From assembly GCF_900112175.1 (NCBI RefSeq), contig NZ_FOYT01000001.1, positions 1,798,001 through 1,862,000 on the forward strand: a stretch of DNA of 64,000 nucleotides, in the 5' to 3' direction. A program made the translations under genes and the position numbers. The stretch's first letter is position 1, and every line of letters starts with the position of its first letter. This stretch comes from Halogeometricum rufum. Its GTDB lineage: Archaea; Halobacteriota; Halobacteria; Halobacteriales; Haloferacaceae. Below, one piece after another: positions 1 to 64,000 of the stretch. Under the pieces are notes generated by a model, which had not been told where the DNA came from, did not search any database, and saw only the letters and a list, made by a program, of their open reading frames with translations.

Positions 1-3
1 ATC

Positions 4-438
4 ATGTCACAAACGAACGACCGAACCGAGAACGAGCAGCCCGCGGCGCCGACCGAGTCGGTCCACCGCGACTACGTGCTCGACGTCCGTATCGTCGAAC
101 TGACGACCGGCGACGACACCGTCTACCGGTTCGAGGCACCGCACCACGCGGGCCTCGAGTTCGAAGACGCCGAGACCGCAGAACTGTACGCCGACGTCTA
201 CTTCGACGTCAACGGATTTGAGGAGGCGGGCACCGGCGAGCGAGGCGTCCCCCCGGAGATAATCCAGGCCGGACGGGACACGCTCGTCGGCTACTTCCTC
301 ACGCAACCGTCCGTGGACGTCGAGTGGGTCGCCTCCTACTACGGCGAGAAACCCGAGAAGATACAGCGGTACGCCAACCGCGTGCGGAAGCGAGCGACCA
401 AGATACGCGAGGGCGTCGCCGAACGGAACGTCGGCTGA
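4..438 (+). CDS. Conserved haloarchaeal hypothetical protein
   Basis: A 144-residue acidic soluble protein that I do not recognise by family. The N-terminal ~20 residues are low-complexity and polar; the middle part is rich in aromatic and acidic residues. The C-terminal third (about 100-140) changes to a basic helical stretch (SYYGEKPEKIQRYANRVRKR) that could be a helix-turn-helix-like or nucleic-acid-contacting segment; this is inference only. No signal peptide, transmembrane segment or cysteine motif is visible. The start is the first ATG, only three bases into the window, so its promoter and any longer N-terminus lie outside. The next gene, the ferredoxin, has its own promoter. Confidence 0.7.
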   Translation: MSQTNDRTENEQPAAPTESVHRDYVLDVRIVELTTGDDTVYRFEAPHHAGLEFEDAETAELYADVYFDVNGFEEAGTGERGVPPEIIQAGRDTLVGYFLTQPSVDVEWVASYYGEKPEKIQRYANRVRKRATKIREGVAERNVG

Positions 439-520
439 CCGAGCGACCGAGACCGGCACGGCGGACCGACGAGTCGCCGCCACGACCCGATTCGACCTCT
501 TTTCGCCGACGCAATCGCAG

Positions 521-527
521 CATAAAG
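521..527 (+). promoter_or_regulatory. TATA box of the ferredoxin gene
   Basis: CATAAAG lies about 35 nt upstream of the ATG at 559. That places transcription initiation about 8-10 nt before the start codon, which gives a near-leaderless transcript. Confidence 0.5.
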
Positions 528-558
528 AGTTTTGCCGCGGTCCCGCAAACCGGATGCT

Positions 559-885
559 ATGACCGACTACACCGTCGAGTTCGTCGGGACCGGCGAGACG
601 ATTCAGGTCTCCGACAAGCAGACGATTCTCAAGGCCTGCATCGAGGAGGGCATCGCGCAGGAGTACTCCTGTCGCGTCGGCATGTGTCTGGCGTGTTCCG
701 CCGAGATTCTGGAGGGCGACGTCGTCCAACCCGCCGCCAGGGGCCTCACCGACGAGGAACGCGAGGGCTACGCGCTGACCTGCATGGCGCGCCCCCAGAG
801 CGACCTCAAACTGAAGCGCGGCGTCTACCCGCCGAGCATCGAGGACGACGCCGCGGCCGCGGCCGCCGCCGCAGACGACGACTGA
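559..885 (+). CDS. [2Fe-2S] plant-type ferredoxin
   Basis: A 108-residue soluble electron carrier. Cys38, Cys43, Cys46 and Cys75 form the CX4CX2CX28C arrangement of plant/cyanobacterial-type [2Fe-2S] ferredoxins, with the core RVGMCLACSAEI followed by LTCMARP. Cys27 is an extra cysteine. The protein ends in an odd low-complexity tail of seven alanines framed by aspartates. The start at 559 was preferred over an in-frame upstream codon because the sequence from MTDYTVEF matches a normal ferredoxin N-terminus and sits just downstream of a TATA box. It is shorter than the main haloarchaeal ferredoxin (about 129 aa, which carries an inserted acidic domain), so it is probably one of several paralogues. 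The redox partner is not evident from neighbours. Confidence 0.9.
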   Translation: MTDYTVEFVGTGETIQVSDKQTILKACIEEGIAQEYSCRVGMCLACSAEILEGDVVQPAARGLTDEEREGYALTCMARPQSDLKLKRGVYPPSIEDDAAAAAAAADDD

Positions 886-952
886 ACGCGTCGCTTCTCC
901 GCGCCGTCTCGTCGTCGCCCACACGTCGGACAGTCGCTCGTCACCCGGGCAG

Positions 953-1594
953 TCACTCGTACTCCGGATAGTCGCTCGTGTAGCCGACCGCTCGACCCAG
1001 CGGTGCCAGCAGGCGGACGCCGAGTCGCTGGAGCGACAGGGGGACGGCGGCGAGGTAGAGCAAGTCGTCGTACCGTTCGAGCAACACCGCGAGTCTTAGC
1101 GGGTTCAGCGGCATGCCCGACGGCGTACTCATGCCGTCGCGGGCGAGTCCATAGGTGACACGCATGAACCGCTCCGTCCGGAGGGCGGGACGGACCTCGC
1201 CGACGAGACGGAGTTCGTCGGGCCCCTCGTTCCAGAACCGGTGTCGGTCGCCCTTCGGAATCGTGACGCGTTCGCCCGCGTCGAGCAGGCGCGTCTCGCC
1301 CTCGTGCCAGACGCCCATCCGGCCGGAGACGACTTCGAGCGTCTCGTCCTGTTCGGGGTGGACGTGTCGCATCGGCCCGTGGGAGTCCGGCGGCGGCGCC
1401 AGCCACATCTCGAACCGGGCGTACTCGCCGCCGGTGTCGGCCGCCGTGGCGACGTACCGCACCCGCTTGCCGGCCGTCGGACAGTCTATCTCCTCGACGC
1501 CGTCGTCGGTGGCGTTCCGGTCGCCGTCGGCGTCGGCCCCGCGTCGGTCCGACCCGCCGTCGCGTCGGTCCGCCGCCGGTTCGGCGTCCGTCAC
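953..1594 (-). CDS. Cupin-domain protein
   Basis: 213 residues with a single conserved cupin barrel at about 45-140. The first motif is HVHPEQDETLEVVSG (His77, His79, Glu84) and the second is PKGDRHRFWN (His118), consistent with a mononuclear metal site. The N-terminal ~35 residues are a charged low-complexity stretch, and the C-terminal ~65 residues form hydrophobic helices (LYLAAVPLSLQRLGVRLL) that may pack on membranes or mediate dimerisation. The substrate is unknown. It overlaps the upstream rhodanese/MBL gene by 4 bp (ATGA), so the two are almost certainly co-translated; the pairing hints at a small-molecule oxidation or detoxification role, but that is inference. Confidence 0.8.
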   Translation of the reverse strand: MTDAEPAADRRDGGSDRRGADADGDRNATDDGVEEIDCPTAGKRVRYVATAADTGGEYARFEMWLAPPPDSHGPMRHVHPEQDETLEVVSGRMGVWHEGETRLLDAGERVTIPKGDRHRFWNEGPDELRLVGEVRPALRTERFMRVTYGLARDGMSTPSGMPLNPLRLAVLLERYDDLLYLAAVPLSLQRLGVRLLAPLGRAVGYTSDYPEYE

Positions 1595-2745
1595 GACTCG
1601 CCCGCCTGCGACACGGCGCAGTTGTTCGGGCCGAGTTCCAACTCGAACGCCTCCGCGTCGTCCACGTCGGTCCGGCCGAGGTTCGTCTCGATTATCTCCT
1701 CGTAGTTCGCCGGCCGCGGCGGCATGTCCGAGAGGACGTAGTCGACGAACCCGTCTTCGTCCATCGAGAACGCGGAGAGTCGGTCCCGCAGGTCGCCGAG
1801 TCGCGCCGTGTACGTGCCGTCGTCCGCCCTCGACGCGGCGTCGCCGTAGTGACAGGGGGCGATGCGAACGTCGTCGTCCATCTCGCCGTACACCGACCGG
1901 AGCGTCTCGTGGAGTCGGCGGGCCATCGCCTCGGCCCCCTCGTCGCCCGCTTCGAGGTCCGGGCGGGCGACGCTGTCGAGGAACAGGCTGTCGCCGGCGA
2001 GACAGAGGTCGCCGAGGCGGAAGGCGGTCATCTCGGAGGTGTGTCCGGGGACGCGGACGGCGGTGAGCGTCACGTCGCCGACGCGAATCTCGTCGCCGTC
2101 GGCGACGAACTCGGCGGCGGCGTCCGCGCGGAGCCCCCGTTCCCGGGCGGCGGCGGGGTAGACGGGCGTCGCCCCCGTCCCGTCGGCCAATCGGCGGACG
2201 CCGCTGACGTGGTCGGCGTGGACGTGCGTGTCGAGGGCGGCGACGAGGTCAGCGCCGTACTCGCGGACGTCGGCGACGTAGCGGTCGGTGAACTGTCGAA
2301 GCGGGTCCACGACCGCCGCCTCGTCGTCCGAGACGACGAGGTAGGCGAGACAGCCGCTGGAGGGGCGGTGGTACTGGTAGACGGCGGCCTCGGCGTCGAG
2401 TCTGACGACGACGGAGGCGTAGACGCGCGCCCAGCCGCGCATCCCGTCTTCGAGGTTCTCCGCGTCGAACCCAGCCTCGTCGAGGAGGTCCGCCACGTAG
2501 TCGCTGGCCTCGCCGCGCCCGCAGACGACCACGACGAACTCGTCGGGGGCCAGACCGGCCTCGCGCGCGGTGGACGCCACCGTGTCGCCGGCCTCGGCCA
2601 CCATGAACTTCGAGTACGGGACGAGCGTCGTCGTGACGGCCTCGTCCTCGATGTGCCACTCCTCGAACTCGTCGCGGTTGCGCACGTCGAGGACCGTGAC
2701 GGGCTCACCTCGTTCGAGTCGGTCGTAGAGCGCTTCGGGCGTCAT
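1591..2745 (-). CDS. Rhodanese + metallo-beta-lactamase fold hydrolase
   Basis: A 384-residue two-domain enzyme. Residues 1-110 are a rhodanese domain with candidate catalytic Cys75 (VVVVCGRGEASD). Residues ~115-370 are a glyoxalase-II-like metallo-beta-lactamase fold with the metal motif THVHADH (His174, His176, Asp178, His179), GHTSEM, LAGDSLF and a late APCHYGD histidine. This combination is known from persulfide dioxygenase-like and sulfur-transfer enzymes, although the rhodanese is more often C-terminal in that group. Likely substrates are persulfides or thioesters; this cannot be settled from sequence. Start chosen at the ATG 29 nt from a TATA box. It is the first gene of a two-gene operon with the cupin. 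Confidence 0.85.
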   Translation of the reverse strand: MTPEALYDRLERGEPVTVLDVRNRDEFEEWHIEDEAVTTTLVPYSKFMVAEAGDTVASTAREAGLAPDEFVVVVCGRGEASDYVADLLDEAGFDAENLEDGMRGWARVYASVVVRLDAEAAVYQYHRPSSGCLAYLVVSDDEAAVVDPLRQFTDRYVADVREYGADLVAALDTHVHADHVSGVRRLADGTGATPVYPAAARERGLRADAAAEFVADGDEIRVGDVTLTAVRVPGHTSEMTAFRLGDLCLAGDSLFLDSVARPDLEAGDEGAEAMARRLHETLRSVYGEMDDDVRIAPCHYGDAASRADDGTYTARLGDLRDRLSAFSMDEDGFVDYVLSDMPPRPANYEEIIETNLGRTDVDDAEAFELELGPNNCAVSQAGES

Positions 2746-2770
2746 ACGTATCCGTAGGACGCTTCGGCCG

Positions 2771-2776
2771 AATATA
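2771..2776 (-). promoter_or_regulatory. TATA box of the rhodanese-MBL/cupin operon
   Basis: On the minus strand CTATATT is centred about 29 nt upstream of the ATG at 2745, the spacing expected for a leaderless haloarchaeal transcript. Confidence 0.5.
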
Positions 2777-2817
2777 GCTGCCGCCGAGCGCGGGCGAGAC
2801 CGACGCGCGGTCGCCGC

Positions 2818-4485
2818 TCAGTCTCCCGATTCGTCGGCGAGACGACGGCGGACGTGGTCGGGCATCTCGTCCACGCCGCCGTCGGTGCCGACCGAGGCTG
2901 GCGGCGTCCCGTCTCCCGTGGCCGGCGTCTCCGCCGCGGCCGCTTCCCCGTCATCGACCGCGAGTCGCTCGCTCGCCGCGCTGATGGCGTCGACCTGCTC
3001 GGCCTGCTCTCGACTCGCCTCGGCGACGTCCTCGACCTGCGAGGCGACCCGTTCGGCCTGCGTGCGCGTGTTCTCGACCGCGCTGGACACCTGTTCGGCG
3101 CTCATCGCCTGGTTGTCGGTGGCGTCGGCCACCTCCGCGATGCCCTCGGACGTCCGCTCGACCGCGTCGACGATTTCGCCGAGGCTGTTCATCGCCTCGC
3201 CGCCGCGTTCGATTCCCTCGTGGAGTTTCTCGGTCGTCGACGCCAGACTCTCGACCGTCTCGTCGGCCTCGGACTGGACGCCTTTGACCGTCTGTTCGAC
3301 CTCGCTGGCCTGCGCCTGCGACTCCTCGGCGAGCGACTTGACCTCCTCGGCGACGACGGCGAACCCCTCGCCGGCCTCGCCCGCCCGCGCCGCCTCGATG
3401 GAGGCGTTCAGCGCCAGCAGGTTCGTCTGCTCGGCGATGTCGTTTATCGTCTCGATGACGCCGTCCACCTCGTCTATCTTCGCCTGCAGGCGGCGGACGT
3501 CCTCGGACGCCTCGGTGGCCGCCTCGCTCACCTCCTCCATCACCTCGATTGCCTCGTCGGCCGCCTCCTCGCCGTTGGCGGCGCGGGTGGCGGCCTCGAC
3601 GCTCGTGTTCTCGACCTCTTCGGCCGTCGCGGCTATCTCCTCGACGGTCGCGCTCATCTGCGACACCTCGCCGGCGACGCGTTCCATGTCCTCGACCTGT
3701 TCGGACGCGATGTCCCGGATGTCCTCGGCGCGGTCGGAGACGACCTGTGAGGACCGGTGGACGTCGTCGATGGGGTCGCGGAGTTCCCGTTCGACCTGCG
3801 AGGCGAGTTCCCGGCGCCGGTCGGCCTGCTGTCGCGCCTCTTCGCTGTAGGAGTGGATGTACGTCTCCATCGCCACCTGCTGGTCGAGGAGGAACAGTTT
3901 CAGAAGCGAGAGCGTCCGCTCGACGACGGCGTCGACGGCGGCGTCCACGTCGCCGCCGGCGGACTGCCCGCGGAGACCGGCGAGCAGTCCCCCGTCGCCG
4001 TCCGCGCCGGCGTCTCCCTCGAACTCCCGCTTGACGTCGTCGCCGATGGCCTCGACGAGGCGTTCGTAGTAGACGGAGTACGCGCCGAGGTAGAACTTCG
4101 GTCCCACGTCGAGCATGTCGTGAATCTTGCCGACCCGCGCCCGGCGCTCGAAGTAGCTGCGGTCGTACTCACCGCGTCCGAGCGACTTCAGGTACGACGC
4201 CTGGTCGCGCTTGAGGACGTCCAGTCCCTTGCTCGACCGGCCGAGAATCTCGGCCGCGTCGTCGTCGCTCGTGAGTTGGTCGTAGAACTCGTCGACCACG
4301 TCGTCGGCGATGCTGTCGAACAGCGGCGAGAGTTCGGCCAGTCGCTCCGCGTCGCTCTCGTCGAACCGGTTGAACGACTTCCGCCACGCGATCTCCTCGG
4401 CGTCGAGTCCCATCGTCTCTGCGAGTTCCGTCCCGTCCACCGTCTGCCGACGCGCGTCGTCGACGGCGAACTGGTCGTCTTCCAT
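2818..4485 (-). CDS. hemAT: HemAT-type globin-coupled aerotaxis transducer
   Basis: A 555-residue soluble methyl-accepting chemotaxis transducer with no membrane segments. Residues ~20-180 are a sensor globin; His122 in GKIHDMLDVGPKFYLGAY is the expected proximal haem ligand. Residues ~230-510 are a long coiled-coil signalling domain with the MCP hairpin tip NLLALNASIEAARAGEAGEG, which binds CheA/CheW. The last ~50 residues are a disordered acidic tail. Family knowledge: HemAT senses O2 and directs aerophobic or aerophilic taxis. An upstream in-frame ATG at 4536 exists, but the TATA box at 4508-4514 lies between the two candidates, so the start at 4485 is strongly preferred. It is divergently arranged with a rubrerythrin-family gene. 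Confidence 0.93.
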   Translation of the reverse strand: MEDDQFAVDDARRQTVDGTELAETMGLDAEEIAWRKSFNRFDESDAERLAELSPLFDSIADDVVDEFYDQLTSDDDAAEILGRSSKGLDVLKRDQASYLKSLGRGEYDRSYFERRARVGKIHDMLDVGPKFYLGAYSVYYERLVEAIGDDVKREFEGDAGADGDGGLLAGLRGQSAGGDVDAAVDAVVERTLSLLKLFLLDQQVAMETYIHSYSEEARQQADRRRELASQVERELRDPIDDVHRSSQVVSDRAEDIRDIASEQVEDMERVAGEVSQMSATVEEIAATAEEVENTSVEAATRAANGEEAADEAIEVMEEVSEAATEASEDVRRLQAKIDEVDGVIETINDIAEQTNLLALNASIEAARAGEAGEGFAVVAEEVKSLAEESQAQASEVEQTVKGVQSEADETVESLASTTEKLHEGIERGGEAMNSLGEIVDAVERTSEGIAEVADATDNQAMSAEQVSSAVENTRTQAERVASQVEDVAEASREQAEQVDAISAASERLAVDDGEAAAAETPATGDGTPPASVGTDGGVDEMPDHVRRRLADESGD

Positions 4486-4507
4486 ACGCGTTGTCCAAAC
4501 CGTTTCG

Positions 4508-4514
4508 ACATATG
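4508..4514 (-). promoter_or_regulatory. TATA box of hemAT
   Basis: CATATGT on the minus strand is centred 26 nt from the ATG at 4485. It fixes the start of hemAT and predicts a leaderless mRNA. Confidence 0.5.
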
Positions 4515-4535
4515 AACGTTCGCCGTGAGATATCA

Positions 4536-4551
4536 CTCTCGATAACGAGAG
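4536..4551. repeat. Inverted repeat next to the rubrerythrin-family promoter
   Basis: CTCTCG-ATAA-CGAGAG is a perfect 6-bp inverted repeat with a 4-base centre. It directly abuts the TATA box at 4554-4560, where BRE-bound TFB would sit. It is a candidate repressor or activator site in the shared hemAT/rubrerythrin intergenic region. Confidence 0.45.
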
Positions 4552-4553
4552 AG

Positions 4554-4560
4554 TTATATA
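4554..4560 (+). promoter_or_regulatory. TATA box of the rubrerythrin/MOSC operon
   Basis: TTATATA lies about 59 nt before the ATG at 4616, implying a 5' leader of roughly 30 nt, longer than for most genes here. Confidence 0.5.
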
Positions 4561-4615
4561 GCCAACTGTCCGGCACCGGGCGAAGATTCAGGGTCGCCGC
4601 GACCGACCGCTCGGT

Positions 4616-5251
4616 ATGGACGGAGAGACGCTTCGCTCGGCGGTCGAGAGGGACAAGGAGACGGAGTTGGCGCGACTCGGGTCGCAGCAACTGCTGGTCG
4701 CGTTGACCGACGCGGACCTGACGCGCGAACGCGTCCTCGACGTGGCGGCGGCGTCGGAACACGCCGCGCGCGAGACGTTCCGCGGGTGGGCGGACGACGA
4801 GGCGAACGGGGCGGTGCGCGAGGCGTTCGCCGCCGTCGCCGACCAGGAGGCCGACCACCTCCGACGCGTCAGGGCCGAACTCGACGGCGACTGGGAGGCC
4901 GACGACGAACCGGGACCGATGCACGGGTACCTGCGCGGCCGCGACGAGACGGTCGAACGAATCGCGGGCGGGATGGTCGGCCGCCCCCTCGTGAGTCACC
5001 GGACGTACAACCAACTCATCGGCTTCTTCGTGAACGAGGCCGACGAGGCGACGGCGGATGTCCTCCGGGAACTGAAGGCCGAGACGGCCGAGACGCTGAC
5101 CGAGGGCCTCTCGCTGCTCGAATCCACCTGTGAGGACGAAGCGGCGTGGGAGACGGCCCGAACGGTGGCAGGGTACACGGTTCAACTGGCGTACGACGAC
5201 TACGCGGACGCCCTGCAGGGTCTCGGCTTCGACCCGCGGTCGGTGTGCTGA
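4616..5251 (+). CDS. Rubrerythrin-family (ferritin-like) protein
   Basis: 211 residues, almost all helical, with the ferritin-like pattern seen in haloarchaeal rubrerythrin-family proteins: an early helix EHAARETFRGWADDE, then AVADQEADHLRRV, and late helices with FFVNEADEATADVL and QLAYDDYADAL. Candidate di-iron ligands are the Glu/His pairs SEHAA and DQEADH. The C-terminal rubredoxin domain of classical rubrerythrin is absent. The family is linked to peroxide or oxygen defence, but activity here is inferred. The stop overlaps the ATG of the MOSC gene by one base, so the two form a translationally coupled pair. The divergent neighbour is the oxygen sensor HemAT. Confidence 0.75.
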   Translation: MDGETLRSAVERDKETELARLGSQQLLVALTDADLTRERVLDVAAASEHAARETFRGWADDEANGAVREAFAAVADQEADHLRRVRAELDGDWEADDEPGPMHGYLRGRDETVERIAGGMVGRPLVSHRTYNQLIGFFVNEADEATADVLRELKAETAETLTEGLSLLESTCEDEAAWETARTVAGYTVQLAYDDYADALQGLGFDPRSVC

Positions 5252-5817
5252 TGGCCGACGACGACTCCGCCGCCGCGGACGCCCGGGCCGACGTCCACGG
5301 CACCGTCGAAGCCCTGTGGACGAGTCCCGAGGACGGCGCCCCGATGGAGTCACACGAGAGCATCGACTGCGTCGAGGGCGGCATCCGCGGCGACCGGTAC
5401 CTCCGCGGGACGGGCCACTACTCGCCGTTCGACGTCTGCGAGGTGACGTTCGTCGCGGCCGAGGCGTTGGAGACGATTCGCGAGGAGACGGGCATCGACC
5501 TCACGGACGGCCGGCACCGCCGGAACGTCGTCGTCCGCGGTCCGGACCTCCGCGACCTGTTGGAGACGACGTTCCGCGTCGGCGAGGCGACGTTCCGGGG
5601 GACGCGTCCCCGGCCACCCTGCGCCCACGTCGAACGGGTCGCGGGCGAGGAGGGCGTCGCGCGCGCCCTCGGGAAGAAGCGCGGCGGCATCTGCGCCGAC
5701 GTGGTCGAACCGGGGGCGGTCCGCGTCGGCGACGAACTCGAACTGCTGGAAGCCGACCCGCGGACTGTCGGGCGGTCCATCGCGGACCGACTCCGCGAGG
5801 CGTTCGGCGGGGAGTAG
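5251..5817 (+). CDS. MOSC-domain protein
   Basis: A 188-residue protein containing a MOSC (molybdenum cofactor sulfurase C-terminal) domain over most of its length. Recognisable parts are the GGIRGDRYL loop, the RRNVVVRGPDLRDLL segment, the conserved cysteine motif RPPCAHVERV and the closing GKKRGGICADVVEPGAVRVGD. MOSC proteins bind Moco, or transfer sulfur or oxygen via the conserved cysteine. The start at 5251 shares its A with the TGA of the upstream rubrerythrin-family gene; a longer in-frame extension is non-halophilic in composition and was rejected. The substrate is unknown. Confidence 0.85.
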   Translation: MADDDSAAADARADVHGTVEALWTSPEDGAPMESHESIDCVEGGIRGDRYLRGTGHYSPFDVCEVTFVAAEALETIREETGIDLTDGRHRRNVVVRGPDLRDLLETTFRVGEATFRGTRPRPPCAHVERVAGEEGVARALGKKRGGICADVVEPGAVRVGDELELLEADPRTVGRSIADRLREAFGGE

Positions 5818-5828
5818 CCCGGGGGCCC

Positions 5829-6782
5829 CTACTCGGGGAAGATGCTGTCCGGCAGGTACGCCGTCACCGTCCAGTTCGGGGCATCGACGACTTCGCTTAT
5901 CTTCAGGTCCACCGCCGCCGAGCAGAGGATGTACGCCTCGCCGCGCGTCAGGTCGCGTTCGGTTTCGAGGTGGTCTATCATGTGCCGGACCGCCTTCTTC
6001 GTCGCCTCCATCAGGTCGTCGGCGATGCCCGTCGTCGCGTACATCGGTTCGTCCGACCCCGTCGGCGTGAACGGCCCCGTCGTCTTCAGTTGCGGTTGCT
6101 CGATGGATTTGTCCGTCAGTACGTCGAACCGCGCGGTGACGAACATGGGTGCCTCGATGCCCGTGACGCACACCTCGCCGTCGCCCTGCGCGGCGTGGCA
6201 GTCGGCGGTGGAGAACAACGCGCCCTCAGTCTCGACGGGGAGGTACACCGTCGACCCCTTCGTCATGTGCTTGACGTCCATGTTGCCACCGGTGTCCCGC
6301 GGCGGGAGCGTGTCGTGTTCGCCGTCCTCGCCGGGCGCGACGCCGATGATGCCCGGGAACATGTCCAGCGGAACCTCGATGCCGTTCACGAAGTGAGCCA
6401 CGTCCTCCTCCAACTCCCAGACGTGCAGTCCCGCCTCCTCGAACTCCTCGGGGAGGAGGCCGAGGCCCATCTCGCCGGGCATGTAGCCGGTGAACCCCCA
6501 GCCCTTGTGCTCGAAGTCGAGGAGTTCGACCGCCAGCACGTCGCCGGGTTCCGCCCCCTCGACGGCGACGGGACCCGTCAGCGGGTGAACCGGGTCGAAA
6601 CTCGCGGTGGCGAGGTCCTCGGCGTCGGAGTCGGGACCGACCTGTCCGTCGAGTGCGTCCCGGCACTCGAAGCGGACCACCTCACCCGGTTCGACCGTCA
6701 CGAGGGGGTCGAGGCTGTTGTCCCAGACGTGGTGGACGTTCTCGTCGTCGTCCGTGAGTTCGTAATCGACTTCGTACGTCAT
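5829..6782 (-). CDS. Acetamidase/formamidase family amidohydrolase
   Basis: A 317-residue protein matching the FmdA/AmdA family throughout: VEPGEVVRFECRDA near the N-terminus, GPVAVEGAEPGDVLAVELLD (about 70-90), the HDTLPPRDTGGNMDVKHM stretch and FSTADCHAAQGDGEVCVTGIE (about 190-210), which carry the probable metal and catalytic residues. It hydrolyses short amides (formamide, acetamide) to ammonium and acid. It is a single gene with its own TATA box, facing the end of gnaD. No transporter is adjacent, so nitrogen scavenging is an inference from the family. Confidence 0.88.
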   Translation of the reverse strand: MTYEVDYELTDDDENVHHVWDNSLDPLVTVEPGEVVRFECRDALDGQVGPDSDAEDLATASFDPVHPLTGPVAVEGAEPGDVLAVELLDFEHKGWGFTGYMPGEMGLGLLPEEFEEAGLHVWELEEDVAHFVNGIEVPLDMFPGIIGVAPGEDGEHDTLPPRDTGGNMDVKHMTKGSTVYLPVETEGALFSTADCHAAQGDGEVCVTGIEAPMFVTARFDVLTDKSIEQPQLKTTGPFTPTGSDEPMYATTGIADDLMEATKKAVRHMIDHLETERDLTRGEAYILCSAAVDLKISEVVDAPNWTVTAYLPDSIFPE

Positions 6783-6806
6783 ACGATAGCACTAGCCGCC
6801 TCGGTC

Positions 6807-6813
6807 GATAAAT
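6807..6813 (-). promoter_or_regulatory. TATA box of the acetamidase gene
   Basis: ATTTATC on the minus strand is centred about 28 nt from the ATG at 6782, giving a leaderless transcript. Confidence 0.5.
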
Positions 6814-6863
6814 GTGAGGCTCCCGTCAGGTGAGGATTCAAATACGAAGGCGCGGCCAAGACC

Positions 6864-6882
6864 GCCGTGACGTAATCACGGC
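6864..6882. repeat. Perfect inverted repeat between gnaD and acetamidase
   Basis: GCCGTGA-CGTAA-TCACGGC is a 7-bp perfect stem with a 5-base loop, in the 200-bp spacer downstream of gnaD and upstream of the acetamidase promoter. It could be an operator or a transcript-end hairpin. There is no T tract, so a classical terminator is not supported. Confidence 0.4.
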
Positions 6883-6984
6883 CCGTCGCGACTCGCGGTC
6901 GCGCGGCGCACTCGCGACGGGACGCCTGCGGTCTGCGCCGCCTGTTCGCCAAAAGTTGCCGTCAGCCGACCGCCGGACGTCTCG

Positions 6985-8223
6985 TCACTCCTCGTCGAAC
7001 AGTTCCTCGCCGGCGACCATCTTGTCCTCGACGACGTCCATGTCGAGCGTCACGCCGAGTCCCGGTTCCTCGGGTATCTCGATGTAGCCGTCCTCGATGA
7101 CCGTCTCCTCGACCAGGTCCTCCCACCAGCCGAGTTCGTAGGAGTGGTACTCGACGGCCAGCGAGTTCGGGATGGCCGTGCCGACGTGCGCGGAGGCCAT
7201 CGTCGCGACGGGCGAAGAGACGTTGTGCATCGCGACGGGGACGTAGTACTGGTTCGCCACGTCGGCGATCTTCTGCGTCTCGCGCATGCCGCCGACCTTC
7301 GGCAGGTCGGGGGCGATGATGTCCACGGCCTGGTTCTCGATGAGTCGGCGTTCCTCGGTGACGCGGTAGCGGTTCTCGCCCACCGTGATGGGTGTGAGCG
7401 TGGACTTCGTGACTTCCTCCTGCACTTCGAGGTTCTCCGGCGGCACGGGGTCCTCCAGCCACCAGACGTCGTAGTCCTCTATGGCCGCGGCGAGGCGTTT
7501 CGCGGAACTCGCGGAGAACGTCCAGTGACAGTCGAACGCGACGTCTGCGTCGTCCTGCACCCGTTCGGTGACTTTCTCGACTATCTCCGCCTTGTGACGG
7601 ATCTCGCCGGGTCGGAGGTGTCGGTTCGCCCGGTCCTTCTCGTGGCCCGAGGGCACGTCGAGGTCGAACTTCAGCGCGTCGTAGCCGAGTTCGTCGACGA
7701 CGCGTTCGGCCTCGTCTGCGCAGGCGTCCGGGTCGGCCTCGTCTTCGGTGTGGCAGTCGCAGTAGACGCGGACCTCGTCGCGGTACTTGCCGCCGAGCAG
7801 TTGGTAGGCCGGAATCTCGAGAATCTTGCCCGCGAGGTCGTGGAGGGCGATTTCGATGCCGGAGATGGCCGTGACCGTGACGCCCTCAACCGAACCCTCA
7901 CCGGACATCTTCTGGATGAGGTGTTCGAACAGTCGGTCGATGTCGAGGGGGTTCTCGCCGACGACGAACGGTTTCATCCGCTCGACGAGTTCCGGGACGC
8001 CCGCGCCCCAGTACGCCTCGCCCGTACCGACGATGCCGGCGTCCGTGTAGATGCGGACGAGCGTCCACGGGAAGTTCCCGTTGATCATCGTCGTCTGCAC
8101 GTCGGTTATCTCCACGTCGCGGCCGCCGCCTCGCTTGGCCGTGACCCCCATCGTCTCCGAGGAGAGGTTTCGCATCGTATACTCCGCGTTCGGGTCGTGT
8201 AAGTCTGCGTAGTTTCTGACCAT
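6985..8223 (-). CDS. gnaD: Enolase-superfamily sugar-acid dehydratase (gluconate dehydratase-like)
   Basis: A 412-residue mandelate racemase/muconate lactonising-type enzyme. The N-terminal capping domain (about 35-160) precedes a TIM barrel with LKFDLD, the metal-ligand series FDCHW, WLEDP and VGENR, and a late AMHNVSSP histidine motif. Family knowledge: in haloarchaea this type dehydrates D-gluconate (semi-phosphorylative Entner-Doudoroff pathway) or pentonates such as xylonate. I favour gnaD because it sits a few genes from fba and the fructose operon, as I recall for Haloferax; a xylonate dehydratase cannot be excluded. The ATG at 8223 is leaderless relative to the TATA box at 8247-8253. 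Confidence 0.8.
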   Translation of the reverse strand: MVRNYADLHDPNAEYTMRNLSSETMGVTAKRGGGRDVEITDVQTTMINGNFPWTLVRIYTDAGIVGTGEAYWGAGVPELVERMKPFVVGENPLDIDRLFEHLIQKMSGEGSVEGVTVTAISGIEIALHDLAGKILEIPAYQLLGGKYRDEVRVYCDCHTEDEADPDACADEAERVVDELGYDALKFDLDVPSGHEKDRANRHLRPGEIRHKAEIVEKVTERVQDDADVAFDCHWTFSASSAKRLAAAIEDYDVWWLEDPVPPENLEVQEEVTKSTLTPITVGENRYRVTEERRLIENQAVDIIAPDLPKVGGMRETQKIADVANQYYVPVAMHNVSSPVATMASAHVGTAIPNSLAVEYHSYELGWWEDLVEETVIEDGYIEIPEEPGLGVTLDMDVVEDKMVAGEELFDEE

Positions 8224-8246
8224 GGTTTTTCGTTTACTCGATAAGT

Positions 8247-8253
8247 TGTAAAC
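8247..8253 (-). promoter_or_regulatory. TATA box of the sugar-acid dehydratase
   Basis: GTTTACA on the minus strand is centred about 27 nt before the ATG at 8223. Confidence 0.45.
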
Positions 8254-8391
8254 CTTTGCACTCCGGCGGCTGAGTCGTCGGAGCGTCCGATTCGAACCGC
8301 GGGGGCGTCACACAAAAAGAGCGTTCGTCCCCGTCTGAAAGCTCTCGGTGGGCGAAAGCTTCCCCCCGGGACGGATTCCGACAGAACCGAT

Positions 8392-9006
8392 TCAGACGCG
8401 GCGCGTCGGCGGCTCGCCTTGGGACCCGAGTCGACGGCGACGCGTCCACCGGACGTGGACGGCGCTGGCGACGACGAACAGGAGCGAACTGAACACGGCG
8501 GCCTGCGTCATCGAGAGGACGGAGAACGGGTACGCGCCGACTGCGACGGCCGCGACCAGCGAGAGCGAGAACAGCGAGAGTCCGAGGTAGAACGTGCTCC
8601 ACGTGATGTCGTTTCCGGGCACGACTTCCATGTAGACGTTCAGGTCGTCCGCCCGTTCGGCGAGACAGATCGGGTCCGCCGACGACTCGTAGGTCACGAT
8701 GCCCGCGTCGTCCATCCGCGGGAGATGCGTCTGGTGGAGGGCCACGTGGACGCGCCGTCGCTGTGTCGACGTGACGGCCTCCGGAGGCACGTCGTTCTCC
8801 CAGGCCGCGACGTGCCGGGACAGTTGGTTCAGCGAGGGCGCCTCCTCCTCCTGCATCAGGTAGTGGAGGGCGAACCGTCGCCGGTCGTTACTCAGGATGT
8901 CGAACGCGTCTCGTGCGGAAAGTGGCTCGTGCGCGTCGTCCGATGCCCCCTTCGGGCCTGCGCACTCGTCACTCCCCTGCACCGACGCTGCATCGATGCT
9001 CCCCAT
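8392..9006 (-). CDS. DUF7344-type winged-helix protein with two membrane helices
   Basis: 204 residues. Residues ~30-125 carry the haloarchaeal winged-helix pattern ARDAFDILSNDRRRFALHYL ... QRRRVHVALHQTHLPRMDDAGIV, which I associate with the DUF7344 family. Two hydrophobic helices follow (about 138-160 and 167-185) with a short basic tail, so the DNA-binding part faces the cytoplasm. It is most likely a membrane-tethered transcription regulator. It is transcribed divergently from the SipW/TasA-like cassette starting at 9272 and shares a 265-bp intergenic region with it, which makes it a candidate regulator of that cassette (inference). Confidence 0.75.
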   Translation of the reverse strand: MGSIDAASVQGSDECAGPKGASDDAHEPLSARDAFDILSNDRRRFALHYLMQEEEAPSLNQLSRHVAAWENDVPPEAVTSTQRRRVHVALHQTHLPRMDDAGIVTYESSADPICLAERADDLNVYMEVVPGNDITWSTFYLGLSLFSLSLVAAVAVGAYPFSVLSMTQAAVFSSLLFVVASAVHVRWTRRRRLGSQGEPPTRRV

Positions 9007-9271
9007 GACTCGCTGCCCGTACAGTCACTCCACAAACAGTTAAATCTATAGGATAATCAATATTTCTGGTACGTATGCCTGTCGAGACACTCGGCCCAAC
9101 GTAACGCTTGGTTTCGTCCGTTTAATCGCCCGTTTCGCCGGACGAGCGGAGAGTCTCGGTCAGGAACGACCACCGTTCAGATACGTAACTCCTCGATAAG
9201 TTCTCGAATGCTGACCATAGATAAGGGGGTGCCGTCCCATCGTTCACCTGCCGAAAGGCGAGAGAGAAACC

Positions 9272-10498
9272 ATGACAAACGACACCAACATCGAACTTTC
9301 GCGGCGGAAGATCCTGGCGGGACTCGGCACCATCGGTCTGGCGTCTGCGGGGGCAGGCGCGGGGACGATGGCACTGTTCAGCGACGAAGAGACGAGCGAG
9401 AACAACAGCATCAGCGCGGGTCGACTCGATATGCGCGTCGGCGCCGGGGGCAACGCGAACGTCAACGTCGGTCCGATTCACCCGGGCGAATCGGGCACGG
9501 AGAGTATCACGCTGAAGAACCGCAACAACTCCACCATCGGGGGCGTCCTCGACGTGACGGGCGTCAGCGTGACGAGCGGCGAGAACGGACGCACCGACCC
9601 GGAGCACGAGGCGAACGACAGCACGGCCGGGCAGGGCGAACTCGACGACAAGCTGAAACTCCGCGCGTACGTGGAGAACGCCGACGGCGACTACGACTTC
9701 GTCGACGGGGCGGGCGACCTCGTCGCGGGCGACAAGAGTTCGGTCGGCAAGATAAAGGCGAAGAACCTCAAACCCCGTGCGGTCGGGTTCTCGGTGGACC
9801 CCGGCGAGACGGTGGAACTGGTCGTCGACTGGGACCTCCCCGAGAGCGTCGGCAACGTGGTGCAGACCGACGACGTGTCGCTGGACCTGACCTTCGAACT
9901 CGTGCAGGGTCCGCGCGTCCGTACGTTCACCGACGAGCAGGGACCGTTCACGGGCAACTACGGCGGTCCCGGCGACTACTCGTACGACAAGGGCTTCACG
10001 CGGACCTCGTTCCACAACAAGTTCGCGACGATGATCCACCGGACGGCCGGCGGCGACTACAAGTTCTTCGTCAAGAACTCCGAGACGGGCTCTCAGACCG
10101 AGACGACCGTCTCGTCGTCCGGTCCAGTGCCGTTCGAATTCGTCTACAACGGCCAACAGGGGCTAGCGAACCTGACCGTGGACGGGACGTCCCTCGGAAC
10201 AGTCTCCGTCCCCGAGCCGACGCTGGGCACGATGGCGATCACGGCCAATTCCGCGTACGATAACTCCGGCGACGGCTCCGTGGACGCCACGAACGTCGAA
10301 CTCGACGGTGAGACGGTCGGCTCAGGGTCGCTCTCGACGTCCGTCTCCGGTAGCGGGGAGATAGACTTCGAGACGTTCCACGTCGAGGGTCTTGACTCGT
10401 CGTCTCGATTCGTCGTCACGGGGACGGTAGACATCGAGGCGGTCGGCAACGACGGCGCGAACTACCTCGCCGAAGCGCTCCACATCGATCTCCGGTAG
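9272..10498 (+). CDS. SipW-type secreted TasA-like surface protein
   Basis: 408 residues. The N-terminus has a twin arginine (Arg11-Arg12 in SRRKILAGLG), a hydrophobic core and a cleavage region before LFSDEET, the pattern of SipW-dependent signal peptides. Residues ~45-215 form a TasA/camelysin-like beta domain: PGESGTESITLKNRNN, an acidic ...DPE...GELDD segment, and VDWDLPESVGNVVQTD. The C-terminal half (about 220-408) is a separate Gly/Ser/Thr-rich beta domain of the anchor/lectin type that I cannot name securely. It is followed after 9 bp by a dedicated signal peptidase. It is likely exported and forms or decorates an extracellular matrix or filament, as TasA does in bacteria and related bundling pili do in other archaea. 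Confidence 0.8.
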   Translation: MTNDTNIELSRRKILAGLGTIGLASAGAGAGTMALFSDEETSENNSISAGRLDMRVGAGGNANVNVGPIHPGESGTESITLKNRNNSTIGGVLDVTGVSVTSGENGRTDPEHEANDSTAGQGELDDKLKLRAYVENADGDYDFVDGAGDLVAGDKSSVGKIKAKNLKPRAVGFSVDPGETVELVVDWDLPESVGNVVQTDDVSLDLTFELVQGPRVRTFTDEQGPFTGNYGGPGDYSYDKGFTRTSFHNKFATMIHRTAGGDYKFFVKNSETGSQTETTVSSSGPVPFEFVYNGQQGLANLTVDGTSLGTVSVPEPTLGTMAITANSAYDNSGDGSVDATNVELDGETVGSGSLSTSVSGSGEIDFETFHVEGLDSSSRFVVTGTVDIEAVGNDGANYLAEALHIDLR

Positions 10499-10507
10499 GC
10501 GACCCCG

Positions 10508-11083
10508 ATGCAACTCCCCACCGACACGGACGCGCGGACGTGGGCGGTCCGGCTAGCCATCGCGCTGGTCGTCGTCCCGTTCGTCGTCTTCGCGGTTCCG
10601 CAGGTGGTCGGCGCGGACCACAGCTACGTGGTTCAGTCCGACAGCATGACGCCGACGTTCGCCGCGGGCGACGTCGTCGTCGTCGACGGTCGGTCGCCGT
10701 CGACCGTCGAGGCGGGCGACGTCATCACCTACACCGCTCCCGGTGCGAGCGTCGTCGGTGGGGGCGGGGCGAACAGAATCACGCACCGAGTGGTCGAAGT
10801 CGTCGAACGGGACGGCGGCCGATTTTTCCGTACCAAAGGCGACGCCAACGAGGAGGCGGACGGCGAACTCGTCCCCGCGAGTAACCTCGTCGGGGTCGTC
10901 ACGTTCTCTATCCCGTACATCGGGTGGGTAATCGCGTTCGGGCAGACGCGCCTCGGCACGCTCCTCCTCGTCGTCGCTCCGCTCGCGCTGCTAGCTCTGA
11001 CCGAACTGTGGACGGTCGCCGGCGGCCTCGGTCTGACCGGCGAGGACGACGACGGCACGGCGGGAGACGGAGAGGCACCATGA
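10508..11083 (+). CDS. Signal peptidase I, ER/archaeal (Sec11, SipW-like) type
   Basis: A 191-residue membrane protease. An N-terminal transmembrane segment (about 13-35) is followed by box B QSDSMTPTF with catalytic Ser46. Then comes NRITHRVVEV with His93, where the bacterial P-type enzyme has Lys, and a GDAN aspartate (Asp112), which together give the Ser-His-Asp arrangement of Sec11/SipW. A second membrane segment (about 150-172) and a Gly/Asp-rich tail close the protein. It lies 9 bp after the SipW-type substrate and overlaps the next gene by 4 bp (ATGA). The operon position strongly suggests it processes the flanking TasA-like proteins rather than acting as the housekeeping enzyme. Confidence 0.9.
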   Translation: MQLPTDTDARTWAVRLAIALVVVPFVVFAVPQVVGADHSYVVQSDSMTPTFAAGDVVVVDGRSPSTVEAGDVITYTAPGASVVGGGGANRITHRVVEVVERDGGRFFRTKGDANEEADGELVPASNLVGVVTFSIPYIGWVIAFGQTRLGTLLLVVAPLALLALTELWTVAGGLGLTGEDDDGTAGDGEAP

Positions 11084-11850
11084 AAGCGATGAATCCAACC
11101 AAGGTGCTCGCGGCGGTCGTCGCGGCGGTCGTCTTGCTCTCGTACGTCGGCGGCGTGGGCGGGTACACGCTGGCGACGATGCACGACACCGAAACCGGCA
11201 GCGTCGAGATACGAGTCGGAACGCCGACCCCCGAAGCGACCCAATGTGAGCACCCCGGTAACGGAATCGGTGTCGGTCAGAACGACTCCGGCAACGGCGA
11301 AGCCAACGGACGGGACAACGGCGAGAGCGAGGGGCACGAGAACCGCCCGAACGGACCCAAAAAGTGCCCACCGGGGCAGTCGAAGGGTTCGAACGGTCAG
11401 AACGGCGCGTCGGCGAGTTCGATGGGGGCCGGATCGTCCGGCGGTGACGACGACGGTGCAGAGTCGGACGGTTCGGCCTCCGAGACGCCCGAGACGGAGA
11501 CGAGCGCATCCACGTCGACTCCCACCGAGACGCTGACAGAGACGGAGACGGGAACCGAGACGGCAACGGAGACGGAGACTGAGACTGAAACCGAGACGGC
11601 AACGGAGACGGAGACTGAGACTGAAACCGAGACGGCAACGGAGACGGAGACTGAGACTGAAACCGAGACGGAACCGGCGACCACAGAGACTGAAACCGAG
11701 AACCCCACCGACGCGGAGACGGAGACGAGCACCGAAACCGGAGCGCCGACCGACAGTGAGGCGCCGGCCGATACGGCGACCGAGACCGAGGCCGAAACTG
11801 ACACAGAAACCGAGACTGCGACGGAGAACGAAACGGAGGCCAGCGCCTGA
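11080..11850 (+). CDS. Membrane-anchored Thr/Glu-repeat surface protein
   Basis: 256 residues. Residues ~8-30 are a hydrophobic segment followed by TLATMHDTETGSVEIRVGTP, which resembles a short SipW-type N-terminal region. A Gly/Asn-rich part then has two cysteines (TQCEHP and KKCPPGQ). From about residue 140 the protein is almost only Thr and Glu (TETE runs), coded by a 36-bp tandem repeat, down to the C-terminus. Such a tail is extended, highly acidic and a likely O-glycosylation or spacer region. The start at 11080 overlaps the signal peptidase stop (ATGA), and the stop shares one base with the next ATG. Not recognised beyond these features; its job is probably a matrix or cell-wall-spanning component. 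Confidence 0.75.
   Translation: MKAMNPTKVLAAVVAAVVLLSYVGGVGGYTLATMHDTETGSVEIRVGTPTPEATQCEHPGNGIGVGQNDSGNGEANGRDNGESEGHENRPNGPKKCPPGQSKGSNGQNGASASSMGAGSSGGDDDGAESDGSASETPETETSASTSTPTETLTETETGTETATETETETETETATETETETETETATETETETETETEPATTETETENPTDAETETSTETGAPTDSEAPADTATETEAETDTETETATENETEASA
11554..11661 (+). repeat. 36-bp coding tandem repeat, three perfect copies
   Basis: Units 11554-11589, 11590-11625 and 11626-11661 are identical and are followed by a partial fourth. Each codes twelve residues of alternating Thr/Glu with one Ala. As 36 is a multiple of three, copy-number change would keep the frame. Confidence 0.9.
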
Positions 11851-13028
11851 TGCGCGTCGAACTGACGAAACGGACCGCGCTGGTCCTCCTCGTCCTCCTG
11901 ACCGTCCTCGCCGGGGCCGGTATCGGCCTGATACAGGACGGCGGCGACTCCGACGCCGGACCCGCGCCGCCGACGGTCACCGTGACCCCGCCCGGAGACG
12001 GTGCGGTCGAAGACGGGACCGAGCGAGACGGCGACACCGGGTCCGTCGACGGCGCGGCGACCGAGACGCCCGACGGCGGCGACGCGGCGGACGGCGCGAC
12101 GACAGACGCCGAACCGACGCTCTCGGTCACCGCCACGGCGGCCGACCCCGAACCGGTACGGCACGCCACCGGGTCGGTCGACCGACTCGAAGGGACCGTC
12201 CGGACCGACGCCTCGTGGACCGGGACGGCGGACACCGCCGTCGTCGTCTACAGCGTCTGGGCACCCGACTTCGGGTGGGCCGAGACGACCCGTCGGACGG
12301 TGAACGTCGCCGGAGCCTCGACGCTGCCGGCCGACGCGGCCATCGAGACGCTCACGTACGCGACGGGAAGCAGGGCGTCGGCGTTCGAGAACCCCCGAGA
12401 CGGCACCACACGAACCACCGAGGGCCACGTCGCGGTCACCGTCGTCCTGTTCGACGGCGGCGAGGAAGTCGCCAGAGAGCGAGTCACCGACCCGTTCGGC
12501 GTCGCGGTGACGAACCTCGGGTCCACGGGCGGGTCGGCCGCCGCGTCGTCGGGTGGTGCCGGGACGGGCGAGGCGTCCGACCCGGTCGAACTCGCCGTCG
12601 GCGGGGCGGACGACGCGCCGATTCGAATCGACGGCGTCGCGCCCGGCGACAGCGGCGTCGTCCGGACCGCCGTCCGCAACGACGGTACCGAGTCCGGTCG
12701 GCTCAGCCTCCACGTCGAGAACGTCACGGACGCGGAGAACGAACTGCTGGAACCCGAACGCGACGTGGGCGACACCGACGAGACGGGCGAACTGTCCGGG
12801 GCCGTCTCCGTCCGCGTCTCCGTCGGCGAGGACTACCTCGTCGGCGGCGAGGGGACGTGGGTCCGACTGTCGGAACTGGAGACGGTAGCGTTCGCGAACA
12901 CGACGCTGGAAGCCGGTGAGACGCGTTCGCTCGACGTGGAGTGGCGCGTCGACGGGGCCGTCGGCAACGAGATTCAGAGCGACTCCGCCGTCGTGGACGT
13001 GACGCTCGTCCTCTCGCAGACCTCCTGA
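11850..13028 (+). CDS. Membrane-anchored TasA-like domain protein
   Basis: 392 residues. A single transmembrane segment (about 9-28) is followed by a low-complexity acidic linker (30-105), a first beta domain (about 110-230) and a C-terminal domain (about 245-392). The C-terminal domain shares the pattern of the 9272 gene: PGDSGVVRTAVRNDGTESG, an acidic ENELLEPE...GELSG segment and VEWRVDGAVGNEIQSDS near the end. This is the TasA/SipW-cognate signature, here on a protein that seems to stay membrane-attached. It is the fourth gene of the operon, sharing one base with the preceding stop. It could act as the assembly base or anchor for the secreted TasA-like subunit (inference). Confidence 0.75.
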   Translation: MRVELTKRTALVLLVLLTVLAGAGIGLIQDGGDSDAGPAPPTVTVTPPGDGAVEDGTERDGDTGSVDGAATETPDGGDAADGATTDAEPTLSVTATAADPEPVRHATGSVDRLEGTVRTDASWTGTADTAVVVYSVWAPDFGWAETTRRTVNVAGASTLPADAAIETLTYATGSRASAFENPRDGTTRTTEGHVAVTVVLFDGGEEVARERVTDPFGVAVTNLGSTGGSAAASSGGAGTGEASDPVELAVGGADDAPIRIDGVAPGDSGVVRTAVRNDGTESGRLSLHVENVTDAENELLEPERDVGDTDETGELSGAVSVRVSVGEDYLVGGEGTWVRLSELETVAFANTTLEAGETRSLDVEWRVDGAVGNEIQSDSAVVDVTLVLSQTS

Positions 13029-13035
13029 TTTTTCG
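13029..13035 (+). terminator. T-tract terminator after the surface cassette
   Basis: TTTTT follows directly after the stop codon at 13028. Short T tracts are typical archaeal termination signals, and the next gene is convergent. Confidence 0.4.
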
Positions 13036-13079
13036 AGGGTCCGCCCGCCGGTTCGCCGGCCGTCGCGGATTCGCGGCCG

Positions 13080-13436
13080 TCACCCGAGGAGCAGTCGCAC
13101 GTTGTACGTCGTCGTGAACGCGCCGACGACGGCGAGTGCGAGGGGCGGCAGGTAGTAGGTGAACGCGTCCTCGTCGTTCGCGGCGGCGACGCTGATAGCG
13201 AGGCACGCCAGGAGGACGACGAGTTTCAGGCCGACGAGTCCGGCCTGTCCGAACGTCTCGACGGCGACGCGGACGAGGACGTTCGCCTCGTTGACGGTGT
13301 CGCTGAAGTGGATGAGGGCGATGGTCGTCACCACGTCGCCGACGCCGTACGTCGCGGTGGCGAGGAACCAGAGGTTCGTGAACTCCCGTTCCTCGAACGG
13401 CGTTCCCCGCAGCGTCCACCGCGACCCGTCTGTCAT
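13080..13436 (-). CDS. Small polytopic membrane protein
   Basis: 118 residues with three to four predicted membrane helices: about 22-45 (FLATATYGVGDVVTTIALI), 60-83 (AGLVGLKLVVLLACLAISVAA) and 93-112. The layout, with a GD-TT motif in the first helix and a short acidic loop (AANDEDAF), resembles the DUF5658-like haloarchaeal membrane proteins, an assignment I hold only loosely. No catalytic motif. It lies convergent to the TasA-like operon with about 50 bp between. Confidence 0.7.
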   Translation of the reverse strand: MTDGSRWTLRGTPFEEREFTNLWFLATATYGVGDVVTTIALIHFSDTVNEANVLVRVAVETFGQAGLVGLKLVVLLACLAISVAAANDEDAFTYYLPPLALAVVGAFTTTYNVRLLLG

Positions 13437-13491
13437 CGGTCGAGACGACGGGCGGGTCCTATAAGAAGATTGACCCGTGACTGTGGCGAAA

Positions 13492-14739
13492 TTACCGCTG
13501 GTCGAGCAGGTTGAGGACGTAGACGGTTCGGAGCATCGACGCCGCGTCGCCCCGGTCGTACACCAACTCGTCGGTCTCCAGCACGTGCGTCAGAACGTCC
13601 TGTGAGGCGTGTTGCGGGGCGGCGGCGATGCCCGCGTCCGCGTCGGCGGCCCACTCCATCACCCGCAGGTCGGACTTGCTGTCGCCCATCACGAGGACGA
13701 ACGGGTCCTCGACGCCGAGGACGTCGAGGGCCGCCCGCACGCCGTTCGGCTTGTTCAGTTCGAGCGAGCCGATTTCGGCGGCGTCGGCGTGGTAGTACGC
13801 CACGTCGATGCGGTCGAACAGGTCGCGGACGGCGTCCGGCACGTCGGCGGCGTCGCGTTCGGGTGCCGCGCCCTCGGCGTCGAGGACGTCCGCGACTTCC
13901 GGGTCCGCGTCCGCGTAGTAAGCGCGCGCCCAGTCCTCGGCCGCGTCGGTCTCCACGTCGCCGTCTACCGCGGCGGCGACGGCCCGGCCGAGGAGGTCCA
14001 CGAGGTAGACCAGTCCCTCGTCGATGACCGCCTCCGCGGGGTCGCTGCCGATGTCGAAGTTGGGCTTCAGCGTGATGTTGAACTCGTTGCCCTGCAGGTG
14101 GACCGACTCGCGCAGGTCGTCGGGGGCCTGCGGGAGGACGCGCGAGCGAACCTCCGAGAACACCTCGCGGACCGTCGGGTCGAGGTCCTCGTACAGCAAC
14201 TGCTTGGTGGTCGACCCGTGTCCGGGCGTGAACACGCCCGTCCCCGCCTCGTAGACGATGCTCACGTCGCCGGAGTGGACGAGTTCGTTGCCGAGTCCCT
14301 GGATGGTGAACCCCTTCACGTTCTCCAGCGTCTGGCCCGTGCAGATGACGATGGGGACGCCCGACTCGTGGAACTCCGTGAGGAGGTGGAGGGCGTCGCG
14401 CGGAATCTCGTTGTCCGTGCGGCCCGCCGAGCGAAGCGTCTCGTCCACGTCGAGGACGAGGGCGTTCACCGCGCGGCCGTACTTCGAGTGCAGGTCGAGG
14501 GCGGTGAACGTCTGGTCGCGGTTGGCCCGGGCGGCGATTTCGGCGAACGTGTCGCCCGCGGCGAACGCGTCGCGAATCGCGTCCTTCCGGTCCTCCAGTT
14601 CGTCGCTGGCGTCCTGCCAGTAGTCGAGGGCGATGCGGGAGTCCACCGGCGGGAACAGGTCCACGAAGTCCTGTAACTCCCGGAGCGTGTCCGCCTCGAA
14701 GTCCTCGTACAACCGGTAGAGGAGGTCGTAACGTTCCAT
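13492..14739 (-). CDS. HAD-superfamily hydrolase
   Basis: 415 residues. The first ~95 residues are a helical domain (MERYDLLYRLYEDFEADTLR...). The HAD core then begins with motif I LVLDVDETL, followed by motif II VICTGQT and, near the C-terminus, motif III/IV LNKPNGV and MGDSKSDLRVMEWA. The large middle insert acts as the cap. The longer upstream reading was rejected: it is basic and Arg/Ser-rich, and the TATA box sits just upstream of the ATG at 14739. The substrate is unknown; sugar phosphatase-type activity is typical of the family. The helical N-terminal extension is unusual and may be regulatory. Confidence 0.8.
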   Translation of the reverse strand: MERYDLLYRLYEDFEADTLRELQDFVDLFPPVDSRIALDYWQDASDELEDRKDAIRDAFAAGDTFAEIAARANRDQTFTALDLHSKYGRAVNALVLDVDETLRSAGRTDNEIPRDALHLLTEFHESGVPIVICTGQTLENVKGFTIQGLGNELVHSGDVSIVYEAGTGVFTPGHGSTTKQLLYEDLDPTVREVFSEVRSRVLPQAPDDLRESVHLQGNEFNITLKPNFDIGSDPAEAVIDEGLVYLVDLLGRAVAAAVDGDVETDAAEDWARAYYADADPEVADVLDAEGAAPERDAADVPDAVRDLFDRIDVAYYHADAAEIGSLELNKPNGVRAALDVLGVEDPFVLVMGDSKSDLRVMEWAADADAGIAAAPQHASQDVLTHVLETDELVYDRGDAASMLRTVYVLNLLDQR

Positions 14740-14762
14740 ACGACTACCCTGTACTGCGTGCA

Positions 14763-14769
14763 GAAAAAC
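14763..14769 (-). promoter_or_regulatory. TATA-like box of the HAD hydrolase
   Basis: GTTTTTC on the minus strand is centred about 27 nt from the ATG at 14739 and supports that start. Confidence 0.4.
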
Positions 14770-14833
14770 TGTACCCGTACGGCGATTCCTGCGTGGGGAA
14801 ACGCTCAAACGCCTCGTACACCAACGCCGACAC

Positions 14834-15274
14834 ATGACTGACTGGACAGACAGCATCGTCGGCGACCGGATGACGGTGGACCGCGAGTTCAACGACCGGG
14901 TCGCCGCCTCCGACTTCACGAGTCAGGAGTGGGGGCTCATCATGACGGCGACGGAGTTCGAGATAGAACACCCCGACGACCCCGAACGGGCGCGCATCGT
15001 CGCGGACACCGAGAAACTCCCGCAGATAATGCCCGAGTTGAAGAACGTCCGCTCGCAGATGGCGCAGATGGGCGGCGCGCCGGACGACACGTCCTCGTCC
15101 GGCGGCGGCCTGTTCGACTCCATCAAGGGCGCACTCGGACTCGGCGGCGACGGCGGTGACGCCGAACGGCAGGCGGACGCCGAACGCCTCGTGCAGGAGT
15201 ACGCCGACGAGTTACAGCGTCACCTGGAGTCGAAGGGCAAGTGGGAGCGGGTCAGAATCGCGTATCAGGAGTAG
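14834..15274 (+). CDS. DUF5799-like haloarchaeal protein
   Basis: 146 residues, soluble and acidic. The conserved first half (WTDSIVGDRMTVDREF ... FTSQEWGLIMTATEFEIE) matches what I recall of the haloarchaeal DUF5799 family. A Gly-rich linker (about 92-115) leads to a helical C-terminal segment, ERLVQEYADELQRHLESKGK. No catalytic residues are evident. It is divergent from the HAD hydrolase, with 94 bp between the two starts. Confidence 0.75.
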   Translation: MTDWTDSIVGDRMTVDREFNDRVAASDFTSQEWGLIMTATEFEIEHPDDPERARIVADTEKLPQIMPELKNVRSQMAQMGGAPDDTSSSGGGLFDSIKGALGLGGDGGDAERQADAERLVQEYADELQRHLESKGKWERVRIAYQE

Positions 15275-15301
15275 TCGGCGGTCGGACGCGACGTGGACGG
15301 C

Positions 15302-15451
15302 TCAGACCTCGTCGCCGGAGTGGAACAGCGTCAGTTCCTCGGCCTCGTAGATGTTGATGAGTTCCGTGACGATCTCGTCGTAGTCCTCGTCCTCCTGTCG
15401 GAGAGAGTCGAGTCGCGCCACCGTCTCCTCGTCGAGGTGTATCTGGGGCAT
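15302..15451 (-). CDS. 49-residue antitoxin-like small protein (DUF7557-type)
   Basis: This short reading frame codes for MPQIHLDEETVARLDSLRQ..., a 49-residue acidic protein ending in LTLFHSGDEV. The beta strand followed by ETVARLDSLRQEDEDYDEIV and TELINIYEA is the ribbon-helix-helix/VapB-antitoxin-like layout of tiny haloarchaeal proteins, which I associate with DUF7557. No toxin gene is adjacent, so it may be an orphan DNA-binding or partner protein. A TTAAG element about 28 nt upstream of the ATG supports a leaderless start. Confidence 0.7.
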   Translation of the reverse strand: MPQIHLDEETVARLDSLRQEDEDYDEIVTELINIYEAEELTLFHSGDEV

Positions 15452-15474
15452 ACTAGTCGGTAGGACAGCGTGCG

Positions 15475-15482
15475 ACTTAAGC
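15475..15482 (-). promoter_or_regulatory. TATA-like box of the 49-residue protein
   Basis: GCTTAAGT on the minus strand lies about 27 nt before the ATG at 15451. Confidence 0.35.
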
Positions 15483-15530
15483 GCGGGGGACGGCCCGGGC
15501 CAAAAAACGGTGGACGCCGTCGGGGAAGCG

Positions 15531-16523
15531 TCAGACGTACCGGCTCTGGTTCGCGCTGCCGGAGACGTGCGTCAACTCGGCGTGGACGTCCGCGACTCGG
15601 TCGCGAATCTTCCGGCCGACGACGCGCGGGTCGAACACGTCCTTGTTCGGCGACCACTCCGTCTCGTTGAAGAACGTGTCGCGGGCGTCCTCGGTGTCCT
15701 CCGGCGGGACGATGGCCTGCGGGTCCTCGCGGTAGTGGTCGAACGCCGTCCGAGTGTATTCGTACTGGTAGCGCGTGTCCTTGTTCACCTTGCAGATACC
15801 GTGCTGCAGCATCGACTGCAGTTGGTCGGGTTGGACGCCCGAAGAACCGTGGAGGACAAGCGGCGTGTCCAGCCCGTGGTCGCGGAGCGTCTCGCGGATG
15901 TCGCGGGCGAGGTCCGGGCGGAGTTCGAGGTCCTTCCCCTTCGCGACGCCGTGTTGCGTGCCGACGGAGATGGCCAGCAGGTCACAGCCGGTCCGGTCGA
16001 CGAACTCGACGGCCTGTTCGGGGTCGGTGTAGAACGCCTCCTCGGCCTGCACCTCGTCCTCGACGCCCTTTATCTGGCCGAGTTCGGCCTCGATGAGCAC
16101 GTCTGCGCCCTTCTCCTCTTTCATCTCGACGACCTCTCGACTCGTCGCGACGTTCTCCTCGAACGGTTCGTGAGAGGCGTCTATCATGATGGAGGAGGGG
16201 ATGCCGAGGTCCATCTGCGCCTCGATGAACTCCATGTCCGACTGGTGGTCCATGTTGAGGAAGACGCCGATGTCGTACTGCTCGGCGATGGTCTCGACGT
16301 ACGACCCCATCGCCTTCAGTCCGGAGACGGCGTCGCCGTTCCCCGCGAAGGACGCGGCGCCGCCCGATAGCTGTAAGAGCAGGTCGGAGTTCTCGCGCGA
16401 CGCGCCCTCCATCAACCCCATCATCACGTTCGGTTCGGCGATGTTCGAGGCGATGAGACCGAATCCCTCCTCGAGTGCGTCGTCGTACACCTTAGCGAGT
16501 TCGTTCCCGCGGTAGAACGGCAC
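15531..16523 (-). CDS. fba: Class II fructose-1,6-bisphosphate aldolase
   Basis: A 330-residue zinc-dependent class II aldolase. Landmarks include an early [25 protein letters not shown] (metal His and catalytic Asp, about 90-96), [39 protein letters not shown] (metal His) and [11 protein letters not shown] (metal His). It cleaves fructose-1,6-bisphosphate formed by the neighbouring 1-phosphofructokinase to triose phosphates. It ends the fructose gene block but has its own TATA box and a 240-bp gap from ptfB, so it can be transcribed separately. Confidence 0.93.
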
Positions 16524-16558
16524 TGTGAGTCACCTGCTTCGGCGTTCACGTGCAGGCA

Positions 16559-16566
16559 TTATAACG
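16559..16566 (-). promoter_or_regulatory. TATA box of fba
   Basis: GTTATAAT on the minus strand lies about 39 nt from the fba ATG, implying a leader of about 12 nt. Confidence 0.5.
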
Positions 16567-16764
16567 TATGCGGAGCGCTTTCGTTTCTGCCCGTTTTCCG
16601 GTTCCGGCGTCAGACGCTGCGAACCGCGGAGATAGCTACCCGAATCCGGATGAATCTCTCTCCGCCTCGACAGTCGCGTGAACGCGGGTGTTCGCCTCTG
16701 TCCGCTTCTGAAAATTCGGTACTCGGACGCGAGTCAACGTTCGGTCGCGAACGCGTCGGCGGGT

Positions 16765-17238
16765 TCAGGAGAACAGTTTCTTCAGGCGGGCGAACAGGCC
16801 CTTCTCTCGGTCGCCGCCGCGCCGTCGCTGTTGCGGTTCCTGCGTCTCCGTCGCCGCCGTCTCGGACGCCGCCTCGTCGTCGCCGGCGTCCGTCGCCTCG
16901 CCGCCGCCGACTTCCACCGTCCCCGTCTCGTCGTTCTCGACGAGTTCTGCGGCCCGTTCGACGAGTCCCTCGGCGTCGTTGACGCCGTCTTTGACCGTCC
17001 CCTTCACCAGCGGTTTGCCCTCGAAGCGGTCGCGACTGACCGCCGTGTCGGAGGCGATGATGACCGCGTCCGCGTCGGCGACGTCGTCGGCGGTGAGTTC
17101 GTTCTCGGCGCCCATCGCCCCCTGCACTTCGACCTTTATCTCGTGCCCGAGTCGCTCGGCGGTCTGTTCTAAGTTCTCTGCGGCCATCTGACTGTGCGCG
17201 ATTCCCGTCGGACACGCGGTGACTGCGACTAGCTTCAT
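16765..17238 (-). CDS. ptfB: Fructose PTS EIIB component
   Basis: 157 residues. Residues 1-~100 are the fructose-type IIB domain with phosphocysteine Cys9 in AVTACPTGIAHSQMAAE, which passes phosphate to fructose at the IIC transporter. Residues ~105-157 are a family-atypical tail: an acidic/Thr linker ending in a basic amphipathic helix RRRGGDREKGLFARLKKLFS, which looks like a membrane-surface anchor or a contact to IIC. The start at 17238 overlaps the ptsI stop by 4 bp (ATGA). It is the last gene of the ptfC-ptfA-ptsH-ptsI-ptfB run. Confidence 0.92.
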   Translation of the reverse strand: MKLVAVTACPTGIAHSQMAAENLEQTAERLGHEIKVEVQGAMGAENELTADDVADADAVIIASDTAVSRDRFEGKPLVKGTVKDGVNDAEGLVERAAELVENDETGTVEVGGGEATDAGDDEAASETAATETQEPQQRRRGGDREKGLFARLKKLFS

Positions 17239-18935
17239 GATTCTGTGTTCTCCGTTAGCACTCGTCTCACTTCGTTCTTCGTTCGGGCCGAGAGCGCTCG
17301 TTCGGCCAGCGCTCTCGCGTCTTCGGTGTTCGTCTCGGTCACGGCCCGCTTGACCTGCGGCACCGTGACCGCGCTCATGCTGAGTTCGTCGAGACCGAGA
17401 CCGAGGAGCAGTTCGGTCAGGTCCGGGTCGCCGGCCATCTCGCCGCACATGCCGACCCAGACGTCCGTCCCCTCGGTGGCTTCGACCGTCGCCCGGATGG
17501 CGCGGAGCACCGCCGGCTGGTGGTAGTCGCCGAGTTCGGCGACGCGTTCGTTGCCGCGTTCGGCGGCCATGACGTACTGGGCGAGGTCGTTCGTCCCGAT
17601 GCTGAAGAAGTCCACCTCGTCGGTCAGAGCGTCGGCCATGAACGCCGCCGAGGGCGTCTCGACCATCACGCCGAACTCGGGGACGGCGTACTCGACGCCC
17701 TCACGCTCCAAGTCGTCGGCGAACAGTTCCAGTCGCTCGCGGGCCGCCGTCACCTCCTCGACGGTCGAGACGAGGGGGAGCATCACCGCCAGGTCGCCGC
17801 CGCGTTCGCTCCCCGCGGCGCGGAGGAGCGCACGCAGTTGCGTCTCGAACAGGTCGGCGTCGGGGCCGAGCGACCGCCGGATGCCCCGTTCGCCGAGGAA
17901 CGGGTTCTCCTCCTCGGGCAGGTCGAGGTAGTCGATGGGCTTGTCGCCGCCGACGTCCAGCGTTCGGACGACGACGCGGCCCTCGGGGAACGCCTCCAAC
18001 GCCTCGACGTACGTCTCGTACTGTTCGTCCTCGTCCGGCGGCGACTCCCGGTCGAGGAACAGGAACTCGGTCCGGAACAGGCCGATGCCGTCCGCACCGC
18101 GGTCGGCGGCCGGCGCGAGGTCCGCCTCCGTCCCGACGTTGCCGGCCACCTCGACGGGGACGCCGTCCGCCGTCGAGACGGGGTCGTCCCGAATCTCCAC
18201 GTCGGCCTCCTCGGCGGCCGCCTCGCGCGTCTCCTCGTCGGGGTCGACGACGACGACGCCGTCGGTGCCGTCCACGACGACGCTCTCGCCCTCGGCGACG
18301 TCGTTCAGTTCCTCGCCGACGCCGACGACGGCGGGCAGGGCCAGCGACCGGGCGAAGATGGCCGCGTGCGAGGTTCGCCCGCCCGTGACGGTGACGAACC
18401 CGGCGACGCGTTCGGGGTCCAACTGCGCGGTGTCGCTCGGCGTCAGGCGTTCGGCGAAGACGACGCTCCCCTCGGGTAACTCCGCGAGGTTCACGCGTTC
18501 GCCGCCCGAGAGGACGCGCACGAGTCTGTCGCGCACGTCGCGCAAGTCGTCCGCGCGTTCGGCCATCCGGCCCTCCATCCCCTCGAACTGCTCGACGAAC
18601 CGGTCGAACGTCCGTTCGACGGCGTGTTCGGCCGGGAGGCCGTTCGAAATCTCCTCCTCGACGCCCTCGGTTATCTGCGGGTCCTCGAGGAACTGGACGT
18701 GCGCGTCGAACACCGCCGCCTCGTCCTCGCCGACTCGTTCGGCCGTTCGTTCGCGTTCGCGCTTCAGTTCCTCGCGCGCCGACGTGCGCGCCTCCTCGAA
18801 CCGTGCCGTCTCGGCGTCGGCGTCGACCTCCTCGGGGGCCGGCGGGTCGTCCAGTTCCGCGTCGGGCGCGTACCAGACGACGGTGCCGACACCCGAGAGC
18901 GGGGTGACGCCGATGCCGTCGAATCGCCGTGTCAT
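17235..18935 (-). CDS. ptsI: PTS enzyme I (PEP-protein phosphotransferase)
   Basis: A 566-residue cytosolic enzyme that phosphorylates HPr from phosphoenolpyruvate. The N-terminal phosphohistidine domain has the active-site His190 in GGRTSHAAIFARSL. The C-terminal PEP-binding barrel shows GADGIGLFRTEFLFLDR, the EENPFLGERGIRRSL arginines, FSIGTNDLAQY and the catalytic cysteine in VGMCGEMAGDP. Length is typical of bacterial enzyme I (about 570). It lies between ptsH (4 bp gap) and ptfB (4 bp overlap). PTS proteins are of bacterial origin and confined to few archaea, so an ancient acquisition is likely. Confidence 0.95.
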   Translation of the reverse strand: MTRRFDGIGVTPLSGVGTVVWYAPDAELDDPPAPEEVDADAETARFEEARTSAREELKRERERTAERVGEDEAAVFDAHVQFLEDPQITEGVEEEISNGLPAEHAVERTFDRFVEQFEGMEGRMAERADDLRDVRDRLVRVLSGGERVNLAELPEGSVVFAERLTPSDTAQLDPERVAGFVTVTGGRTSHAAIFARSLALPAVVGVGEELNDVAEGESVVVDGTDGVVVVDPDEETREAAAEEADVEIRDDPVSTADGVPVEVAGNVGTEADLAPAADRGADGIGLFRTEFLFLDRESPPDEDEQYETYVEALEAFPEGRVVVRTLDVGGDKPIDYLDLPEEENPFLGERGIRRSLGPDADLFETQLRALLRAAGSERGGDLAVMLPLVSTVEEVTAARERLELFADDLEREGVEYAVPEFGVMVETPSAAFMADALTDEVDFFSIGTNDLAQYVMAAERGNERVAELGDYHQPAVLRAIRATVEATEGTDVWVGMCGEMAGDPDLTELLLGLGLDELSMSAVTVPQVKRAVTETNTEDARALAERALSARTKNEVRRVLTENTES

Positions 18936-18939
18936 CGCG

Positions 18940-19209
18940 TTACAGTTCGTCCTCCGGCGTCGAAAGCACTTCCTCCAAGGCGTCGAGTGCCTCCTCGGCG
19001 TCGTCGCCCTCCGCGGAGAGGCGGACGTTCTCGCCGCCCGAGACGCCGAGTCCGGTGACGGCGAGCATGCTCGCGGCGTTCACCATGTCGCCGTCCTCCG
19101 GGCCGACGCGAATCTCCGCGTCGAACTCGTTGGCCGTCTCCACGAACACCGACGCGGGACGGGCGTGCAGGCCGTCCTCGGGGACGACGGTGACGATTCG
19201 CTCGGGCAT
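18940..19209 (-). CDS. ptsH: PTS phosphocarrier HPr
   Basis: An 89-residue phosphocarrier protein. The active site is His15 in EDGLHARPASVFV; the regulatory-site region NAASMLAVTGLGV retains Ser47, although no HPr kinase is visible nearby. It accepts phosphate from enzyme I and passes it to the IIA protein. The start overlaps the ptfA stop by one base. Confidence 0.94.
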   Translation of the reverse strand: MPERIVTVVPEDGLHARPASVFVETANEFDAEIRVGPEDGDMVNAASMLAVTGLGVSGGENVRLSAEGDDAEEALDALEEVLSTPEDEL

Positions 19210-19673
19210 CAGTTCACCGCCTCCCGGACCGTGTTCTGGACCGTCTCGGCGTCCTCGGCCTCCAGCAGTTTCTCGCGGACGTCCTCGTGCATGAGGGCGC
19301 GCGAGAGCGAACTGAGAATCTGCAGGTGTTCCTCGCCGCCCTCCTCGGGGACGAGAATCATGAACAGCAGTTTCGCCGGCTTGTCGTCCATCGCGTCGAA
19401 GTCGATTCCCTCCGCGGAACGCGCGAACGCCACAGAGGGAGCCTCGACGGCCGTCGTCTTGGCGTGGGGGATGCCGATTCCCATGCCGACGCCCGTCGTG
19501 GCCTCCTTCTCTCGTTCCTGCAGGTCCGCGAGGGCCGTCTCGCGTTCGGTCACGCGACCGTTCTCCACGACGAGGTCCAACAGGTATTCGATGGCGAGTT
19601 CCTTCTCTGCGGGCGGTTCTTCGAGCGAGATGTGCGCCGTCGGCATCAGGCGGTCGATTTCATCTTCGAGCAT
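19209..19673 (-). CDS. ptfA: Fructose PTS EIIA component
   Basis: A 154-residue mannitol/fructose-type IIA protein. The phosphorylated histidine is His70 in GMGIGIPHAKT, preceded by REKEATTGVG, and the C-terminal helices EEHLQILSSLSRALMHED are typical. It transfers phosphate from HPr to IIB. It follows ptfC after a 123-bp spacer that carries a tandem repeat and shares one base with ptsH downstream. Confidence 0.93.
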   Translation of the reverse strand: MLEDEIDRLMPTAHISLEEPPAEKELAIEYLLDLVVENGRVTERETALADLQEREKEATTGVGMGIGIPHAKTTAVEAPSVAFARSAEGIDFDAMDDKPAKLLFMILVPEEGGEEHLQILSSLSRALMHEDVREKLLEAEDAETVQNTVREAVN

Positions 19674-19740
19674 TTTCGTGCGAATATGTGAACGGCTGGG
19701 GTAAGGTAGTTGTGTTGGCGGCCGTCTCGGCCGGTCGGCC

Positions 19741-19788
19741 GTCGGTGTCGTCTGTCGTCGGTGTCGTCTGTCGTCGGTGTCGTCCGTC
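19741..19788. repeat. 16-bp tandem repeat in the ptfC-ptfA spacer
   Basis: Units 19741-19756 and 19757-19772 are identical and 19773-19788 differs by one base; degenerate GTCGTC copies continue into the end of ptfC. The tract lies between the ptfC stop and the ptfA start. Confidence 0.85.
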
Positions 19789-19796
19789 GTCTGTCG

Positions 19797-20951
19797 TCAG
19801 TCGTCGGATGTCGCTGCGGCCGTCTCCGTCTCGCCCGCGCCGACGCGGTCCTCGAAGTCCGGCTTCCACACCGTCGCGATGGCGGCGGTCACGAGCGACC
19901 CGATGACGATGGCGCCGAGGAAGACGAGCGGTTTGTTCGACAGCGGAACGACGAAGATGCCGCCGTGCGGGGCGGGCATCGTGACGTTCAGCGCCATCGA
20001 CATCGCGCCGCCGACCGCGCTCCCGGCGATGATGGACGGAATCACGCGGACGGGGTCCGAGGAGGCGTACGGAATCGCCCCCTCCGTGATGAACGAGAAG
20101 CCGAGGACGATGCCCGACTTCGCGTTCTCGTACATCTCCGCGGCGTACAGGTGCGGTGCGACGAAGTTCGAGATGGCGAGACCGATGGGCGGAATCATCC
20201 CGCCGATCATCACCGCGGCCATCGGCGCCGTGACGCCCTCTGCGATGAGGCCGGTGGCGAACACGTAGGCGACCTTGTTCACCGGGCCGCCCATGTCGAA
20301 CGCCATCATCCCGCCGAGCAGTGCCCCCACGAGAACGGCCTGTCCGCCCTGCATGCTCTGGAGGAAGCCGGTCAGCGCGGCGTTCGCGATGGCGACCGGG
20401 ACGCCCAGGACGAAGATGACGAGGGGCGACAGAATCGCCATCGTCAACACCGGCACGATGAGCACCGGCATCATCGGCGTCACGTAGTCCGGGACGCTCC
20501 AGCCCTTTATCCAGCGGGCGACGTACCCGGCGAGGAGGCCGGCGACGAGTGCGCCGAGGTAGCCCGCGCCGGCCGCGCCACCCTGCAGACCGATGACGTC
20601 ACCGGCCGCCTGCAGGACGTTCCCCTGCTGGATGATGTACGAGAGCAGGAACCCGGGCGCGAGACCCGGCCGGTCCGCGATGGCGTACGCGATGTACGCC
20701 CCCAGGATGGGCACCATGATCGTGAGCCCCGCCACGCCGATCTGAGCGAGGAACCAGCCGAGCGTCCCGGTCGCACCGAACACTTCCTGCACGCCGGTCC
20801 CGGTGACGCCCGCCACGGCGTACCCGAGAGCGAGGAAGATACCGCCGATGGTGACGAACGGAATCATGTACGATACGCCGGTCATCAGGTCCTCCTTTAT
20901 CTTCGTCAGGTAGGCCCGATACGCGTTCTCCGCTGACTGCTTGCTTGACAT
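19797..20951 (-). CDS. ptfC: Fructose PTS EIIC permease
   Basis: A 384-residue membrane transporter with about nine to ten helices, matching fructose-family IIC. Key parts are YMIPFVTIGGIFLALGYAV near the N-terminus, the GGMMAFDMGGPVNKVAYVF loop, the GMIPPIGLAIS segment and the FITEGAIPYASSDP motif that binds the sugar, followed by MPAPHGGIFV. The IIA and IIB domains are separate genes here. The start MSSKQSAEN at 20951 has a GGAG purine stretch about 7 nt upstream. Its first ~25 residues are cytoplasmic. It heads the PTS run downstream of pfkB. Confidence 0.94.
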   Translation of the reverse strand: MSSKQSAENAYRAYLTKIKEDLMTGVSYMIPFVTIGGIFLALGYAVAGVTGTGVQEVFGATGTLGWFLAQIGVAGLTIMVPILGAYIAYAIADRPGLAPGFLLSYIIQQGNVLQAAGDVIGLQGGAAGAGYLGALVAGLLAGYVARWIKGWSVPDYVTPMMPVLIVPVLTMAILSPLVIFVLGVPVAIANAALTGFLQSMQGGQAVLVGALLGGMMAFDMGGPVNKVAYVFATGLIAEGVTAPMAAVMIGGMIPPIGLAISNFVAPHLYAAEMYENAKSGIVLGFSFITEGAIPYASSDPVRVIPSIIAGSAVGGAMSMALNVTMPAPHGGIFVVPLSNKPLVFLGAIVIGSLVTAAIATVWKPDFEDRVGAGETETAAATSDD

Positions 20952-21003
20952 GGATTGCTCCCTCACGATAGTTTCTGTATGTCTTCAAAAACCCTTTCGG
21001 ACA

Positions 21004-21019
21004 TGAACGATTTTGAACG
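21004..21019. promoter_or_regulatory. Candidate operator upstream of ptfC
   Basis: TGAACGATTTTGAACG closely matches TGAACGATTCTCGAACA found upstream of glpR-pfkB, in opposite orientation relative to its gene. It lies about 55 nt before the ptfC start. Confidence 0.4.
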
Positions 21020-21049
21020 GTTGCGCTCGCAAACCGGACCCAGCGAGCA

Positions 21050-21979
21050 TCAGGGACGCGCCGCGGAGAGCGTCACGTCGTCCCTGTCGTCGAAGATGCC
21101 GTCGAAGTCGGGGACGCTGGTTCCCGACGCGGCGACGACGCGCGACGCGACGGTGACGCCCGTCTTCAGCGCCGTCCGTTCGGACTCCCCTCGCGTGAGT
21201 CCGGCGAGGAAGCCCGAGAGGAGAGCGTCGCCCGCGCCGACGGTGTCGACGACGTCCGCGGGGACGGCGGGCGCGTGGTACGTGCCGGACTCGGCCGCCA
21301 ACAGGGCGCCGTCCGGGCCGAGCGAGGCGACGACGAACCGGAACTTGCCGTCGCGGAGCGCCTGCGCCGCCGCCGCGCAGTCGGCCGTCGTCTCCACGGC
21401 CATCCCGGTGGCGACGGCGAGTTCGTCGCGGTTCGGCTTGCAGGCGAGGTAGGAGGCGTCGAGTTCGGCCAACGCCGCCCCGCCCATGTCGACGGCCGTC
21501 TCCCAGTCGCCCGCCGAGGCGAGTTCGTCCACGTCGTCCGTGGTGACGCCCTTCGGGAGACTGCCGGCGACGACGAGGCGGTCCGGCGCGCGTTCGCGGA
21601 CGCGGTCGACCAGCGCCGTCACCTCCCCGTCGCGAACCGCCGGCCCGTCGTGGTTTATCTTGTACTCGCCCTCGGGGCCGAGAACGGTCGTGTTCAGGCG
21701 CGTTCGGTCGCCGATGTCGACGAAGTCGTTCGGGACGGCGTCCTCGTCGAGGCGGTCGCGAATCATCTTCCCGAACGGGCCGCCGAGGAACCCGGTCGCG
21801 GGGGCGTCCACGTCCAGTGCGGTGAGGTACTTCGAGACGTTGATTCCCTTCCCGCCGGCGTCGAACTTCGCGTCGTCCGTCCGGGCGACCGTCCCCGTCC
21901 GAAGCGGTTCGTCGACCCGGACGGTGTGGTCGACGGCGGGGTTGGCCGTCACCGTCAGCACGTCGTCGCCGTCGGTCAT
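21050..21979 (-). CDS. pfkB: 1-phosphofructokinase
   Basis: A 309-residue PfkB/ribokinase-family kinase. The N-terminus VTANPAVDHTV and GGKGINVSKYLTAL bind the sugar; the ATP/catalytic motif is DTVGAGDALLSGFLAG (catalytic Asp in GAGD) near residue 250. It converts fructose-1-phosphate, delivered by the PTS, to fructose-1,6-bisphosphate for Fba. The start overlaps the glpR stop by 4 bp (ATGA), so glpR-pfkB is a co-translated pair. Confidence 0.93.
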   Translation of the reverse strand: MTDGDDVLTVTANPAVDHTVRVDEPLRTGTVARTDDAKFDAGGKGINVSKYLTALDVDAPATGFLGGPFGKMIRDRLDEDAVPNDFVDIGDRTRLNTTVLGPEGEYKINHDGPAVRDGEVTALVDRVRERAPDRLVVAGSLPKGVTTDDVDELASAGDWETAVDMGGAALAELDASYLACKPNRDELAVATGMAVETTADCAAAAQALRDGKFRFVVASLGPDGALLAAESGTYHAPAVPADVVDTVGAGDALLSGFLAGLTRGESERTALKTGVTVASRVVAASGTSVPDFDGIFDDRDDVTLSAARP

Positions 21980-22743
21980 TCGGGCGGCACCTCCACGACG
22001 GTGACGCCCTCGTTCTCGAACGCCTGCCGCTCTCTCGGCGGCAACTCCTCGTCGGTGACGAACACGTCCACGTCGTGCACGTCGGCGAACTTCACGAACG
22101 AGCGCTTGCCGACCTTCGTCGCGTCGGCGACGAGGACGACGCGCGCGGACTTCTCGGTCATCAACTGCTTCATCCGCGCCTCGTCCTCGTTCGGCGTCGT
22201 CAGGCCGCCGTCGGCGTCGATGGCGTTCGTCCCCAGAAACAGGAGGTCGAAGTTCGTCCGCTCCATGAACGACTCCGCCGTCGGCCCGACGAGCGCACGG
22301 GTGCGACTGCGGAGCGTGCCGCCCGTGAGTTTCACGTCGTTCTCCTCCTTCCCGAGTTCGACGGCGAGGCGCGGCGAGTTCGTCACCGAGAGGATGGAGC
22401 CGTCTTTCGGCGCCTGTTTGGCCACCTCCATCGTCGTCGTCCCCGCGTCGAAGAAGACGACCTGTCCCTCGGCTATCTCCGCGACGGCGCGGTCGGCTAT
22501 CGCGCGCTTGCCGTCGAGGTTCTGTACCTCCTTCTGCCCGTACGTCTGTTCTTTGCCGACGGTCGTGACGGGCACCGCGCCGCCGTGCGACCGTTCGACG
22601 AGGCCGCGGTCCTCCAGTTCTCGGAGGTCACGCCGGATGGTGGCCTTCGAGTAGCCGAGTTCCTCGGCCAGGCCCTCGACGGACCGCCCGTCGTCCGCCG
22701 AGACGAGTTCCACGATTCGTCTTTTGCGCTCTGCGGGTAACAT
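21976..22743 (-). CDS. glpR: DeoR/GlpR-family transcriptional repressor
   Basis: 255 residues. The N-terminal winged helix is DGRSVEGLAEELGYSKATIRRDL (about 17-40) and the C-terminal sugar-phosphate sensor domain (about 75-235) is of the DeoR type, with FFDAGTTT and the GTNAIDADGGLTTPNEDEARMK stretch. In Haloferax the orthologue represses pfkB and the fructose genes, with relief by fructose-1-phosphate-type signals. The gene order and the ATGA overlap with pfkB agree with that role and imply autoregulation. Confidence 0.92.
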   Translation of the reverse strand: MLPAERKRRIVELVSADDGRSVEGLAEELGYSKATIRRDLRELEDRGLVERSHGGAVPVTTVGKEQTYGQKEVQNLDGKRAIADRAVAEIAEGQVVFFDAGTTTMEVAKQAPKDGSILSVTNSPRLAVELGKEENDVKLTGGTLRSRTRALVGPTAESFMERTNFDLLFLGTNAIDADGGLTTPNEDEARMKQLMTEKSARVVLVADATKVGKRSFVKFADVHDVDVFVTDEELPPRERQAFENEGVTVVEVPPE

Positions 22744-22780
22744 AGGCGTCAGTCGTGTTCGGCAGTAGCCCCTGTTCGTT

Positions 22781-22787
22781 GTTAATT
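22781..22787 (-). promoter_or_regulatory. TATA-like box of glpR-pfkB
   Basis: AATTAAC on the minus strand lies about 41 nt from the glpR ATG, implying a leader of about 14 nt. It sits just downstream of the candidate operator at 22793-22809. Confidence 0.4.
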
Positions 22788-22792
22788 GTTCG

Positions 22793-22809
22793 TGTTCGAG
22801 AATCGTTCA
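22793..22809. promoter_or_regulatory. Candidate operator upstream of glpR-pfkB
   Basis: TGTTCGAGAATCGTTCA (minus strand TGAACGATTCTCGAACA) is a near-palindromic element shared with the ptfC upstream region, overlapping where TFB/BRE would sit. It is a candidate GlpR site; this is inference from the two copies only. Confidence 0.4.
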
Positions 22810-22918
22810 GTCCTGCACGTTTTGCGCGAGAAATACGCGCGAGCGTGCAGACCGAGGCCGAGCGCAGTCGCTCACGAACGGGGGAACGCAGAAGAGAGCG
22901 CCGCGAACGCGGGCGCGT

Positions 22919-23887
22919 TCAGTCGAGTCTGTCGATGACCGCCTGCGTCACGGCCTCCGTCGAGGCGTCGCCGCCCAGGTCGGCCGTGCGCGGGCCCTCC
23001 GCGAGGGTCGATTCGACCGCCTCGCGGACGGCCGCACCCTCGTCCTCGTAGCCCAGGTGTTCGAGCAGCATCGCCGCCGAGAGAATCGTCGCGGACGGGT
23101 TCGCGACGCCCTCGCCCGCGATGTCCGGCGCCGTCCCGTGGACGGGTTCGAACAGGGCGTTGTCGGGCCCGATGTTCGCCGACGGTAGGAGTCCGAGGCC
23201 GCCGACGAGTCCGGCCGCGAGGTCCGACAGCACGTCGCCCGCGAGGTTCGGGCAGACGACGACGTCGAACTGCGTCGGGTCCAGACAGACGCGCGTGGCG
23301 AAGGCGTCCATCAGCACTTCCTCCGTCTCGACGCCTCGTTCCTCGGCGACGGAGACGACGGCGTCGCGGAAGCGGCCGTCCGTCTCCCGCATCACGTTCG
23401 CCTTGTGCGCGACCTGAAAGCCGTCGGGCGCGTAGTCGCAGGCGAACTCGGCGAGTCGCTCGGAGGCCGAGGTGGTGACGACGCGCGTCAGCGTCGAGAG
23501 GTCCGCCGAGAGGCGGTCCTCGTGGCCCGAGTAGACGCCCTCGGTGTTCTCCCGGAGGAAGACGAGGTCCGTCTCCGGTCGAAGCGCGTTCACGCCGGGG
23601 TACGCCTTCGCCGGGCGGACGTTCACGAACGAGTCCACCGCCGTCCGGAGGGGCAGAATCACGTCCGCGGCCGTCTCGCCCGCCGCGCCGAACAGCGTGG
23701 CGTCGGCGTCGGCGACCACGTCGTACGTCTCCTGCGGGAGTGCCTCGCCGGTCCGCTCTTTCACCGCGTCGCCCGCCTCCGCCGCGACGAACTCGAAGTC
23801 GCCGACGGCGTCGAGGACGGACACCGCCGCCGGGACGACTTCCTTCCCGATGCCGTCGCCCTCGACGACGACTATCTCGTCAGTCAT
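22919..23887 (-). CDS. leuB: 3-isopropylmalate dehydrogenase
   Basis: A 322-residue NAD-dependent decarboxylating dehydrogenase of the isocitrate/isopropylmalate family, the third step of leucine synthesis. Motifs include [15 protein letters not shown] at the N-terminus, [14 protein letters not shown] (substrate specificity loop), [12 protein letters not shown], the metal-binding [16 protein letters not shown] and [20 protein letters not shown] for NAD. It is slightly shorter than bacterial LeuB (about 360) but typical for archaea. It overlaps leuD by 8 bp and is the last gene of the leuC-leuD-leuB run. Confidence 0.92.
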
Positions 23888-24494
23888 CGCTCTCCACGTA
23901 GGGGAGCGAGTCCACCGTGTCGCGGACCGCCTGCCGGTTCGACTTCATCAGCGCGGTGGTGTCCCACACGCCGTCGACGAGCGCTTTCCGCTGGGCGTCG
24001 TCCACGGTCACGTCGACGGTCTTCCCGCCGTAGGTGACCGTCTCGGCTTCCACGTCGACCTCGATGTCGCCGTCGGGGTTCTCCTCGACCCACGACTGCA
24101 GTTCCGAGATGGTCTCGTGGTCGGCGGTGACCGTCGGGATACCGAGGGCGAGGCAGTTGCCCGCGAAGATCTCGGCGAACGACTCGCCGACGATGGCGTC
24201 GATTCCCCAGCGCATCAGCGCCTGCGGGGCGTGTTCGCGCGAGGACCCGCAGCCGAAGTTCGCGTTGACCACCATCACCGAGGAGTCCTTGAACCGGTCC
24301 TCGTTCATCGGGTGGTCCTTGGGTTCGTCGTCGTCGTCGAACCGCAGGTCGAAGAAGGCGAACTGACCCAGTCCGTCGAAGGTGACCACCTTCATGAACC
24401 GGGCCGGGATTATCTGGTCGGTGTCGATGTCGTTCCCGCGGATGGGGATGCCCGTCCCCGAGACGTAGTCGACTTCGGGTATCTCCGTCGTCAC
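23880..24494 (-). CDS. leuD: 3-isopropylmalate dehydratase small subunit
   Basis: A 204-residue small subunit (swivel domain) of isopropylmalate isomerase. Characteristic parts are [16 protein letters not shown], the [14 protein letters not shown] loop and [20 protein letters not shown]. The start is an unusual GTG at 24494 (reading [12 protein letters not shown]): it overlaps the TGA of leuC as GTGA, which explains coupling without an ATG, and no suitable ATG lies nearby. It works as a heterodimer with LeuC. Confidence 0.9.
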
Positions 24495-25912
24495 GCCAGG
24501 TTCACCTCCTTCATCTCGCGCACGTCGCTCACTTCCCCGTTGACGGCCGCGGCGGCCACCATCCGGGGGTTCATCAGCACGGTGCGGCCGTCCTTCGACC
24601 CCTGCCGGCCGACGAAGTTGCGGTTCGACGAGGACGCGCAGGCCTCGTCTCCCTCCAGTTGGTCCTCGTTCATGCCGAGACACATCGAACAGCCGGCGTT
24701 GCGCCACTCGAAGCCGGCGTCCTCGAAGAGGTCCTTCAGGCCCTCCTCCTCGGCGGCCTTCTGGACGCGCTGGCTGCCGGGGACGACCATCGCGCGCACG
24801 TCGTCGTGGACCTGTCGGCCCTTCACGACGCGCGCGGCGCGGCGCAGGTCCGCGAGGCGCGCGTTCGTGCACGACCCGAGGAACGCCACGTCGATGGGGT
24901 AGCCCTGCATCGTCTCGCCGGGCGTCACGCGCATGTGTTCCTGTGCGCGCCGCGCGGTGTCGCGCTTGTCCGCCGGCAGGTCCTCGGGTGCCGGAATCGG
25001 TTCCGTGATGCCGACGCCCTGTCCGGGCGTGGTGCCCCACGTGACGACCGGTTCGAGTTCGTCGCCGTCGATGGTGACCACGTCGTCGTACTCGGCGTCC
25101 TCGTCGGAGCGGACGGACTCCCAGTACGGCTTCAGTCGCTCGAACTTCTCGGGGTCGTCGGCGAACTCGTCCGTCTCCGCCAACCACTCGTACGTCGTCT
25201 CGTCGGGGTTGACGTAGCCCGCGCGGGCCCCGCCCTCGATGGACATGTTGCAGATGGACATCCGGCCCTCCATGTCGAGGCTCTCGATGGCCCCGCCGGC
25301 GTACTCGTAGACGTAGCCGACGCCGCCGTCGGTGCCGAGCCGTCGGATTATCTCGAGGATGACGTCCTTCGCCTCGACGGCGTCGCCGAGTTCGCCCGTC
25401 ACCTCTATCTTGCGGACCTGCTGCTTCTCCATGGCGATGCATCCGGTCGCCAGCACGTCGCGAATCTGCGAGGTGCCGATACCGAACGCGAGTGCGCCGA
25501 ACGCGCCGTGCGTCGAGGTGTGGCTGTCGCCGCAGACGATGGTCATCCCGGGCTGGGTGATTCCCTGCTCGGGCCCGATGACGTGGACGATGCCCTGGTC
25601 GCCCGTCGTCGGGTCGTCGAACTCGATGCCCGCGTCGCGGACGTTCTGCTCCAACTCGGCCATCATCTCTTCGGCGGCGTCGTCGGCGTACGGCCGTGAC
25701 TGGTCCGCCGTCGGGACGATGTGGTCCACCGTCGCGTGCGTCCGTTCGGGGAACGCCACCTCCATGTCGCGTTCGCGGAGCATGCCGAACGCCTGCGGAC
25801 TGGTCACCTCGTGGATGAGGTGCAGGCCCACGAACAACTGCGTCTGTCCGGTGGGGAGCGTCGTGACGGCGTGGTTGTCCCACACCTTGTCGTACAGCGT
25901 TCCCTCACTCAT
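24491..25912 (-). CDS. leuC: 3-isopropylmalate dehydratase large subunit
   Basis: A 473-residue aconitase-family large subunit carrying the [4Fe-4S] cluster. The N-terminus is [11 protein letters not shown] and the substrate region [22 protein letters not shown]. Cluster ligands are expected in [10 protein letters not shown] and SMCLGMN, and the C-terminal [12 protein letters not shown] is conserved. Length and order are standard for a bacterial-type LeuC. It catalyses 2- to 3-isopropylmalate isomerisation with LeuD. It overlaps the small acidic protein upstream by 8 bp. Confidence 0.95.
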
Positions 25913-26129
25913 CTACATCACCGTGGCCGCGGGTCCACACGTCGTTGACGTCGTCGCCCTCGCGCGGCGTGTGGTCCACGTCGCCCATGGTCTCCTCGTC
26001 GCTCGGTGCCTGCGTCTCGCCACCGTCCGCCATCGCCGGGCCGCGGCGGAACGAGTACCCGAACGTCTCCTCGGTGTGCGGGTTCGTGTGGCTCACGTCT
26101 CCCATCGTTCGCTCGTCTGTGTCTGTCAT
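25905..26129 (-). CDS. Small acidic protein within the BCAA operon
   Basis: A 74-residue very acidic hydrophilic protein without recognisable fold. It contains an internal duplication: [16 protein letters not shown] at about 6-21 and [16 protein letters not shown] at about 45-60, with a less acidic [13 protein letters not shown] between. It lies between ilvC (6-bp gap) and leuC (8-bp overlap), so it is translated with the pathway enzymes. From memory, a gene occupies the same position in Haloferax. Its role is unknown; it could be a structural or regulatory partner of LeuC/IlvC. Confidence 0.75.
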
Positions 26130-26135
26130 CGTCGG

Positions 26136-27185
26136 TCAGTCGTCCGCCGGCGCCTCCGCCGCCTCTTTGTCGTCCGCTTCGTCCTCGGCCCACGCGAACA
26201 GGTCGCGCAGAGGCGCGCCCACCTGTTCGATGTGGTGGTTCTCCTCGCGGTCCTTCAGTTGCGTGTAGGACGGCCGTCCGGCCTGGTTCTCGGCGATCCA
26301 CTCGCGGGCGAACGTCCCGTTCTGGACCTCTTCGAGAATCTCTTCCATGTTCTCCCGGGCGTGGTCGTCCACGACGCGGTCACCGCGGGTGAGGCCGCCG
26401 TACTCGGCGGTGTCGGAGACGGAGTCCCACATCTCCTTGTGGCCGCCCTCGTACATCAGGTCCACGATGAGTTTCAGTTCGTTCAGGCACTCGAAGTACG
26501 CCATCTCCGGGGAGTAGCCCGCGTCGACGAGCGTCTCGTAGCCCTGCTTCACCAGCGAGGTGACGCCGCCGCAGAGGACGGCCTGTTCGCCGAACAGGTC
26601 GGTCTCGGTCTCCTCCTGGAACGTCGTCTCGATGACGCCCGCGCGGGTGCAGCCGATGGCGTGCGAGTACGCAAGCGCCTCCTCCTTGGCGTCGCCCGTC
26701 TCGTCCTGATAGACGGCGATGAGCCCCGGCGTCCCCTGGTCGCTCTCGTAGTTGCGGCGGACGAGGTGCCCCGGCGACTTCGGCGCGACCATCGTCACGT
26801 CAACGTCCTCCGGGGGACGAATCTGGTTGTAGTGGATGTTGAAGCCGTGGGCGAACTGGAGCGTGTCGCCCGCGTCGAGTTCGTCGCGAATCTCCTCGAA
26901 CACCGCCGGCTGGACGGTGTCGGGGACGAGGACGGAGACGATGTCCGCCTCGGCGGCCGCGTCGACGGGCGTCGCCACGCGGAGGCCGTCGGCCTCGGCG
27001 GCGTCGCGCGAGGACGACCCCTCGCGCAGGCCGACCACTACGTCGACCCCGCTCTCGGCGAGGTTCTGCGCGTGGGCGTGGCCCTGACTGCCGTAGCCGA
27101 GGACGGCCACCGTCTTGTCGTCGATGTGCGTTCGGTCCGCGTCGTCGTCGTAGTATACTGTCGTGGTGAGTTCGTCGTCAGTCAT
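26136..27185 (-). CDS. ilvC: Ketol-acid reductoisomerase
   Basis: A 349-residue class I (short) KARI, NADP/NAD dependent. The Rossmann motif is [15 protein letters not shown], the cofactor loop [10 protein letters not shown], and substrate/metal residues lie in [15 protein letters not shown] and the C-terminal knotted domain ([45 protein letters not shown]). It converts acetolactate to dihydroxyisovalerate in valine/leucine and isoleucine synthesis. It overlaps ilvN by 8 bp. The C-terminus ends in an acidic tail ([16 protein letters not shown]). Confidence 0.95.
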
Positions 27186-27870
27186 CGTAGTTGGCTGGTG
27201 TGGTCGGTTCGCCGGAGGTGGCCGGTTCCTCTCCGGGGACGGTCGGTTGGTCGCCGCGCGCCAGCGCGGTCTGGCCCGTTCGGGCTATCTCGATGATGCC
27301 GAACTGGCGGAACGCGTCGATGGCGTCGTCTATCTTCTGTTCCCTGCCGGTGAGCTGGACCGTGATGGTCCGCGGGCCGGCGTCTAACGTCTCGCCCTCG
27401 TACATCTCCGTGATGGCGTGGACCTTGTCCGGTTCGTCGCCGCGGACCTTCAGGACGACCAACTCCGCGCGCACGGCGTCGTCGTCCAGTTCCCCGACGG
27501 CGATGACGGGCTTCAGCTTCGCCAACTGCTTCTCTATCTGGTCGATGCCGGGGTTCGACTCCTCGGCGACCATCGTGATGCGGGCGTGCCCCTCGACGGT
27601 GGTCGGGCCGACGGTCAGGCTCTCGATGTTGAACTGCCGCCGGGAGAACAGCCCCGCCACGCGCGACAGCACGCCGGGTTCGTTCTCGACCAGCGCGGAG
27701 ATGACGGCGCGCCGCGTCGACGGTTCCGCCTCGACTTCGGGGTCGATGCGGATGCCCTGCGAGTTGCGCCGTCCCTCCGGGTGCGGCCGTTCGTCCGGTT
27801 CGGGGCCCTGCAGGCCGTGTTTGGGCAACTCTCCGTTCTGGTCCGCGTCGGTCGAATCCTCGGAACTCAT
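27178..27870 (-). CDS. ilvN: Acetolactate synthase regulatory (small) subunit
   Basis: A 230-residue regulatory subunit. A disordered acidic N-terminal extension of about 50 residues precedes an ACT domain ([32 protein letters not shown]) and a second C-terminal ACT-like domain ([25 protein letters not shown]). It binds valine, conferring feedback control on IlvB. Start chosen at 27870, where the ATG overlaps the ilvB stop (ATGA). It is longer than bacterial IlvH (about 160) because of the halophilic extensions at both ends. Confidence 0.93.
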
Positions 27871-29612
27871 AGCTGGTCCTCCGTCAGAGCGAACTTGCCG
27901 TTCGCGCCGCCCGAGGGGACCATCGGGTAGACGTTCTCCCGCGGGTCGATGTGGAAGTCGACGACCGACGGACCGTCGTACTCGATGGCCTCCTCGATGG
28001 CGTCGGCGACTTCGTCGTAGTCGTCGACGCGCCACCCGCGCGCGCCGAACGCCTCGGCGAGTTTGTCGAACTCGGGACACCAGTTGTACTCCGCGGCCAT
28101 GTGTCGGCCCTCGAAGAAGGCGTCCTGCCACTGGCGCACCATGCCGATGTACTCGTTGTTCAGCACCGCGACGGTGATGTCCAACTCCTCGCGGACGGCG
28201 ACGGAGAGTTCCTGAATCGTCATCAGGAACGACCCGTCACCGTCGACGCAGACGACTTCCTGGTCGTCGTCCGCGGCGAGGCGGGCGCCGATGGCCGCGG
28301 GCAGGCCGTAGCCCATCGTCCCCAGTCCGTGCGAAGACACCCACGTCCGCGGTTCGGTGAACGTCCAGTACTGCGCGGCCCACATCTGATGCTGGCCGAC
28401 GCCGGTGGTGACGACGGCGCGGTCGGAGGTGGCCTCGTCCAGACACTCGACGACGAACTGCGGTTTCAGCGGTTCGTCATCGGGCGTCGCGTAGTCCATC
28501 GGGTACGCCTCCTTCCACGCGAGGCACTGCTCGCGCCACTCGCCGGCGTCGGGCGCGTTCGCGACTTCGGAGCCGAGTCGGTCGAGCGTCGTCGCCGCGT
28601 CGCCGACGACGGGGTAGTCCGCGTGGACGTTCTTCGATATCTCCGCGGGGTCGATGTCGACGTGGATGACCTCGGCTTCGGGCGCGAACGTGTCGATGCC
28701 GCCCGTCAGGCGGTCGTCGAAGCGCGTCCCGACCGCTATCAGCAGGTCGGTGTGCGTGATGGCCATGTTCGCGTAGCCGGTGCCGTGCATGCCCGCCCAC
28801 GAGAGACACAGGTCGTCGTCCTCGGGGAACGCGCCGATGCCCGGCATCGTCGTGACCACGGGGATGCCGTTCTCGCGGGCGAACGTGCGCGCCTCGTCGG
28901 TGGCGTCCGCCTTGATGACGCCGCCCCCGAACAGGAGCAGGGGTCGCTCCGCCGCCTCTATCGCGCGGGCCGCGTCCGCGACGGCTTCCTTGTCGGGTTC
29001 GGTCTGGGGCGTCGTGGTCTTCGGCGTCTCCGCCGGACCGGGTTCGCGGTCCGTCTCGCCGAGCGTCACGTCCTTCGGCAGGTCGACCAGCGTCGGACCC
29101 GGCCGACCCTCGTCGGCCAGCGCGAACGCCTCGCCGACGGTGTCGCCGACGGAGTCGGCGTCGGCGGCGAAGTAGTTGTGCTTCGTGATGGGCGTCGTGA
29201 CGCCGATGGTGTCCGTCTCCTGGAACGCGTCGGAGCCGACCATCGCCGACGGCACCTGCCCGGTCAGGGCGAGGACGCCGTCGGAGTCCATGTTGGCGTC
29301 GGCGATGCCGGTGACGAGGTTCGTCGCCCCCGGCCCCGACGTGGCGAGGCAGACGCCCGGTTCGTTGCGGACGACGCCGAACGCGTCCGCGGCGTGCGCC
29401 GCGCCCTGTTCGTGCGCCATCGTGACGTGGCGGATGCCGGAGTCGTAGAGCGCGTCGTAGACGGGCATGATGGCCCCGCCCTGCACGCCGAAGGCCGCCT
29501 CGGCGCCGGCGTTCTCGAGGGCGCGGACGACGGACGCAGCGCCCGTCGTGACGGGCGTCGGCTCGTCCGCCGCCTCCTCGTCGTCCGGTTTCGGCGGCGC
29601 GGGTTCGCTCAT
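27867..29612 (-). CDS. ilvB: Acetolactate synthase catalytic (large) subunit
   Basis: A 581-residue ThDP-dependent enzyme. The N-terminal Pyr domain has the catalytic glutamate in MAHEQGAAHAADAFG and the SGPGATNLVTGIADA loop; the central FAD/dehydrogenase-like domain contains LLLFGGGVIKAD. The C-terminal PP domain carries the ThDP motif VVCVDGDGSFLMTIQEL ... NNEYIGMVRQWQ. It condenses pyruvate units to acetolactate (or with 2-oxobutyrate). A strong GGAGGTG Shine-Dalgarno sits 4 nt before the ATG, uncommon in this mostly leaderless genome and consistent with a long 5' leader. Confidence 0.95.
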   Translation of the reverse strand: MSEPAPPKPDDEEAADEPTPVTTGAASVVRALENAGAEAAFGVQGGAIMPVYDALYDSGIRHVTMAHEQGAAHAADAFGVVRNEPGVCLATSGPGATNLVTGIADANMDSDGVLALTGQVPSAMVGSDAFQETDTIGVTTPITKHNYFAADADSVGDTVGEAFALADEGRPGPTLVDLPKDVTLGETDREPGPAETPKTTTPQTEPDKEAVADAARAIEAAERPLLLFGGGVIKADATDEARTFARENGIPVVTTMPGIGAFPEDDDLCLSWAGMHGTGYANMAITHTDLLIAVGTRFDDRLTGGIDTFAPEAEVIHVDIDPAEISKNVHADYPVVGDAATTLDRLGSEVANAPDAGEWREQCLAWKEAYPMDYATPDDEPLKPQFVVECLDEATSDRAVVTTGVGQHQMWAAQYWTFTEPRTWVSSHGLGTMGYGLPAAIGARLAADDDQEVVCVDGDGSFLMTIQELSVAVREELDITVAVLNNEYIGMVRQWQDAFFEGRHMAAEYNWCPEFDKLAEAFGARGWRVDDYDEVADAIEEAIEYDGPSVVDFHIDPRENVYPMVPSGGANGKFALTEDQL

Positions 29613-29747
29613 CGGTCACCTCCGTTCGGTGTGGTCGTCTGTCGGTACGGTCGTCGGTCGCGTGTACGGTCTGGGTTGTCCATCTGCGTGGTCTGGGAAT
29701 CTCTCTGCGGCGGTGTGCCGTGCGAAACGTCGAACGTCGAGCGTGTG

Positions 29748-29763
29748 AGGATGGAAGGGGCTA
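29748..29763 (-). promoter_or_regulatory. Candidate attenuator-type hairpin over the leader-peptide stop
   Basis: On the minus strand GGGGC-CGCCTA-GCCCC forms a 5-bp GC stem whose loop contains the TAG stop of the candidate leader peptide. Its approximate extent on the plus strand is 29756-29771; neighbouring sequence to 29748 is included as it may extend the structure. No T tract follows. Confidence 0.25.
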
Positions 29764-29862
29764 GGCGGCCCCTACGATAATGAGCGACCGGACAGCGACC
29801 CCGTCGGTGGCGCGTCCCCACTGTGCGGGGGCGGCCGACCCGGTGACGGTCTGCTGTCGCAT
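29761..29862 (-). CDS. Candidate branched-chain amino-acid leader peptide upstream of ilvB
   Basis: A 33-codon reading frame whose C-terminal third reads GVAVRSLIIVGAA: Val, Val, Leu, Ile, Ile and Val within ten residues, ending about 148 nt before ilvB. The ATT and GTA codons used there are unlike the G/C-ending codons of the surrounding genes. The layout resembles bacterial ilvB leader peptides (short peptide, regulatory amino acids near the end, GC hairpin next to the stop). Whether it is translated is unknown, and an in-frame ATG further upstream (29955) cannot be excluded. Archaeal attenuation of this sort is not established knowledge. Confidence 0.35.
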   Translation of the reverse strand: MRQQTVTGSAAPAQWGRATDGVAVRSLIIVGAA

Positions 29863-29982
29863 CGTGTGCGGTCGATTCTCTCGCACCGTAATCAACGTTT
29901 CGCGCGGCGCAACGATTGCTGCCGCTCGGTCGGTGGATGCGCACCCGCTGCTCACCGTCGCGAGCGAACGGGGCGCGGGGCA

Positions 29983-31239
29983 TCAGGCTCGGACCTCCTC
30001 GTGCTCGGAGTCGTCCTCGTGGTCGACGCCCACGTCGTCGGCGATGCGCGTCAGTACGTCGGTCGTCACGCGCTCTTTCTCCGCGCCGGTGTCCTTCACG
30101 CGTCGGGTCACCGCGCGGACCTCGCCGTCGTCCGGTCGGAACCCGGCGTCCTCCAGTCGCTTGCGGACGGAGTGCGCGCCGGTGTGTTTGCCGAGCACGA
30201 ACTCGCGTTCGGCGCCGACCATCTCGGGGGTCATCACGCCCGGCTCGAACGTGTCCGAGTTCTCGATGACGCCGGCCGCGTGGATGCCGCTCTCGTGGCT
30301 GAAGGCGTTGCGCCCGACGACCGGCTTGTTCGCCGGCACCGGGATGTCGCTCGCCTCCTCGACGATGCGCGACAGTTCCGTGATGCGTTTGGTGTCGATT
30401 CCCGTGTCGACGTCGTACAGGGACTCCGCCGACATGACGACCTCCTCGTAGGCGGCGTTGCCCGCGCGTTCGCCGATGCCGTTGACGGACACCTGCGCCT
30501 GCGCGGCGCCGGCCTCGAAGCCCGCCATGGCGTTCGCAGTGGCCAGTCCGAAGTCGTCGTGCGCGTGCACGTCGATGTGCGCGTCGGTGTGCTGGCGGAC
30601 TTCGCGGACGAGGTCCGCGAAGCGCGTCGGCGTGGCGACGCCGCACGTGTCCGGGATGTTCACCCAGTCGACGCCGGCGTCGTCCACCGCGGACAGAATC
30701 TCGCCGAGGAACTCCACGTCGGTTCGGGTGGCGTCCATCGGGGAGAACATGACCTCCACGCCGGCGTCTTTCACTCGTTCGACACTCTCGACTGCGCGCT
30801 CGACCGCCTCCTCCTTGGAGGCGTGCATCGAGTCGGCCAACTGCACGTCGCTGGTGCTGACGAAGACGTGGACCATCCCCACTCCCGCGTCGAGAGCGGC
30901 CTCCACGTCCTTGTCGACGACGCGAGCCAGCCCACAGACGGTCGTGTCCGTGGCGGCGGCGATGTCGCTGACTGCCTCGAACTCCGCGTCCGAGTTGACC
31001 GGGAAGCCCGCCTCGATGACGTGCGTCCCCATCTCGTCTAGCGTCGCCGCGATGTCGCGCTTCTCCTCGTAACTGAACGAGGTGCGTGGCGACTGCTCGC
31101 CGTCGCGCAGCGTCGTGTCGAAAATCCGTACACCGTCAATCTCCGATTCAGTAATGTGGGCTAACGTGCCCTGGAAGAACTCGACCCGCCGGGGAGCCCG
31201 ACGAAGTGTCCTCCGTGTGTCGTTGAGACATCGTATCAC
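29983..31239 (-). CDS. leuA: 2-isopropylmalate synthase/homocitrate-citramalate synthase family, disturbed 5' end
   Basis: The body (about 400 residues) is a DRE-TIM metallolyase of the LeuA/CimA family: RIFDTTLRDGEQSP, THVIEAGFPV, VHVFVSTSD, metal motif DVHAHDDFGLATANA, and the GNAAYEEV and HESGIHAAG segments, without a full LeuA C-terminal regulatory domain. It condenses acetyl-CoA with 2-oxoisovalerate (or pyruvate if CimA). The only in-frame start is a GTG at 31239 that would give a basic, non-halophilic N-terminus. The promoter instead points to the ATG at 31231, which is one base out of frame and reads MSQRHTEDTSSGSPAG before stopping. A single-base indel near 31180-31195 is therefore likely (see findings). 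Confidence 0.8.
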   Translation of the reverse strand: MIRCLNDTRRTLRRAPRRVEFFQGTLAHITESEIDGVRIFDTTLRDGEQSPRTSFSYEEKRDIAATLDEMGTHVIEAGFPVNSDAEFEAVSDIAAATDTTVCGLARVVDKDVEAALDAGVGMVHVFVSTSDVQLADSMHASKEEAVERAVESVERVKDAGVEVMFSPMDATRTDVEFLGEILSAVDDAGVDWVNIPDTCGVATPTRFADLVREVRQHTDAHIDVHAHDDFGLATANAMAGFEAGAAQAQVSVNGIGERAGNAAYEEVVMSAESLYDVDTGIDTKRITELSRIVEEASDIPVPANKPVVGRNAFSHESGIHAAGVIENSDTFEPGVMTPEMVGAEREFVLGKHTGAHSVRKRLEDAGFRPDDGEVRAVTRRVKDTGAEKERVTTDVLTRIADDVGVDHEDDSEHEEVRA

Positions 31240-31583
31240 ATCCGAGCCGCCGGGACGTATAAAAGCATTTCCCTGCGACAGCCTCACGAACGGTACACAG
31301 TATCTCGCGGTGGCCGGTCGAATCGGCGAAACCGCACGACTTAAACGCGTGCCATTGAGTGGAAGGAATACATATGTCCTTATATCGACTCGGCGACCAG
31401 ACGTGTTAGCACGGCGTAGTCTCTGAAATTTTCGCCGTGTAATTTGTGAATTGAAGGTTCCGTCGGCTCGCGCGCGCCCCGCAGTGGACGAACGTGGACC
31501 CCCGGTCGGGGGCCCGCGCCCGCGGCGTCGAGAACCCGGGTCGCACCGAACCCTTTTCGTCCCCCTCCGCAATGAGAGCGGGT
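31240..31583. other. Intergenic region between leuA and the DUF5779-like gene
   Basis: About 345 bp between divergent genes. It contains the leuA TATA box, a small GCACG...CGTGC inverted repeat at 31334-31352, and an AT-rich stretch at 31369-31385 (CATATGTCCTTATATC). That stretch could be a promoter for a short transcript, but I see no supported gene. Confidence 0.4.
31258..31264 (-). promoter_or_regulatory. TATA box of leuA
   Basis: TTTTATA on the minus strand is the clearest TATA box in this part. Its centre is 30 nt from the ATG at 31231 and only 22 nt from the GTG at 31239, so transcription should start after the GTG. Confidence 0.65.
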
Positions 31584-31871
31584 ATGAGCGATTTCAACCT
31601 CGACCTCTCGTCGGCCGAGGAACATCTCGACGAGGAGGAAGTGACCGGCGACGTGATTCTGGGCGTCCTCGACGGCGAGACGGACCCGCAGGAGTGGATC
31701 GCCGCCGTCGACGACGGGAACGTCCTGTTCCTCGCCGTCGAGGGCGACCTGAACGAACTCGCCACCGGGTTCGCACGCGAGATAAAGGACATGGACGGCC
31801 AACTGATGCACTTCCGGAAGTTCCTCGTCGTGACGCCGCCGGGCGTGAACATCGACACCGACCGACTCTGA
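31584..31871 (+). CDS. DUF5779-like haloarchaeal protein
   Basis: A 95-residue acidic protein, MSDFNLDLSSAEEHLDEEE then VTGDVILGVLDGETDPQEWIAAVDDGNVLFLAVEGDLNEL and a C-terminal FRKFLVVTPPGVNIDTDRL. The even alternation of strands and helices and the ending match what I recall as DUF5779. Function unknown. The start at 31584 was chosen over two upstream in-frame ATGs because the preceding residues are non-acidic and absent from the pattern. Confidence 0.75.
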   Translation: MSDFNLDLSSAEEHLDEEEVTGDVILGVLDGETDPQEWIAAVDDGNVLFLAVEGDLNELATGFAREIKDMDGQLMHFRKFLVVTPPGVNIDTDRL

Positions 31872-31955
31872 CGGACGCCCGCGTCGTCGTCCCGTATCCG
31901 ACCCGCCGAACGCGACGGCACGCAGGTGACCCGCCGAACGCGCCGACCGCGCCGG

Positions 31956-32726
31956 TCAGCAGTCGGTGACGAACGTGAGGACGTGGCCGTCGGCGTCGCG
32001 CACGCGAAGTCCCTCCGTGTCGCCACCCACCGCCGCGCCGTCACCCGTCTCCGCGCCATCGTCTGCGCCGCCGCCGACTACCTCGGGGCCGGCGGCCCAC
32101 GGTCCGCCCGCCTCCACCGCCGCCCGCGGGTCGTCGGTCCGGAACGTCAGGTCCACGTGCAGTCCGCCCCGAGCGTCGGCGATTCCCAACTGCGGTTCCC
32201 ACAGTTCGAGGTCCACGGGTCCGGAGAGGCGCACGCGCGGCCGTTCCTCCCCCCTGTCGGACACCTCGAAGCCGAGCGAACGAAACTGCGCCTCGGCGCG
32301 TTCGAGGTCGGTCACCTCCAGCACCACCTCGAAGATGCCCGTCAGCGGTCGCGTCGCGGACGCCGACCCCGCGTCCTCGGGCACCGCGTCGTCGACGCCG
32401 CCGATTTCGACGCAGTTGCCGTCGGGGTCGTAGACGTACAGCGACCGGGAACTGCCGAAGCTGAACTCGACGGGATCGAGGTCCGACAGCGACGCCAGCC
32501 AGTCGTCGTACGCCTCGCGCGTGGTCGAGAACGCGTAGTGCGTGTGGACGCCGCCGCGCGGGGTCGAGACGGGGCGGCGGAGGACGACCGTCGTCTCGCC
32601 GACGGCGTAGGCGACGGCCGCGTCGGACTCGGCCACGGGCGCGAGTCCGAGGCGCGTCTCGTAGAACTCCCGGGCCGCCCCGAGATACTTGGCCTCCAGA
32701 CCGAGACGACAGAGACGGGTGAGCAT
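31956..32726 (-). CDS. Two-domain VOC (glyoxalase/dioxygenase-fold) protein
   Basis: 256 residues made of two vicinal-oxygen-chelate modules. The first (about 4-105) has AREFYETRLGLAPV, the candidate metal His in GGVHTHYAFS and the YVYDPDGNCVEIGG glutamate. The second (about 120-255) has GIFEVVLEVTDLERAEAQF, a GLHVDLTFRTD histidine and ends VRDADGHVLTFVTDC. A Gly/Asp-rich insert lies in the second module. It is probably a metal-dependent isomerase or dioxygenase; substrate unknown. Start fixed by a TATA box 28 nt upstream of the ATG at 32726. Confidence 0.85.
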   Translation of the reverse strand: MLTRLCRLGLEAKYLGAAREFYETRLGLAPVAESDAAVAYAVGETTVVLRRPVSTPRGGVHTHYAFSTTREAYDDWLASLSDLDPVEFSFGSSRSLYVYDPDGNCVEIGGVDDAVPEDAGSASATRPLTGIFEVVLEVTDLERAEAQFRSLGFEVSDRGEERPRVRLSGPVDLELWEPQLGIADARGGLHVDLTFRTDDPRAAVEAGGPWAAGPEVVGGGADDGAETGDGAAVGGDTEGLRVRDADGHVLTFVTDC

Positions 32727-32750
32727 GGCCGTCCTACGGGTCGGGGGCTG

Positions 32751-32757
32751 AAATATC
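32751..32757 (-). promoter_or_regulatory. TATA box of the VOC gene
   Basis: GATATTT on the minus strand is centred 28 nt from the ATG at 32726. Confidence 0.5.
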
Positions 32758-32876
32758 GTCCCGTCCCCGCGGACGCGACGTGCACGGGAGCGACCGCCCC
32801 GAGGGCCCGACGACGCGGCGCGCGACCCGCCCGGTAAAGCACCTTCGGGACGGGCAACCCCTTCCACGGCGGGCGG

Positions 32877-32883
32877 ATTTATC
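32877..32883 (+). promoter_or_regulatory. TATA box of the MBL-like gene
   Basis: ATTTATC is centred 28 nt before the ATG at 32908 and supports that start over the second ATG six bases downstream. Confidence 0.5.
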
Positions 32884-32907
32884 CCTCGTCGCCCCCCACA
32901 GGCAGGT

Positions 32908-33594
32908 ATGCCGATGAAGGGTCGCGGGACGGCCGAGTATCGAGAGATAGACCGGTGGGACGGCGGCGTCGGCTGGCTCGCGTACCCCGACGAGGAGATG
33001 CAACGGGCGAGTCACGCCGTCGTCGGCGACGACGGCGGCGTCTGGCTGTTCGACCCCGTCGACTCCGAGGGCCTCGACGACCTCGTGGCGGAGTACGGCG
33101 AGGTGTCGGGCGTCGTCGTCGGGTTGGACCGACACGAACGCGACGCCGCGAAACTGGCGCGGCGACACGACGTGTCGGTGTACGTCGCAGACTGGATGAC
33201 CGACGTCGCGGACGACATCGACGCGCCCGTCGAACGCTTCGGCCGCCGCCTCGCCGACTCCGGGTTCGACGCGTTCACCGTGCTGGACAAGTCCGTCCCG
33301 CCGTGGCAGGAGGTCGGCTTCTACCAGGAGTCGTCGGGAACGCTCGTCGTTCCGGAAGCCGTCGGGACGGCGTCGTACTTCTGCGCGCCGGGGGAACGCC
33401 TCGGCGTCCACCCGATGCTCCGCCCGTTCCCGCCGCGGCGCGTCCTGCGGCGGTTCGAACCGGACCGCGTCCTCGTCGGCCACGGCGCCGGCGTCACGGA
33501 CGACGCGGCGACGGCGTTGCACGACGCCCTCGCCAACGCCCGGTCGAACCTCCCGGGCGCGTACCGGCGGGCGCTGGAGCGAATGCTGTCGTAG
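32908..33594 (+). CDS. Degenerate metallo-beta-lactamase-like protein
   Basis: 228 residues. The layout resembles a metallo-beta-lactamase fold: VWLFDPVDSEGLDDLV, then VSGVVVGLDRHERDAAKLARRHDVSVYVADWM, FYQESSGTLVVPEAVGTAS and VLVGHGAGVTDDAATALHDAL near the end. The HxHxDH metal motif is missing; only a lone histidine (DRHERDA) stands at that place. It is probably a non-metal or altered member of the fold, common in haloarchaea. Function unknown. Confidence 0.7.
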   Translation: MPMKGRGTAEYREIDRWDGGVGWLAYPDEEMQRASHAVVGDDGGVWLFDPVDSEGLDDLVAEYGEVSGVVVGLDRHERDAAKLARRHDVSVYVADWMTDVADDIDAPVERFGRRLADSGFDAFTVLDKSVPPWQEVGFYQESSGTLVVPEAVGTASYFCAPGERLGVHPMLRPFPPRRVLRRFEPDRVLVGHGAGVTDDAATALHDALANARSNLPGAYRRALERMLS

Positions 33595-33665
33595 TGGGCG
33601 TAGAGCGGCCGAACCGCGGTCTGCGCTCCCGAGCGCCGACCCGGAGACGCTTCGACCCGGGCACG

Positions 33666-33672
33666 TTTTTAG
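33666..33672 (+). promoter_or_regulatory. TATA-like box for the GTG-started gene at 33694
   Basis: TTTTTAG is centred 25 nt before the GTG at 33694, which suggests a leaderless transcript beginning at the GTG. Confidence 0.4.
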
Positions 33673-33693
33673 GGCCGACGTACTACGGAGAGT

Positions 33694-34113
33694 GTGGTCT
33701 TCATCACGCGCGGGTTGCACGACGCCCTCCTCGACATGGCGTCCGAGGCCGAACCCGAACGGGTCACGGTGGTCCTCGCGACGACGCCGGCCGGGGAGTT
33801 CGAAGAGGAGTTGGACGTGGCATCGGAGACGCCGGTGCTGAGCCACTTCTACATGCCCGAGGCCGGGCAGTCCGTCCGGGCAGTGTTCGGGATGGACCTC
33901 GGGACGCCCGCCGGTCGCGGGCGCGCCAAGTTCGTCTCGCACCCGCAGGGGCCCGCCGAACCCACCCGGGAGGACGACTTCGCCGCCGCCGTCCTCGTGG
34001 CCGTCCCCCCGTGGGACGCCGAGTCGGTGGCCGCCTTCGACCGGTCGGGCAAGCGCCTGTCGCTCGACGTACTCGACGCCGACCCGCCGAAGGAGTCGCT
34101 GGTCGGCGACTGA
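33694..34113 (+). CDS. Conserved haloarchaeal hypothetical protein (leaderless GTG start)
   Basis: 139 residues, soluble, alpha/beta. It begins with GTG (reading MVFITRGLHDALLDMA...), and a TATA-like element 25 nt upstream supports initiation exactly there. Conserved-looking segments are VTVVLATTPAGEF, SHFYMPEAGQSVRAVFGMDLGTPAGRGRAKFVSHPQG and AAVLVAVPPWDAESVAAFDRSGKRL. No known catalytic motif; I checked for a JAMM motif (ExnHxHx7Sx2D) and it is absent. I believe close relatives exist in other haloarchaea, but I cannot name a function. Confidence 0.65.
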   Translation: MVFITRGLHDALLDMASEAEPERVTVVLATTPAGEFEEELDVASETPVLSHFYMPEAGQSVRAVFGMDLGTPAGRGRAKFVSHPQGPAEPTREDDFAAAVLVAVPPWDAESVAAFDRSGKRLSLDVLDADPPKESLVGD

Positions 34114-34191
34114 ACCGACCGGTCGCGGCCGGCAGGCGGGTGCCGACCGAACGGTGCGGACGCGGGCGTCCGCGGCGGCGGCCGGGGTCCC

Positions 34192-34404
34192 TCAGCGGTC
34201 GAGGTAGCCGAGGTCCGCCAGTTGCTCGGCGATGTCCTCGAACTGGGCTTCGGTGAGTTTGCCCTCTCGCTGGTGTTGGATGACGATGCTGCGGAGGAGG
34301 AACCGGACGAGGTCGCTCGTGCTGGAGAAACTCGTGCCTTCGATGGTCGTCTCGACGCGTTCGGCGAGGTCTTTCGGTATCGACACCGTGGTGTAGTCGG
34401 TCAT
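34192..34404 (-). CDS. Ribbon-helix-helix (CopG/MetJ-type) DNA-binding protein
   Basis: 70 residues: a beta strand DYTTVSIPKDLAERVE followed by two helices (TSTSDLVRFLLRSIVIQHQ...), the RHH fold that dimerises to bind operators. The C-terminal ~20 residues form an acidic helix. A start at 34404 is preferred over an upstream in-frame codon because the strand begins there. No toxin partner is adjacent, so it is more likely a stand-alone regulator. Confidence 0.8.
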   Translation of the reverse strand: MTDYTTVSIPKDLAERVETTIEGTSFSSTSDLVRFLLRSIVIQHQREGKLTEAQFEDIAEQLADLGYLDR

Positions 34405-34433
34405 CGTCGTACCGGCAGAAGGACCTCCCACCG

Positions 34434-34439
34434 GTTAAC
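34434..34439 (-). promoter_or_regulatory. TATA-like box of the RHH gene
   Basis: GTTAAC is centred about 33 nt upstream of the ATG at 34404. A separate element at 34468-34474 serves the divergent gene. Confidence 0.3.
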
Positions 34440-34467
34440 AGGTACGGACGGTCGGAGTCGTTCGGGG

Positions 34468-34474
34468 GTTTTTC
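34468..34474 (+). promoter_or_regulatory. TATA-like box of the DUF5789-like gene
   Basis: GTTTTTC is centred about 30 nt before the ATG at 34501. Confidence 0.35.
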
Positions 34475-34500
34475 AACGCGCGGCGTCCTAACGCTCGTTG

Positions 34501-34827
34501 ATGGCCGCACGACCACCACCGCAGGACGACGACGAACCCGACTCGCTCGAGTTCGGCATCGCCGCACTCGCGAAGGACCTGTCGGAGGCGGACATAACCT
34601 ACCCCGTCACCGCCGACGAACTCGTCCGCGAACTCGACGACGTCGCCGTGCCGTACAACGCCGCCGGAGGGACCGTTCGCCTCAGCGAAGCGCTCGAGTC
34701 GGTGCCGCAGTCTCGCTTCGCCAGCAAGGCGGAACTGCTCGACCACCTCCACCCGGTGTTCGAGGAGTACCGGCAGTCGGCGTCGAACAACATCCTCGGC
34801 CAACTCCGCGCGCTGCTCCCGTTCTGA
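34501..34827 (+). CDS. DUF5789-like haloarchaeal protein
   Basis: A 108-residue soluble protein with LEFGIAALAKDLSEADITYPVTADELVRELDDVAVPYNAAGGTVRLSEALESV and LLDHLHPVFEEYRQ, the pattern I associate with the haloarchaeal DUF5789 family. Function unknown. The ATG at 34501 is preferred to a TTG one codon upstream. Confidence 0.75.
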   Translation: MAARPPPQDDDEPDSLEFGIAALAKDLSEADITYPVTADELVRELDDVAVPYNAAGGTVRLSEALESVPQSRFASKAELLDHLHPVFEEYRQSASNNILGQLRALLPF

Positions 34828-34968
34828 AGCGGTCTCTCCCGCGTCGTCGTCGCGCCGCGCTCTCGGGCGTCGTCAGCGGCGTCGCCGGCCCCCGGCGTTG
34901 ACGGCTGTGCGCCGGGCGTCTGTGACGTGCGAAGTCCCCGGCGTCGTCGGTTCGCGCGTTCCCGGTTC

Positions 34969-35883
34969 CTACCGGTCGAGTTCCTCGTCTATCTTCCGGA
35001 GCGTGTCGCGGTGCAGCGAGAGGATGAGGTCCGAGAGGACGCCGAACATCAGCAGTTGCACGCCGACGATGACGGCGAACGCCGCGACGACGGCCAGCAC
35101 CTCGTGGGAGACGCGGACGGTCACCCACTCGATGCCGACGTAGGCGGCGATGATGACCCCCGTGAGCGTGGAGACGCCACCGACGCTCCCGAAGTAGAAG
35201 AGCGGGTTGTTCGTCTTCGCCCGGCGGTAGAGTTCGAGGAAGATGATGCCGCCGTCGCGGATGGGCCGCAGGTTCGTGTCCGACCCGGACGGGCGCGGCA
35301 GGTACGAGACGGGGACCACCGTCGTCTCGATGTTGCGCTTGACGCACTCGACGGCCATCTCCGTCTCGACGCCGAAGCCGTCGGCGGTGAGCGTCATCCG
35401 ACCGAACGAGGCGCGCGTGAACGCGCGGTAGCCCGAGAGGATGTCCTCGAAGTCCTGCCCGTGGATGGTGGCGAACGCCCGGTTGACCACGCGGTTGCCG
35501 AACTGGTTGAACCGCGTCATCGCGCCGTCGCGCATGTCGGCGAACCGGTCGCCGATGACGTGTTCGTACCCCTCGTCCAGAGGTGCGAGCATCGCCTCGG
35601 CGTCCGCCGCGCGGTACGTCGCGTCGCCGTCCAGCATCAGGATGTACGGGGCGTCGACGTGGTACTCGACGGCCTCCCGGATGGCCTGCCCCTTCCCCGA
35701 CCCCGACTGCATCACGACCCGCGCGCCGTGCTCCTCGGCGAGTTCGGCCGTCCCGTCCTCGGACCCGCCGTCGATGACGAGGACGTTCTCGAACCCCTCC
35801 TCGCGGAAGTCGTCGACGACGTCGCCGATGGTTTCGGCCTCGTTGTACGTCGGGATGAGGATGCAGACGTCGTCGTAGTCCAT
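34969..35883 (-). CDS. aglJ: GT2 dolichyl-phosphate hexosyltransferase, first sugar of the N-glycan
   Basis: A 304-residue family 2 glycosyltransferase. The nucleotide-sugar domain has ILIPTYNEAETIGDVV, VIDGGSEDGTAEL, the DXD motif in MLDGDATY, and FEDILSGYRAFTR. Two C-terminal membrane helices (about 225-245 and 258-283) follow. It matches AglJ of Haloferax volcanii, which adds the first hexose to dolichyl phosphate, and it lies at the same end of the agl cluster. The leaderless ATG at 35883 was chosen; the open frame continues upstream only as antisense to the neighbouring gene. Confidence 0.9.
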   Translation of the reverse strand: MDYDDVCILIPTYNEAETIGDVVDDFREEGFENVLVIDGGSEDGTAELAEEHGARVVMQSGSGKGQAIREAVEYHVDAPYILMLDGDATYRAADAEAMLAPLDEGYEHVIGDRFADMRDGAMTRFNQFGNRVVNRAFATIHGQDFEDILSGYRAFTRASFGRMTLTADGFGVETEMAVECVKRNIETTVVPVSYLPRPSGSDTNLRPIRDGGIIFLELYRRAKTNNPLFYFGSVGGVSTLTGVIIAAYVGIEWVTVRVSHEVLAVVAAFAVIVGVQLLMFGVLSDLILSLHRDTLRKIDEELDR

Positions 35884-35907
35884 TAGGCAAAACTGCGACA
35901 GGGATCG

Positions 35908-35914
35908 GTAAAAG
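35908..35914 (-). promoter_or_regulatory. TATA box of aglJ
   Basis: CTTTTAC on the minus strand is centred 28 nt upstream of the aglJ ATG. Confidence 0.5.
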
Positions 35915-36036
35915 GGGTTGCGGAACGCCCCCGGCACCGTCTGCGGCCGAACGGCGTCCTCGGTCACCCGTCGATGAAGGGGCGTCCCCCGGCTGCCGCC
36001 GCGGCCCCCGCGACGGCCCGCCCGCCGACCGCGGGG

Positions 36037-36043
36037 ATTTTTG
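36037..36043 (+). promoter_or_regulatory. TATA-like box of the GT2/GT4/sulfatase-like operon
   Basis: ATTTTTG is centred 27 nt before the ATG at 36067, giving divergent promoters with aglJ in the 183-bp gap. Confidence 0.4.
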
Positions 36044-36066
36044 TGCTGGTCCGCAAACCGCCGGTC

Positions 36067-37221
36067 ATGCGAACGTACGTCCGCCGATTTCTCGGCGCAA
36101 TCGCGGGGCTCGTCTCGCTGACGGGACTCCCGTATCTGCTGTACCTCGCGCTGTACGCCGTCTGGAAGCCCGAGGGGTCGCCCGCCGACAAGCGGCGGGC
36201 GGAACCGACGGTGAGCATCGTCCTGCCGACGTACAACGAGGAGCGAATCATCGAGAACAAACTCCGCGACGTGGTCTCCCTGGACTACCCGATGGAGAAG
36301 GTCGAAGTCGTCATCGTGGACTCCTCGGACGACGACACGCGCGACATCGTCCGGAACTTCTTCGCCGACCGGGAGGCGCCGACGCTGAACCTCATCGAGG
36401 AGGACGAACGCCGCGGCCTCGCGCCCGCCCTCAACGACGCGTACGCGGCCGCCGAGAACGAGATGGTCGTCAAGACGGACTGCGACTCGAAAGTCGCCGC
36501 CGACGCGCTTCGCGAGGCGGCCGCGAACCTCGCCGACCCCGACGTGGGCGCCGTGACCGGCCGCAACGTGGACGTCCTCGGCGGGAGCGACGTGGAGGAG
36601 GGCTACCGCGGCGTGCAGGCGAAGATTCAGACGCTGGAGTCGCACATCGACTCGACGCTCATCTTCCACGGGCCGTTCTCCGCGTTCGAGAACGACGACA
36701 TCGTCCCCATCGACCCCGACTCCATCGCCGACGACACCGAACTCGCCCTCCTCATCCGCCGCAACGGCAAGCGCGTCCTGTTCGACCCGGACGTGCGCTA
36801 CAAGGAGGCGTCGCACTCGGAGTTCGGCAAGCGCCGCACGCAGAAGGACCGCCGCGCGATGGGCCTGCTGCGACTCCTATTCCAGCACCGCGACGCCGTC
36901 GGCCGGCACGGCCTGTACGGCGGCGTCGTCCTCCCGTTCAACTGGTGGTTCATGGTCGTCTCGCCGTGGCTCCTCGCCGGCGCGGTGACGCTCTCGACGC
37001 TGTTCGGCCTCCTCGTCGCCGGCCCGTTCGGCCTCGCGGTGCCCGCGGCCGTCGGCGCGTTCACCCTCCTCGGGTCTCGCGACCTGTTGGGCCCGCTCCA
37101 GCCGTTCCACGCGGTGTTCGACACGCAGGTGTCGCTGCTGTTCGCCGCGGTAAAACTGCTCCGCGGCGAGGGGTCGGCCGTCTGGGAAGTGGACGAGGAA
37201 CTGCGCGACGTGTACGAGTGA
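36067..37221 (+). CDS. GT2-family membrane glycosyltransferase
   Basis: 384 residues. One membrane helix at about 10-32 is followed by the GT2 domain (VSIVLPTYNEERIIENKL, VVIVDSSDDDT, the acidic KTDCDSKV motif, AVTGRNVDVLGGSD, and an ED-like SIADDTELALLIRRNGKRV with the RRTQKDRRAMG acceptor region). Two to three C-terminal helices (about 285-345) complete it. The architecture is that of processive-type or polyprenyl-linked GT2 enzymes. It begins a three-gene forward operon. It probably extends the lipid-linked glycan; the exact sugar is unknown. Confidence 0.85.
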   Translation: MRTYVRRFLGAIAGLVSLTGLPYLLYLALYAVWKPEGSPADKRRAEPTVSIVLPTYNEERIIENKLRDVVSLDYPMEKVEVVIVDSSDDDTRDIVRNFFADREAPTLNLIEEDERRGLAPALNDAYAAAENEMVVKTDCDSKVAADALREAAANLADPDVGAVTGRNVDVLGGSDVEEGYRGVQAKIQTLESHIDSTLIFHGPFSAFENDDIVPIDPDSIADDTELALLIRRNGKRVLFDPDVRYKEASHSEFGKRRTQKDRRAMGLLRLLFQHRDAVGRHGLYGGVVLPFNWWFMVVSPWLLAGAVTLSTLFGLLVAGPFGLAVPAAVGAFTLLGSRDLLGPLQPFHAVFDTQVSLLFAAVKLLRGEGSAVWEVDEELRDVYE

Positions 37222-37237
37222 GCCGTCGGAGCCACCG

Positions 37238-38308
37238 ATGAAGCTACTGCAGGTGACGCCGCGGTATCCGCCGCAGTCCGGCGGCGTGGAGACGCACGTC
37301 CGCGAGCTAGCCGAACGGCTGGTCGAACGCGGCCACGACGTGACCGTCCTCGCCGCCGACGCGGGCGACGGCGGTTTCCGGCGGGAGCGACGGAACGGCG
37401 TCCGGGTGCGCCGGTATCGGAGCCTCGCGCCCGGCGGCGCGATGCACGTCTGTCCGCAACTCGCGGCGGCGGTCCGCCGTGCCGACGCGGACGTCGTCCA
37501 CGCGCACAACTACCACTCGTTCCCCCTCCTGTTCGCCGCCCTCGGCGCCGGCGACCGGCCGTTCGTCGTCACCACCCACTACCACGGCGCCAGCGCCGAC
37601 TCGGTGCGCGACAGACTGCTCTCCGCGTACCGTCCCGTCGGCGGGTGGGCCGTCCGCCGCGCCGACGCAGCGATAGCGGTCAGCGAGTGGGAGCGGGAGC
37701 GGTTGGCGGCCGACTTCGGCGTCGAGGCGACGGTGGTGCCGAACGGACTGGACGTCGAGCGCTTCGCCGCGGCCGACCCGCCGGACCGCGACCGGCCGTA
37801 TCTCCTCACCGTCGGACGGTTGGAGGAGTACAAAGGCGTCCAGCACGCGATTCGAGCGCTCGCGGACCTCCCCGACTACGACCTGCTCGTCGCCGGGAGC
37901 GGACCGTACCGCGAGGAGTTGGGCCGAATCGCCCGACGGGAGGGCGTCGACGACCGCGTCGAGTTCCTCGGCTACGTGGACGACGGCGCGCTGCCGGGAC
38001 TGTACGCCGGCGCGGCCGTCTACCTGGCGCTGAGCGAGTTCGAGTCCTACGGCATGACCGTCGCCGAGGCCATCGCGGCGGGGACGCCCTGCGTCGTCCG
38101 CGAGTCGGGCGCGCTGGTCGACTGGGCCGGGCGGCGCGGGTGCGTCGGCGTCGACTCCGTCGCGCCGGCCCCCGTCGCGGCCGCCGTCGGGGCGGCGAGC
38201 GATGCGGTCCCGGACGCGTCGGCGCTCCTCGGTTGGGACGACGTCGCCGAGCGCCTCGCGTCGGAGTACAGAGCGCTTTTGTCGTCCGATGAAAAGGGGG
38301 ACGCATGA
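37238..38308 (+). CDS. GT4-family glycosyltransferase
   Basis: A 356-residue GT-B enzyme. The N-terminal Rossmann half contains TPRYPPQSGGVETHVRELAERL and HAHNYHSFPLLFAAL. The C-terminal half has VVPNGLDVERF, LLTVGRLEEYKGVQHAIRAL and the EX7E motif in EFESYGMTVAEAIAAGTP. It has no membrane segment, so it acts at the cytoplasmic face. It follows the GT2 gene after 16 bp and overlaps the sulfatase-like gene by 4 bp (ATGA), which implies a shared product. Confidence 0.9.
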   Translation: MKLLQVTPRYPPQSGGVETHVRELAERLVERGHDVTVLAADAGDGGFRRERRNGVRVRRYRSLAPGGAMHVCPQLAAAVRRADADVVHAHNYHSFPLLFAALGAGDRPFVVTTHYHGASADSVRDRLLSAYRPVGGWAVRRADAAIAVSEWERERLAADFGVEATVVPNGLDVERFAAADPPDRDRPYLLTVGRLEEYKGVQHAIRALADLPDYDLLVAGSGPYREELGRIARREGVDDRVEFLGYVDDGALPGLYAGAAVYLALSEFESYGMTVAEAIAAGTPCVVRESGALVDWAGRRGCVGVDSVAPAPVAAAVGAASDAVPDASALLGWDDVAERLASEYRALLSSDEKGDA

Positions 38309-39669
38309 ACGTCCTGCTCGTCACCGTCGACTCGCTCCGCGCCGACCGCGTCAACGAGGAGGTCATGCCGTTCACCCGGTCGTTCGCCGACGACGCCCTG
38401 GAGTTCACCGAGTGCGTCGCCAACGGCCCGGCGACGCCCGCGTCGTTCCCCGCGATTCACGCGAGCCGCCACTTCGCGAGCATCGAGGGACTGGGCATCC
38501 CCGCCGAGGGCGGCGGCGTCGTCACCCTCGCCGAACGACTGCGCGACGCCGGCTACGCGACGAGCGGGTACACGGACAACCACTTCGCCAGCGGGTCGTA
38601 CCACTTCGACCGCGGGTTCGACCGGATGCACGACGCCAGTAGCACCACCGAGGCGGGGAAGTTGAAGCAGTTCGTCCAGTCGAACCTCGACAAGGACGGC
38701 GCCCTGTTCAAGACGATAGAGCGGGTCTACACCCGCGTCGACGCGCTCTGGTCCACGACGACGGGCAACGAGAGCGAGTACGAACGCGCCGAGTCGCTCA
38801 ACCGACGAACCCTCGACTGGATCGCCGAACGCGACGACGACGAGGACTGGTTCGTCTGGCTCCACTACATGGACGTCCACCACCCCTACGAGGCGCCCGA
38901 CGAGTACCAGCGGCAGTTCCTCGACGACCCCGAGAGCGTCGCCGAGTGCCGCCGCCTCTCCCGGAAGGGGACGCACCACCCCGAGGAGATGACCGAGGAA
39001 GAGTGGGAGACGATACGCCGACTCTACGACGCCGAGTGCGCGTACACGGACGACCAGTTCGAGTCGCTGCTGTCCGAACTGGACGAACGCGGGATTCGCG
39101 ACGACACCGTCGTCTGCCTCACCGCAGACCACGGCGAACTCGTCGGCGAACACGGCCACGCGGGCCACCCGCCGGAGTTCTGGGAGGGCATCGTCCGCGT
39201 GCCGTTCGTCGTGGACGGCGTCGACGAGACGGGGACGGTGGACGGGCAGGTCCGCCTCATCGACCTCCCACCGACGCTGACGGACGCCGTCGGCCTCGAC
39301 GCGACGGCGGCGTGGCAGGGCGAGTCGGCGCTGGCCGTCGCGCGCGGCGACGCCGACGCCCGCGAGTTCGCCTTCGGCGACGTGGGCCGGCAGATAGACT
39401 ACACGCGGAGCTACGTCCGCCGCGCCGACGGCTGGAAGCTGATGCGCCACGGCGACGACGGGGAGTTCCTCTACGACGTCCGCGCGACGCCCGCGGAGGC
39501 CCCCGAGGACAACCGCGTGGACGACTCGCCCCCCGAGTACGCCGACCTGACCGACCGACTGGACGAACATCAAGAGCGGATGGCCGCCCTGCGGAGCGGC
39601 GACGGCGGCGTCGACGAGGACGACGAGATGGTCGAACAGCACCTGCGCGAACTCGGCTACCTGGAGTAG
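38305..39669 (+). CDS. Sulfatase-like hydrolase/transferase (AP superfamily)
   Basis: A 454-residue alkaline-phosphatase-superfamily enzyme. Metal sites are VTVDSLRADR at the N-terminus, HYMDVHHPYEAP, and TADHGELVGEHGHAGH late in the chain. The nucleophile region reads GPATPASFPAI: no Cys/Ser-x-Pro-x-Arg sulfatase signature, so it is unlikely to be a formylglycine sulfatase and more likely a phospho- or phosphoglycerol-type hydrolase or transferase. It has no signal peptide. It ends LRELGYLE, the tail shared by the other five members in this locus. It is coupled by ATGA overlap to the GT4 gene. Confidence 0.85.
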   Translation: MNVLLVTVDSLRADRVNEEVMPFTRSFADDALEFTECVANGPATPASFPAIHASRHFASIEGLGIPAEGGGVVTLAERLRDAGYATSGYTDNHFASGSYHFDRGFDRMHDASSTTEAGKLKQFVQSNLDKDGALFKTIERVYTRVDALWSTTTGNESEYERAESLNRRTLDWIAERDDDEDWFVWLHYMDVHHPYEAPDEYQRQFLDDPESVAECRRLSRKGTHHPEEMTEEEWETIRRLYDAECAYTDDQFESLLSELDERGIRDDTVVCLTADHGELVGEHGHAGHPPEFWEGIVRVPFVVDGVDETGTVDGQVRLIDLPPTLTDAVGLDATAAWQGESALAVARGDADAREFAFGDVGRQIDYTRSYVRRADGWKLMRHGDDGEFLYDVRATPAEAPEDNRVDDSPPEYADLTDRLDEHQERMAALRSGDGGVDEDDEMVEQHLRELGYLE

Positions 39670-39685
39670 CGGCCGCCCGGCGTTC

Positions 39686-41083
39686 TCAGAGGTAACCCAG
39701 GTCTTCGAGTCGCTGGCTCGCGCTCTCGTCCACGTCGATGCGGTCGATGCTCTCCGTCGACTCGTCGAACGAGTCGAGGTAGGCGTCCATCGTCTCCACC
39801 AACTCCTCCCGTCGCGGGTGGTCCGAGAGCGGCGGTCCGGCCTCGAACTCCTCCTCGGTCGTGTCGTACAGTTCGACGGACTCCCCCTGCCGAATCAGCT
39901 TCAGGTCGTCCACGTACAGGGCGTGCTGTCCGGCGGTGTCGTCGCCGTACCGGCTCCAACTCCACGACCCCGAGTAGTCCTGCGTGAGGACGTGCTCGTG
40001 GTCCGCGAAGACGCTCGGCACCTGCGCGTGGTCCGCGTCCGCGCCGACGAGTTCGGCGACGGTGGCGTACAGACCCAGCGTGTTGACGCGTCCGTCCCGG
40101 CGTCCCGGGTCCTCGTCCATCTCCGCCGGCGGCTTGACGACCAACGGGACGCGGACGCCGGGTTCGTACAGGTGACCGTGGCCCATCGCGCCGTACTCCC
40201 CCAGACACTCGCCGTGGTCGGCCGTTATCGCGAACAGCGTGTCGTCCCACTCGCCGCGCTCCTTCAGGTCGTCCACGAGGCGGCCGACGTGCCGGTCGAG
40301 GTAACGTATCGACCCGTCGTACAGGCGTTCGTGGACGTCCATCGAGTCCGCCGGATACTCGCCGTCGGGGTGCTGTTGGACGCCGACGTCGTCCACCCGG
40401 TCCTCGTCGACGAACCGGTAGCGGTCCGCTCGCGGAAGTTTGTAGAGGTGCCGGACGTCCTTCATGTGCGCCTCGCTGTAGTGGGCGTACAGGAACCACG
40501 GCTCCGAGGCGTCGTCGAAGAACCGCGTCGCCGCCCGCGTCGTCTCCGTCGCGCCGTTGTCGTCGTCAGCGCCGAACAACTCGAAGCGGAACTGGAGGCC
40601 GTTGCCGACGTGCGAGAGGAAGTTCCGGTCCAGCGACGCGCGGAGGAAGCTGAGGTAGCGCCGGTGACTCGGGAGGTGTTTGTGCTCGTTGAAGAACTTC
40701 CGGACGTTCATCCCCCGTTCGAACCGGTGTTCGACGGCGTCGAACCGGTCGACGCCCTGGTCGAACCCGAACCCGGGGGTGACGAACGGGTTCGTCGTCA
40801 CCGCGCCCGTCTCGTGGCCGGCGTCCGCCAGCAGTTCCGGCAGGTGGGGCACGTCCACGTCGAGCGTCCCGCGCTGGCCGGCCCGGTGGTCGCCGGGGTA
40901 CAGGCCGGTGAAGAGGGAGGCGGTGGAGTCGAGGGTGACGGGGGCGGGGGAGATGGCGCGTTCGAAGACGACCGACTCGTCGGCGACCGAGTCGATGTTC
41001 GGCGTCGTCGGACGGGAGTGGCCGTAGCAGGACAGATTGGCCGCTCTCACCGCGTCCAGGACGACGATGCAGACGTTGACCAT
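39686..41083 (-). CDS. Sulfatase-like hydrolase/transferase (AP superfamily)
   Basis: 465 residues with metal motifs VVLDAVRAANLSCYGHSRPTTPNID, YAHYSEAHM and ITADHGECLGEYGAMGHGHLY. The nucleophile region is SPAPVTLDSTASLFTG, a Thr/Ser type without the C/S-x-P-x-R motif. The C-terminus is QRLEDLGYL. It has no signal peptide or membrane segment. It is a single transcription unit on the minus strand with its own TATA box and a 15-bp palindrome between the box and the start, which suggests separate regulation from the genes around it. Confidence 0.85.
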   Translation of the reverse strand: MVNVCIVVLDAVRAANLSCYGHSRPTTPNIDSVADESVVFERAISPAPVTLDSTASLFTGLYPGDHRAGQRGTLDVDVPHLPELLADAGHETGAVTTNPFVTPGFGFDQGVDRFDAVEHRFERGMNVRKFFNEHKHLPSHRRYLSFLRASLDRNFLSHVGNGLQFRFELFGADDDNGATETTRAATRFFDDASEPWFLYAHYSEAHMKDVRHLYKLPRADRYRFVDEDRVDDVGVQQHPDGEYPADSMDVHERLYDGSIRYLDRHVGRLVDDLKERGEWDDTLFAITADHGECLGEYGAMGHGHLYEPGVRVPLVVKPPAEMDEDPGRRDGRVNTLGLYATVAELVGADADHAQVPSVFADHEHVLTQDYSGSWSWSRYGDDTAGQHALYVDDLKLIRQGESVELYDTTEEEFEAGPPLSDHPRREELVETMDAYLDSFDESTESIDRIDVDESASQRLEDLGYL

Positions 41084-41095
41084 TTAAATACTGCC

Positions 41096-41110
41096 TTCGG
41101 CGACGCCGAA
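41096..41110. promoter_or_regulatory. Palindrome between TATA box and start of the 39686-41083 gene
   Basis: TTCGGCG-A-CGCCGAA is a perfect 7-bp inverted repeat with a single central base. It is placed just downstream of the TATA box at 41113-41119 where a repressor would block initiation. Confidence 0.45.
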
Positions 41111-41112
41111 CA

Positions 41113-41119
41113 AATATAT
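41113..41119 (-). promoter_or_regulatory. TATA box of the 39686-41083 sulfatase-like gene
   Basis: ATATATT on the minus strand is centred about 33 nt from the ATG at 41083. Confidence 0.5.
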
Positions 41120-41184
41120 GTCGGTTCCGCGGGGGAGGCGTCCGAGCGCGGGCGATGCGCCGCCGGTGACCCCGGGCGCTACTG

Positions 41185-42534
41185 CTACTCCAGATAGCCG
41201 AGTTCCGAGAGTCGGTCTCTGGTCGCGTCGTCGACGTCCATCGTCTCCTCGCCGTACACGCCGGCGTCGACGGAGTCGAGTGCCGCCCGGAGGTCCTCGG
41301 GCACGTCCTCGCGCGGGTCTGACTCGCCGGGGTCCGCCGAGAGGTCGAACCAGACCGCCTCGTCGAGGCCGGGGACGACCACGAGTTTCGCGTCGTCCAC
41401 CCAGACGGCGCGCTGGTCGTAGCCGTACGCCGTCTCCTCGCAGAGGACCGGCCGGGACGGGTCCGGAGCGCCGAGTTCGGCCCCCGTCGTCGCCGGCGCG
41501 TCCGCCACGTCGAGGGCGTCGAGGACCGTCGGAACCACGTCCACCAGCGAGACGCGTTCGTCGGACGTTCCGGACGGCAGGGTCGGCGCGTCGACCCACA
41601 GGGGCACGCGGGCGACTTCTTCGAGGACGCTGTGTCCGTGGTCGGTGGCGTAGAACCCGCGCGGGTCGTCGTTGAGGCGGCGTTCCAGCGACGGATGCTC
41701 CCAGAACGCCTCGCCGTGGTCGCCGCAGACGACGACCACGGTGTCGTCGGGGACGGCGTCGAGGAGGCGCGCCAGTTCGTCGTCGGCCCCGCGGACCGAC
41801 GCGTCGTACGCGCGCCGTCGCGCGTCGGCGTACGCCTCGAACCCCTCGCCCGACGCCTCCTCGCGGAAGCGCCAGTCTTCGAGGCCCTCGACGTCCGGCA
41901 CGTCGAACGTCTCGCGGTGGTCCGCGGGCACGTCGAGGGGCGCGTGCGGGTCGCCGAGGTGGAGGTGGAGGAACCACCGGTCCCGGCCGTCCACCCAGTC
42001 GAGCGCTCTCGACACCTGGTCGGCGGCCGGCGTGTAGCGCATGTCGACCGTCTGGAAGCGGTCGCCCGTCGCCTTCGCCGCCATCGGAATCGCGGTCAGC
42101 ATCGCCGTGTCGTAGCCGGCCGATTCGAGGAGTTCCGGAATCGTCGGCACCGACGCGGTGGGTCGCGCGGGGAACTGCTCTGACGAGAGGTCCCGGTACT
42201 CCGTCTCGAACCGGCCGCCGTGTTCGTGCGGGTAGCGACCCGACAGCAACGACGGGACCGAGGGGAACGTCCACGGACTCGGCGCGACGGCGTGCGAGAA
42301 CGCCGCGCCGTCGAACGCGTCCAGCGTCGGCGTCGTCGACCGGTCGTGTCCGAACGCCGAGACGTGGTCCGCGCGGAGGCAGTCGACGACGACGAACAGC
42401 ACGTTCCGCGGGTCCCCGACCGTCGCGTCGTACGAGACGTCCCTGTCCCGGCGTTCCAGCCAGTGTTTGACCTTGTGGCGCGTGTTGACGAACGCGTTGT
42501 TCAGGCGGGGGAAGCGCTGCAGCGGGTTGCTCAT
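41185..42534 (-). CDS. Sulfatase-like hydrolase/transferase (AP superfamily)
   Basis: 449 residues. After a basic N-terminal helix (about 1-35; KVKHWLERRDRD) come the metal motif FVVVDCLRADHVSAFGHDRSTTPTLD, the nucleophile region SPWTFPSVPSLLSG (Thr), HLHLGDPHAPLDVP and VVCGDHGEAFWEHP. It ends DRLSELGYLE. The reading frame stays open far upstream but this is antisense to other genes; the real ATG at 42534 overlaps the stop of the next upstream gene (ATGA). It is the last gene of the GT4 - AP - AP minus-strand run. The Thr nucleophile again argues against classical sulfate-ester cleavage. Confidence 0.85.
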   Translation of the reverse strand: MSNPLQRFPRLNNAFVNTRHKVKHWLERRDRDVSYDATVGDPRNVLFVVVDCLRADHVSAFGHDRSTTPTLDAFDGAAFSHAVAPSPWTFPSVPSLLSGRYPHEHGGRFETEYRDLSSEQFPARPTASVPTIPELLESAGYDTAMLTAIPMAAKATGDRFQTVDMRYTPAADQVSRALDWVDGRDRWFLHLHLGDPHAPLDVPADHRETFDVPDVEGLEDWRFREEASGEGFEAYADARRRAYDASVRGADDELARLLDAVPDDTVVVVCGDHGEAFWEHPSLERRLNDDPRGFYATDHGHSVLEEVARVPLWVDAPTLPSGTSDERVSLVDVVPTVLDALDVADAPATTGAELGAPDPSRPVLCEETAYGYDQRAVWVDDAKLVVVPGLDEAVWFDLSADPGESDPREDVPEDLRAALDSVDAGVYGEETMDVDDATRDRLSELGYLE

Positions 42535-44084
42535 TCGACGTACCCCAGGCTCTTCAGCGTCTCCTCGACGTCTCGCTGGTCGGCCCGGTTGTCGCCGGTG
42601 CCGACGGCCGTCGCCGGTCCGGTCTCGACCGCGCGGTCGGCGGCGTCGCCCGCCAGCACGGCGTCCACCACGTCGCCGTCGACGTCCGCGGGAACGGGGG
42701 CACCGAGGTAGTGCAGAACCGTCGGCGCGAGGTCGTACAGCGTCAGGTCCACGGCGTCGTCGGCCGTCGCCACGTCCTCGCCCCACGCGGCGAACACGCC
42801 GGTGCGCCGGTGGGTCGCCAGCCACTCCAACCGCTCGCCGAACACCTCGCCGCCGAGCGATTCGGGCGCGTCCACGCCGGTGGTGTACTCGACGACGAGG
42901 TCCGGCGACCGCGCCATCTCGCCGGTGTAGACGTCCGCGGGGCGGTGGACCGCGGCGGCGACCGGTCGGCCGTCGGGCGTCTCCAGCGACTCGATGGCCC
43001 CCGCGAGTTCGGAGAGGTACTCCTCCTTGGCCGCCGCGGTGTCGAACGCGCGGTCGTTGACGTAGACGGGACCGCGGCCGAGCGAGATGGCCTTCGTCTC
43101 GTCCCAGTCGATGGGGGCGTCCTGGACGGAGACGCGGCCGCTCTCGCTGGGGAACAGTCGCTGCACCGACTCCGGCACCAGCGCCTGCGCGAGGTTGACG
43201 AGTCCGAGGCGGCCGACGAGCGACTTCAGGCGTTCCTCCGTGAGTCCGACGCTCGCGAGTGCGCCGCGCTTGGAGTCCTCGCCGACGACGAGTTCGCCCC
43301 GGTCGGCCAGCCACTGGTTGACGAGGAACGTCTCGTCTATCTCGACGAAGCCGTGATCGCTCATGAGGAAGACGGCCTCGGTGTCGTCTCGGTCGAGGAG
43401 TTCGCCGAGTCTGTCGTCGATACGTTCGTACAGGCGGCGCACGTCGTCGGGACGGTCCCAGAGGCGGTGCTGGACCGTGTCGGTGACGAAGACGGTGGTG
43501 TGGACGAGTTCGCAGTCCTTCTCGGTCGCCAGCCACTCGGCCGCGTCGAACCGCTGGTCGGCCAGCGTCCGCGCCTCGGCTATCAACTCGTCGGGGTCGG
43601 CCTCGCTCAGGACGAGGTCGGGTTTCGTCCGGTAGTTCGGCACCGCGTCGAGCAGTTCCGACTTCAGCGACGACGGCGCGGTGAACTCGCCGCGCTCGGA
43701 GGCGGGACTGCCGGCGACGGTCAACACGCCCTCGGCCGTCCGCGGCGGGTGCGTGGTCGGCATGTTGACGGTGGCCGCCCGCCGGTCCGCGGCGGCGAGG
43801 ACGTCCCAGTACTCGCGCGACCGGAAGTCCGAGGAGTCGTTCGTCGTTATCTCGCAGTCGTCGCGCTCGAACGCGAACCACTCGTACACGCCGAGTTTGC
43901 CGGGGGTCTTGCCGGTCGAGTAGCACTTCCACGCGGGAAAAGTGATGGGCGGGAGCGTGCTCTCCAGGTCGCCGACGACGCCCTCGGCGGTCAACCGTTC
44001 GAACGCCGGGAGGTGCCCGTCGTCCATCCAGCGTCGGAGGAGTGACCAGTCGGCACCGTCGAGGCCGACGACGTAGACGGTCAT
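42531..44084 (-). CDS. Type I phosphodiesterase/nucleotide-pyrophosphatase-like enzyme
   Basis: 517 residues, alkaline-phosphatase superfamily. The N-terminus VYVVGLDGADWSLLRRWM carries the first metal aspartate, then LPPITFPAWKCYSTGKTPGKLGVYEWF with a Thr nucleophile, typical of NPP/phosphonoacetate-type phosphodiesterases. FVTDTVQHRLWD and LMSDHGFVEID follow. The C-terminus is EETLKSLGYVE. It has no signal peptide. Its TATA box overlaps the stop codon of the GT4 gene upstream, so it can be transcribed alone as well as with that gene. It is a close relative of the plus-strand gene at 46291. Confidence 0.85.
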   Translation of the reverse strand: MTVYVVGLDGADWSLLRRWMDDGHLPAFERLTAEGVVGDLESTLPPITFPAWKCYSTGKTPGKLGVYEWFAFERDDCEITTNDSSDFRSREYWDVLAAADRRAATVNMPTTHPPRTAEGVLTVAGSPASERGEFTAPSSLKSELLDAVPNYRTKPDLVLSEADPDELIAEARTLADQRFDAAEWLATEKDCELVHTTVFVTDTVQHRLWDRPDDVRRLYERIDDRLGELLDRDDTEAVFLMSDHGFVEIDETFLVNQWLADRGELVVGEDSKRGALASVGLTEERLKSLVGRLGLVNLAQALVPESVQRLFPSESGRVSVQDAPIDWDETKAISLGRGPVYVNDRAFDTAAAKEEYLSELAGAIESLETPDGRPVAAAVHRPADVYTGEMARSPDLVVEYTTGVDAPESLGGEVFGERLEWLATHRRTGVFAAWGEDVATADDAVDLTLYDLAPTVLHYLGAPVPADVDGDVVDAVLAGDAADRAVETGPATAVGTGDNRADQRDVEETLKSLGYVE

Positions 44085-44106
44085 ACTGGGTCACTCGGCG
44101 CTGTGG

Positions 44107-44114
44107 CCTTAAAG
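44107..44114 (-). promoter_or_regulatory. TATA box overlapping the GT4 stop codon
   Basis: On the minus strand CTTTAAGG contains the TAA stop of the GT4 gene and is centred about 26 nt before the ATG at 44084, an internal promoter built on a stop codon. Confidence 0.5.
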
Positions 44115-45143
44115 TGCTTCGAGTACGCGGCGGAACGCCTCGGCGAACGCGGCCCTCCGGGAGTCGGCGTCGAACGTCGACCCGCGTTCGCGGGCGCGGT
44201 CCGACAGTCGCCGCCGTTCTGCGGGCGCGCGGTCGAAGTACGTGGCGACGCCCTCGGCGATGGACGCCGGCGTGGGCGAGACGACCAAGGAGGGGTCGAT
44301 GCGGCGCGCCTCCGACCGGGTGCCGGTCGTGTCGGTGACGACGGGCGGGAGGCCGGCGCGCATCGCCTCGAGGACGCTCACGGGGAACGTGTCCATCCGG
44401 GACGGTTGGACGTAGACGGACGCCGGCGCGAGGGCGTCCGAGAGGTCCTCGACGTAGCCGCGGACGGTGACGCCCTCGGTCCGTTCGTACGACTCGGGGT
44501 GGCCGCCGCCGACGACGTGGAGTTCGGCCTCGGGGTGTCGCTCCCGGACCCGCGGCCACGCCTCGACGAGCAGGTCCACGCCCTTGTACCGACTCGGCCG
44601 GCCGACGGTGACCGCCACTTTGTCGTCCAGCGCGGGCGAGACCCCGCCCAGCGCGTCGTACACGTCCGGTTGGACGTACGGGTGCGCGACTTCGATGGGG
44701 GCGTCGTCGCCGACGACGGGACGGGTGAAGTCGGCGGCGAACTCGGAGACGGCGACGACGCCGTCGACGTAGCGGTGCCCGACGGCCCGAATCGCCGGCG
44801 TCCCGAACCGGCCGACCAGCGACTTCAGCCCCGAACTCCCCTCGAAGTCGTCGCGGCCGAGGCTGTACAGCCCGTGGTCCGCACAGAGGTAGACGAGGCG
44901 CGACCCGCGGACGACGCGGTTGACGAGGGCGGCGTAGAGCGGTCGAGAGCCCTCGACGAGGTAGACGTCGTAGGCGGGCGCGCGGAGGCCGTTCACCACG
45001 TCCGCCGGGACGCCGTCGCCGACCCAGTCGGGCGCGAACCCCCGGAAGTCGACGAGGTCGGCGCCGACGGCCTCGGCGAATCCCGCGTGGGCCGGGTGCG
45101 GGTCCTGATACAGCATCGCGACGCGGGCGGAGTCGAGGTCCAT
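44109..45143 (-). CDS. GT4-family glycosyltransferase
   Basis: A 344-residue GT-B enzyme. The N-terminal half has YQDPHPAHAGFAEAVGADLVDF and YLVEGSRPLYAAL; the C-terminal half has VAVTVGRPSRYKGVDLLVEAWPRV, LHVVGGGHPESYER and the donor-binding SRMDTFPVSVLEAMRAGLPPVV. There is no membrane segment. It probably adds one sugar to the lipid-linked glycan on the cytoplasmic face. It is the first gene of the minus-strand run that includes two AP-superfamily genes. Confidence 0.88.
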   Translation of the reverse strand: MDLDSARVAMLYQDPHPAHAGFAEAVGADLVDFRGFAPDWVGDGVPADVVNGLRAPAYDVYLVEGSRPLYAALVNRVVRGSRLVYLCADHGLYSLGRDDFEGSSGLKSLVGRFGTPAIRAVGHRYVDGVVAVSEFAADFTRPVVGDDAPIEVAHPYVQPDVYDALGGVSPALDDKVAVTVGRPSRYKGVDLLVEAWPRVRERHPEAELHVVGGGHPESYERTEGVTVRGYVEDLSDALAPASVYVQPSRMDTFPVSVLEAMRAGLPPVVTDTTGTRSEARRIDPSLVVSPTPASIAEGVATYFDRAPAERRRLSDRARERGSTFDADSRRAAFAEAFRRVLEAL

Positions 45144-45248
45144 CGTCGGGAACCGTCTCGCACGGGGAGCAAAAGTGAACCGGAGTGTCCCGCCCGCGAC
45201 GCGGCGTCGCCCAGCGCCCGTCGCCGCGTCCGGTTCGGCTATCGACAG

Positions 45249-45255
45249 GTATATC
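45249..45255 (+). promoter_or_regulatory. TATA box of the 45286 gene
   Basis: GTATATC is centred about 34 nt before the ATG at 45286. The oppositely directed GT4 gene starts about 110 bp to the left. Confidence 0.5.
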
Positions 45256-45285
45256 TCCGTCGTGCGGGGTACTCCCCACCGAGAG

Positions 45286-46203
45286 ATGAGCCTCGGGAAC
45301 TGGCTGGACCGCGCGGAGATGCAGGTAGACCAGTACGGCCCGGTCGCGGGGTCGAAGGCGGCCCTCGGGTCGCTGGTGTCGGGGGTCTCGCACCGACTCA
45401 GCGGGCTGTACCCGCGCGGCGGGACGAACGTCTACGACGACGAGTGGGACCTCCTCCTGGTCCTCGACGCCTGCCGCGTGGACGCCCTGGAGGCCGTCGC
45501 GCCCGAGTACGACTTCGTCCCGAACGCGGTCCCCAGCATCCGGTCGGTCGCCCCCAACTCCCACCTCTGGATGGAGCGGACGTTCGCGGCGCGGCCCGAG
45601 GCGGTGGCCGACACGACGTACGTCACCGCCAACGGCCACGTCGAGGACTTCGACGGCGACCAGTTCGCCCGGTTGGAGAAGGTGTACGAGCACGGCTTCG
45701 ACCGGGAGTTGGAGACGATTCCGCCGCGAGCGGTGACGGACGCGACGGTTTCGGCGCTCCGGTCGGACGCGACGCCCCGAACCATCGCCCACTACATGCA
45801 GCCGCACACTCCCTATCGCTCGCTCGGACTGGACGGCCTCGGCGGCGGCGACGACAAGGCGTTCCGCGAGACGGTGTGGGACTGGATTCTCGCCGGGAAA
45901 CTCTCCCGAGACGAGGCGTGGGAGCACTACCTCGACAACCTCCGGTGGGTGCTGGACGACGTGGAACTCCTCCTCCGGAGCGTCGACGCCGACCGGGTGG
46001 TCGTCACCGCGGACCACGGCGAGGCGTACGGCGAGTGGGGCGCGTACGGCCACTCGGCGACGGGCGAGTTCGACGGACTCAGGCGGGTTCCGTGGGTTGT
46101 GACCGACGCCACCGACGACGGCGAGTACGAACCCACGGCCGCCGAGTCCGACGACGAACAGGTCGACGTGGACGAACAGCTGAAGTACCTCGGCTACGTC
46201 TGA
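45286..46203 (+). CDS. Short sulfatase-like AP-superfamily protein
   Basis: 305 residues, clearly shorter than its paralogues (about 450-530). It keeps LLVLDACRVDALEAV (first metal Asp), IAHYMQPHTPY and VVTADHGEAYGEWGAYGHS, and it ends DEQLKYLGYV. An N-terminal amphipathic helix (LGNWLDRAEMQVDQYG) precedes the core. The nucleophile loop is reduced (SIRSVAPNSHLW), so activity is uncertain. Start at 45286 chosen because of the TATA box and because upstream residues are basic. Probably the same biological role as the other AP members of the locus. Confidence 0.8.
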   Translation: MSLGNWLDRAEMQVDQYGPVAGSKAALGSLVSGVSHRLSGLYPRGGTNVYDDEWDLLLVLDACRVDALEAVAPEYDFVPNAVPSIRSVAPNSHLWMERTFAARPEAVADTTYVTANGHVEDFDGDQFARLEKVYEHGFDRELETIPPRAVTDATVSALRSDATPRTIAHYMQPHTPYRSLGLDGLGGGDDKAFRETVWDWILAGKLSRDEAWEHYLDNLRWVLDDVELLLRSVDADRVVVTADHGEAYGEWGAYGHSATGEFDGLRRVPWVVTDATDDGEYEPTAAESDDEQVDVDEQLKYLGYV

Positions 46204-46261
46204 GCGGCCGGTTTCGGCTTCACCTCCGGACTCTGACTCGCTCGCACCGAGACCCGGTCCG

Positions 46262-46268
46262 TTTTTAT
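46262..46268 (+). promoter_or_regulatory. TATA box of the 46291 operon
   Basis: TTTTTAT is centred about 26 nt before the ATG at 46291, a leaderless start for the AP-enzyme/flippase pair. Confidence 0.55.
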
Positions 46269-46290
46269 GCTGACTGTCGAATGAGTCGCC

Positions 46291-47892
46291 ATGCGCGCGC
46301 TACTGGTCGGACTGGACGCGGCGTGCCTCCCCGTCCTCGAACCGCTGTTCGAGGCGGACGCCGTGCCGACGCTTCAGTCGTTGTTCGACGACGGCGTCGC
46401 CGGTCCGTTAGAATCGCAGATTCCGCCGTGGACGGCGAGCGCCTGGCCCTCGATGTACACCGGGAAGAACCCGGGGAAACACGGCGTCTTCGACTTCCTC
46501 TCGTTCGACGGCTACGACTGGGACATCGTCAACGGGACGGACCTGAAGGCCCGGACCGTCTGGGACTACCTCCACGAGGCGGGCCTGACGAGCGTCGTCG
46601 TGAACGCACCCGTCACCGACCCCCCACGTGACATCGACGGCGCGGTGGTTCCCGGCTACCTCGCCCACAACGACCCGCGGTGTCACCCCGAGGGACTGCT
46701 GGACGAACTCCGCGAGGAACTCGGCGGCTATCAGGTGTACGCGAACCGCGAGACGGACGAGACGGTGGACGACGCGGCGAAGTTCCGCGAGTACGTCCGC
46801 TTGACCGAGTCGCGCGGCGAGGCGTTCAGGTACCTCGCCGACCGGTTCGACCCCGACTTCGGCTTCGTCCAGTTTCAGAAGACCGACGCCGTCTTCCACG
46901 ACTTCCCCGGCGACTTAGAGAAGGTCCGGGAGATATACGAGACGGTCGACGCCGAACTCGAACGGATACTCGACGAGTTCGACCCCGACAACGTCGTCGT
47001 CGCCTCCGACCACGGCATGGGCGAGTACGACGGGTACGAGGTCCGCGTGAACGAACTACTCCGCCGCGGGGAGTACACCGAGACGACGACGGACGGCCAC
47101 GGCGTCCCCTCGTGGTTCCAGATAAAGGACGAACAGTTGGTCGAGGACGACACGGACGGCGAGTCCGACCGCCTCCAGCGACTCGCCCGGGCCGCCGGGA
47201 AGGCCGGGCTGACGTACCAGCGCGGGAAGGCGATTCTCGAACGTCTCGGGCTCGCCGAGTTCGTCGGCCGACACGTCCCCGTCAGCGCCGTCTTCGCCGC
47301 CAGCGAGACGGTCGACTTCGCCGAGTCGGTGGCGTACCTCCGCTCGTCCTCGGAACTCGGCGTCCGACTCAACGTCGCGGGCCGCGACCCCGACGGGAAG
47401 ATTCCGCCCGCGGAGTACGAGTCGGTCAGGTCCGACCTCGTCGAGTTCCTGTCGGCGCAGGAGACGCCCGACGGCGACCCCGTCTTCGAGGACGTCGTCC
47501 CCCGCGAGGAGTACATCCACGGTCCCTTCGCGGACGACGCGGTGGACGTGCTCTGCGTGCCCGCGGACTTCGAGCACTCGCTGTCGATGATCGTCGACGA
47601 ACCGTTCGTCGCACCGGAACCGTGGAACCACAAGCTGGAGGGGGTCGTCGCCCTCCGCGGCGACGACGTCGATTCGGCGGCGTCGCTCGACGGCGCGCAC
47701 CTGTTCGACGTGGCCCCGACGCTGCTCTCGCTGTTCGGCGTCGCGCCCGCGACGGACATGGACGGCGAGTCGCTCGGTCCCGTGACCGCGGTGCCGCCCG
47801 AGTCGTACGACGAGTTCGAGCCGCGGACGCGCGTCCGGACGGACGACGACGACGTGACGGAGCGGCTGGCCGACCTGGGATACCTCGAATGA
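46291..47892 (+). CDS. Alkaline-phosphatase-family phosphodiesterase-like enzyme
   Basis: 533 residues. LLVGLDAACLPVLEPLF holds the first metal aspartate. The nucleophile region PPWTASAWPSMYTGKNPGKHGVFDF has a Thr at the active position, as in NPP-type and phosphoglycerate-mutase-like members. FVQFQKTDAVFHDF and VVASDHGMGEYDGY give the remaining ligands. It ends TERLADLGYLE. The stop overlaps the ATG of the flippase gene (ATGA), so this phosphatase-like enzyme is made together with the lipid-linked glycan flippase. Leaderless start. Confidence 0.87.
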   Translation: MRALLVGLDAACLPVLEPLFEADAVPTLQSLFDDGVAGPLESQIPPWTASAWPSMYTGKNPGKHGVFDFLSFDGYDWDIVNGTDLKARTVWDYLHEAGLTSVVVNAPVTDPPRDIDGAVVPGYLAHNDPRCHPEGLLDELREELGGYQVYANRETDETVDDAAKFREYVRLTESRGEAFRYLADRFDPDFGFVQFQKTDAVFHDFPGDLEKVREIYETVDAELERILDEFDPDNVVVASDHGMGEYDGYEVRVNELLRRGEYTETTTDGHGVPSWFQIKDEQLVEDDTDGESDRLQRLARAAGKAGLTYQRGKAILERLGLAEFVGRHVPVSAVFAASETVDFAESVAYLRSSSELGVRLNVAGRDPDGKIPPAEYESVRSDLVEFLSAQETPDGDPVFEDVVPREEYIHGPFADDAVDVLCVPADFEHSLSMIVDEPFVAPEPWNHKLEGVVALRGDDVDSAASLDGAHLFDVAPTLLSLFGVAPATDMDGESLGPVTAVPPESYDEFEPRTRVRTDDDDVTERLADLGYLE

Positions 47893-49328
47893 GCCGGGAC
47901 ACGGCGTCGTTGAGTCTGGGTCGCGAGGCGCTCATCGGCTTCGTCGCGAAGATACTCCTCGCGGGGATGGGGTTCGCCGGCATCGTCGTCTACTACCGGT
48001 TCCTCGGCCCCGAGACGCTCGGCATCTACTACACCGTCCTCGCGGCGGCGAACGTCGTCGCCCAACTCGTCGGCGGGTTCGCGTCGGCACTGCAGAAGCG
48101 CGTGAGCGAGAAGCAGACCGACCTCGCCGAGTACATCGGCGTCGGCTTCGTCGTCTACGTCACCGTCGTCGGCGCGGGCGGCGTCCTCGCCTACGCCCTC
48201 GAGTCCTCCCTCTCGAACTTCTTCCTCTCCAGTCGCCACCTCTGGGGCGGCGTCGGCATCTTCGCCAGCCTCAGCCTGTTCACGGTGACGAACCGCATCT
48301 ACTCGGGCGTCGGCAAGCCCGGGCTGGCGGTCTGGACCGACGCCGCGCGGAGCGTCCTCACCCTCGCGCTGCAGGTCGGCCTGCTCCTCGTCGGATTCCG
48401 CGAGTTCGGCCTCATCTACGGCTACGTCGGGGCGACGCTGGTCTGCGCGCTGGGCGTCCTCGTCCTCATCGGCGTGCGGCCGGTGATACCGTCGAGACGA
48501 GCGCTCGCGCGCACGTGGGAGTTCGCCAAGTGGAGCGTCCCCTCCGGCTTCGCGAGCAACCTGTACGGCCGCATCGACGTGCTCATCCTCGCGAGCCTCG
48601 TCGGCAGCACGGCCGTCGGGCTGTACGAACCCGCCCACCGACTCACGGTGCCGGCGACGTTCGTCGCCACCAGCGTGGGCGTCTCGCTCACGGTGAAGGC
48701 GAGCGGTCTCAGTTCCATCGGCGAGAGCGTCGAACACGACCTGCGCAACGCCGTCTCCTACACGATTCTCCTGGCGGCCCCGCTGTTCTTCGGTGCCCTC
48801 GCCATGCCGGAGGCGCTGATGCGGACCATCTACGGCCCGTCCGCGACGGCCGGCGCGATGGCGCTCGTCGGCCTCGCGCTGTTTCAGGTGTTCAACTCGT
48901 TCCAGCTCCCGTTCGACAAACTCGTCTCGGGCATCGACCGACCCGAGATAAATCTGGGCGTCAGCGTCGTCACCATCAGCATCGACGTCGTGTTGGCCGT
49001 CTTCCTCGCGCGGGCGTACGGGCTGGAGGGCGTCGTCGCCGCCACGATTCTCTCCGAAGTCGTCCGGGTCGTCATCTTCCAGGGCATCCTCTACCGCATG
49101 TTCGGCTCGTTCGTGCTGACGCGGCCGGTGATAGAGCAGCTAGCCAGCGCGGTCGTGATGTTCCTCGCCGTCGAGGGCGTCCTCCTCGCGTTCTCCATCC
49201 GGAGCGTGCTCGACCTGTTGCTGGTCGTCGGGCTGGGCGGCGTCGTCTACTTCGGCTGCCTGCTGGCCGTCAGCCCGCACTTCAGACTCACGCTCGACAA
49301 CGTGCTGGGCGACTTCGTCCCGAACTGA
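47889..49328 (+). CDS. aglR: Wzx/AglR-like polysaccharide flippase
   Basis: A 479-residue membrane protein with about 12-14 helices of the MATE/polysaccharide-transport (RfbX/Wzx) family. GREALIGFVAKILLAGMGFAGIV starts the first helix; YYRFLGPETLGIYYT and WSVPSGFASNLYGRIDVLIL are typical. In Haloferax volcanii AglR, at the equivalent place in the cluster, contributes to translocation of the dolichol-phosphate-mannose intermediate. The start overlaps the AP-family gene by 4 bp. The symbol is by position and family; other Wzx roles are possible. Confidence 0.82.
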   Translation: MSRDTASLSLGREALIGFVAKILLAGMGFAGIVVYYRFLGPETLGIYYTVLAAANVVAQLVGGFASALQKRVSEKQTDLAEYIGVGFVVYVTVVGAGGVLAYALESSLSNFFLSSRHLWGGVGIFASLSLFTVTNRIYSGVGKPGLAVWTDAARSVLTLALQVGLLLVGFREFGLIYGYVGATLVCALGVLVLIGVRPVIPSRRALARTWEFAKWSVPSGFASNLYGRIDVLILASLVGSTAVGLYEPAHRLTVPATFVATSVGVSLTVKASGLSSIGESVEHDLRNAVSYTILLAAPLFFGALAMPEALMRTIYGPSATAGAMALVGLALFQVFNSFQLPFDKLVSGIDRPEINLGVSVVTISIDVVLAVFLARAYGLEGVVAATILSEVVRVVIFQGILYRMFGSFVLTRPVIEQLASAVVMFLAVEGVLLAFSIRSVLDLLLVVGLGGVVYFGCLLAVSPHFRLTLDNVLGDFVPN

Positions 49329-49383
49329 CGGCCCCGTCGCCGCCCTCGCCGTCCGTCCGTTTCAGGTCGCCGTCGCACCCCTC

Positions 49384-50718
49384 TCAGGTCGCCGTCGCGC
49401 GCTCCGAAGCGAGCCACAGACTGAGCAGGTAGAGCAATCCGACGGCGTACACCGCGGGCTGGAGGAGTTTCAACAGCGGTTCGCCGTCGAGCATCCCGGC
49501 GAGGTTCGGGTGTCCGTTGCCCACCAGCACCTCCATCGCGTAGGTGTGGGCGTGCGCGAGGAGGAACGACAGACCGAGGAGGGCGAACGGCCACCCGTCG
49601 GCCCGGTAGCAGTGGACGCCGAGGACGACGAACGCCGCGAGGGCGAGTCCGAGGTCGATGAGCGTCGTGCTCTGCAGGAGAGTGAACAGCATGACGATGG
49701 AGAGCGCGAAGAGAGGCACGTCGTAGTCGGACCGGCCACGGACGTAGCGGGCCCACACCCACGCGATGGGGAGGACCGAGAGGAGTCGAGGTACTATCGC
49801 GACCCCGCCGAGGAACGGGAACGGCCGAATCGCCTCGACGCTCCACTCGGTGATGGGTTCGAGTCCGCCGGACTCCGCGAGTGCCTCCGAGGCGACGATG
49901 GCGTAGTAGTGCGCCGTCGTCTCGACGCCGAACGCGAAGACGGAGAGGGCGTTCGCGGCGGCGAAGGCGGCGAGGAAGCCGACCACGCCGCGCCAGCGAC
50001 GGTCCGCGGGGGAGATGAAGACGGCCAGCGGCGACATCCAGTACGGCTTCAGAATGGTCGGGACGACGAGGGCCGCACCGCCCAGTCCGTCGTCCGACCG
50101 GCGATACGCCCACCACGCGACGGCGGTGCAGAGGTACGCGAACGGCGTCACCTGCCCGACTTTGAAGTTCGCCACCATCGGCGCGAACCCGACGGACGCA
50201 GCCGAGAGCCCGAGTAGCGCCCGCCGAGAGAGGTCGAATCCCACGCTGGAACTCTCGGCGTCGAGCAGGAGGTACGTCCCGCCGGCCGTCGCGAGGAGCG
50301 AGAGGCCGAACAGCAGGTACTTGAACGCGACGTAGCCGAACAGCGAGATGGCGGCGAAGAAGTAGTAGGTGACCGGGAGGTAGTGGTACTCCTGGACGTT
50401 GTCCGGTTGCCACGTGTTGTAGAGGGGCCCACCGCTCCAGACGCGCACGACCATGTTGTAGAACGCGTCGGCGTCCGTCGGACTCTCGATGGCGAACCGG
50501 TAGTCGGCGTCGGACGGGACGACGATGTCGCCGTCGGGTCGCGTCTCGGTGTCCGTGTACTCGATGTCGCCCCGTTCGGTCGACTTCAGCACGCCCGCGC
50601 CCGCCAGCGCGCCGACGAGGACGACGTTCGCGACGCAGGCGAGGACGCAGAGCCAGAGGACGGTTCGACGAGACGGGAGAGCGGGCGAGAGGGCACTCTC
50701 GTACCACGACTGAGTCAT
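49384..50718 (-). CDS. GT87-like membrane glycosyltransferase (possible AglS counterpart)
   Basis: 444 residues with about 9-11 membrane helices. The first (about 16-37) is followed by a large extracellular loop (about 40-100: YRFAIESPTDADAFYNMVVRVWSGG), then the helical core with PMVANFKVGQVTPFAYLCTAVAWW, a lysine-containing VPTILKPYWMSPL and IGWAVR-like hydrophobic repeats. This is the polyprenyl-phosphate-sugar-dependent GT-C/GT87 (DUF2029) pattern. It acts on the outer face. In Haloferax AglS adds the final mannose from dolichyl-phosphate-mannose, and this gene sits in a comparable place, so an AglS-like role is plausible but unproven. ATG 50718 preferred over an upstream TTG. Confidence 0.75.
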   Translation of the reverse strand: MTQSWYESALSPALPSRRTVLWLCVLACVANVVLVGALAGAGVLKSTERGDIEYTDTETRPDGDIVVPSDADYRFAIESPTDADAFYNMVVRVWSGGPLYNTWQPDNVQEYHYLPVTYYFFAAISLFGYVAFKYLLFGLSLLATAGGTYLLLDAESSSVGFDLSRRALLGLSAASVGFAPMVANFKVGQVTPFAYLCTAVAWWAYRRSDDGLGGAALVVPTILKPYWMSPLAVFISPADRRWRGVVGFLAAFAAANALSVFAFGVETTAHYYAIVASEALAESGGLEPITEWSVEAIRPFPFLGGVAIVPRLLSVLPIAWVWARYVRGRSDYDVPLFALSIVMLFTLLQSTTLIDLGLALAAFVVLGVHCYRADGWPFALLGLSFLLAHAHTYAMEVLVGNGHPNLAGMLDGEPLLKLLQPAVYAVGLLYLLSLWLASERATAT

Positions 50719-50747
50719 TCGATTACTGTCTGGATTCGACAAGGCCT

Positions 50748-50754
50748 ACATAAG
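50748..50754 (-). promoter_or_regulatory. TATA-like box of the GT87-like gene
   Basis: CTTATGT on the minus strand is centred about 33 nt from the ATG at 50718. Confidence 0.35.
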
Positions 50755-50872
50755 CGTGCTGAAAGGAGAAGCTGCGTCCGGAGGCGTCTCGGCGTCACGA
50801 ACGCGAGACGGCGCTGGGTTCGAGGGACTCGGCGCCTCGGCCGTTCTGTGGCGATTGGCAGTCATCATAAGG

Positions 50873-50879
50873 CTTATGC
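50873..50879 (+). promoter_or_regulatory. TATA box of aglB
   Basis: CTTATGC is centred 28 nt before the aglB ATG at 50904, which implies a leaderless aglB mRNA. Confidence 0.5.
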
Positions 50880-50903
50880 GCGTTTTGCTCTCTCGTCAAA
50901 GCG

Positions 50904-53900
50904 ATGAGCGTAGACAACGAGCGTCGCGAGGACTACGACACGCCATCGGTCCTCGAGCGCTTCGAAGACTGGTACCACGTCCCCGCCCTGCTCGTGGTGA
51001 TGGTCGCCATGTTGGCCATCCGCCTCCAGTCGTACAGTCGATTTATCAGAGACGGAGAGGTGTTCTTCTCCGGAAACGACGCGTGGTATCACCTCCGCGA
51101 GGTGAACTACACCGTCAGGCATTGGCCGTTCACGATACCGTTCGACCCGTGGACGAACTTCCCGTACGGCACGAGCGTCGGTCAGTTCGGGACGCTCTAC
51201 GACCAACTCGTCGCGACGGCCGCCCTCGTCGTCGGACTGGGCTCGCCGAGTCAAGAACTCGTCGCGAAGACGCTCTTGGTGGCACCCGCCGTGTTCGGCG
51301 CGCTGACGGCCATCCCGGCGTACGTCATCGGTAAACGCCTCGCCGGTCGGCTCCCGGGGCTGTTCGCCGCGATTCTCCTCGGCCTCCTGCCGGGGATGTT
51401 CCTCCAGCGAACGCTCGTCGGCGTCTCCGACCACAACGGCGTGGAGCCGTTCTTCCAGGCGCTGGCAATCGCCGGACTGCTCGTCGCATTCGCCGTCGCG
51501 GAGCGCGAGATGCCCATCTGGGAGATCGTCGCCGAACGCGACTTCGACGCCGTCCGGTCCTCGACGAAGTGGGCCGCCCTCGCCGGCGTCGCGACGGCGC
51601 TCTACATGTGGGTGTGGCCGCCGGGCGTCCTCCTCGTCGCCATCGTCGGGGCGTTCGTCCTCGTGAAGATGGCCAGCGACGTTGCGAACGGCAAGAGCCC
51701 CGAGCCGACGGCGTACGCCGCCGCCGTCTCGATGGGCGTCGCCGCCCTCCTGATGGTCGTCCAGATAGACGAGTTCGGCTTCTCCGCGACCAGTTTCTCG
51801 CTCGTCCAACCGTTCCTCGCGGTGGCCGTCGGCGCCGGTGCCGTCTTCCTCGCGTGGCTCGCGCGGCAGTTCGAGTCCCGCGACGTGGACACGAACCTCT
51901 ACCCGGCCGCCGTCTTCGGACTGGTCCTCGTGGGACTCGGTCTCGTCTCCGTCGTCCTCCCGAGCGTGTGGGGACTCATCGTCGGTAACTTCTTCCGCAT
52001 CCTCGGGTTCAGCGCGAACGCCGCGACGCGGACCATCGGCGAGGCGCAACCGTACCTCTCGCCGAGCACGCTCAACCGCCTCCAACTGACCGCCGTGAAC
52101 CGCATCGTCTCCGACTACGGCTTCACGTTCTTCACCGCCGTCGTGGCGGTCATCTGGATGCTGTCGAAGCCGCTCGTCGCGCGGGGCGAGTCCCGCGACT
52201 ACGGCTACGTCGTCGGCGGTCTCCTCGTCGTCGGTCTCATCTTCCTCGTCCCCGCCGTCCCGAACGGCCTCGGGAACCTCGTCGGCGTGGACGGACAGCT
52301 CGTCGGGCTCGCGCTGGTGAGCGCCATCATCGTCGGCGCCACGCTCCTCGTCGAGCAGGACACCGAACACCTGCTCGTCGTCGTCTGGGCCGTCTTCATG
52401 ACCTCCGCGGCGTTCACCCAGCTTCGGTTCCACTACTACCTCGCCGTCATCGTCGTCGTGATGAACGCGTACCTCCTCGGCGAGGTGCTCTCGTTCCTCG
52501 ACGTCCGCGCGACGGTCGACTCCGTCACGAACCTCGAACTCTATCAGGTCGTCTCGCTCGTGATGGTCGTCCTCCTCATCGCCGCCCCCGTCCTCCTCGT
52601 CCCGCTCAACGTGCGGAACACCGGGACGCCGGCCGTCGACAAGACGAACACCGCCTGGGAGGCGGGCAACTCGAACAACCCGGGCGACGTGCTCAACTGG
52701 GAGTCGTCGCTCGAGTGGGCGCAGACGAACACGCCGAGCGAAGGCACGTTCGGCGGCGCCGACAACGAGATGGCGTACTACGGCACCTACGAGGAGACGG
52801 ACGACTTCCAGTATCCCGAGGGTGCCTACGGCGTCCTCTCGTGGTGGGACTACGGCCACTGGATAACCGTCGAGGGCCACCGCATCCCGAACGCCAACCC
52901 GTTCCAGCAGGGCGCGACGGAGGCGGCGAACTTCCTCCTCGCGCCGAACGAGACGCAGGCGCGCGACGTGCTCTCGTCGATGAGCACCGAGGGCAACGAG
53001 ACGCGCTACGTGATGGTAGACTGGAAGATGGCCACGCCCGGCTCGAAGTTCGGCGCGCCGGCCGTCTTCTACGACGCGCAGGAGAACTTCTCCTCGGACG
53101 CGTTCTACGAACAGCGCATCTACCGCATCAACAGCAACGGGGAGTACTCGGGAGAGAACTTCCTCCTGCGCGACCAGCGGTTCTACGACAGCATGATGAC
53201 GCGGCTCTACTACAACCACGGCAGCGCCCAGGAGCCCTCGCCGGTCGTCGTGGACTGGGAGCCCCGCACGGTTCAGACCTCGCGAGGGGCCGTCAGCGTC
53301 CCCGGTAACCCCGCCGGGAACGCCACGCTCGTCCGCTCGTTCGAGAACATGAGCGCGGCCGAGCAGTTCGTCGAAGAGGACGGCAGCGCGCAGGTCGGCG
53401 GCATCGCCGGCTTCCCCGAGGAACGCGTGCCGGCGCTCGAACACTACCGGCTGGTGAAGGCGAGCAACGCCACCGCCACCCAGTCGAACGACTACCTGCG
53501 ACTCGTCTACGGCGACGCGCGCGCCGCGCAGGTCAACCCGCAGGCGCTACTGCCGAGCAACACCGCGTGGGTGAAGAGCTTCGAACGCGTGCCCGGCGCG
53601 ACGGTGCAGGGAAGCGGCGCGCCCGCGAACAGCACGGTCACCGCGAGCGTGGAGATGCGGGTGCCCACCTCCAACAGCACGTTCACCTACACGCAACAGG
53701 CACAGGCGAACGAGGACGGCGAGTTCGCGATGACGCTCCCGTACTCGACGACGGGCTACGACGAGTACGGACCCGACAACGGCTACACGAACGTCAGCGT
53801 CCGCGCGACCGGTCCGTACACCCTCTCGACGGGTGCGAGCATCAACGATAGCGGCTACATCGTCAACCACCGCTCGAACCTCTCCGTCGCCGAGGGCGAC

Positions 53901-54155
53901 GTCAACGGTGCGCAGGACGGCGACCTCTCGGTCGAACTGGAGCGCACCTCCCAGCGGCTCGAACTGAACACGGGCGGTTCCTCGGACTCGGGTAGCTCCG
54001 ACGGGTCGAGTTCCTCCGACGCCGGCGGGTCCGACTCGTCCGGTTCCTCGGACTCCTCGGACACCTCCGACTCCGGCGGGTCGTCCGGTGACGACGACAC
54101 GTCCTCGTCGCTCGCGGCACCCGAATCGGCGTTCGCCGCCGAACCCGCGGCGTAG
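50904..54155 (+). CDS. aglB: Archaeal oligosaccharyltransferase AglB
   Basis: A 1083-residue STT3-family enzyme that transfers the lipid-linked glycan to Asn in N-X-S/T sequons of surface proteins. About 13 membrane helices fill residues 25-570; the first external loop has the metal motif GNDAWYHLREV. The extracellular C-terminal domain holds the catalytic signature WWDYGHW (YGVLSWWDYGH, about residue 650) and a DK-type motif MVDWKMATPGSKF. The last ~65 residues are a Ser/Asp/Gly-only tail followed by an Ala/Glu end, longer and more repetitive than needed for catalysis. Single gene with its own promoter; divergent from the GT87-like gene. Confidence 0.96.
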   Translation: MSVDNERREDYDTPSVLERFEDWYHVPALLVVMVAMLAIRLQSYSRFIRDGEVFFSGNDAWYHLREVNYTVRHWPFTIPFDPWTNFPYGTSVGQFGTLYDQLVATAALVVGLGSPSQELVAKTLLVAPAVFGALTAIPAYVIGKRLAGRLPGLFAAILLGLLPGMFLQRTLVGVSDHNGVEPFFQALAIAGLLVAFAVAEREMPIWEIVAERDFDAVRSSTKWAALAGVATALYMWVWPPGVLLVAIVGAFVLVKMASDVANGKSPEPTAYAAAVSMGVAALLMVVQIDEFGFSATSFSLVQPFLAVAVGAGAVFLAWLARQFESRDVDTNLYPAAVFGLVLVGLGLVSVVLPSVWGLIVGNFFRILGFSANAATRTIGEAQPYLSPSTLNRLQLTAVNRIVSDYGFTFFTAVVAVIWMLSKPLVARGESRDYGYVVGGLLVVGLIFLVPAVPNGLGNLVGVDGQLVGLALVSAIIVGATLLVEQDTEHLLVVVWAVFMTSAAFTQLRFHYYLAVIVVVMNAYLLGEVLSFLDVRATVDSVTNLELYQVVSLVMVVLLIAAPVLLVPLNVRNTGTPAVDKTNTAWEAGNSNNPGDVLNWESSLEWAQTNTPSEGTFGGADNEMAYYGTYEETDDFQYPEGAYGVLSWWDYGHWITVEGHRIPNANPFQQGATEAANFLLAPNETQARDVLSSMSTEGNETRYVMVDWKMATPGSKFGAPAVFYDAQENFSSDAFYEQRIYRINSNGEYSGENFLLRDQRFYDSMMTRLYYNHGSAQEPSPVVVDWEPRTVQTSRGAVSVPGNPAGNATLVRSFENMSAAEQFVEEDGSAQVGGIAGFPEERVPALEHYRLVKASNATATQSNDYLRLVYGDARAAQVNPQALLPSNTAWVKSFERVPGATVQGSGAPANSTVTASVEMRVPTSNSTFTYTQQAQANEDGEFAMTLPYSTTGYDEYGPDNGYTNVSVRATGPYTLSTGASINDSGYIVNHRSNLSVAEGDVNGAQDGDLSVELERTSQRLELNTGGSSDSGSSDGSSSSDAGGSDSSGSSDSSDTSDSGGSSGDDDTSSSLAAPESAFAAEPAA

Positions 54156-54191
54156 GCACCGCGGCCCGATTTCGGCCGCTCTCTCCCGTTT

Positions 54192-54249
54192 CGTCCGTTC
54201 TCTCTGATTTCTGTCGTGCGCTCCGATTCCGTCCGTTCTCTCTGATTTC
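54192..54249. repeat. 20-bp direct repeat between aglB and aglM
   Basis: An identical 20-base sequence occurs at 54192-54211 and 54230-54249 (spacing 38 bp), in the gap between the convergent genes. It is pyrimidine-rich with TTT tracts and could aid termination of aglB. Confidence 0.6.
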
Positions 54250-54373
54250 GCCCCTCTCGCCGCCCGTTTCCGCGACACGCACGTTCGACTCGGCAGAGCG
54301 GCGTCGCTGTCGGGGTCGGAGCGACGCCGGAGGACGAAGCGGAGAACGGAGAGCGGAGCGTCGGCGGTCCCGG

Positions 54374-55666
54374 TCAGACGAGCGACTCGTAGACGATGCC
54401 GTCGCGGCGCGTGACGATGCGGCGGCCGTCGACGACGACGGGGTCGGCCATCGCGTCGAACTCGTCGTCGAGGGCGGCGAACTCGTCCCAGTCGGTGACG
54501 ACGAGGGCGGCGTCCGCGCCGGCGAGGGCGTCGGCCGCCGAGTCGGCGTAGTCGATGTCGGGGAACTTCTCGCGGAAGTTCGCCGTCGCGACGGGGTCGT
54601 AGCCGACGACGTCGGCCCCGGCGTCGCGGAGGGCGTCGACGAGGGGGATGGCGCGCGAGTTGCGCACGTCGTCGGTCCCGGGTTTGAACGCCAGTCCGAG
54701 GACGGCGACGCGCGCGCCGTCGGGGTCGACGCGTTCGCGGAGGATGTCGAGCATGCGGACGGGCTGGCGGTCGTTCACCTCGACGGCGGCTTCGAGCATC
54801 GCCGGGTCGTAGCCCGCGTCGCGGGCGGCGGCGACGATGGCCGCCACGTCCTTCGGGAAGCAACTGCCGCCCCACCCGACGCCCGCGGCGAGGAACTCCG
54901 CGCCGATGCGGGAGTCGAGACCGATGGCGTCGAGCACCTCGTAGGAGTCGACGCCGTACTCCTTGCAGACGTTGGCGAGGTCGTTGGCGAGCGAAATCTT
55001 CGCCGCGAGGAAGGCGTTGTTCGCGTACTTTATCATCTCCGCCTCGCGGATGCCCGTCTCCACGAGTGCGGCCTCGGGCGCGCGTTCGAGGAGGGGGTCG
55101 AATATCTCTCGGAGCGTCTCGGCCCCCCGGTCGGTCCGGGAACCGAGGACCACCTTGTCGGGGTCGAGGAAGTCGTCGACGGCGCTGCCCTCCCGCAGGA
55201 ACTCGGGATTCATCCCCACGTCGAACCCTTCGCCTTCGGTCTTGCCGGAGTGCTCCTCGAGGAGGGGCGCGATGACCTCCTCGGTCGTCGTCGGAATCAC
55301 CGTGCTCTTGGTGACGACGAGGTGGGAGCCGTCCTTCTCCGCGAGCGTCGCGCCCAGCGACTTCGTGGCCGCCTCCATCACCGAGAGGTCGATGTGGCCG
55401 TCGTCGTCGGAGGGCGTCGAGAGGGCGAGAAACGTCGCGTCCGTGTCGAGGACGGCGTCGTAGTCGGTGGTCGCGCGGAGTCGGTCCCCGGCGTGCCGTT
55501 CGACGAGTTCGTCCAGACCGGGTTCGTGGATGGGCGACTGCCCGGCGTTCAGCGTCGCGACGACGTCCTCGTCGATGTCGACGTTGACCACGTCGTGGCC
55601 CAGGTCGGCGAAGCACGCGGCGATGGTCGTGCCGACGTACCCACTCCCGATGATGCTGAGCTTCAT
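54374..55666 (-). CDS. aglM: UDP-glucose 6-dehydrogenase
   Basis: A 430-residue NAD-dependent enzyme making UDP-glucuronate for the hexuronic acids of the N-glycan. Rossmann motif [19 protein letters not shown] at the N-terminus, substrate segment [16 protein letters not shown], and the catalytic Cys269 in [12 protein letters not shown]. The C-terminal NAD/UDP domain has [19 protein letters not shown]. It is adjacent to aglB and convergent to it, as in Haloferax volcanii, where AglM has this activity. Confidence 0.94.
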
Positions 55667-55816
55667 TGTCAGCTATCACTCGTCGTGAGCGTTTGAACGT
55701 TCGCCCCAGTCTCGGAAGCTGACACCGGACGCGGCCGACTCCCAGCGACGCCAGCCGAGTCGCACGCACTCGCGCGGAGCGAAACACGGGAGTACCCTGA
55801 CGACGAACGACCCTCC

Positions 55817-56851
55817 ATGTCGAAGCCCTCGGACGACGCTCGCGGGCAACTCACCGCCTCGTGGGTCGTCGTCTTCCTCAAAGGCATCTGTATGGGCGCC
55901 GCCGACGCCGTCCCCGGCGTCTCCGGCGGCACCATCGCCTTGGTGACCGGAATCTACGAACGACTCATCGCGGCCGTCACGGCCGTCTCCCCCGGTCGAA
56001 TCGTGGACGTGCTTCGCGGCGTCACCCCCGGCGGCCGCGCGGAGGCCGTCGCGGCCCTGAAGGAGATGGACGTCGGGTTCCTCGTCGCCCTCGGCGGCGG
56101 TATCGCCGTCGCCGTCGTCAGCATCACCCGCGTCGTCCACGTCGGCATCACCTCCTATCCGGTGCCGACGTTCGGCTTCTTCTTCGGCCTCATCGCCGCC
56201 TCCGCGTGGGTGCTGTTCTCGGAAGTCGAAGTCGACACGCCGTCCCGAATCGTCGCCGCCGTCGCCGGCTTCGCCTTCGCGTTCGTCGTCTCCGGGCAGG
56301 CCGCCGCGTCGTTCGGGACGGGTCTCCCCGTCACCGTCCTCGCCGGCGCTATCGCCGTCAGCGCGATGATTCTCCCCGGCATCTCGGGGTCGCTGTTGCT
56401 CATCCTCCTCGGGCAGTACGAACACATGACCGGCGCGCTGAAGTCGTTCGTCGACGGCGTCCTCGGACTGGTCGTCGGCGGGTCGTTCGCGCCCGTCGCG
56501 GAGAACGGCGTCGTCGTCGTCGCGTTCATGCTCGGCGCCGTCGTCGGTCTGCTCACTGTCGCGCACGCCGTCCGCTGGGCGCTGGAGCACTACCGCGAAC
56601 CGACGCTGGCGTTCCTCGTCGCACTCATCGTCGGCGCGCTCCGCGCGCCCATCGCCAAGACGGGCGAGCAACTGGCGGAACTCGGCCGCGTCTGGACGAC
56701 GGAGGCGTACGGCGTCTTCGCCGCGACGGCCGTCGTCGGCGCAGTCGTCGTCCTCCTCGTGGACCGCTACGCGGGACTCGCGGAGATAGACGACGAACGG
56801 ATCGAGGAGGAGACGGGCGACGAGGCGGCGACGAGCGGCGGCCTCGACTGA
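55817..56851 (+). CDS. DUF368 polyprenyl-phosphate transporter family (PopT-like)
   Basis: A 344-residue membrane protein with about 9-10 helices and the DUF368 signature FLKGICMGAADAVPGVSGGTIALVTGIYERLI at about 18-50, repeated in a second half as SAMILPGISGSLLLILLGQYEHM. The two G-x-SGG / GISGS re-entrant-loop-like motifs show the inverted-repeat design of the family. In bacteria DUF368 (PopT) proteins recycle undecaprenyl phosphate across the membrane. Here the gene is divergent from aglM and near aglB, so it is a good candidate for returning dolichyl phosphate after glycan transfer. That function is inferred. Confidence 0.9.
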   Translation: MSKPSDDARGQLTASWVVVFLKGICMGAADAVPGVSGGTIALVTGIYERLIAAVTAVSPGRIVDVLRGVTPGGRAEAVAALKEMDVGFLVALGGGIAVAVVSITRVVHVGITSYPVPTFGFFFGLIAASAWVLFSEVEVDTPSRIVAAVAGFAFAFVVSGQAAASFGTGLPVTVLAGAIAVSAMILPGISGSLLLILLGQYEHMTGALKSFVDGVLGLVVGGSFAPVAENGVVVVAFMLGAVVGLLTVAHAVRWALEHYREPTLAFLVALIVGALRAPIAKTGEQLAELGRVWTTEAYGVFAATAVVGAVVVLLVDRYAGLAEIDDERIEEETGDEAATSGGLD

Positions 56852-56920
56852 GCGAGAGTCCCGAGTCGCGGGCGGTTACGGGCGATACGACCGGCTGTTC
56901 GACCGAGCGAACCCTTCGGG

Positions 56921-57076
56921 TTACTCCCGCGGAACCGAGAGGTTGAAGACGGCGTCGCTCCCGCACTCCTCGCACGTCGTCACCGACGTGCCGGAGACGC
57001 GCGCCCCGCAGTCGCGACACTCGTAGTAACCCTCGGTCGTCCGATAGGGGTCCACTTCCGCGTGGTTCATGACCAT
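56921..57076 (-). CDS. Small zinc-ribbon (rubrerythrin-like domain) protein
   Basis: 51 residues: YYECRDCGARVSGTSVTTCEECGSDAVFNLSVPRE gives two CX2C pairs, a zinc ribbon or rubredoxin-like knuckle. The C-terminal NLSVPRE ending matches the small haloarchaeal 'rubrerythrin-like domain' proteins I associate with DUF7129. The longer reading from 57139 was rejected, because a TATA box 28 nt from the ATG at 57076 marks a leaderless start there. Function unknown. Confidence 0.75.
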   Translation of the reverse strand: MVMNHAEVDPYRTTEGYYECRDCGARVSGTSVTTCEECGSDAVFNLSVPRE

Positions 57077-57100
57077 GTTAGTAGTTGTCACACTACGTCG

Positions 57101-57106
57101 GATAAG
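57101..57106 (-). promoter_or_regulatory. TATA-like box of the zinc-ribbon gene
   Basis: CTTATC on the minus strand is centred about 28 nt from the ATG at 57076. Confidence 0.4.
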
Positions 57107-57183
57107 CGTTGCCCTCATACAACTATATTCGATATTCACACCTAGATTGTCCTAGTACGGGGAGGTAATTCCGGACGTTCGTC

Positions 57184-57741
57184 CTATCTTTTCCGCGCGA
57201 CGCAGACGAACGTCTCTCTGCGGTTCGTCGCCTCGGTCACGTCGAACCCGTGGGTCTCGAACGCGGAGACGGCGTCGCCCAGACCGAACCGTTCGTCCGT
57301 CGGCGGGCCGTCTTCCCCCGTCCCGGTCTTCGACCAGTCGACGGTGACGACGCGGCCGCCGGGTCGAACCACGCGGGCGAGTTCGTCGAACGCCGCCTCG
57401 GTGGCGTACTCGTGGTATACCATCGTCGAGAACGCGGCGTCGAGTTCGTCGTCCTCGAACGGCAGCGACGACACGTCGGCGGTGACGAACTCCACGCTGT
57501 CGGGCGCGCCCTTCTCGCGGTAGAACTCGTGCATCTCCGACTGCACGTCCACGGCGTAGCACGTCCCCACGTGCGGCGCCACGTCGTCGGTGTAGAACCC
57601 CGTCCCGCTTCCCAGGTCGGCGACGACGGCGTCCGCGTGCGGGCCCAGACGCGAGAGCAGTTCCTCGCGCGAGCAGAACCGGTAGCGCCCCTCGTCGTCG
57701 AGTTGCTCCGCGCGGTCCACGTCGAACGTGTGAAAGCCCAT
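57184..57741 (-). CDS. Class I SAM-dependent methyltransferase
   Basis: A 185-residue Rossmann-fold methyltransferase. Motif I is VADLGSGTGFYTDDV, motif II contains YAVDVQSEMHEFY, then FVTADVSSLPFEDDELDAAFSTMVYHEY and the post-motif LARVVRPGGRVVTVDW, the UbiE/Coq5-like pattern. Substrate unknown; a small molecule or quinone is likely. The ATG at 57741 is leaderless relative to a TATA box 28 nt upstream. Confidence 0.88.
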   Translation of the reverse strand: MGFHTFDVDRAEQLDDEGRYRFCSREELLSRLGPHADAVVADLGSGTGFYTDDVAPHVGTCYAVDVQSEMHEFYREKGAPDSVEFVTADVSSLPFEDDELDAAFSTMVYHEYATEAAFDELARVVRPGGRVVTVDWSKTGTGEDGPPTDERFGLGDAVSAFETHGFDVTEATNRRETFVCVARKR

Positions 57742-57765
57742 ACGAACCGTTCCCCACGAGCCGAC

Positions 57766-57772
57766 CTAAATC
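57766..57772 (-). promoter_or_regulatory. TATA box of the methyltransferase gene
   Basis: GATTTAG on the minus strand is centred 28 nt before the ATG at 57741. Confidence 0.45.
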
Positions 57773-57843
57773 TGCGGACCTCGGCGAGCGGAGGCCTGCC
57801 GCAGCAGCAAACTTAACGCTGCGAGTCGTCGTCGTACGTACCG

Positions 57844-58044
57844 ATGACGGAACCGAAACTCCGCACGCCGACGAGACGGACCTGCGAGCGGTGCGGTCGC
57901 GTGGAACGGTGGGACGCGGTGCAGACGACGTGGCGCGTGGCCGAGGACGACGGCGACCGGCAGGTCGGCAGTCCCTACTGCATCCACGAGTGGGATATCA
58001 ACGGCACGTTCGCACCGTTCGAAGACGAGGGCGCGGAGGCCTGA
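57844..58044 (+). CDS. HEWD-family zinc-ribbon-like protein
   Basis: 66 residues with CERCGRVERWD (CX2C) near the N-terminus and YCIHEWDINGTFAPF near the end, the HEWD motif that names this haloarchaeal family. The single CX2C plus a later Cys-His could bind zinc. Function unknown. The next gene, cutA, starts 17 bp downstream, so the two are probably co-transcribed. Confidence 0.82.
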   Translation: MTEPKLRTPTRRTCERCGRVERWDAVQTTWRVAEDDGDRQVGSPYCIHEWDINGTFAPFEDEGAEA

Positions 58045-58061
58045 GACGGCCGAGACCGACC

Positions 58062-58376
58062 GTGCCCACCGTCTACGTCACCGCGCCGCCGGACGCCGCC
58101 GACGAACTCGCCCGAACGCTCGTCGCGGACCGACTCGCCGCCTGCGTCAACCGCGTCGACTGCGACTCGGTGTACCGCTGGGAGGGCGAGGTGCACGAGG
58201 AACGCGAGGTGATCCTCCTCGCGAAGACGACCGACGACCGGTACGACGCCCTCCGCGACCGAATCGAGGCGGAACACCCGCACGACGTGCCCTGCATCGA
58301 ACGGTTCGACGAGGCCGACGTGCTGCCGGCGTACGCGTCGTGGGTCGAAGACGAGACGACGCCGGGTCGAGACTGA
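58062..58376 (+). CDS. cutA: CutA-family divalent-cation tolerance protein
   Basis: A 104-residue protein with the CutA trimer fold: VYVTAPPDAADELARTLVADRLAACVNRV, YRWEGEVHEEREVILLAKTTDDRY and HPHDVPCIERFDEADVLPAYASWV. The start is GTG at 58062 (reading MPTVYVTAPP); no ATG is available at the right place. The stop codon lies within the first unit of a 20-bp tandem repeat, so the last residues TTPGRD are repeat-encoded. CutA proteins bind copper and other divalent ions; the physiological role is still unclear. Confidence 0.88.
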   Translation: MPTVYVTAPPDAADELARTLVADRLAACVNRVDCDSVYRWEGEVHEEREVILLAKTTDDRYDALRDRIEAEHPHDVPCIERFDEADVLPAYASWVEDETTPGRD

Positions 58377-58420
58377 CGACGCCGGGTCGAGACTGACGAC
58401 GCCGGGTCGAGACTGACGAC
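58361..58420. repeat. 20-bp tandem repeat across the cutA stop codon
   Basis: Three perfect copies at 58361-58380, 58381-58400 and 58401-58420, followed by a decayed fourth (GCCGGACCGG). The TGA of cutA is in the first copy; each further copy repeats the same stop in a shifted frame because 20 is not a multiple of three. Confidence 0.92.
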
Positions 58421-58457
58421 GCCGGACCGGGACCGAGGGTCCGGGACCCGAAACGCC

Positions 58458-59135
58458 CTACTCCCGGAGGCGTTCCAGCACCGACAGCGTGCCGTCCATG
58501 TACGACTCGGTCAGCACCTCGTCGGCCGCGGCCGTCGCCGCCTCGTCGGCGTTGGCGACGGCGAACGACCGGCCGACGACGCCGAACGTCGAGGCGTCGT
58601 TCACGCTGTCGCCGACGGCGACGAACTCGGTCGGGTCCATCGACAGCGTCTCGCAGAGGCGCTCGAAGCCGACGCCCTTCTCGACGCCGGGCGTCTTCAC
58701 GTGGTAGGCGTACCCCGTGTCGATGACCTCCATCTCGAACTCGGTGGCCACCTCGCGGAGCAGTTCCTCGTCGGCCGAGCGGTTCACCGCTATCTCGGTC
58801 TCCCGCCAGTAGTTGGTCTCGTCGAACGCCCCCCAGCCCAAGTCGCCACCGCGAGCGACGAACTCGTCGGCGACGGCCTGTGCGCGCTCTCTGTCACCGG
58901 TGTACGTCACCGTCTCGTCGGCGAGGACGACGCCGCCGTTCTCGGCGACGACGTTCTTGTCGATGCCGAGGTAGTGACAGAGACTGACGGGGTACGGGAA
59001 CGCCTTCCCCGTCGCGAGGACGACGGGCGCGGGCCACTCGGGGAGGACGTCGAACGCGCGCGGGTCGAGTGCGCCGGGGTCGTCGGTGAGCGTCCCGTCG
59101 ATGTCGAGGACGAGGGGCGGAGCGTCGGAGTCCAT
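58458..59135 (-). CDS. Phosphoglycolate phosphatase-like HAD hydrolase
   Basis: A 225-residue Cof/TA0175-type HAD phosphatase. Motif I is LVLDIDGTLTDD (nucleophile Asp), motif II LATGKAFPYPVSL, the cap covers about 85-170, and motif IV is VAVGDSVNDASTFGVV. Archaeal members of this length dephosphorylate 2-phosphoglycolate; the assignment is by family only. The start at 59135 was chosen; the longer frame upstream is antisense to the Orc-like gene and Arg-rich. 32 bp separate it from that gene, so they may be co-transcribed. Confidence 0.85.
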   Translation of the reverse strand: MDSDAPPLVLDIDGTLTDDPGALDPRAFDVLPEWPAPVVLATGKAFPYPVSLCHYLGIDKNVVAENGGVVLADETVTYTGDRERAQAVADEFVARGGDLGWGAFDETNYWRETEIAVNRSADEELLREVATEFEMEVIDTGYAYHVKTPGVEKGVGFERLCETLSMDPTEFVAVGDSVNDASTFGVVGRSFAVANADEAATAAADEVLTESYMDGTLSVLERLRE

Positions 59136-59167
59136 GTGACCGCGCTTCGGCGCACGGAGAGAAAGAA

Positions 59168-60343
59168 TCACCGCCCGAGGCGATTCGCTCCGTCGCCGCC
59201 GAGTCGCTCGAAGACCACCGTCGAGAAGTTCGCCTCGGGCCGCGTCGGCGGTCGGCCGGGGCCGTCGTCGTCGCGTCCCGTCTCGACGCGCCGGAGGACG
59301 CCGTCTTCGGCGAGTTCGTAGAGGACGCGCTTCACCGTCGCCGCCGAGAGGTCCACCGAGGGGTCCGCGGCGACGGCGTCGGCGGCGGCGGTGACGGACG
59401 GCCGGTCGGCGGGGTCCAGCGACGCGAGGACGGCGAGGACGCGGCGGCGACTCGCCGGGAGGGCGAGGACGCGGGCGAGCGAACACCCGCCCCGAGGGAC
59501 CGCCTCGCGCCCCGCCGCGACGTACTCGGCGTCGACGTGCGTCGCGTCCTCCCCCGCGGCGGCGACGGACGCGCCGAACAGGGCCGCGAGGCCGTCGTGC
59601 GCGTCGCCGTCGGCCCACGTGGCCACCCGGCTCACCGTCTCGTGGTCGACGGCGTCGCGGGCGAGGCCGTCGGACGCGCGGGCGGTCAGCACGTCGGCCA
59701 ACGCGTGTCGGTCGTAACGCGGCACCTCGACCGTCTCCACCGAGGCGTCGGGAAACTCGCGGCCGACGGCGACGTAGGAGAGCGACCCCGCCACCGACTC
59801 GAACGCCGAGTCGAGCGTGTCGAGCGGCACCGTCCGCGACTCGCCGACGTGGTCGACGGCGACGACGAGGCGGCGCGACCGGTCGAGTTCGGCGCGGAGT
59901 CGGTCACGGAGGGTGGCGGTACCGACACCCTGTTCGGGCACGTCGGCGGCGGCGACTTCGGCGAGGACGGCGCGCAGGAGGGCGAACTCGGAGTCGGCCG
60001 CGCGCGCGTCGACGGCGGCGAACTCGACGGTCGGCGGGGCCGCCGCGCGCGTCGTCGTCCCGATGGTCCCCCCGCGGGACGGCGTCGTCGCGTCGAGGTG
60101 GTCGAACAGTGCGGTGACGACGGCCGACTTGCCCGCCCCCTTCGGCCCGACGACGCAGAGGTTATCGGGCAGACGGCCGTCGAAGGCCGGGTCGAGTCGG
60201 TCGAGCAGGCGTTCGAGCGTCGCCCCGCGACCCACCGGTTCCGCGAGGTGGGACGTGGGGTCCAGTGCGGAGAGGTTGCGAACGAGGCGGCGCGTTCCGT
60301 CACCGCGTCGCCGTCGCCTGTCGATTCGGTCGGTGAGTCTCAT
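59168..60343 (-). CDS. Orc1/Cdc6-like AAA+ ATPase
   Basis: 391 residues. After a basic N-terminus, PVGRGATLERLLDRLDPAF introduces the AAA+ module with Walker A GPKGAGKS at 66-73. The Walker B strand RRLVVAVDHVGES ends Asp-His instead of Asp-Glu, so ATP hydrolysis may be impaired. A C-terminal winged helix (about 300-385: LPASRRRVLAVLASLD ... AATVKRVLYELAEDGVLRRVE) completes an Orc1/Cdc6 layout. It could be a divergent replication initiator or a regulator; no obvious origin (long repeats with ORB-like G tracts) flanks it. Start fixed at 60343. Confidence 0.75.
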   Translation of the reverse strand: MRLTDRIDRRRRRGDGTRRLVRNLSALDPTSHLAEPVGRGATLERLLDRLDPAFDGRLPDNLCVVGPKGAGKSAVVTALFDHLDATTPSRGGTIGTTTRAAAPPTVEFAAVDARAADSEFALLRAVLAEVAAADVPEQGVGTATLRDRLRAELDRSRRLVVAVDHVGESRTVPLDTLDSAFESVAGSLSYVAVGREFPDASVETVEVPRYDRHALADVLTARASDGLARDAVDHETVSRVATWADGDAHDGLAALFGASVAAAGEDATHVDAEYVAAGREAVPRGGCSLARVLALPASRRRVLAVLASLDPADRPSVTAAADAVAADPSVDLSAATVKRVLYELAEDGVLRRVETGRDDDGPGRPPTRPEANFSTVVFERLGGDGANRLGR

Positions 60344-60588
60344 CGTCGAGTCGGCGGGTGGTGGCTGCTTCACCGAGGACCGATAAAAACTCCCGGTATC
60401 GAGCGGTCCGAGAGCCGGTCGATTTCGGGCTCGTGACCGACTCGCTGCGACTCCAGTTCTATCACCGACCGGTAGAGTCAGCCGGAGCTGAGAGTGGGCG
60501 TAACTATCGATAACTATCGTGAATGTTTGCGGCGTTCGAGCACCCACCGTGTCGAGTACGCGTCAGAGAGCGCCTGAGCGGTGTTTCT

Positions 60589-60600
60589 CGAACCGGTTCG
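60589..60600. promoter_or_regulatory. Perfect palindrome upstream of glpA
   Basis: CGAACCGGTTCG is a perfect 12-bp palindrome about 55 bp upstream of the glpA TATA box. Together with the TAACTATCG direct repeat it is a candidate regulator site for the glycerol-3-phosphate operon. Confidence 0.4.
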
Positions 60601-60652
60601 GGTCGTGAATACGTCGCGGAGAATTAATTTACTGACGGTCCCGGACGAGAGG

Positions 60653-60659
60653 TAAAATA
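60653..60659 (+). promoter_or_regulatory. TATA box of glpABC
   Basis: TAAAATA is centred about 36 nt before the ATG at 60692, giving a leader of about 9 nt; an in-frame GTG at 60662 lies too close to be transcribed. Confidence 0.55.
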
Positions 60660-60691
60660 AAGTGCTGTCGGACCCACCTGTCGAAAGTGAG

Positions 60692-62452
60692 ATGACCGAA
60701 ACGCCGAGCGTCCTCGTCATCGGCGGCGGGTCCACCGGGTGCGGCATCGCGCGCGACCTCGCGATGCGCGGACTCGACGTGACCCTCGTCGAGAAGGGGA
60801 ACCTGACACACGGGACGACGGGCCGGATGCACGGCCTCCTCCACAGCGGTGGACGGTACGCCGTGTCGGACCAGCCGTCCGCCAGAGAGTGTATCGAGGA
60901 GAACCGCGTCCTGCGACGTATCGCCAGCCACTGCGTCGAGATGACCGGCGGCCTGTTCGTCCAACGGCCCGAGGACGACGACGAGTACTTCGAGGAGAAG
61001 TTGGAGGGCTGTCGCGAGTGCGGCATCCCCGCGGAGGTGCTCTCCGCCGAGGAGGCCCGCGAGATGGAACCGTACCTCGCCAAAGACATCAAGCGGGCCA
61101 TCCGGGTCCCGGACGCGGCAATCGACCCGTTCCGCCTCTGCGTCGCCAACGCGGCTGACGCCATCGACCACGGCGCGCGCGTCGAACCGCACGCCGAAGT
61201 CGTGGACGTCCTCGTCGAGGACGGCGAAGTCGTCGGCGTCGAGGTGCTCCACGGGGACACCCACCTCGGCATCGCGCAGGGCGAACCGGGCACGCACGAG
61301 AAGATGTACGCCGACTACGTCGTGAACGCGACGGGGGCGTGGGCCGGCCAGATCGGGGAGATGGCCGGCGTCGAGGTGGCCGTCCGCCCCTCGAAGGGCG
61401 TCATGACCATCATGAACGTCCGCCAGGTCGACACCGTCATCAACCGGTGTCGGCCGAAGGGCGACGCCGACATCGTCGTCCCGCACGAGACGACGTGCAT
61501 CCTCGGGACGACCGACGAGGAGGTCGAAGACCCCGAGGACTACCCCGAGGAGGGGTGGGAGGTCGACCTGATGATAGACACGCTGTCGGAACTCGTCCCG
61601 ATGCTGGCGGACGCCCGGACGATTCGCTCGTTCTGGGGCGTCCGGCCCCTGTACGAACCGCCGGGGACGGGGACGGAGGACCCGACGGACATCACGCGTG
61701 ACTTCTTCCTCCTCGACCACGGCGACCGGGACGACCTGCCCGGGATGTCCTCCATCGTCGGCGGAAAGCTGACCACCTACCGCATGATGGCCGAGAAGAT
61801 ATCCGACCACGTCTGCGAGAAGGTCGGCGTCGAGGCCGACTGCCGGACCGCAGAGGTTCCGCTCCCCGGCTCCGACGACTTCTCCGTCCTCCGCGACTGG
61901 ATGGACGAGTTCGGGATTCGCTCCCCGGTCGGCCGCCGGAGCGCCCAGCGACTCGGCTCCCGCACCGACGACGTCCTCGGCGACTGGAACCGGCCGAACC
62001 CGGTCGTCTGCGAGTGCGAGGCCGTCACGCGCGCGGAGATTCACGACGCGATGGACCACTCCGGCACCGACCTGAACGGCGTCCGCATCCGCACCCGCGC
62101 CTCGATGGGCAACTGTCAGGGCGCGTTCTGCTGTCACCGGATGGCCAACGAACTGTTCGAGGACCACAGCGAACTCGTCGTCCGCGAGTCGCTGGACGAA
62201 CTGTATCAGGAGCGCTGGAAGGGAGAGCGACACGCCCTCTGGGGCGAACAGCTCTCGCAGGCGATGCTGAAGCACATGCTCCACGCGACGACGATGAACC
62301 GCGGCGGCGACCCCGCGGCCTCGGAGTCGGGCGTCGACTTCGCCGCGTTCGACGCCGGCGCGGGCGTGACGGCGGCGGCGGGCGGGTCGTCGGGCGCGGC
62401 GGACGACGACCGGGCGGCGACGGACGGGGGTGTCTCCGATGCCGATTCGTGA
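60692..62452 (+). CDS. glpA: Anaerobic-type glycerol-3-phosphate dehydrogenase subunit A
   Basis: A 586-residue FAD enzyme that oxidises glycerol-3-phosphate to dihydroxyacetone phosphate. The FAD motif is [21 protein letters not shown], followed by [17 protein letters not shown] and [19 protein letters not shown]-like [2Fe-2S] domain near the C-terminus has [11 protein letters not shown] and [18 protein letters not shown] Gly/Ala/Asp tail ends the protein. In haloarchaea this GlpABC complex drives glycerol catabolism. It overlaps glpB by 14 bp. The start at 60692 is preferred to an in-frame GTG 30 bp upstream. Confidence 0.94.
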
Positions 62453-63707
62453 CGACGTCCTCGTCGTCGGCGGCGGTCTCGCGGCCGCCACGTCCGCCCT
62501 CGCGGCCGCGGAGACGGGCAAGTCGGTCCGCGTCGTCGCGCACAAGAAGAGCACGCTCAGGCAGGCCAGCGGGCTGATAGACGTCCTCGGCTACGTCGAG
62601 GGGGAGGGGCCGCGCGCCGACCCCTACGCCGCGATGGCCGACCTGCCGGCGGACCACCCGTACCGAGTCGTCGGGGAGGAGGGCGTCAGGGAGGGGCTCC
62701 GCCTGTTCGACGAGGCGGTCGGCGGGATGTACGCCGGCGGTCACACGGACGCGAACGCCCTCGTCCCGACGTACGGCGGGACGGTCAAGCCGACGGCGCG
62801 GTATCCGGCGTCGGTCGAACCCGGACTGGCCAGCGTCGCCGAGGACACCCTGTTCGTCGGCTTCGAGGGGACGACGGACTTCGCGCCCCGCGTGGTCGCC
62901 GACCACGTCGCGGCCGCCGGCGTCCCGTTCGAGACGCGGGGCGTCCGCGTCCCGTTCCCGAAGGCGTTCCGCGACGACGCCCGCGTGACCCGGTTCGCGA
63001 AGGCGCTGGACGAGGACGAGTCGGCCGACGACCGGAGCGTCGGCGTCCGCCGCGCCCTCGCCGAGACGGTGAAGGACCGCCTCGACGGCGAGGACCGGGT
63101 CGGCTTCCCGGCGATGCTCGGCGACGCGCACGACGACGAGGTGCGCGCGGAACTGTCCGACCGCCTCGGCGCGACGGTGTTCGAGGTGCCGACCGGACCG
63201 CCGAGCCTCCTCGGCCTCAAACTGGAGGACCGCCTGTTCGACGCCCTCGACGAGGCGGGCGTGCGCATCGCCACGGGTAACCCCGCCGTCGGCTACGAGT
63301 CCGACGACGGCGAAATCGAGGCGGTGTACGTGGACCGACAGGGTAAGCGCGTCCCCTACCACGCCGAGCAGTTCGTCCTCGCGACGGGCGGACTCGTCGG
63401 CAAGGGCATCGACTCCGACCGCGAGAGCGTCACCGAACCCGTCTTCGACTGTCACGTCCCGCACCCCGACGACCGGTACGACTGGTCGGAGTCGGCGGCG
63501 TTCGGCGACCACGCGTTCGCGCGGTTCGGCGTCGTCCCCGACGAGGAACTGCGACCCACCACGGCGGGTGGCGAACCACACTTTTCGAATCTCCGCGCCG
63601 CGGGCGGCGTCGTCGGCGGTGCCGACGTGGCGCGCGAACACTCCGCGAGCGGTGTCTCGCTGGCGACGGCGGCCGTCGCGGGCGGCCGCGCGGGGGAGGA
63701 AGCCTGA
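62439..63707 (+). CDS. glpB: Anaerobic-type glycerol-3-phosphate dehydrogenase subunit B
   Basis: A 422-residue flavoprotein subunit. It has the FAD motif [34 protein letters not shown] and a late [12 protein letters not shown]. GlpB links GlpA to the iron-sulfur subunit GlpC, passing electrons to the membrane quinone pool. Start at the ATG 62439 inside the end of glpA (14-bp overlap), rather than the GTG 9 bp earlier, because [13 protein letters not shown] is the usual GlpB start. Length is typical. Confidence 0.92.
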
Positions 63708-63711
63708 CCAC

Positions 63712-64000
63712 ATGAGCGACGCAGAGAACCCAACGAACCCGACCCCAGACGAACAGAGCGACTTCGAACCGGTGCAGGTGTTCGACGACGAGACGGAGAT
63801 GGACCTCCGCCCCGGCGCGGACAACTGCTACAAGTGTACCTCCTGCGACACGTCCTGTCCGGTCGCGGAGGTGAACGACGACTTCCCCGGCCCGAAGTTC
63901 CAGGGCCCCGAACAGTGGCGGCTGAAGCGCAAGGACGACCAGGACATCGACGACTCCATCATGTCGTGTTCGAACTGCATGCGCTGTGACGACGCGTGCC
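63712..64000 (+). CDS. glpC: Anaerobic-type glycerol-3-phosphate dehydrogenase subunit C (partial)
   Basis: The first 96 codons of the iron-sulfur subunit, cut by the window edge. After an acidic N-terminus, a first [4Fe-4S] motif DNCYKCTSCDTSCPV and the start of a second, SCSNCMRCDDAC, are visible. GlpC normally has two such clusters and two Cys-rich CCG domains and anchors GlpAB to the membrane. It begins 4 bp after the glpB stop, completing the glpABC order. Confidence 0.92.
   Translation, partial: MSDAENPTNPTPDEQSDFEPVQVFDDETEMDLRPGADNCYKCTSCDTSCPVAEVNDDFPGPKFQGPEQWRLKRKDDQDIDDSIMSCSNCMRCDDAC

Follow-up and report, generated by a model that had tools for sequence, protein, structure and literature searches.

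Does a haloarchaeon encode a TasA-type extracellular fiber system together with its own processing enzyme? This question is raised by a cassette of four genes found in a 64,000-nucleotide stretch of the Halogeometricum rufum genome (the window). The ORF coordinates agree with the initial annotation in describing these genes as tightly packed, with genes 1 and 2 being separated by a 9-bp gap, genes 2 and 3 overlapping by 4 bp and genes 3 and 4 overlapping by 1 bp. In Bacillus, TasA is a fiber protein that binds biofilms together. The cassette resembles Bacillus subtilis tapA-sipW-tasA in comprising a TasA-family subunit, an accessory protein with the same N-terminal motif and a dedicated ER/archaeal-type signal peptidase (PMC10151520, PMC9674648). 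Moreover, just as tapA and sipW overlap in B. subtilis (PMC10151520), so too do accessory gene 3 and peptidase gene 2 here. Archaeal TasA homologs have been reported in general terms, in a passage of PMC10151520 that cites work on Pyrobaculum, and a model of the SipW-type signal (TIGR04088) is already available at NCBI. At the same time, a literature search, with many subscription journals falling outside its scope, returned no paper on haloarchaeal SipW/TasA cassettes and none naming both SipW and haloarchaea. Here, family membership, the fold of the gene 4 domain, peptidase lineage, signal types, co-occurrence and synteny were computed. The features considered are listed in Table 1.

Table 1. 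Features of the cassette and its surroundings, in window coordinates.
Feature	Position	Strand	Basis
DUF7344 gene, divergent neighbor, possible regulator	8392-9006	-	PF24035, E 4e-29
Gene 1, exported TasA/camelysin-family protein, 408 aa	9272-10498	+	PF12389, TIGR04088, TasA top PDB match of profile
Gene 1 signal peptide, twin arginine (R11 R12) and SipW-type	9272-9373	+	TasA alignment
Gene 1 putative donor strand, residues 35-48 (LFSDEETSENNSIS)	9374-9415	+	TasA residues 29-40 in alignment
Gene 1 TasA-like beta domain, residues 50-213, including proline box	9419-9910	+	Predicted model, P71 conservation
Gene 1 C-terminal ConA-like jelly-roll domain, residues 247-408	10010-10495	+	Structure match to concanavalin A
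Gene 2, SipW-like signal peptidase I, 191 aa	10508-11083	+	TIGR02228, conserved Ser46/His93/Asp112, SipW-model score
Gene 3, SipW-type signal then Thr/Glu-rich tail, 256 aa	11080-11850	+	N-terminal profile
Gene 3 SipW-type signal with donor-like start, residues 1-47	11080-11220	+	N-terminal profile match
36-bp tandem repeat coding for Thr/Glu repeats, in gene 3	11535-11701	+	4.7 copies, 91% match
Gene 4, membrane-anchored two-domain protein, 392 aa	11850-13028	+	ORF, predicted structure
Gene 4 Ig/FnIII-like domain, residues 88-225	12111-12524	+	Model pLDDT ~95
Gene 4 TasA-like domain, residues 241-392, without donor motif	12570-13025	+	TasA structure match, profile match to gene 1
Convergent membrane protein of 118 aa	13080-13436	-	Homologs recurring at loci

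Gene 1 encodes a TasA/camelysin-family protein with a SipW-type signal

Gene 1 scored above the gathering threshold of PF12389, the TasA/camelysin family of Pfam (33 bits vs. 22.5; E 6.7e-8), and above the TIGR04088 cut-off (32.1 bits vs. 19; E 8.9e-8). No match was obtained when the single gene 1 sequence was compared with the PDB by phmmer, a profile being required. When such a profile, built from 56 sequences (alignment A3), was searched against the whole PDB, the best matches were the TasA fiber (8aur; E 2.7e-5) and the TasA monomer (5of1; E 5e-4). The resulting alignment begins at the first mature Phe of TasA and spans the donor strand, the GTLDL strand, the PGD proline box and the last strand. 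Sialoadhesin matches to the same profile, being short and restricted to the vicinity of the PxDSG motif of an Ig domain, were ignored. The initial proposal that the first gene encodes a SipW-type secreted TasA-like protein was thus upheld.

On the basis of its sequence, the protein is expected to be cleaved before Leu-Phe. The predicted site, between GTMA and LF after residue 34, aligns with the Ala-Phe junction of TasA and places Phe at P2', as in SipW-type signals. The start codon call draws on a same-genus ortholog having a near-identical N-terminus. R11 and R12 are at least 90% conserved across the 56 sequences, with a twin arginine appearing in 223 of the 226 subunits encoded at loci L094-L158, nearly all haloarchaeal. 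In TasA, the donor strand comprises residues 28-38 (PMC9674648). Reading this alignment by eye, the TasA donor contacts F29 and F39 correspond to F36 and I47 of gene 1, whereas I32 appears as Glu (E39), a replacement that speaks against a fiber. The proline box is found at P71 and G72, with P71, aligned with the TasA PGD sequence, being the sole invariant column among the 56 sequences. In the predicted model, pLDDT values of the TasA-like domain are mostly 80-93, with a low stretch at residues 144-159. A structure search with the gene 1 model yielded no TasA row, the list being filled by a second domain.

This C-terminal domain, missed in the initial annotation, matched concanavalin A in the predicted model (VIA-align Z 11.8; rmsd 3.3; 153 residues aligned), with pLDDT values of 54-89 in this half of the protein. 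Haloferax orthologs align with gene 1 over nearly its full length. Many large haloarchaeal proteins (e.g., those of L059-L062) resemble gene 1 in their first 57 residues only, being 60-70% identical there. Judging from such sequences, the Tat plus SipW-type signal is a modular element borne by varied haloarchaeal proteins.

Gene 4 encodes an anchored protein with a predicted TasA-like domain

The claim that the cassette includes a second, membrane-anchored TasA-like protein was supported by fold comparison of the gene 4 C-terminal domain, a check that the initial annotation had itself proposed. The gene 4 model (mean pLDDT 81.8) was predicted using moderately deep folding alignments that contained no TasA sequence, and no templates. 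Residues 241-392 of this model matched TasA (5of2) with Z 10.1, rmsd 2.9 and 137 residues aligned, at a Foldseek probability of 1.00, and two TasA entries were the only top-rank rows for this domain. Likewise, comparison of gene 4 and gene 1 profiles yielded a 99.9% match that begins at gene 1 residue 60, past the donor strand. As no PF12389 match was found in gene 4 using Pfam, the protein is termed TasA-like by fold and gene 1 profile match only.

The first domain of gene 4 is modeled as an Ig/FnIII-like fold. Its top match was RbmA, the Vibrio cholerae biofilm scaffold (Z 10.1), yet a specific RbmA identity was dropped, given how factor XIII and other Ig-like domains scored within about 1 Z unit. 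At Haloarcula-type loci, an anchored TasA-like domain is present without this first domain. In some relatives, the gene 4 ORF presents a long, cytoplasmic-looking N-terminal extension before the anchor (L064, 5844-7724; L081, 5230-6741; L082, 5105-6793); the start codons may have been mis-called.

The presence of a ConA-like domain in gene 1, the two beta domains of anchored gene 4 and the large size and varied further domains of many SipW-type proteins in relatives are all in line with a secreted or surface lectin-like adhesin system that relies on the SipW-type export route and does not polymerize. In such a system, gene 1 would be a ConA-like carbohydrate binder with a TasA-like adaptor docking on gene 4. 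Such an arrangement is nonetheless rather unlikely, as conservation clusters in the segments of the donor strand and proline box, namely, the fiber interface of TasA (PMC10151520), while the sequence of the ConA-like domain is poorly conserved between relatives.

Gene 3 combines a SipW-type signal, a donor-like start and a Thr/Glu-rich tail

Gene 3 had been described as a Thr/Glu-repeat membrane protein serving as spacer. The repeat was confirmed. The assignment as a membrane protein was not, since the sole hydrophobic stretch of gene 3 is its N-terminal SipW-type signal, with the sequence after residue 47 being a disordered, Thr/Glu-rich tail. Nor can gene 3 be considered a mere spacer, in that it and its counterparts carry not only a SipW-type signal but also a donor-strand-like N-terminus.

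No usable match to gene 3 was found in family libraries. Still, at some 30 loci, the gene directly following that of the peptidase, often overlapping it, encodes a protein with a SipW-type signal and no TasA domain. Gene 3 was detected (E 1.5e-6, for a nominal 4000 sequences) by a profile constructed from the N-termini of such genes with the window left out, as were all eight other gene 3 copies tested (weakest E 0.001), such E-values, drawn from small custom databases, being nominal. Three of the eight (L069, L073, and L075) are identical or close to training sequences, leaving the window, L067, L068, L071, L072, and L077 as independent test cases.

The gene 3 signal contains no twin arginine. 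Its predicted mature start, TMHDTE, parallels LFSDEE of gene 1, AFNDI of TasA and AFHDI of TapA (PMC10151520), and the putative donor-strand-like N-terminus is, as such, reminiscent of TapA. The match to the signal is modest, and the signal could remain uncleaved. Gene 3 also shares with TapA a position beside the peptidase gene. It differs, however, in its Thr/Glu-rich tail and in the apparent absence of the V-set Ig domain that follows the donor strand in TapA, for which no family match was found in gene 3 using sequence libraries only, the tail being repetitive and of low complexity. Gene 3 was not classed as TapA.

Gene 2 encodes a SipW-like signal peptidase that accompanies SipW-type signals

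The assignment of gene 2 as a dedicated archaeal/ER-type signal peptidase was corroborated at several levels. The protein exceeded the cut-off of TIGR02228, describing archaeal signal peptidase I (104.6 bits vs. 51.85), and S46, H93, and D112 are invariant in the peptidase alignment (A2). On the Bacillus SipW equivalog model NF046067, gene 2 scored 90.4 bits, below the cut-off of 190, while the three other signal peptidases of the genome scored 28, 24, and 23 bits. By these scores, the genome's four signal peptidases include a single SipW-like enzyme, gene 2. It would presumably work like SipW, although it is not classed as Bacillus SipW. Another of these four peptidases (L090, C1 ~66631) adjoins genes encoding a DUF1102 exported protein and a DUF5305 protein, together forming a parallel exported-protein/peptidase module.

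Among 148 genomes of the family, SipW-type signals were detected in 85 and a gene 2-like peptidase in 86. Both were found in 84 genomes and neither in 61. In the three discordant genomes, either the signal alone was found (one genome, 70% complete) or the peptidase match was only partial (two genomes). This co-occurrence is reflected in a Fisher p of 5e-38, a statistic that ignores shared ancestry. Phylogenetic control was provided by a within-genus check, in which at least seven genera (g1, g6, g11, g12, g22, g25, and g27) proved to hold both states, with the two traits agreeing in the listed genomes of these genera, bar one partial peptidase in g11.

A scan of genome contigs with gene 1 alone returned no relatives. 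Related loci were instead found in a species-genome collection with the signal peptidase alignment, that is, using peptidase sequence only. SipW-type genes were found near the peptidase at 78 of 80 loci identified in this manner. Such peptidase loci include Methanosarcinales, a Thermoplasmata bin and some bacteria. In Methanosarcina relatives (L156, L160, and L164), two different signal peptidase genes flank a signal-bearing gene that resembles gene 3.

A second SipW-type PF12389 protein is encoded elsewhere in the H. rufum genome (L002, 598-1860, minus strand; C2 ~87774), with no peptidase nearby. Relatives contain up to 16 SipW-type signals per genome and, since these are scattered far from the peptidase in some genera, not all SipW-type substrates are cassette parts. 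Such distant substrates, including that in H. rufum itself, would be explained were gene 2 a general peptidase for all SipW/Tat-type signals, with its neighbors being merely substrates that do not assemble jointly. This explanation is considered quite improbable, given that gene 3 and anchored gene 4 belong to an ordered set that stays together across different chromosomal places, and given the domain common to genes 1 and 4.

The gene order of the cassette is conserved in relatives

In relatives, one or more signal-bearing subunit genes are again followed by the signal peptidase gene, gene 3 and anchored gene 4, an arrangement that recurs at more than one chromosomal location and hence is not due to chance. 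At the same time, three-gene Haloferax cassettes without gene 4 exist and five Haloferax cassette loci contain no recognized gene 3, such that neither gene is obligatory.

Two further genes beside such loci were overlooked in the initial annotation. DUF7344-like genes are present at 59 of the 100 cassette-type loci examined, and that in the window is a possible regulator. Homologs of the 118-aa membrane protein appear at 26 of the 100 loci, including 16 of 18 in which the gene 4 first domain is found, and also at several loci of the Haloarcula type that encode an anchored TasA-like protein, at differing chromosomal places. The 118-aa protein is thus possibly a fifth member of the cassette. Bacterial promoter and terminator scans of the locus, inapplicable to Archaea, were set aside.

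A proposed fiber system

The historical Pfam name of PF12389, Peptidase_M73, would make of gene 1 a camelysin-type metallo-endopeptidase, a reading rejected as highly implausible given the lack of an HExxH zinc motif in the 408-residue sequence and the best PDB relative being the matrix protein TasA.

Instead, the cassette is probably a haloarchaeal TasA-type extracellular fiber system with its own processing enzyme. Within this system, we infer cleavage, donor-strand exchange, polymerization, polarity and a matrix role, as follows. Gene 1 would be exported via the Tat route and its SipW-type signal cut by gene 2 before Leu-Phe, so freeing an N-terminal donor strand that would enter the groove of the next gene 1 subunit. 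Gene 1 would thereby polymerize, with the ConA-like domain displayed along the fiber. Gene 3, with a signal and donor-like start and no TasA domain, may be a donor-only nucleator or cap, in the manner of TapA, while gene 4, with its TasA-like domain and anchor and no donor motif, may be an acceptor-only base tying the fiber to the cell. In B. subtilis, the TasA monomer complements itself and is soluble until exchange takes place (PMC9674648), behavior that would fit a subunit being exported by Tat in folded form.

At 65 loci (L094-L158), 226 donor-plus-acceptor, 44 donor-only and 25 acceptor-only ORFs were counted, with some of the last being fragments or users of other signals. The existence of these classes suggests a fiber with a separate start and a separate base. 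A full division of labor, comprising donor-only gene 3, donor-plus-acceptor gene 1 displaying the ConA-like domain and acceptor-only gene 4 as membrane base, with the Tat-exported subunit being processed by a dedicated peptidase for SipW-type signals borne on Tat substrates, is offered only tentatively.

The proposed fiber system would differ from those previously described. Relative to B. subtilis tapA-sipW-tasA, the subunit bears a Tat-type twin-arginine signal, and a ConA-like domain and the membrane-anchored TasA-like gene 4 are additional. Two TasA-family proteins are encoded together with SipW in the Bacillus cereus sipW-calY1-bc_1280-calY2 operon (PMC10151520), yet in the present cassette, one member of the pair is membrane-anchored, has two domains and does not carry the donor motif. 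Among Archaea, the bundling pili (AbpA) of Pyrobaculum calidifontis are TasA-related donor-strand fibers, according to work cited in PMC9674648 and PMC9715654, but belong to a different phylum, and an AbpX chain was only a weak profile match (E 0.12). The Sulfolobus thread filament (Saci_0406) is described in PMC9715654 as a donor-strand filament for which a separate nucleator or cap has been proposed (candidate Saci_0405). No sequence match between it and the cassette proteins was found and, unlike here, no dedicated signal peptidase is mentioned in the passages considered.

Implications for haloarchaeal biofilms and Tat signal cleavage

Haloferax volcanii biofilms stain for amyloid-like protein, with only a tentative candidate gene having been named (PMC4180959). 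SipW-type proteins resembling TasA occur widely among haloarchaea, and the cassette represents a testable candidate for the protein fibers of haloarchaeal biofilms. As the SipW-type signal was detected in the H. volcanii genome, included as a control, a genetically tractable test exists. Finally, the literature has yet to settle if Tat signal peptides are substrates of archaeal signal peptidase I (PMC4343526). The near one-to-one correspondence seen here between a distinct peptidase lineage and a Tat-type signal class bears on this question.

Follow-up and report, generated by a model that had tools for sequence, protein, structure and literature searches.

Six AP-fold proteins of a Halogeometricum rufum agl locus as candidate N-glycan-decorating enzymes

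The agl locus of the window, that is, of the whole 64,000-nucleotide stretch of Halogeometricum rufum DNA that was analysed, contains six genes for AP-fold proteins, designated AP1 to AP6. On balance, these are probably cytoplasmic group-transfer enzymes which decorate the N-glycan, AP5 and AP1–AP3 most likely with sulfate, AP4 and AP6 with sulfate or phosphate. Rather than removing sulfate, the six more likely attach it, or similar groups, to the glycans of surface proteins.

Genes of the locus

AP1 (38305..39669, + strand; 454 aa), AP2 (39686..41083, − strand; 465 aa) and AP3 (41185..42534, − strand, with its start at 42534; 449 aa) are PF00884-type proteins, AP4 (42531..44084, − strand; 517 aa) and AP6 (46291..47892, + strand; 533 aa) are of the PF01663 (NPP) type, and AP5 (45286..46203, + strand; 305 aa) has a minimal AP fold, apparently of the Agl30 kind. 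The initial annotation had recognised six AP-superfamily genes here, and this was confirmed by reading the open reading frames, together with Pfam matches for five products and a predicted fold for AP5. The locus further contains four glycosyltransferase genes, specifying a GT2 enzyme (PF00535/PF13641; 35974..37221, + strand), two GT4 enzymes, GT4a (PF13439/PF00534; 37238..38308, + strand) and GT4b (PF13692/PF00534; 44109..45143, − strand), and a GT87 membrane enzyme (PF09594; 49384..50742, − strand). Also present are a flippase-like polysaccharide biosynthesis protein (PF13440/PF01943; 47889..49328, + strand, the start being taken from an ATGA overlap with AP6), the 1083-residue AglB oligosaccharyltransferase (PF02516, PF22627, PF18079; 50904..54155, + strand) and an AglM-like UDP-glucose/GDP-mannose dehydrogenase, a uronic acid source (PF03721/PF00984/PF03720; 54374..55666, − strand).

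Translational coupling, which had been claimed for the whole set, is evident as ATGA overlaps between GT4a and AP1, AP4 and AP3, and AP6 and the flippase, but AP2 and AP5 are uncoupled. Nor is the concentration of such genes unusual, as had been thought: six AP-type genes lie close to AglB in Haloferax prahovense, and the Halobacterium salinarum cluster has three. AP-gene clusters of this kind are common in haloarchaea.

Fold and family assignment

In the Pfam search AP1, AP2 and AP3 matched Sulfatase (PF00884) with E-values of 2.5e-35, 4e-41 and 2.3e-36, respectively, and AP4 (E-value=5e-36, 125.4 bits) and AP6 (E-value=1.7e-34, 120.4 bits) matched PF01663 above its curated cut-off of 23, while AP5 gave no match. 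The predicted structure of AP5 (pLDDT 90.6) has an AP-fold core. Its top structural match was EptA, a phosphoethanolamine transferase (4kav; VIA-align Z 15.4, rmsd 2.9, 198 aligned residues), in an alignment spanning DHGExLGExGxYxH, but this position is tied with sulfatases, an arylsulfatase giving Z 14.9 (rmsd 3.7, 210 aligned). For the AP2 model, sulfatases were the best structural neighbours (6hhm, Z 40.6, rmsd 2.9 over 379 residues). EptA/MCR and LtaS are AP-fold transferases with a Thr nucleophile which transfer a phospho group, are membrane-anchored and act on lipids outside the cell membrane. The EptA match agrees with the comparison to LtaS/MdoB-type enzymes that the initial annotation had proposed, subject to the same tie; sulfate transfer and phosphate transfer cannot be told apart by comparing the predicted folds.

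Catalytic residues

The formylglycine motif C/S-x-P/A-x-R is absent at the nucleophile in all six proteins, as had been noted from the letters. Thr occupies this position in five (GPATPAS, APVTLDS, SPWTFPS, PPITFPA in AP4 and PPWTASA in AP6), being Thr43 in AP1, Thr50 in AP2 and Thr89 in AP3. The loop of AP5, previously described as reduced, is not: Ser92 is the equivalent residue, lying in the AP5 model behind the strand where the helix begins, as Thr50 does in the AP2 model. Of 64 aligned sequences, 58 have Ser and 6 have Thr at position 92; Asp61, Asp243, His244 and His256 occur in every row and His174 in 63. The corresponding set in AP2 includes His206, Asp289, His290 and His302. Among PF00884-type neighbours in 78 named loci the nucleophile was Thr in 36, Ser in 5 and Cys in none, with 3 of 44 unreadable.

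In S1 sulfatases the first strand that binds metal carries two Asp side by side (or Asp-Gln); the second Asp is replaced in all six proteins (D-S, D-A, D-C, D-G, D-A and D-A). AP4 (PPIT, DTVQH, SDHG, HRRTGVF) and AP6 (PPWT, DAVFH, SDHG, HKLEGVV) possess, as read in sequence alone, the full set D, T, DxxxH, DH and H, which we take to be the two-metal motif set of NPP enzymes. DxxxH and HxxxG(V/F) were not found in AP1–AP3 or AP5.

Location in the cell

No signal peptide was visible by eye in any of the six proteins, in accordance with their earlier placement in the cytoplasm and with action on a lipid-linked glycan, both of which appear to be right. In AP1, AP2, AP4 and AP6 the first strand comes right at the N-terminus; AP3 and AP5 have about 45–50 extra N-terminal residues in which no Tat motif was seen. 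AP1–AP3 are called soluble only because no signal or membrane stretch could be seen in them. By the same inspection none of the six has an EptA/LtaS-like transmembrane domain with an external catalytic part.

Shared C-terminal tail

The six proteins share a C-terminal tail, VxxRLxxLGY(L/V)E, the coordinates of which are given as the last 10 codons ahead of the stop: QHLRELGYLE in AP1 (39637..39666, + strand), QRLEDLGYL in AP2 (39689..39718, − strand), DRLSELGYLE in AP3 (41188..41217, − strand), ETLKSLGYVE in AP4 (42534..42563, − strand), EQLKYLGYV in AP5 (46171..46200, + strand) and ERLADLGYLE in AP6 (47860..47889, + strand). This LGY tail is common to three separate AP lineages and was found in 131 of 146 AP-type neighbours, against 2 of 906 other proteins. 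Placed behind a flexible acidic linker, it may dock the enzymes to one common partner, and it is a direct handle for finding that partner.

Relatives in Halobacterium salinarum

That archaea make sulfated glycoproteins has been known for decades. Enzymes for this sulfation were first named in 2025, when VNG1056C (Agl30) and VNG1057C (Agl31), AP-superfamily proteins of the H. salinarum aglB cluster, were found to be needed for N-glycan sulfation (PMC11980604). Agl30 is membrane-bound and required for sulfation of iduronic acid, Agl31 is soluble and required for that of the terminal glucuronic acid, and in Hfx. volcanii either one modifies the glycan with a group interpreted as sulfate (PMC11980604). 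Residual sulfation stays in the H. salinarum double deletion, and deletion of VNG1063H, a third AP protein of the cluster, is without effect on sulfation; PAPS, the nucleophile and the formylglycine question are not raised in that paper (PMC11980604).

One genome (G018) was recognised as H. salinarum by 100% bacteriorhodopsin identity, and we infer the VNG names of its genes. Three AP genes lie with glycosyltransferases on one contig, and all three products end in the LGY tail. The likely Agl30 (326 aa, with a clear hydrophobic stretch at 21–39, as published for VNG1056C) shows 37.8% identity to AP5 over 283 residues and has the same catalytic motifs; AP5 differs in that its model has two N-terminal helices which by eye are less hydrophobic. 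The likely Agl31, a 459-aa PF00884-type neighbour with a Ser nucleophile in WSVSS, is 27.7% identical to AP2, and the likely VNG1063H (475 aa, Thr nucleophile) is 28.0% identical to it. Both show 25–28% identity to AP1–AP3, VNG1063H scoring higher for all three. In Natronococcus jeotgali, counterparts of the likely Agl30 and Agl31 (70% and 63% identity) are adjacent.

From homology over most of its length, conserved catalytic residues and an aglB-anchored cluster, AP5 is classed as Agl30-type, and AP1–AP3 appear to share Agl31-type features, namely the PF00884 type, solubility as judged by eye, a Ser or Thr nucleophile and an agl locus. Agl30 and Agl31 are the only functionally studied relatives found for the proteins of the window, and none was found for AP4 or AP6. 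Among the points against the sulfation view, identity is modest (38% for AP5, about 25–28% for AP1–AP3), AP1–AP3 resemble VNG1063H at least as much as Agl31, and some sulfation persists in the double deletion. With no function found for it, VNG1063H warns that some AP proteins of such loci may not sulfate the N-glycan under the conditions tested.

Proposed reaction and alternatives

In the reaction that we favour, the AP-fold set would act on the dolichol-phosphate-linked N-glycan before flipping. The Ser or Thr at the formylglycine position, beside metals bound through the conserved Asp and His residues, would attack the sulfur of the donor, and the resulting sulfo-enzyme would be resolved by a sugar hydroxyl rather than water. 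AP5 and AP1–AP3 (the latter of the Agl31/VNG1063H kind) would place sulfate on sugar hydroxyls, every enzyme at a position of its own; AP4 and AP6, assigned to the set by locus and tail, would carry sulfate or phosphate.

The initial annotation preferred phosphodiester or phospho-group chemistry, and an AP fold that adds sulfate is absent from its options. Its AP superfamily, missing formylglycine, Thr nucleophile, cytoplasmic location and lipid-linked glycan all stand, but its main reading is not supported: Agl30 and Agl31, the sole studied relatives found, are genetically required for sulfation (PMC11980604). We consider it unlikely that the six are phosphotransferases or phosphodiesterases which attach phospho-groups (phosphoglycerol, for example) to the lipid-linked glycan or else process nucleotide sugars, passing through a phospho-Thr intermediate like that of EptA, LtaS and NPP. 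The Thr/Ser nucleophile and the D/H/DH/H set do fit EptA-type enzymes, EptA leads the structural matches of AP5, AP4 and AP6 have the NPP-like motifs, and a +80 Da shift can be phosphate, the two groups differing by about 0.0095 Da. Against this, EptA, LtaS and their kin are external with transmembrane domains while the six look cytoplasmic, the AP5 comparison scores sulfatases on a par with EptA, and AP2 is closest to sulfatases. The identity of sulfate in the H. salinarum glycan reportedly rests on older work; the published glycan masses, given to two decimals at charge 2–3 (PMC11980604), do not suffice on their own to distinguish sulfate from phosphate. Phospho chemistry may occur within the set, above all in AP4 and AP6.

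A division of labour, with AP5 and AP1–AP3 adding sulfate and AP4 and AP6 performing a phosphodiester or pyrophosphate step of their own (for instance hydrolysing a nucleotide sugar, or a nucleotide left over from sulfate transfer), would suit the two distinct Pfam families and the motifs found only in AP4 and AP6, but these two share tail, operon links and locus with the others and have no studied relative, and we hold it to be rather improbable. That the proteins are ordinary sulfatases, or relics of them, removing sulfate from glycans is very improbable indeed, and the earlier rejection of sulfate removal is upheld to that extent. Three of the six bear the Pfam name Sulfatase and the nearest structural neighbours of AP2 are sulfatases; however, they differ from S1 sulfatases in lacking the formylglycine residue, the second metal-site Asp and an export signal, their genes sit in a biosynthetic locus, and the reaction proposed here runs the opposite way. 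The sole formylglycine-type protein among the 12 PF00884 proteins of the source genome looks different and has no LGY tail, and deletion of Agl30 or Agl31 lowers sulfation rather than raising it (PMC11980604).

Sulfate donor genes in Halobacteria

The source genome gave only a weak match to APS kinase (best E-value=2.2e-4), none to PF01747 and a CysD match below the cut-off, a search which covers known families and leaves room for non-homologous enzymes. The donor is probably not PAPS from the known pathway, because no established gene for making APS or PAPS was found. Canonical PAPS-dependent sulfotransferases (PF00685, PF13469) belong to different families and resemble the AP proteins only in the proposed outcome, sulfate on a sugar hydroxyl. 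Neither the source genome nor G018 contains one, and AP1–AP6 were rejected as members of this class for want of either domain and of the known PAPS-making enzymes in the source genome.

If AP-fold proteins do transfer sulfate with no need of the known PAPS genes, they would represent a second chemical solution to sulfate transfer, and many haloarchaeal 'sulfatase' annotations would mean the opposite of the label. More tentatively, and with considerable doubt, most haloarchaea might sulfate independently of the known PAPS pathway, using AP-fold transferases with a sulfo-Ser/Thr intermediate and a different donor (a sulfated archaeal lipid, for example, much as EptA draws its group from a phospholipid), gathered on the lipid-linked glycan by the LGY docking tail. 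Across 242 Halobacteria genomes full-length APS kinase was found in 16, ATP sulfurylase in 6 and CysD above the cut-off in none; canonical sulfotransferases occurred in 14, of which 13 have APS kinase. The AP5 family is present in 224 of the 242, and its distribution does not follow that of APS kinase.

Organization of the N-glycosylation locus

The locus spans positions 35974-55666 of the window, which lies on haloarchaeal contig C1 of the 4.19 Mb Halogeometricum rufum genome, and runs in the order GT2, GT4, AP1, AP2, AP3, AP4, GT4, AP5, AP6, flippase, GT87, AglB and UDP-glucose dehydrogenase. Six of its genes specify alkaline-phosphatase (AP)-fold proteins: AP1 (38305), AP2 (39686), AP3 (41185), AP4 (42531), AP5 (45286) and AP6 (46291). 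Pfam places AP1-AP3 in PF00884 and AP4 and AP6 in PF01663, the NPP type, and has no family for AP5, by predicted fold a minimal AP core. ATGA overlaps couple AP1 with a GT4 gene, AP4 with AP3, and AP6 with the flippase gene. An undecaprenyl-phosphate-translocase-like gene (PF04018; 55817-56851) adjoins the locus; a gene resembling it by sequence start stands beside AglB in two other loci (L042 and L057), and it may function in recycling of the dolichol phosphate carrier.

The initial annotation regarded this concentration of AP genes as unusual, a view that does not survive comparison with Haloferax prahovense (L057), where two AP5-type and four PF00884-type genes lie near AglB and the GT4 and GT2 proteins share 62-64% identity with those of the window. 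Haloterrigena sp. H1 (L127) has AP1, AP4, AP6, both GT4 and GT2 in common with the window (63-69%). Among 78 named haloarchaeal loci, a set retrieved via AP5, a glycosyltransferase, flippase or AglB gene was found near AP5 in 60 (within the stretch examined, in AP5 loci only), AglB in 22 and a PF00884-type gene in 33. Relatives of AP6 occur on 58 plasmid records, and all 40 among the matches listed are haloarchaeal. The AP/GT gene sets resemble exchangeable cassettes subject to reshuffling, as would fit variable surface glycans.

Active sites of the AP proteins

As initially annotated, the formylglycine motif is missing at the nucleophile position of all six proteins, and Thr occupies that position in five. 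The "reduced loop" ascribed to the sixth, AP5, was rejected: Ser92 opens the equivalent helix, and among 64 aligned sequences position 92 holds Ser 58 times and Thr 6 times, so that AP5 is not degenerate. Profile-profile alignment of the AP5 family with the PF00884 family covered the C-terminal half only, and Ser92 was therefore assigned from its position in two models and its conservation. None of the six proteins has the second Asp of the sulfatase metal site; AP4 and AP6 retain an NPP-like motif set. Among the 44 PF00884-type neighbours in the 78 loci the nucleophile is Thr in 36 and Ser in 5, with 3 unreadable; Cys never occurs there, and one protein has a motif-like stretch away from this position. 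On the nucleophile, the absent second Asp, the location and the locus we reject ordinary sulfatases, in agreement with the initial annotation's preference for other chemistry over sulfate removal.

The shared C-terminal tail

AP1-AP6 end in a common motif, V-x-x-(R/Q)-L-x-x-L-G-Y-(L/V/R/K)-(E), here termed the LGY tail. It was found in 92/96 AP5-type, 33/44 PF00884-type and 6/6 PF01663-type neighbours, and all 131 tailed proteins stop 1-3 residues past LGY; some of the proteins lacking it (4 AP5-type, 11 PF00884-type) perhaps have wrong gene ends. None of 197 glycosyltransferases, flippases, AglB proteins and UDP-glucose dehydrogenases possesses the tail, and only 2 of the 709 remaining proteins do, one of them looking AP-like by its start. 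Tail invariance in one alignment (A2) arises by selection and was excluded from the evidence. In the AP5 model the tail follows an acidic linker at low confidence (pLDDT ~55-64), and in that of AP2 it forms a short helix (pLDDT ~77). We infer that it is a docking peptide. Of 13 relatives on viral contigs, five have the tail, six lack it and two are unreadable. Six viral AP5 relatives (L134, L135, L138, L139, L141 and L144) stop just past a VPW motif, with neither linker nor tail, and the tail thus looks like an added module. In Bacteria it was absent from all five formylglycine-motif sulfatases examined, a small sample of one kind. No paper on the tail was found.

Relatives in Halobacterium salinarum

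A 2025 paper (PMC11980604) used deletions to test three AP-superfamily proteins encoded in the aglB cluster of H. salinarum. Most iduronic/glucuronic acid sulfation disappeared in the absence of Agl30 (VNG1056C), found in the membrane fraction, and of the soluble Agl31 (VNG1057C); deletion of VNG1063H had no effect. One genome of our set (G018) is likely H. salinarum, its bacteriorhodopsin being 100% identical. Its contig C17 carries three AP genes beside glycosyltransferases, AglB being on a separate contig of the draft, and these are likely the three deleted genes. A 326-aa product, with 37.8% identity to AP5, has a hydrophobic stretch at residues 21-39, matching reported VNG1056C; the adjoining 459-aa protein has Ser in WSVSS. 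The same two genes are adjacent in Natronococcus jeotgali (L081), with 70% and 63% identity. By eye, all three H. salinarum proteins have Ser or Thr in the nucleophile region and the LGY tail at the end.

A second, stand-alone AP5-type gene of this genome (L034:11374-12288; 303 aa, 40.6% identity to AP5) lies outside the agl cluster and ends in the tail VDDRLEQLGYKT. Its product could act on another target, e.g. a membrane lipid.

Earlier work proposed VNG1281H of H. salinarum as a sulfotransferase (PMC4335974); PF00685 and PF13469 profile searches gave no match in G018. Hfx. volcanii Agl7 has been described as contributing to sulfation (PMC3871713; also PMC5867893, PMC12240190). Literature searches found nothing on Agl30/Agl31 beyond the 2025 paper, and nothing further to the point on AP-fold sulfotransferases or PAPS in haloarchaea.

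Sulfate activation genes and the transferred group

One draw of 242 Halobacteria genomes served for all six family searches. AP5-like proteins occur in 224. The APS kinase profile had an above-cut-off match in every genome, but in 226 of them no E-value fell below 2.9e-7 (at most 31.5 bits and mostly partial, among the matches listed); counting only best E < 1e-30, our own cut, full-length APS kinase is present in 16. ATP sulfurylase (PF01747) was found in six. CysD was above its cut-off (396.6 bits) in none, and the weak partial matches in 238 genomes (at most 46.9 bits) are probably other PP-loop proteins. Sulfotransferases of PF00685 (10 genomes) and PF13469 (11) together occupy 14 genomes, 13 of them with APS kinase, the exception being G183 with PF13469. 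PF00685 was present in 10/16 genomes with APS kinase versus 0/226 without (Fisher P 5e-14) and AP5 was unlinked to it (15/16 versus 209/226, P = 1), P values that serve as a guide only because the genomes are related by descent and not independent. In six haloarchaeal genomes (G021, G078, G095, G180, G220 and G240) the canonical PAPS system takes the form of a rare cassette: ATP sulfurylase, APS kinase and PF00685 genes share one contig, their coordinates falling within ~20 kb.

H. rufum and G018 are both outside the 16, 6 and 14 genomes with APS kinase, ATP sulfurylase and sulfotransferase, respectively, and therefore either novel enzymes make APS/PAPS or the AP proteins use another donor, for example a sulfated archaeal lipid; archaetidylglycerosulfate is a haloarchaeal lipid. 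AP1-AP6 are very likely AP-fold sugar-decorating enzymes. Their group could be sulfate, added to the lipid-linked N-glycan, or a phospho-group, and fold comparison does not separate the two transfers, AP5 scoring Z 15.4 against EptA and 14.9 against an arylsulfatase, a tie. Known mechanisms of EptA, LtaS, NPP and formylglycine sulfatases, and exact sulfate/phosphate masses, were the background for comparison. On kinship and locus, we lean slightly towards sulfate for AP5 and AP1-AP3; AP4 and AP6 may transfer either group. The strongest doubts are the modest identities to the studied relatives, the silent VNG1063H deletion, published masses too coarse to distinguish sulfate from phosphate, and a possible non-homologous pathway of sulfate activation. 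For sulfate transfer, a donor other than PAPS with a covalent Ser/Thr route would be an attractive speculation.

Other PF00884 proteins of H. rufum

Twelve PF00884 proteins were found in this genome. Thr or Ser fills the nucleophile position in ten, nine of which are tailed; one, on a different contig from the window, has the formylglycine-type motif CTSAR and no tail. A degenerate PF00884-type protein (L037:5744-7036), in which the nucleophile is replaced by Pro and the DHG metal site by TSG, also lacks the tail and is likely a pseudo-enzyme. Plasmid-sized contig C6 (244,647 bases; L036, L037, L039 and L040) carries more AP-type genes, mostly LGY-tailed, adjoining glycosyltransferases and a flippase, and this group is probably a second glycan locus.

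Follow-up and report, generated by a model that had tools for sequence, protein, structure and literature searches.

Proteins of the DUF368 and DedA families have been proposed to act as C55-P translocases (Sit et al. 2022, PMC9876793; here and below, from the available part of that article). Loss of the bacterial DUF368 relatives, which act on bare C55-P, raises surface C55-P, and the DUF368 family has been reported to depend on pH and Na+ and to be enriched in halophiles, including the class Halobacteria (PMC9876793). In the same work, HVO_RS12060 of Haloferax volcanii partly complemented a V. cholerae delta-vca0040 mutant. Dolichol phosphate is mentioned in general terms only in the available part of the article, and a word search of it found neither aglB nor "glycosyl".

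On the side of N-glycosylation, AglB of H. volcanii is encoded by HVO_RS12050 (PMC7749143, available part) and takes its glycan from a dolichol phosphate carrier; for one Halobacterium glycan, the donor is dolichol pyrophosphate (PMC3871713, available part). What H. volcanii AglB releases could thus re-enter the cycle with no need of a pyrophosphatase. The haloarchaeal flippases for charged dolichyl phosphate (Dol-P), AglR and Agl15, are only provisionally assigned (PMC3871713, available part). The Haloferax N-glycosylation cluster has been described as extending from aglJ to aglM (PMC5867893, available part), a boundary that would fall one gene short of DUF368. As HVO_RS12060 lies two locus tags from aglB, we infer that the protein tested in V. 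cholerae is the aglB-linked orthologue, and the Haloferax loci of our samples (L004-L006 and G078) are consistent with this. To our knowledge, the route by which the spent dolichyl-phosphate carrier is returned after N-glycosylation in archaea has not been established.

Among open-licence PMC papers, none dealing with aglB and DUF368 together was found, nor any transport or glycosylation assay of an archaeal DUF368 protein in its own host; HVO_RS12060 appeared only in Sit et al. 2022, and the available part of a survey of uncharacterised archaeal membrane proteins (PMC5898192) does not mention COG2035. The novelty of the prediction made for this gene in a first-pass annotation is consequently partial: the coupling of aglB and DUF368 was not found in this literature, but complementation by the H. 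volcanii protein had already been published (PMC9876793, available part). The family is already known; the new part is its conserved coupling to the oligosaccharyltransferase.

The DUF368 gene, its product and its surroundings

The window analysed here is a stretch of 64,000 nucleotides from Halogeometricum rufum, and the features discussed are collected in Table 1. The first-pass annotation had located a DUF368 gene near aglB and aglM, and this is borne out by the PF04018 match of a 344-residue ORF with an ATG start, which has aglM as its direct neighbour and aglB as the next gene but one. The match (E 8e-66, against a cut-off of 26 bits) extends over residues 26-279 and covers positions 1-229 of the 246 of the profile, which places the protein in the Pfam family "VCA0040-like", described as undecaprenyl phosphate translocase-like. 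Its scores fall below the cut-offs of the NCBIfam PopT equivalogs (400 bits; 198.4 for NF052564 PlprenPhTpVIBCH and 84.1 for NF052563 PopT) and, judged from its sequence, it is a member of the wider family that is not filed as either of the named bacterial equivalogs. A genome search found one copy each of DUF368, AglB and AglM in H. rufum; the nearest named DUF368 loci are those of Halogeometricum pallidum (83% identity) and H. limi (82%).

Table 1. Features of the locus (positions within the window)
Feature	Position	Strand	Basis
GT4-like glycosyltransferase, same surface-glycan cluster	44109..45143	-	PF13692, PF00534 over cut-off
Wzx-like polysaccharide flippase (Polysacc_synt), possible outward flippase for lipid-linked glycan	47889..49328	+	PF13440, PF01943 over cut-off
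GT87-family glycosyltransferase, upstream of and divergent from aglB	49384..50742	-	PF09594, 60 bits (cut-off 25)
AglB oligosaccharyltransferase, 1083 aa	50904..54155	+	TIGR04154, 961 bits (cut-off 450)
AglM, UDP-glucose 6-dehydrogenase	54374..55666	-	NF041297 equivalog, 762 bits (cut-off 670)
Divergent intergenic stretch aglM/DUF368, 150 bp	55667..55816	.	ORF coordinates
DUF368/PopT-family membrane protein, candidate Dol-P recycling transporter	55817..56851	+	PF04018, 222.5 bits
First conserved motif, residues 30-39 (D-A-V-P-G-V-S-G-G-T)	55904..55933	+	break between helices in model
Second conserved motif, residues 187-191 (P-G-I-S-G), equivalent place in second half	56375..56389	+	conservation

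The assignment of AglB is also based on its STT3 (PF02516), AglB_core (PF22627) and AglB_L1 (PF18079) domains, and that of AglM on its equivalog match. Between aglB and DUF368, which starts 1.7 kb further downstream, aglM runs in antisense, and a separate DUF368 promoter, if any, would have to sit in the divergent intergenic stretch or further upstream. With AglM, the GT4 and GT87 glycosyltransferases and the Wzx-like flippase encoded in the same window, a span of 13 kb may cover sugar supply and glycan assembly, outward flipping and transfer, and the return of the carrier. Upstream, a series of genes of the alkaline phosphatase superfamily occupies positions 38305-47892 (three PF00884 sulfatases and two PF01663 phosphodiesterases), with the GT4 gene among them; 24 of the 80 haloarchaeal genomes sampled below have sulfatase-fold genes close to aglB. 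Beside these genes, a 342-aa ORF (45175-46203) matches no Pfam family at E 0.001, and its C-terminal end looks, by eye, like those of the adjoining members of the superfamily.

Conservation was counted in an alignment of archaeal proteins comprising 70 linked or named haloarchaeal rows, 22 of a separate clade (clade B, see below) and 17 from out-of-class archaea, the last counted without rows L137, L138 and L140. In these three groups, residues D30, P33, G34, S36, G37 and T39 are found at 94-100%, and P187, G188, S190 and G191 are also kept in all of them, as are Y47, R49, D85, S129 and Y201. The two features taken as the test of the family, a P-G-x-S-G motif in each half and homology between the N- and C-terminal halves (hhalign probability 97.7%, E 1.5e-12, compared without L137, L138, L140 and L129), are both present in the window protein. 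Its AF2 model, built from 15 sequences, is all-helical (pLDDT 79.6, pTM 0.74), with a helix break at residues 32-36, and each of the P-G-x-S-G motifs sits at such a break. R49 or D30 might, as a guess, be the point of contact with the phosphate. No PDB chain related by sequence to the protein was found, the single weak hit being spurious, and a Foldseek search with the model returned nothing below E 0.001. A ZIP zinc transporter, the best row given by VIA-align (Z 9.3, 167 residues aligned, rmsd 4.5), was rejected as a fold match because these values are in the range common for helical models.

Pairing of DUF368 with aglB in haloarchaea

PF04018 is present in 239 of 242 Halobacteria genomes. 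When the remaining three were searched with the window protein, nothing was found in G187 and G021 and a fragment (E 0.047) was found in G206; all three are assemblies of 120-180 contigs, for which such a search result would not in itself establish true loss. For gene association, 80 haloarchaeal genomes from 61 genera and 11 families were picked by hand, favouring those with few contigs. AglB was located in all 80, DUF368 in 79 and AglM, over its cut-off, in 63. The co-occurrence of DUF368 with aglB, previously put forward as a check of the recycling role, is therefore real but cannot discriminate within the class, as both genes are near-universal there, and it was discarded as an uninformative test.

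The order of the genes carries the association. In 56 of the 80 genomes, representing 43 of the 61 genera and 8 of the 11 families, the DUF368 gene follows aglB at no more than 3.2 kb; all 56 copies share the strand of aglB, and in most cases nothing lies between the two. Thus, the predicted association with agl genes in other haloarchaea holds for aglB, directly downstream of which DUF368 is found, often overlapping it. Of the 54 pairs that could be measured, 32 have the DUF368 start at -4 to +7 nt from the aglB stop, and 14 true overlaps, by 1 or 4 nt, were read from the DNA in families f1, f2, f3, f8 and f9. Abutting or overlapping stop and start codons are typical of translational coupling. 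Among the 14 named loci, aglB is upstream of DUF368 in all 12 with enough DNA. The pair often closes a same-strand run: in 26 of 49 cases, the gene predicted after it has the opposite orientation. In one genome (G234:C1:649264-652020), the TIGR04154 match is in two pieces within a single open frame, possibly reflecting an insertion in AglB.

The first-pass annotation had also named aglM as a neighbour of DUF368, a link that is not general in the wider sample: among the 63 genomes with AglM over its cut-off, only 7 have aglM and aglB as close as 3.5 kb (8 at up to 6 kb and 28 at up to 30 kb), and aglM was accordingly rejected as a key feature of the association. In five genomes (G000, G158, G014, G078 and G122), aglM occupies an aglB-DUF368 gap of about 1.8-2.5 kb. 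Since among the named loci it is found between the pair in H. limi and Haloferax marinum but not in Haloferax mucosum, its position is variable, and its presence between aglB and DUF368 is probably a local, derived and recent feature of the lineage of the window.

As a control, all predicted genes within 6 kb of the 80 aglB loci were clustered into families. The clustering takes in 54 of the 56 linked loci, the gene calls having missed aglB at L073 and L108 and DUF368 at L064, and within it DUF368 is the most recurrent neighbour (54 of 80, 49 of them at position +1, all on the same strand). It is followed by GT2 (51 of 80, multi-copy and mostly divergent upstream) and GT4 (34), and by sulfatase-fold (24), FAD-binding (23) and other families (22 or fewer). 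GT2 neighbours are spread over 10 families versus 8 for DUF368, with a mean fraction per family of 0.71 versus 0.62, and this wider spread counts against reading the DUF368 pairing as special, but GT2 is a multi-copy family lumped by the clustering. Chance or general synteny was rejected as an explanation on the basis of the recurrence of neighbour families, the scattering of aglM and the spread per family.

In 24 of the 80 genomes there is no aglB-linked DUF368, and 23 of these keep the gene elsewhere, mostly in a separate clade. In a quick maximum-likelihood tree, whose backbone is weak, 22 unlinked copies form a single clade, B (support 91), which is confined to part of families f3, f4 and f11; some rows (G129 and L137) have long branches. 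Two other unlinked copies (in G030 and G029) group with the linked ones, and in G030 DUF368 remains beside aglM with aglB elsewhere. A linked copy and a clade B copy occur together only in G005 and G193. As unlinked copies are kept in 23 of 24 genomes and mostly fall into clade B, the linked copy has apparently been replaced in some lineages, but the function as such is almost never lost. Clade B (L078-L087, L089-L097, L099, L100 and L102) seems to be the replacement in parts of three families, and the point at which it joins the tree, near Haloferacaceae, suggests transfer between families. Its neighbours have no single theme (MutS-like, M20 peptidase, thermosome, GT2 with methyltransferase and others): a GT2 gene lies near DUF368 in 5 of the 21 loci examined among the 22 clade B rows, and no consistent glycosylation neighbours were seen in them.

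DUF368 and DedA beyond the haloarchaea

In a draw of 294 genomes from the phylum, PF04018 was found in 52 of the 53 Halobacteria versus 37 of the 241 other genomes, so that the term "archaeal recycling transporter", used in the first-pass annotation, is too broad. All 37 non-haloarchaeal genomes with DUF368 also have STT3; the two genes lie within 20 kb of each other in five (G320, G328, G344, G426 and G336) and are adjacent in none of the 37. In four of the five DUF368-bearing genomes of family f30, outside Halobacteria, the distance to STT3 is 12.6-14.4 kb (L123-L126, in G328, G320, G426 and G344).

Counts made by eye in 50 non-haloarchaeal genomes lacking DUF368 (among G242-G303, some of them incomplete) gave STT3 in 45, DedA/VTT in 28, and STT3 but neither transporter in 21. 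DedA is an obvious second candidate for recycling in non-haloarchaeal genomes, and the 21 genomes with STT3 but without a match to either family make at least one further route of carrier recycling likely in other archaea. Because DUF368 is missing from most of the non-haloarchaeal genomes sampled, its distribution makes it a haloarchaeal solution at most, and not a universal archaeal recycler. Within haloarchaea, DedA/VTT matches are found in 79 of the 80 genomes of the sample, six of them in the H. rufum genome, and DUF368 may consequently be redundant or conditional. The emphasis should thus be placed on the aglB-DUF368 pair rather than on aglM, and on haloarchaea rather than on archaea.

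Proposed role and comparison with known systems

We propose, with a probability of about 70%, that the haloarchaeal PopT-family protein brings the dolichyl phosphate that AglB releases back to the cytoplasmic leaflet, and that it belongs to the same carrier cycle as AglB. In this cycle, AglB would move the glycan from Dol-P to protein at the outer face of the membrane, leaving Dol-P there; DUF368 would bind the phosphate head group in the space between its homologous halves and carry the lipid back inward to the cytoplasmic leaflet, where another glycan could be built on it. The abutting or overlapping codons of the gene pair suggest that carrier release and carrier return are probably produced together. 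We infer the substrate (Dol-P), the inward direction, the energy source (perhaps Na+) and the site between the halves at which the head group would bind; the role as a whole fits the DUF368 family and the Dol-P-based pathway. Counting against it are the equivalog cut-offs that the protein misses, the near-universal DedA, the 24 genomes with no linked copy, the mixed surroundings of the clade B copies and the lack of STT3 adjacency in the DUF368-bearing genomes sampled outside the class.

Adjacency to aglB would fit either direction of transport, and DUF368 might instead be an outward flippase of lipid-linked oligosaccharide that feeds AglB, a reading helped by the provisional status of AglR and Agl15 (PMC3871713, available part). 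We regard this as quite unlikely, since the bacterial relatives act on bare C55-P, the surface level of which rises when they are lost, and the Haloferax protein can partly replace one of them (PMC9876793, available part); additionally, the window encodes a Wzx-like flippase, the usual outward type, and members of that family are found near aglB in 22 of the 80 genomes. It is also unlikely, to a lesser degree, that DUF368 serves every surface glycan as a recycler of polyprenyl phosphate, exopolysaccharides and AglB-independent glycans included, under alkaline or high-Na+ conditions, with DedA acting otherwise and the pairing reflecting shared regulation. The pH and Na+ dependence of the family and its enrichment in halophiles (PMC9876793, available part) agree with such a general function, as do the single DUF368 copy of most genomes, the 23 genomes in which that sole copy is unlinked and the presence of DedA in all but one of the 80; but a general housekeeping role would not demand so close a link, one that is restricted to aglB and goes as far as codon overlap in several families.

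The pairing could, finally, be a neutral and functionally uninformative remnant of an ancestral gene order, as all 80 genomes come from one class with shared ancestry and 24 of them have lost the order. We consider this very improbable: other aglB neighbours are less well kept, with the exception of pathway-type glycosyltransferases (GT2 and GT4, the rest being present in 24 or fewer of the 80), aglM of the same pathway is scattered, and the orientation is constant in all 56 linked genomes.

The inward return of Dol-P by DUF368 is thus the reading that we prefer, and the aglB-DUF368 pair names a strong candidate for this step that can be tested in a tractable host, H. volcanii. The answer would be limited by those other archaea that have STT3 but no match to DUF368 or DedA. 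As a more speculative and rather doubtful extension, AglB and the adjacent DUF368 protein might form a physical unit in the membrane that hands Dol-P straight to an inward path powered by the Na+ gradient of the hypersaline environment, the linked clade being a PopT lineage specialised in Dol-P.

With VCA0040, SAOUHSC_00846 and PopT, the bacterial undecaprenyl-phosphate translocases, the window protein shares the family PF04018, and the partial replacement of VCA0040 (PMC9876793, available part) is a result obtained with the Haloferax orthologue, not with the window protein. The haloarchaeal DUF368 differs from bacterial PopT in its genetic pairing with an oligosaccharyltransferase and in its expected carrier, dolichyl phosphate. 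Unlike the hosts of bacterial PopT, that of the window protein has no peptidoglycan. The DedA/UptA polyprenyl-phosphate flippases (VTT, PF09335) have the same proposed job and occur in the same genomes, but they form a separate Pfam family and, by coordinates, none of the 50 non-haloarchaeal genomes examined has one next to STT3. AglR and Agl15 of Haloferax volcanii are of the Wzx-like type and not DUF368 proteins. They belong to membrane steps of the same Dol-P cycle, and differ from DUF368 in that they are proposed to move charged Dol-P outward (PMC3871713, available part).
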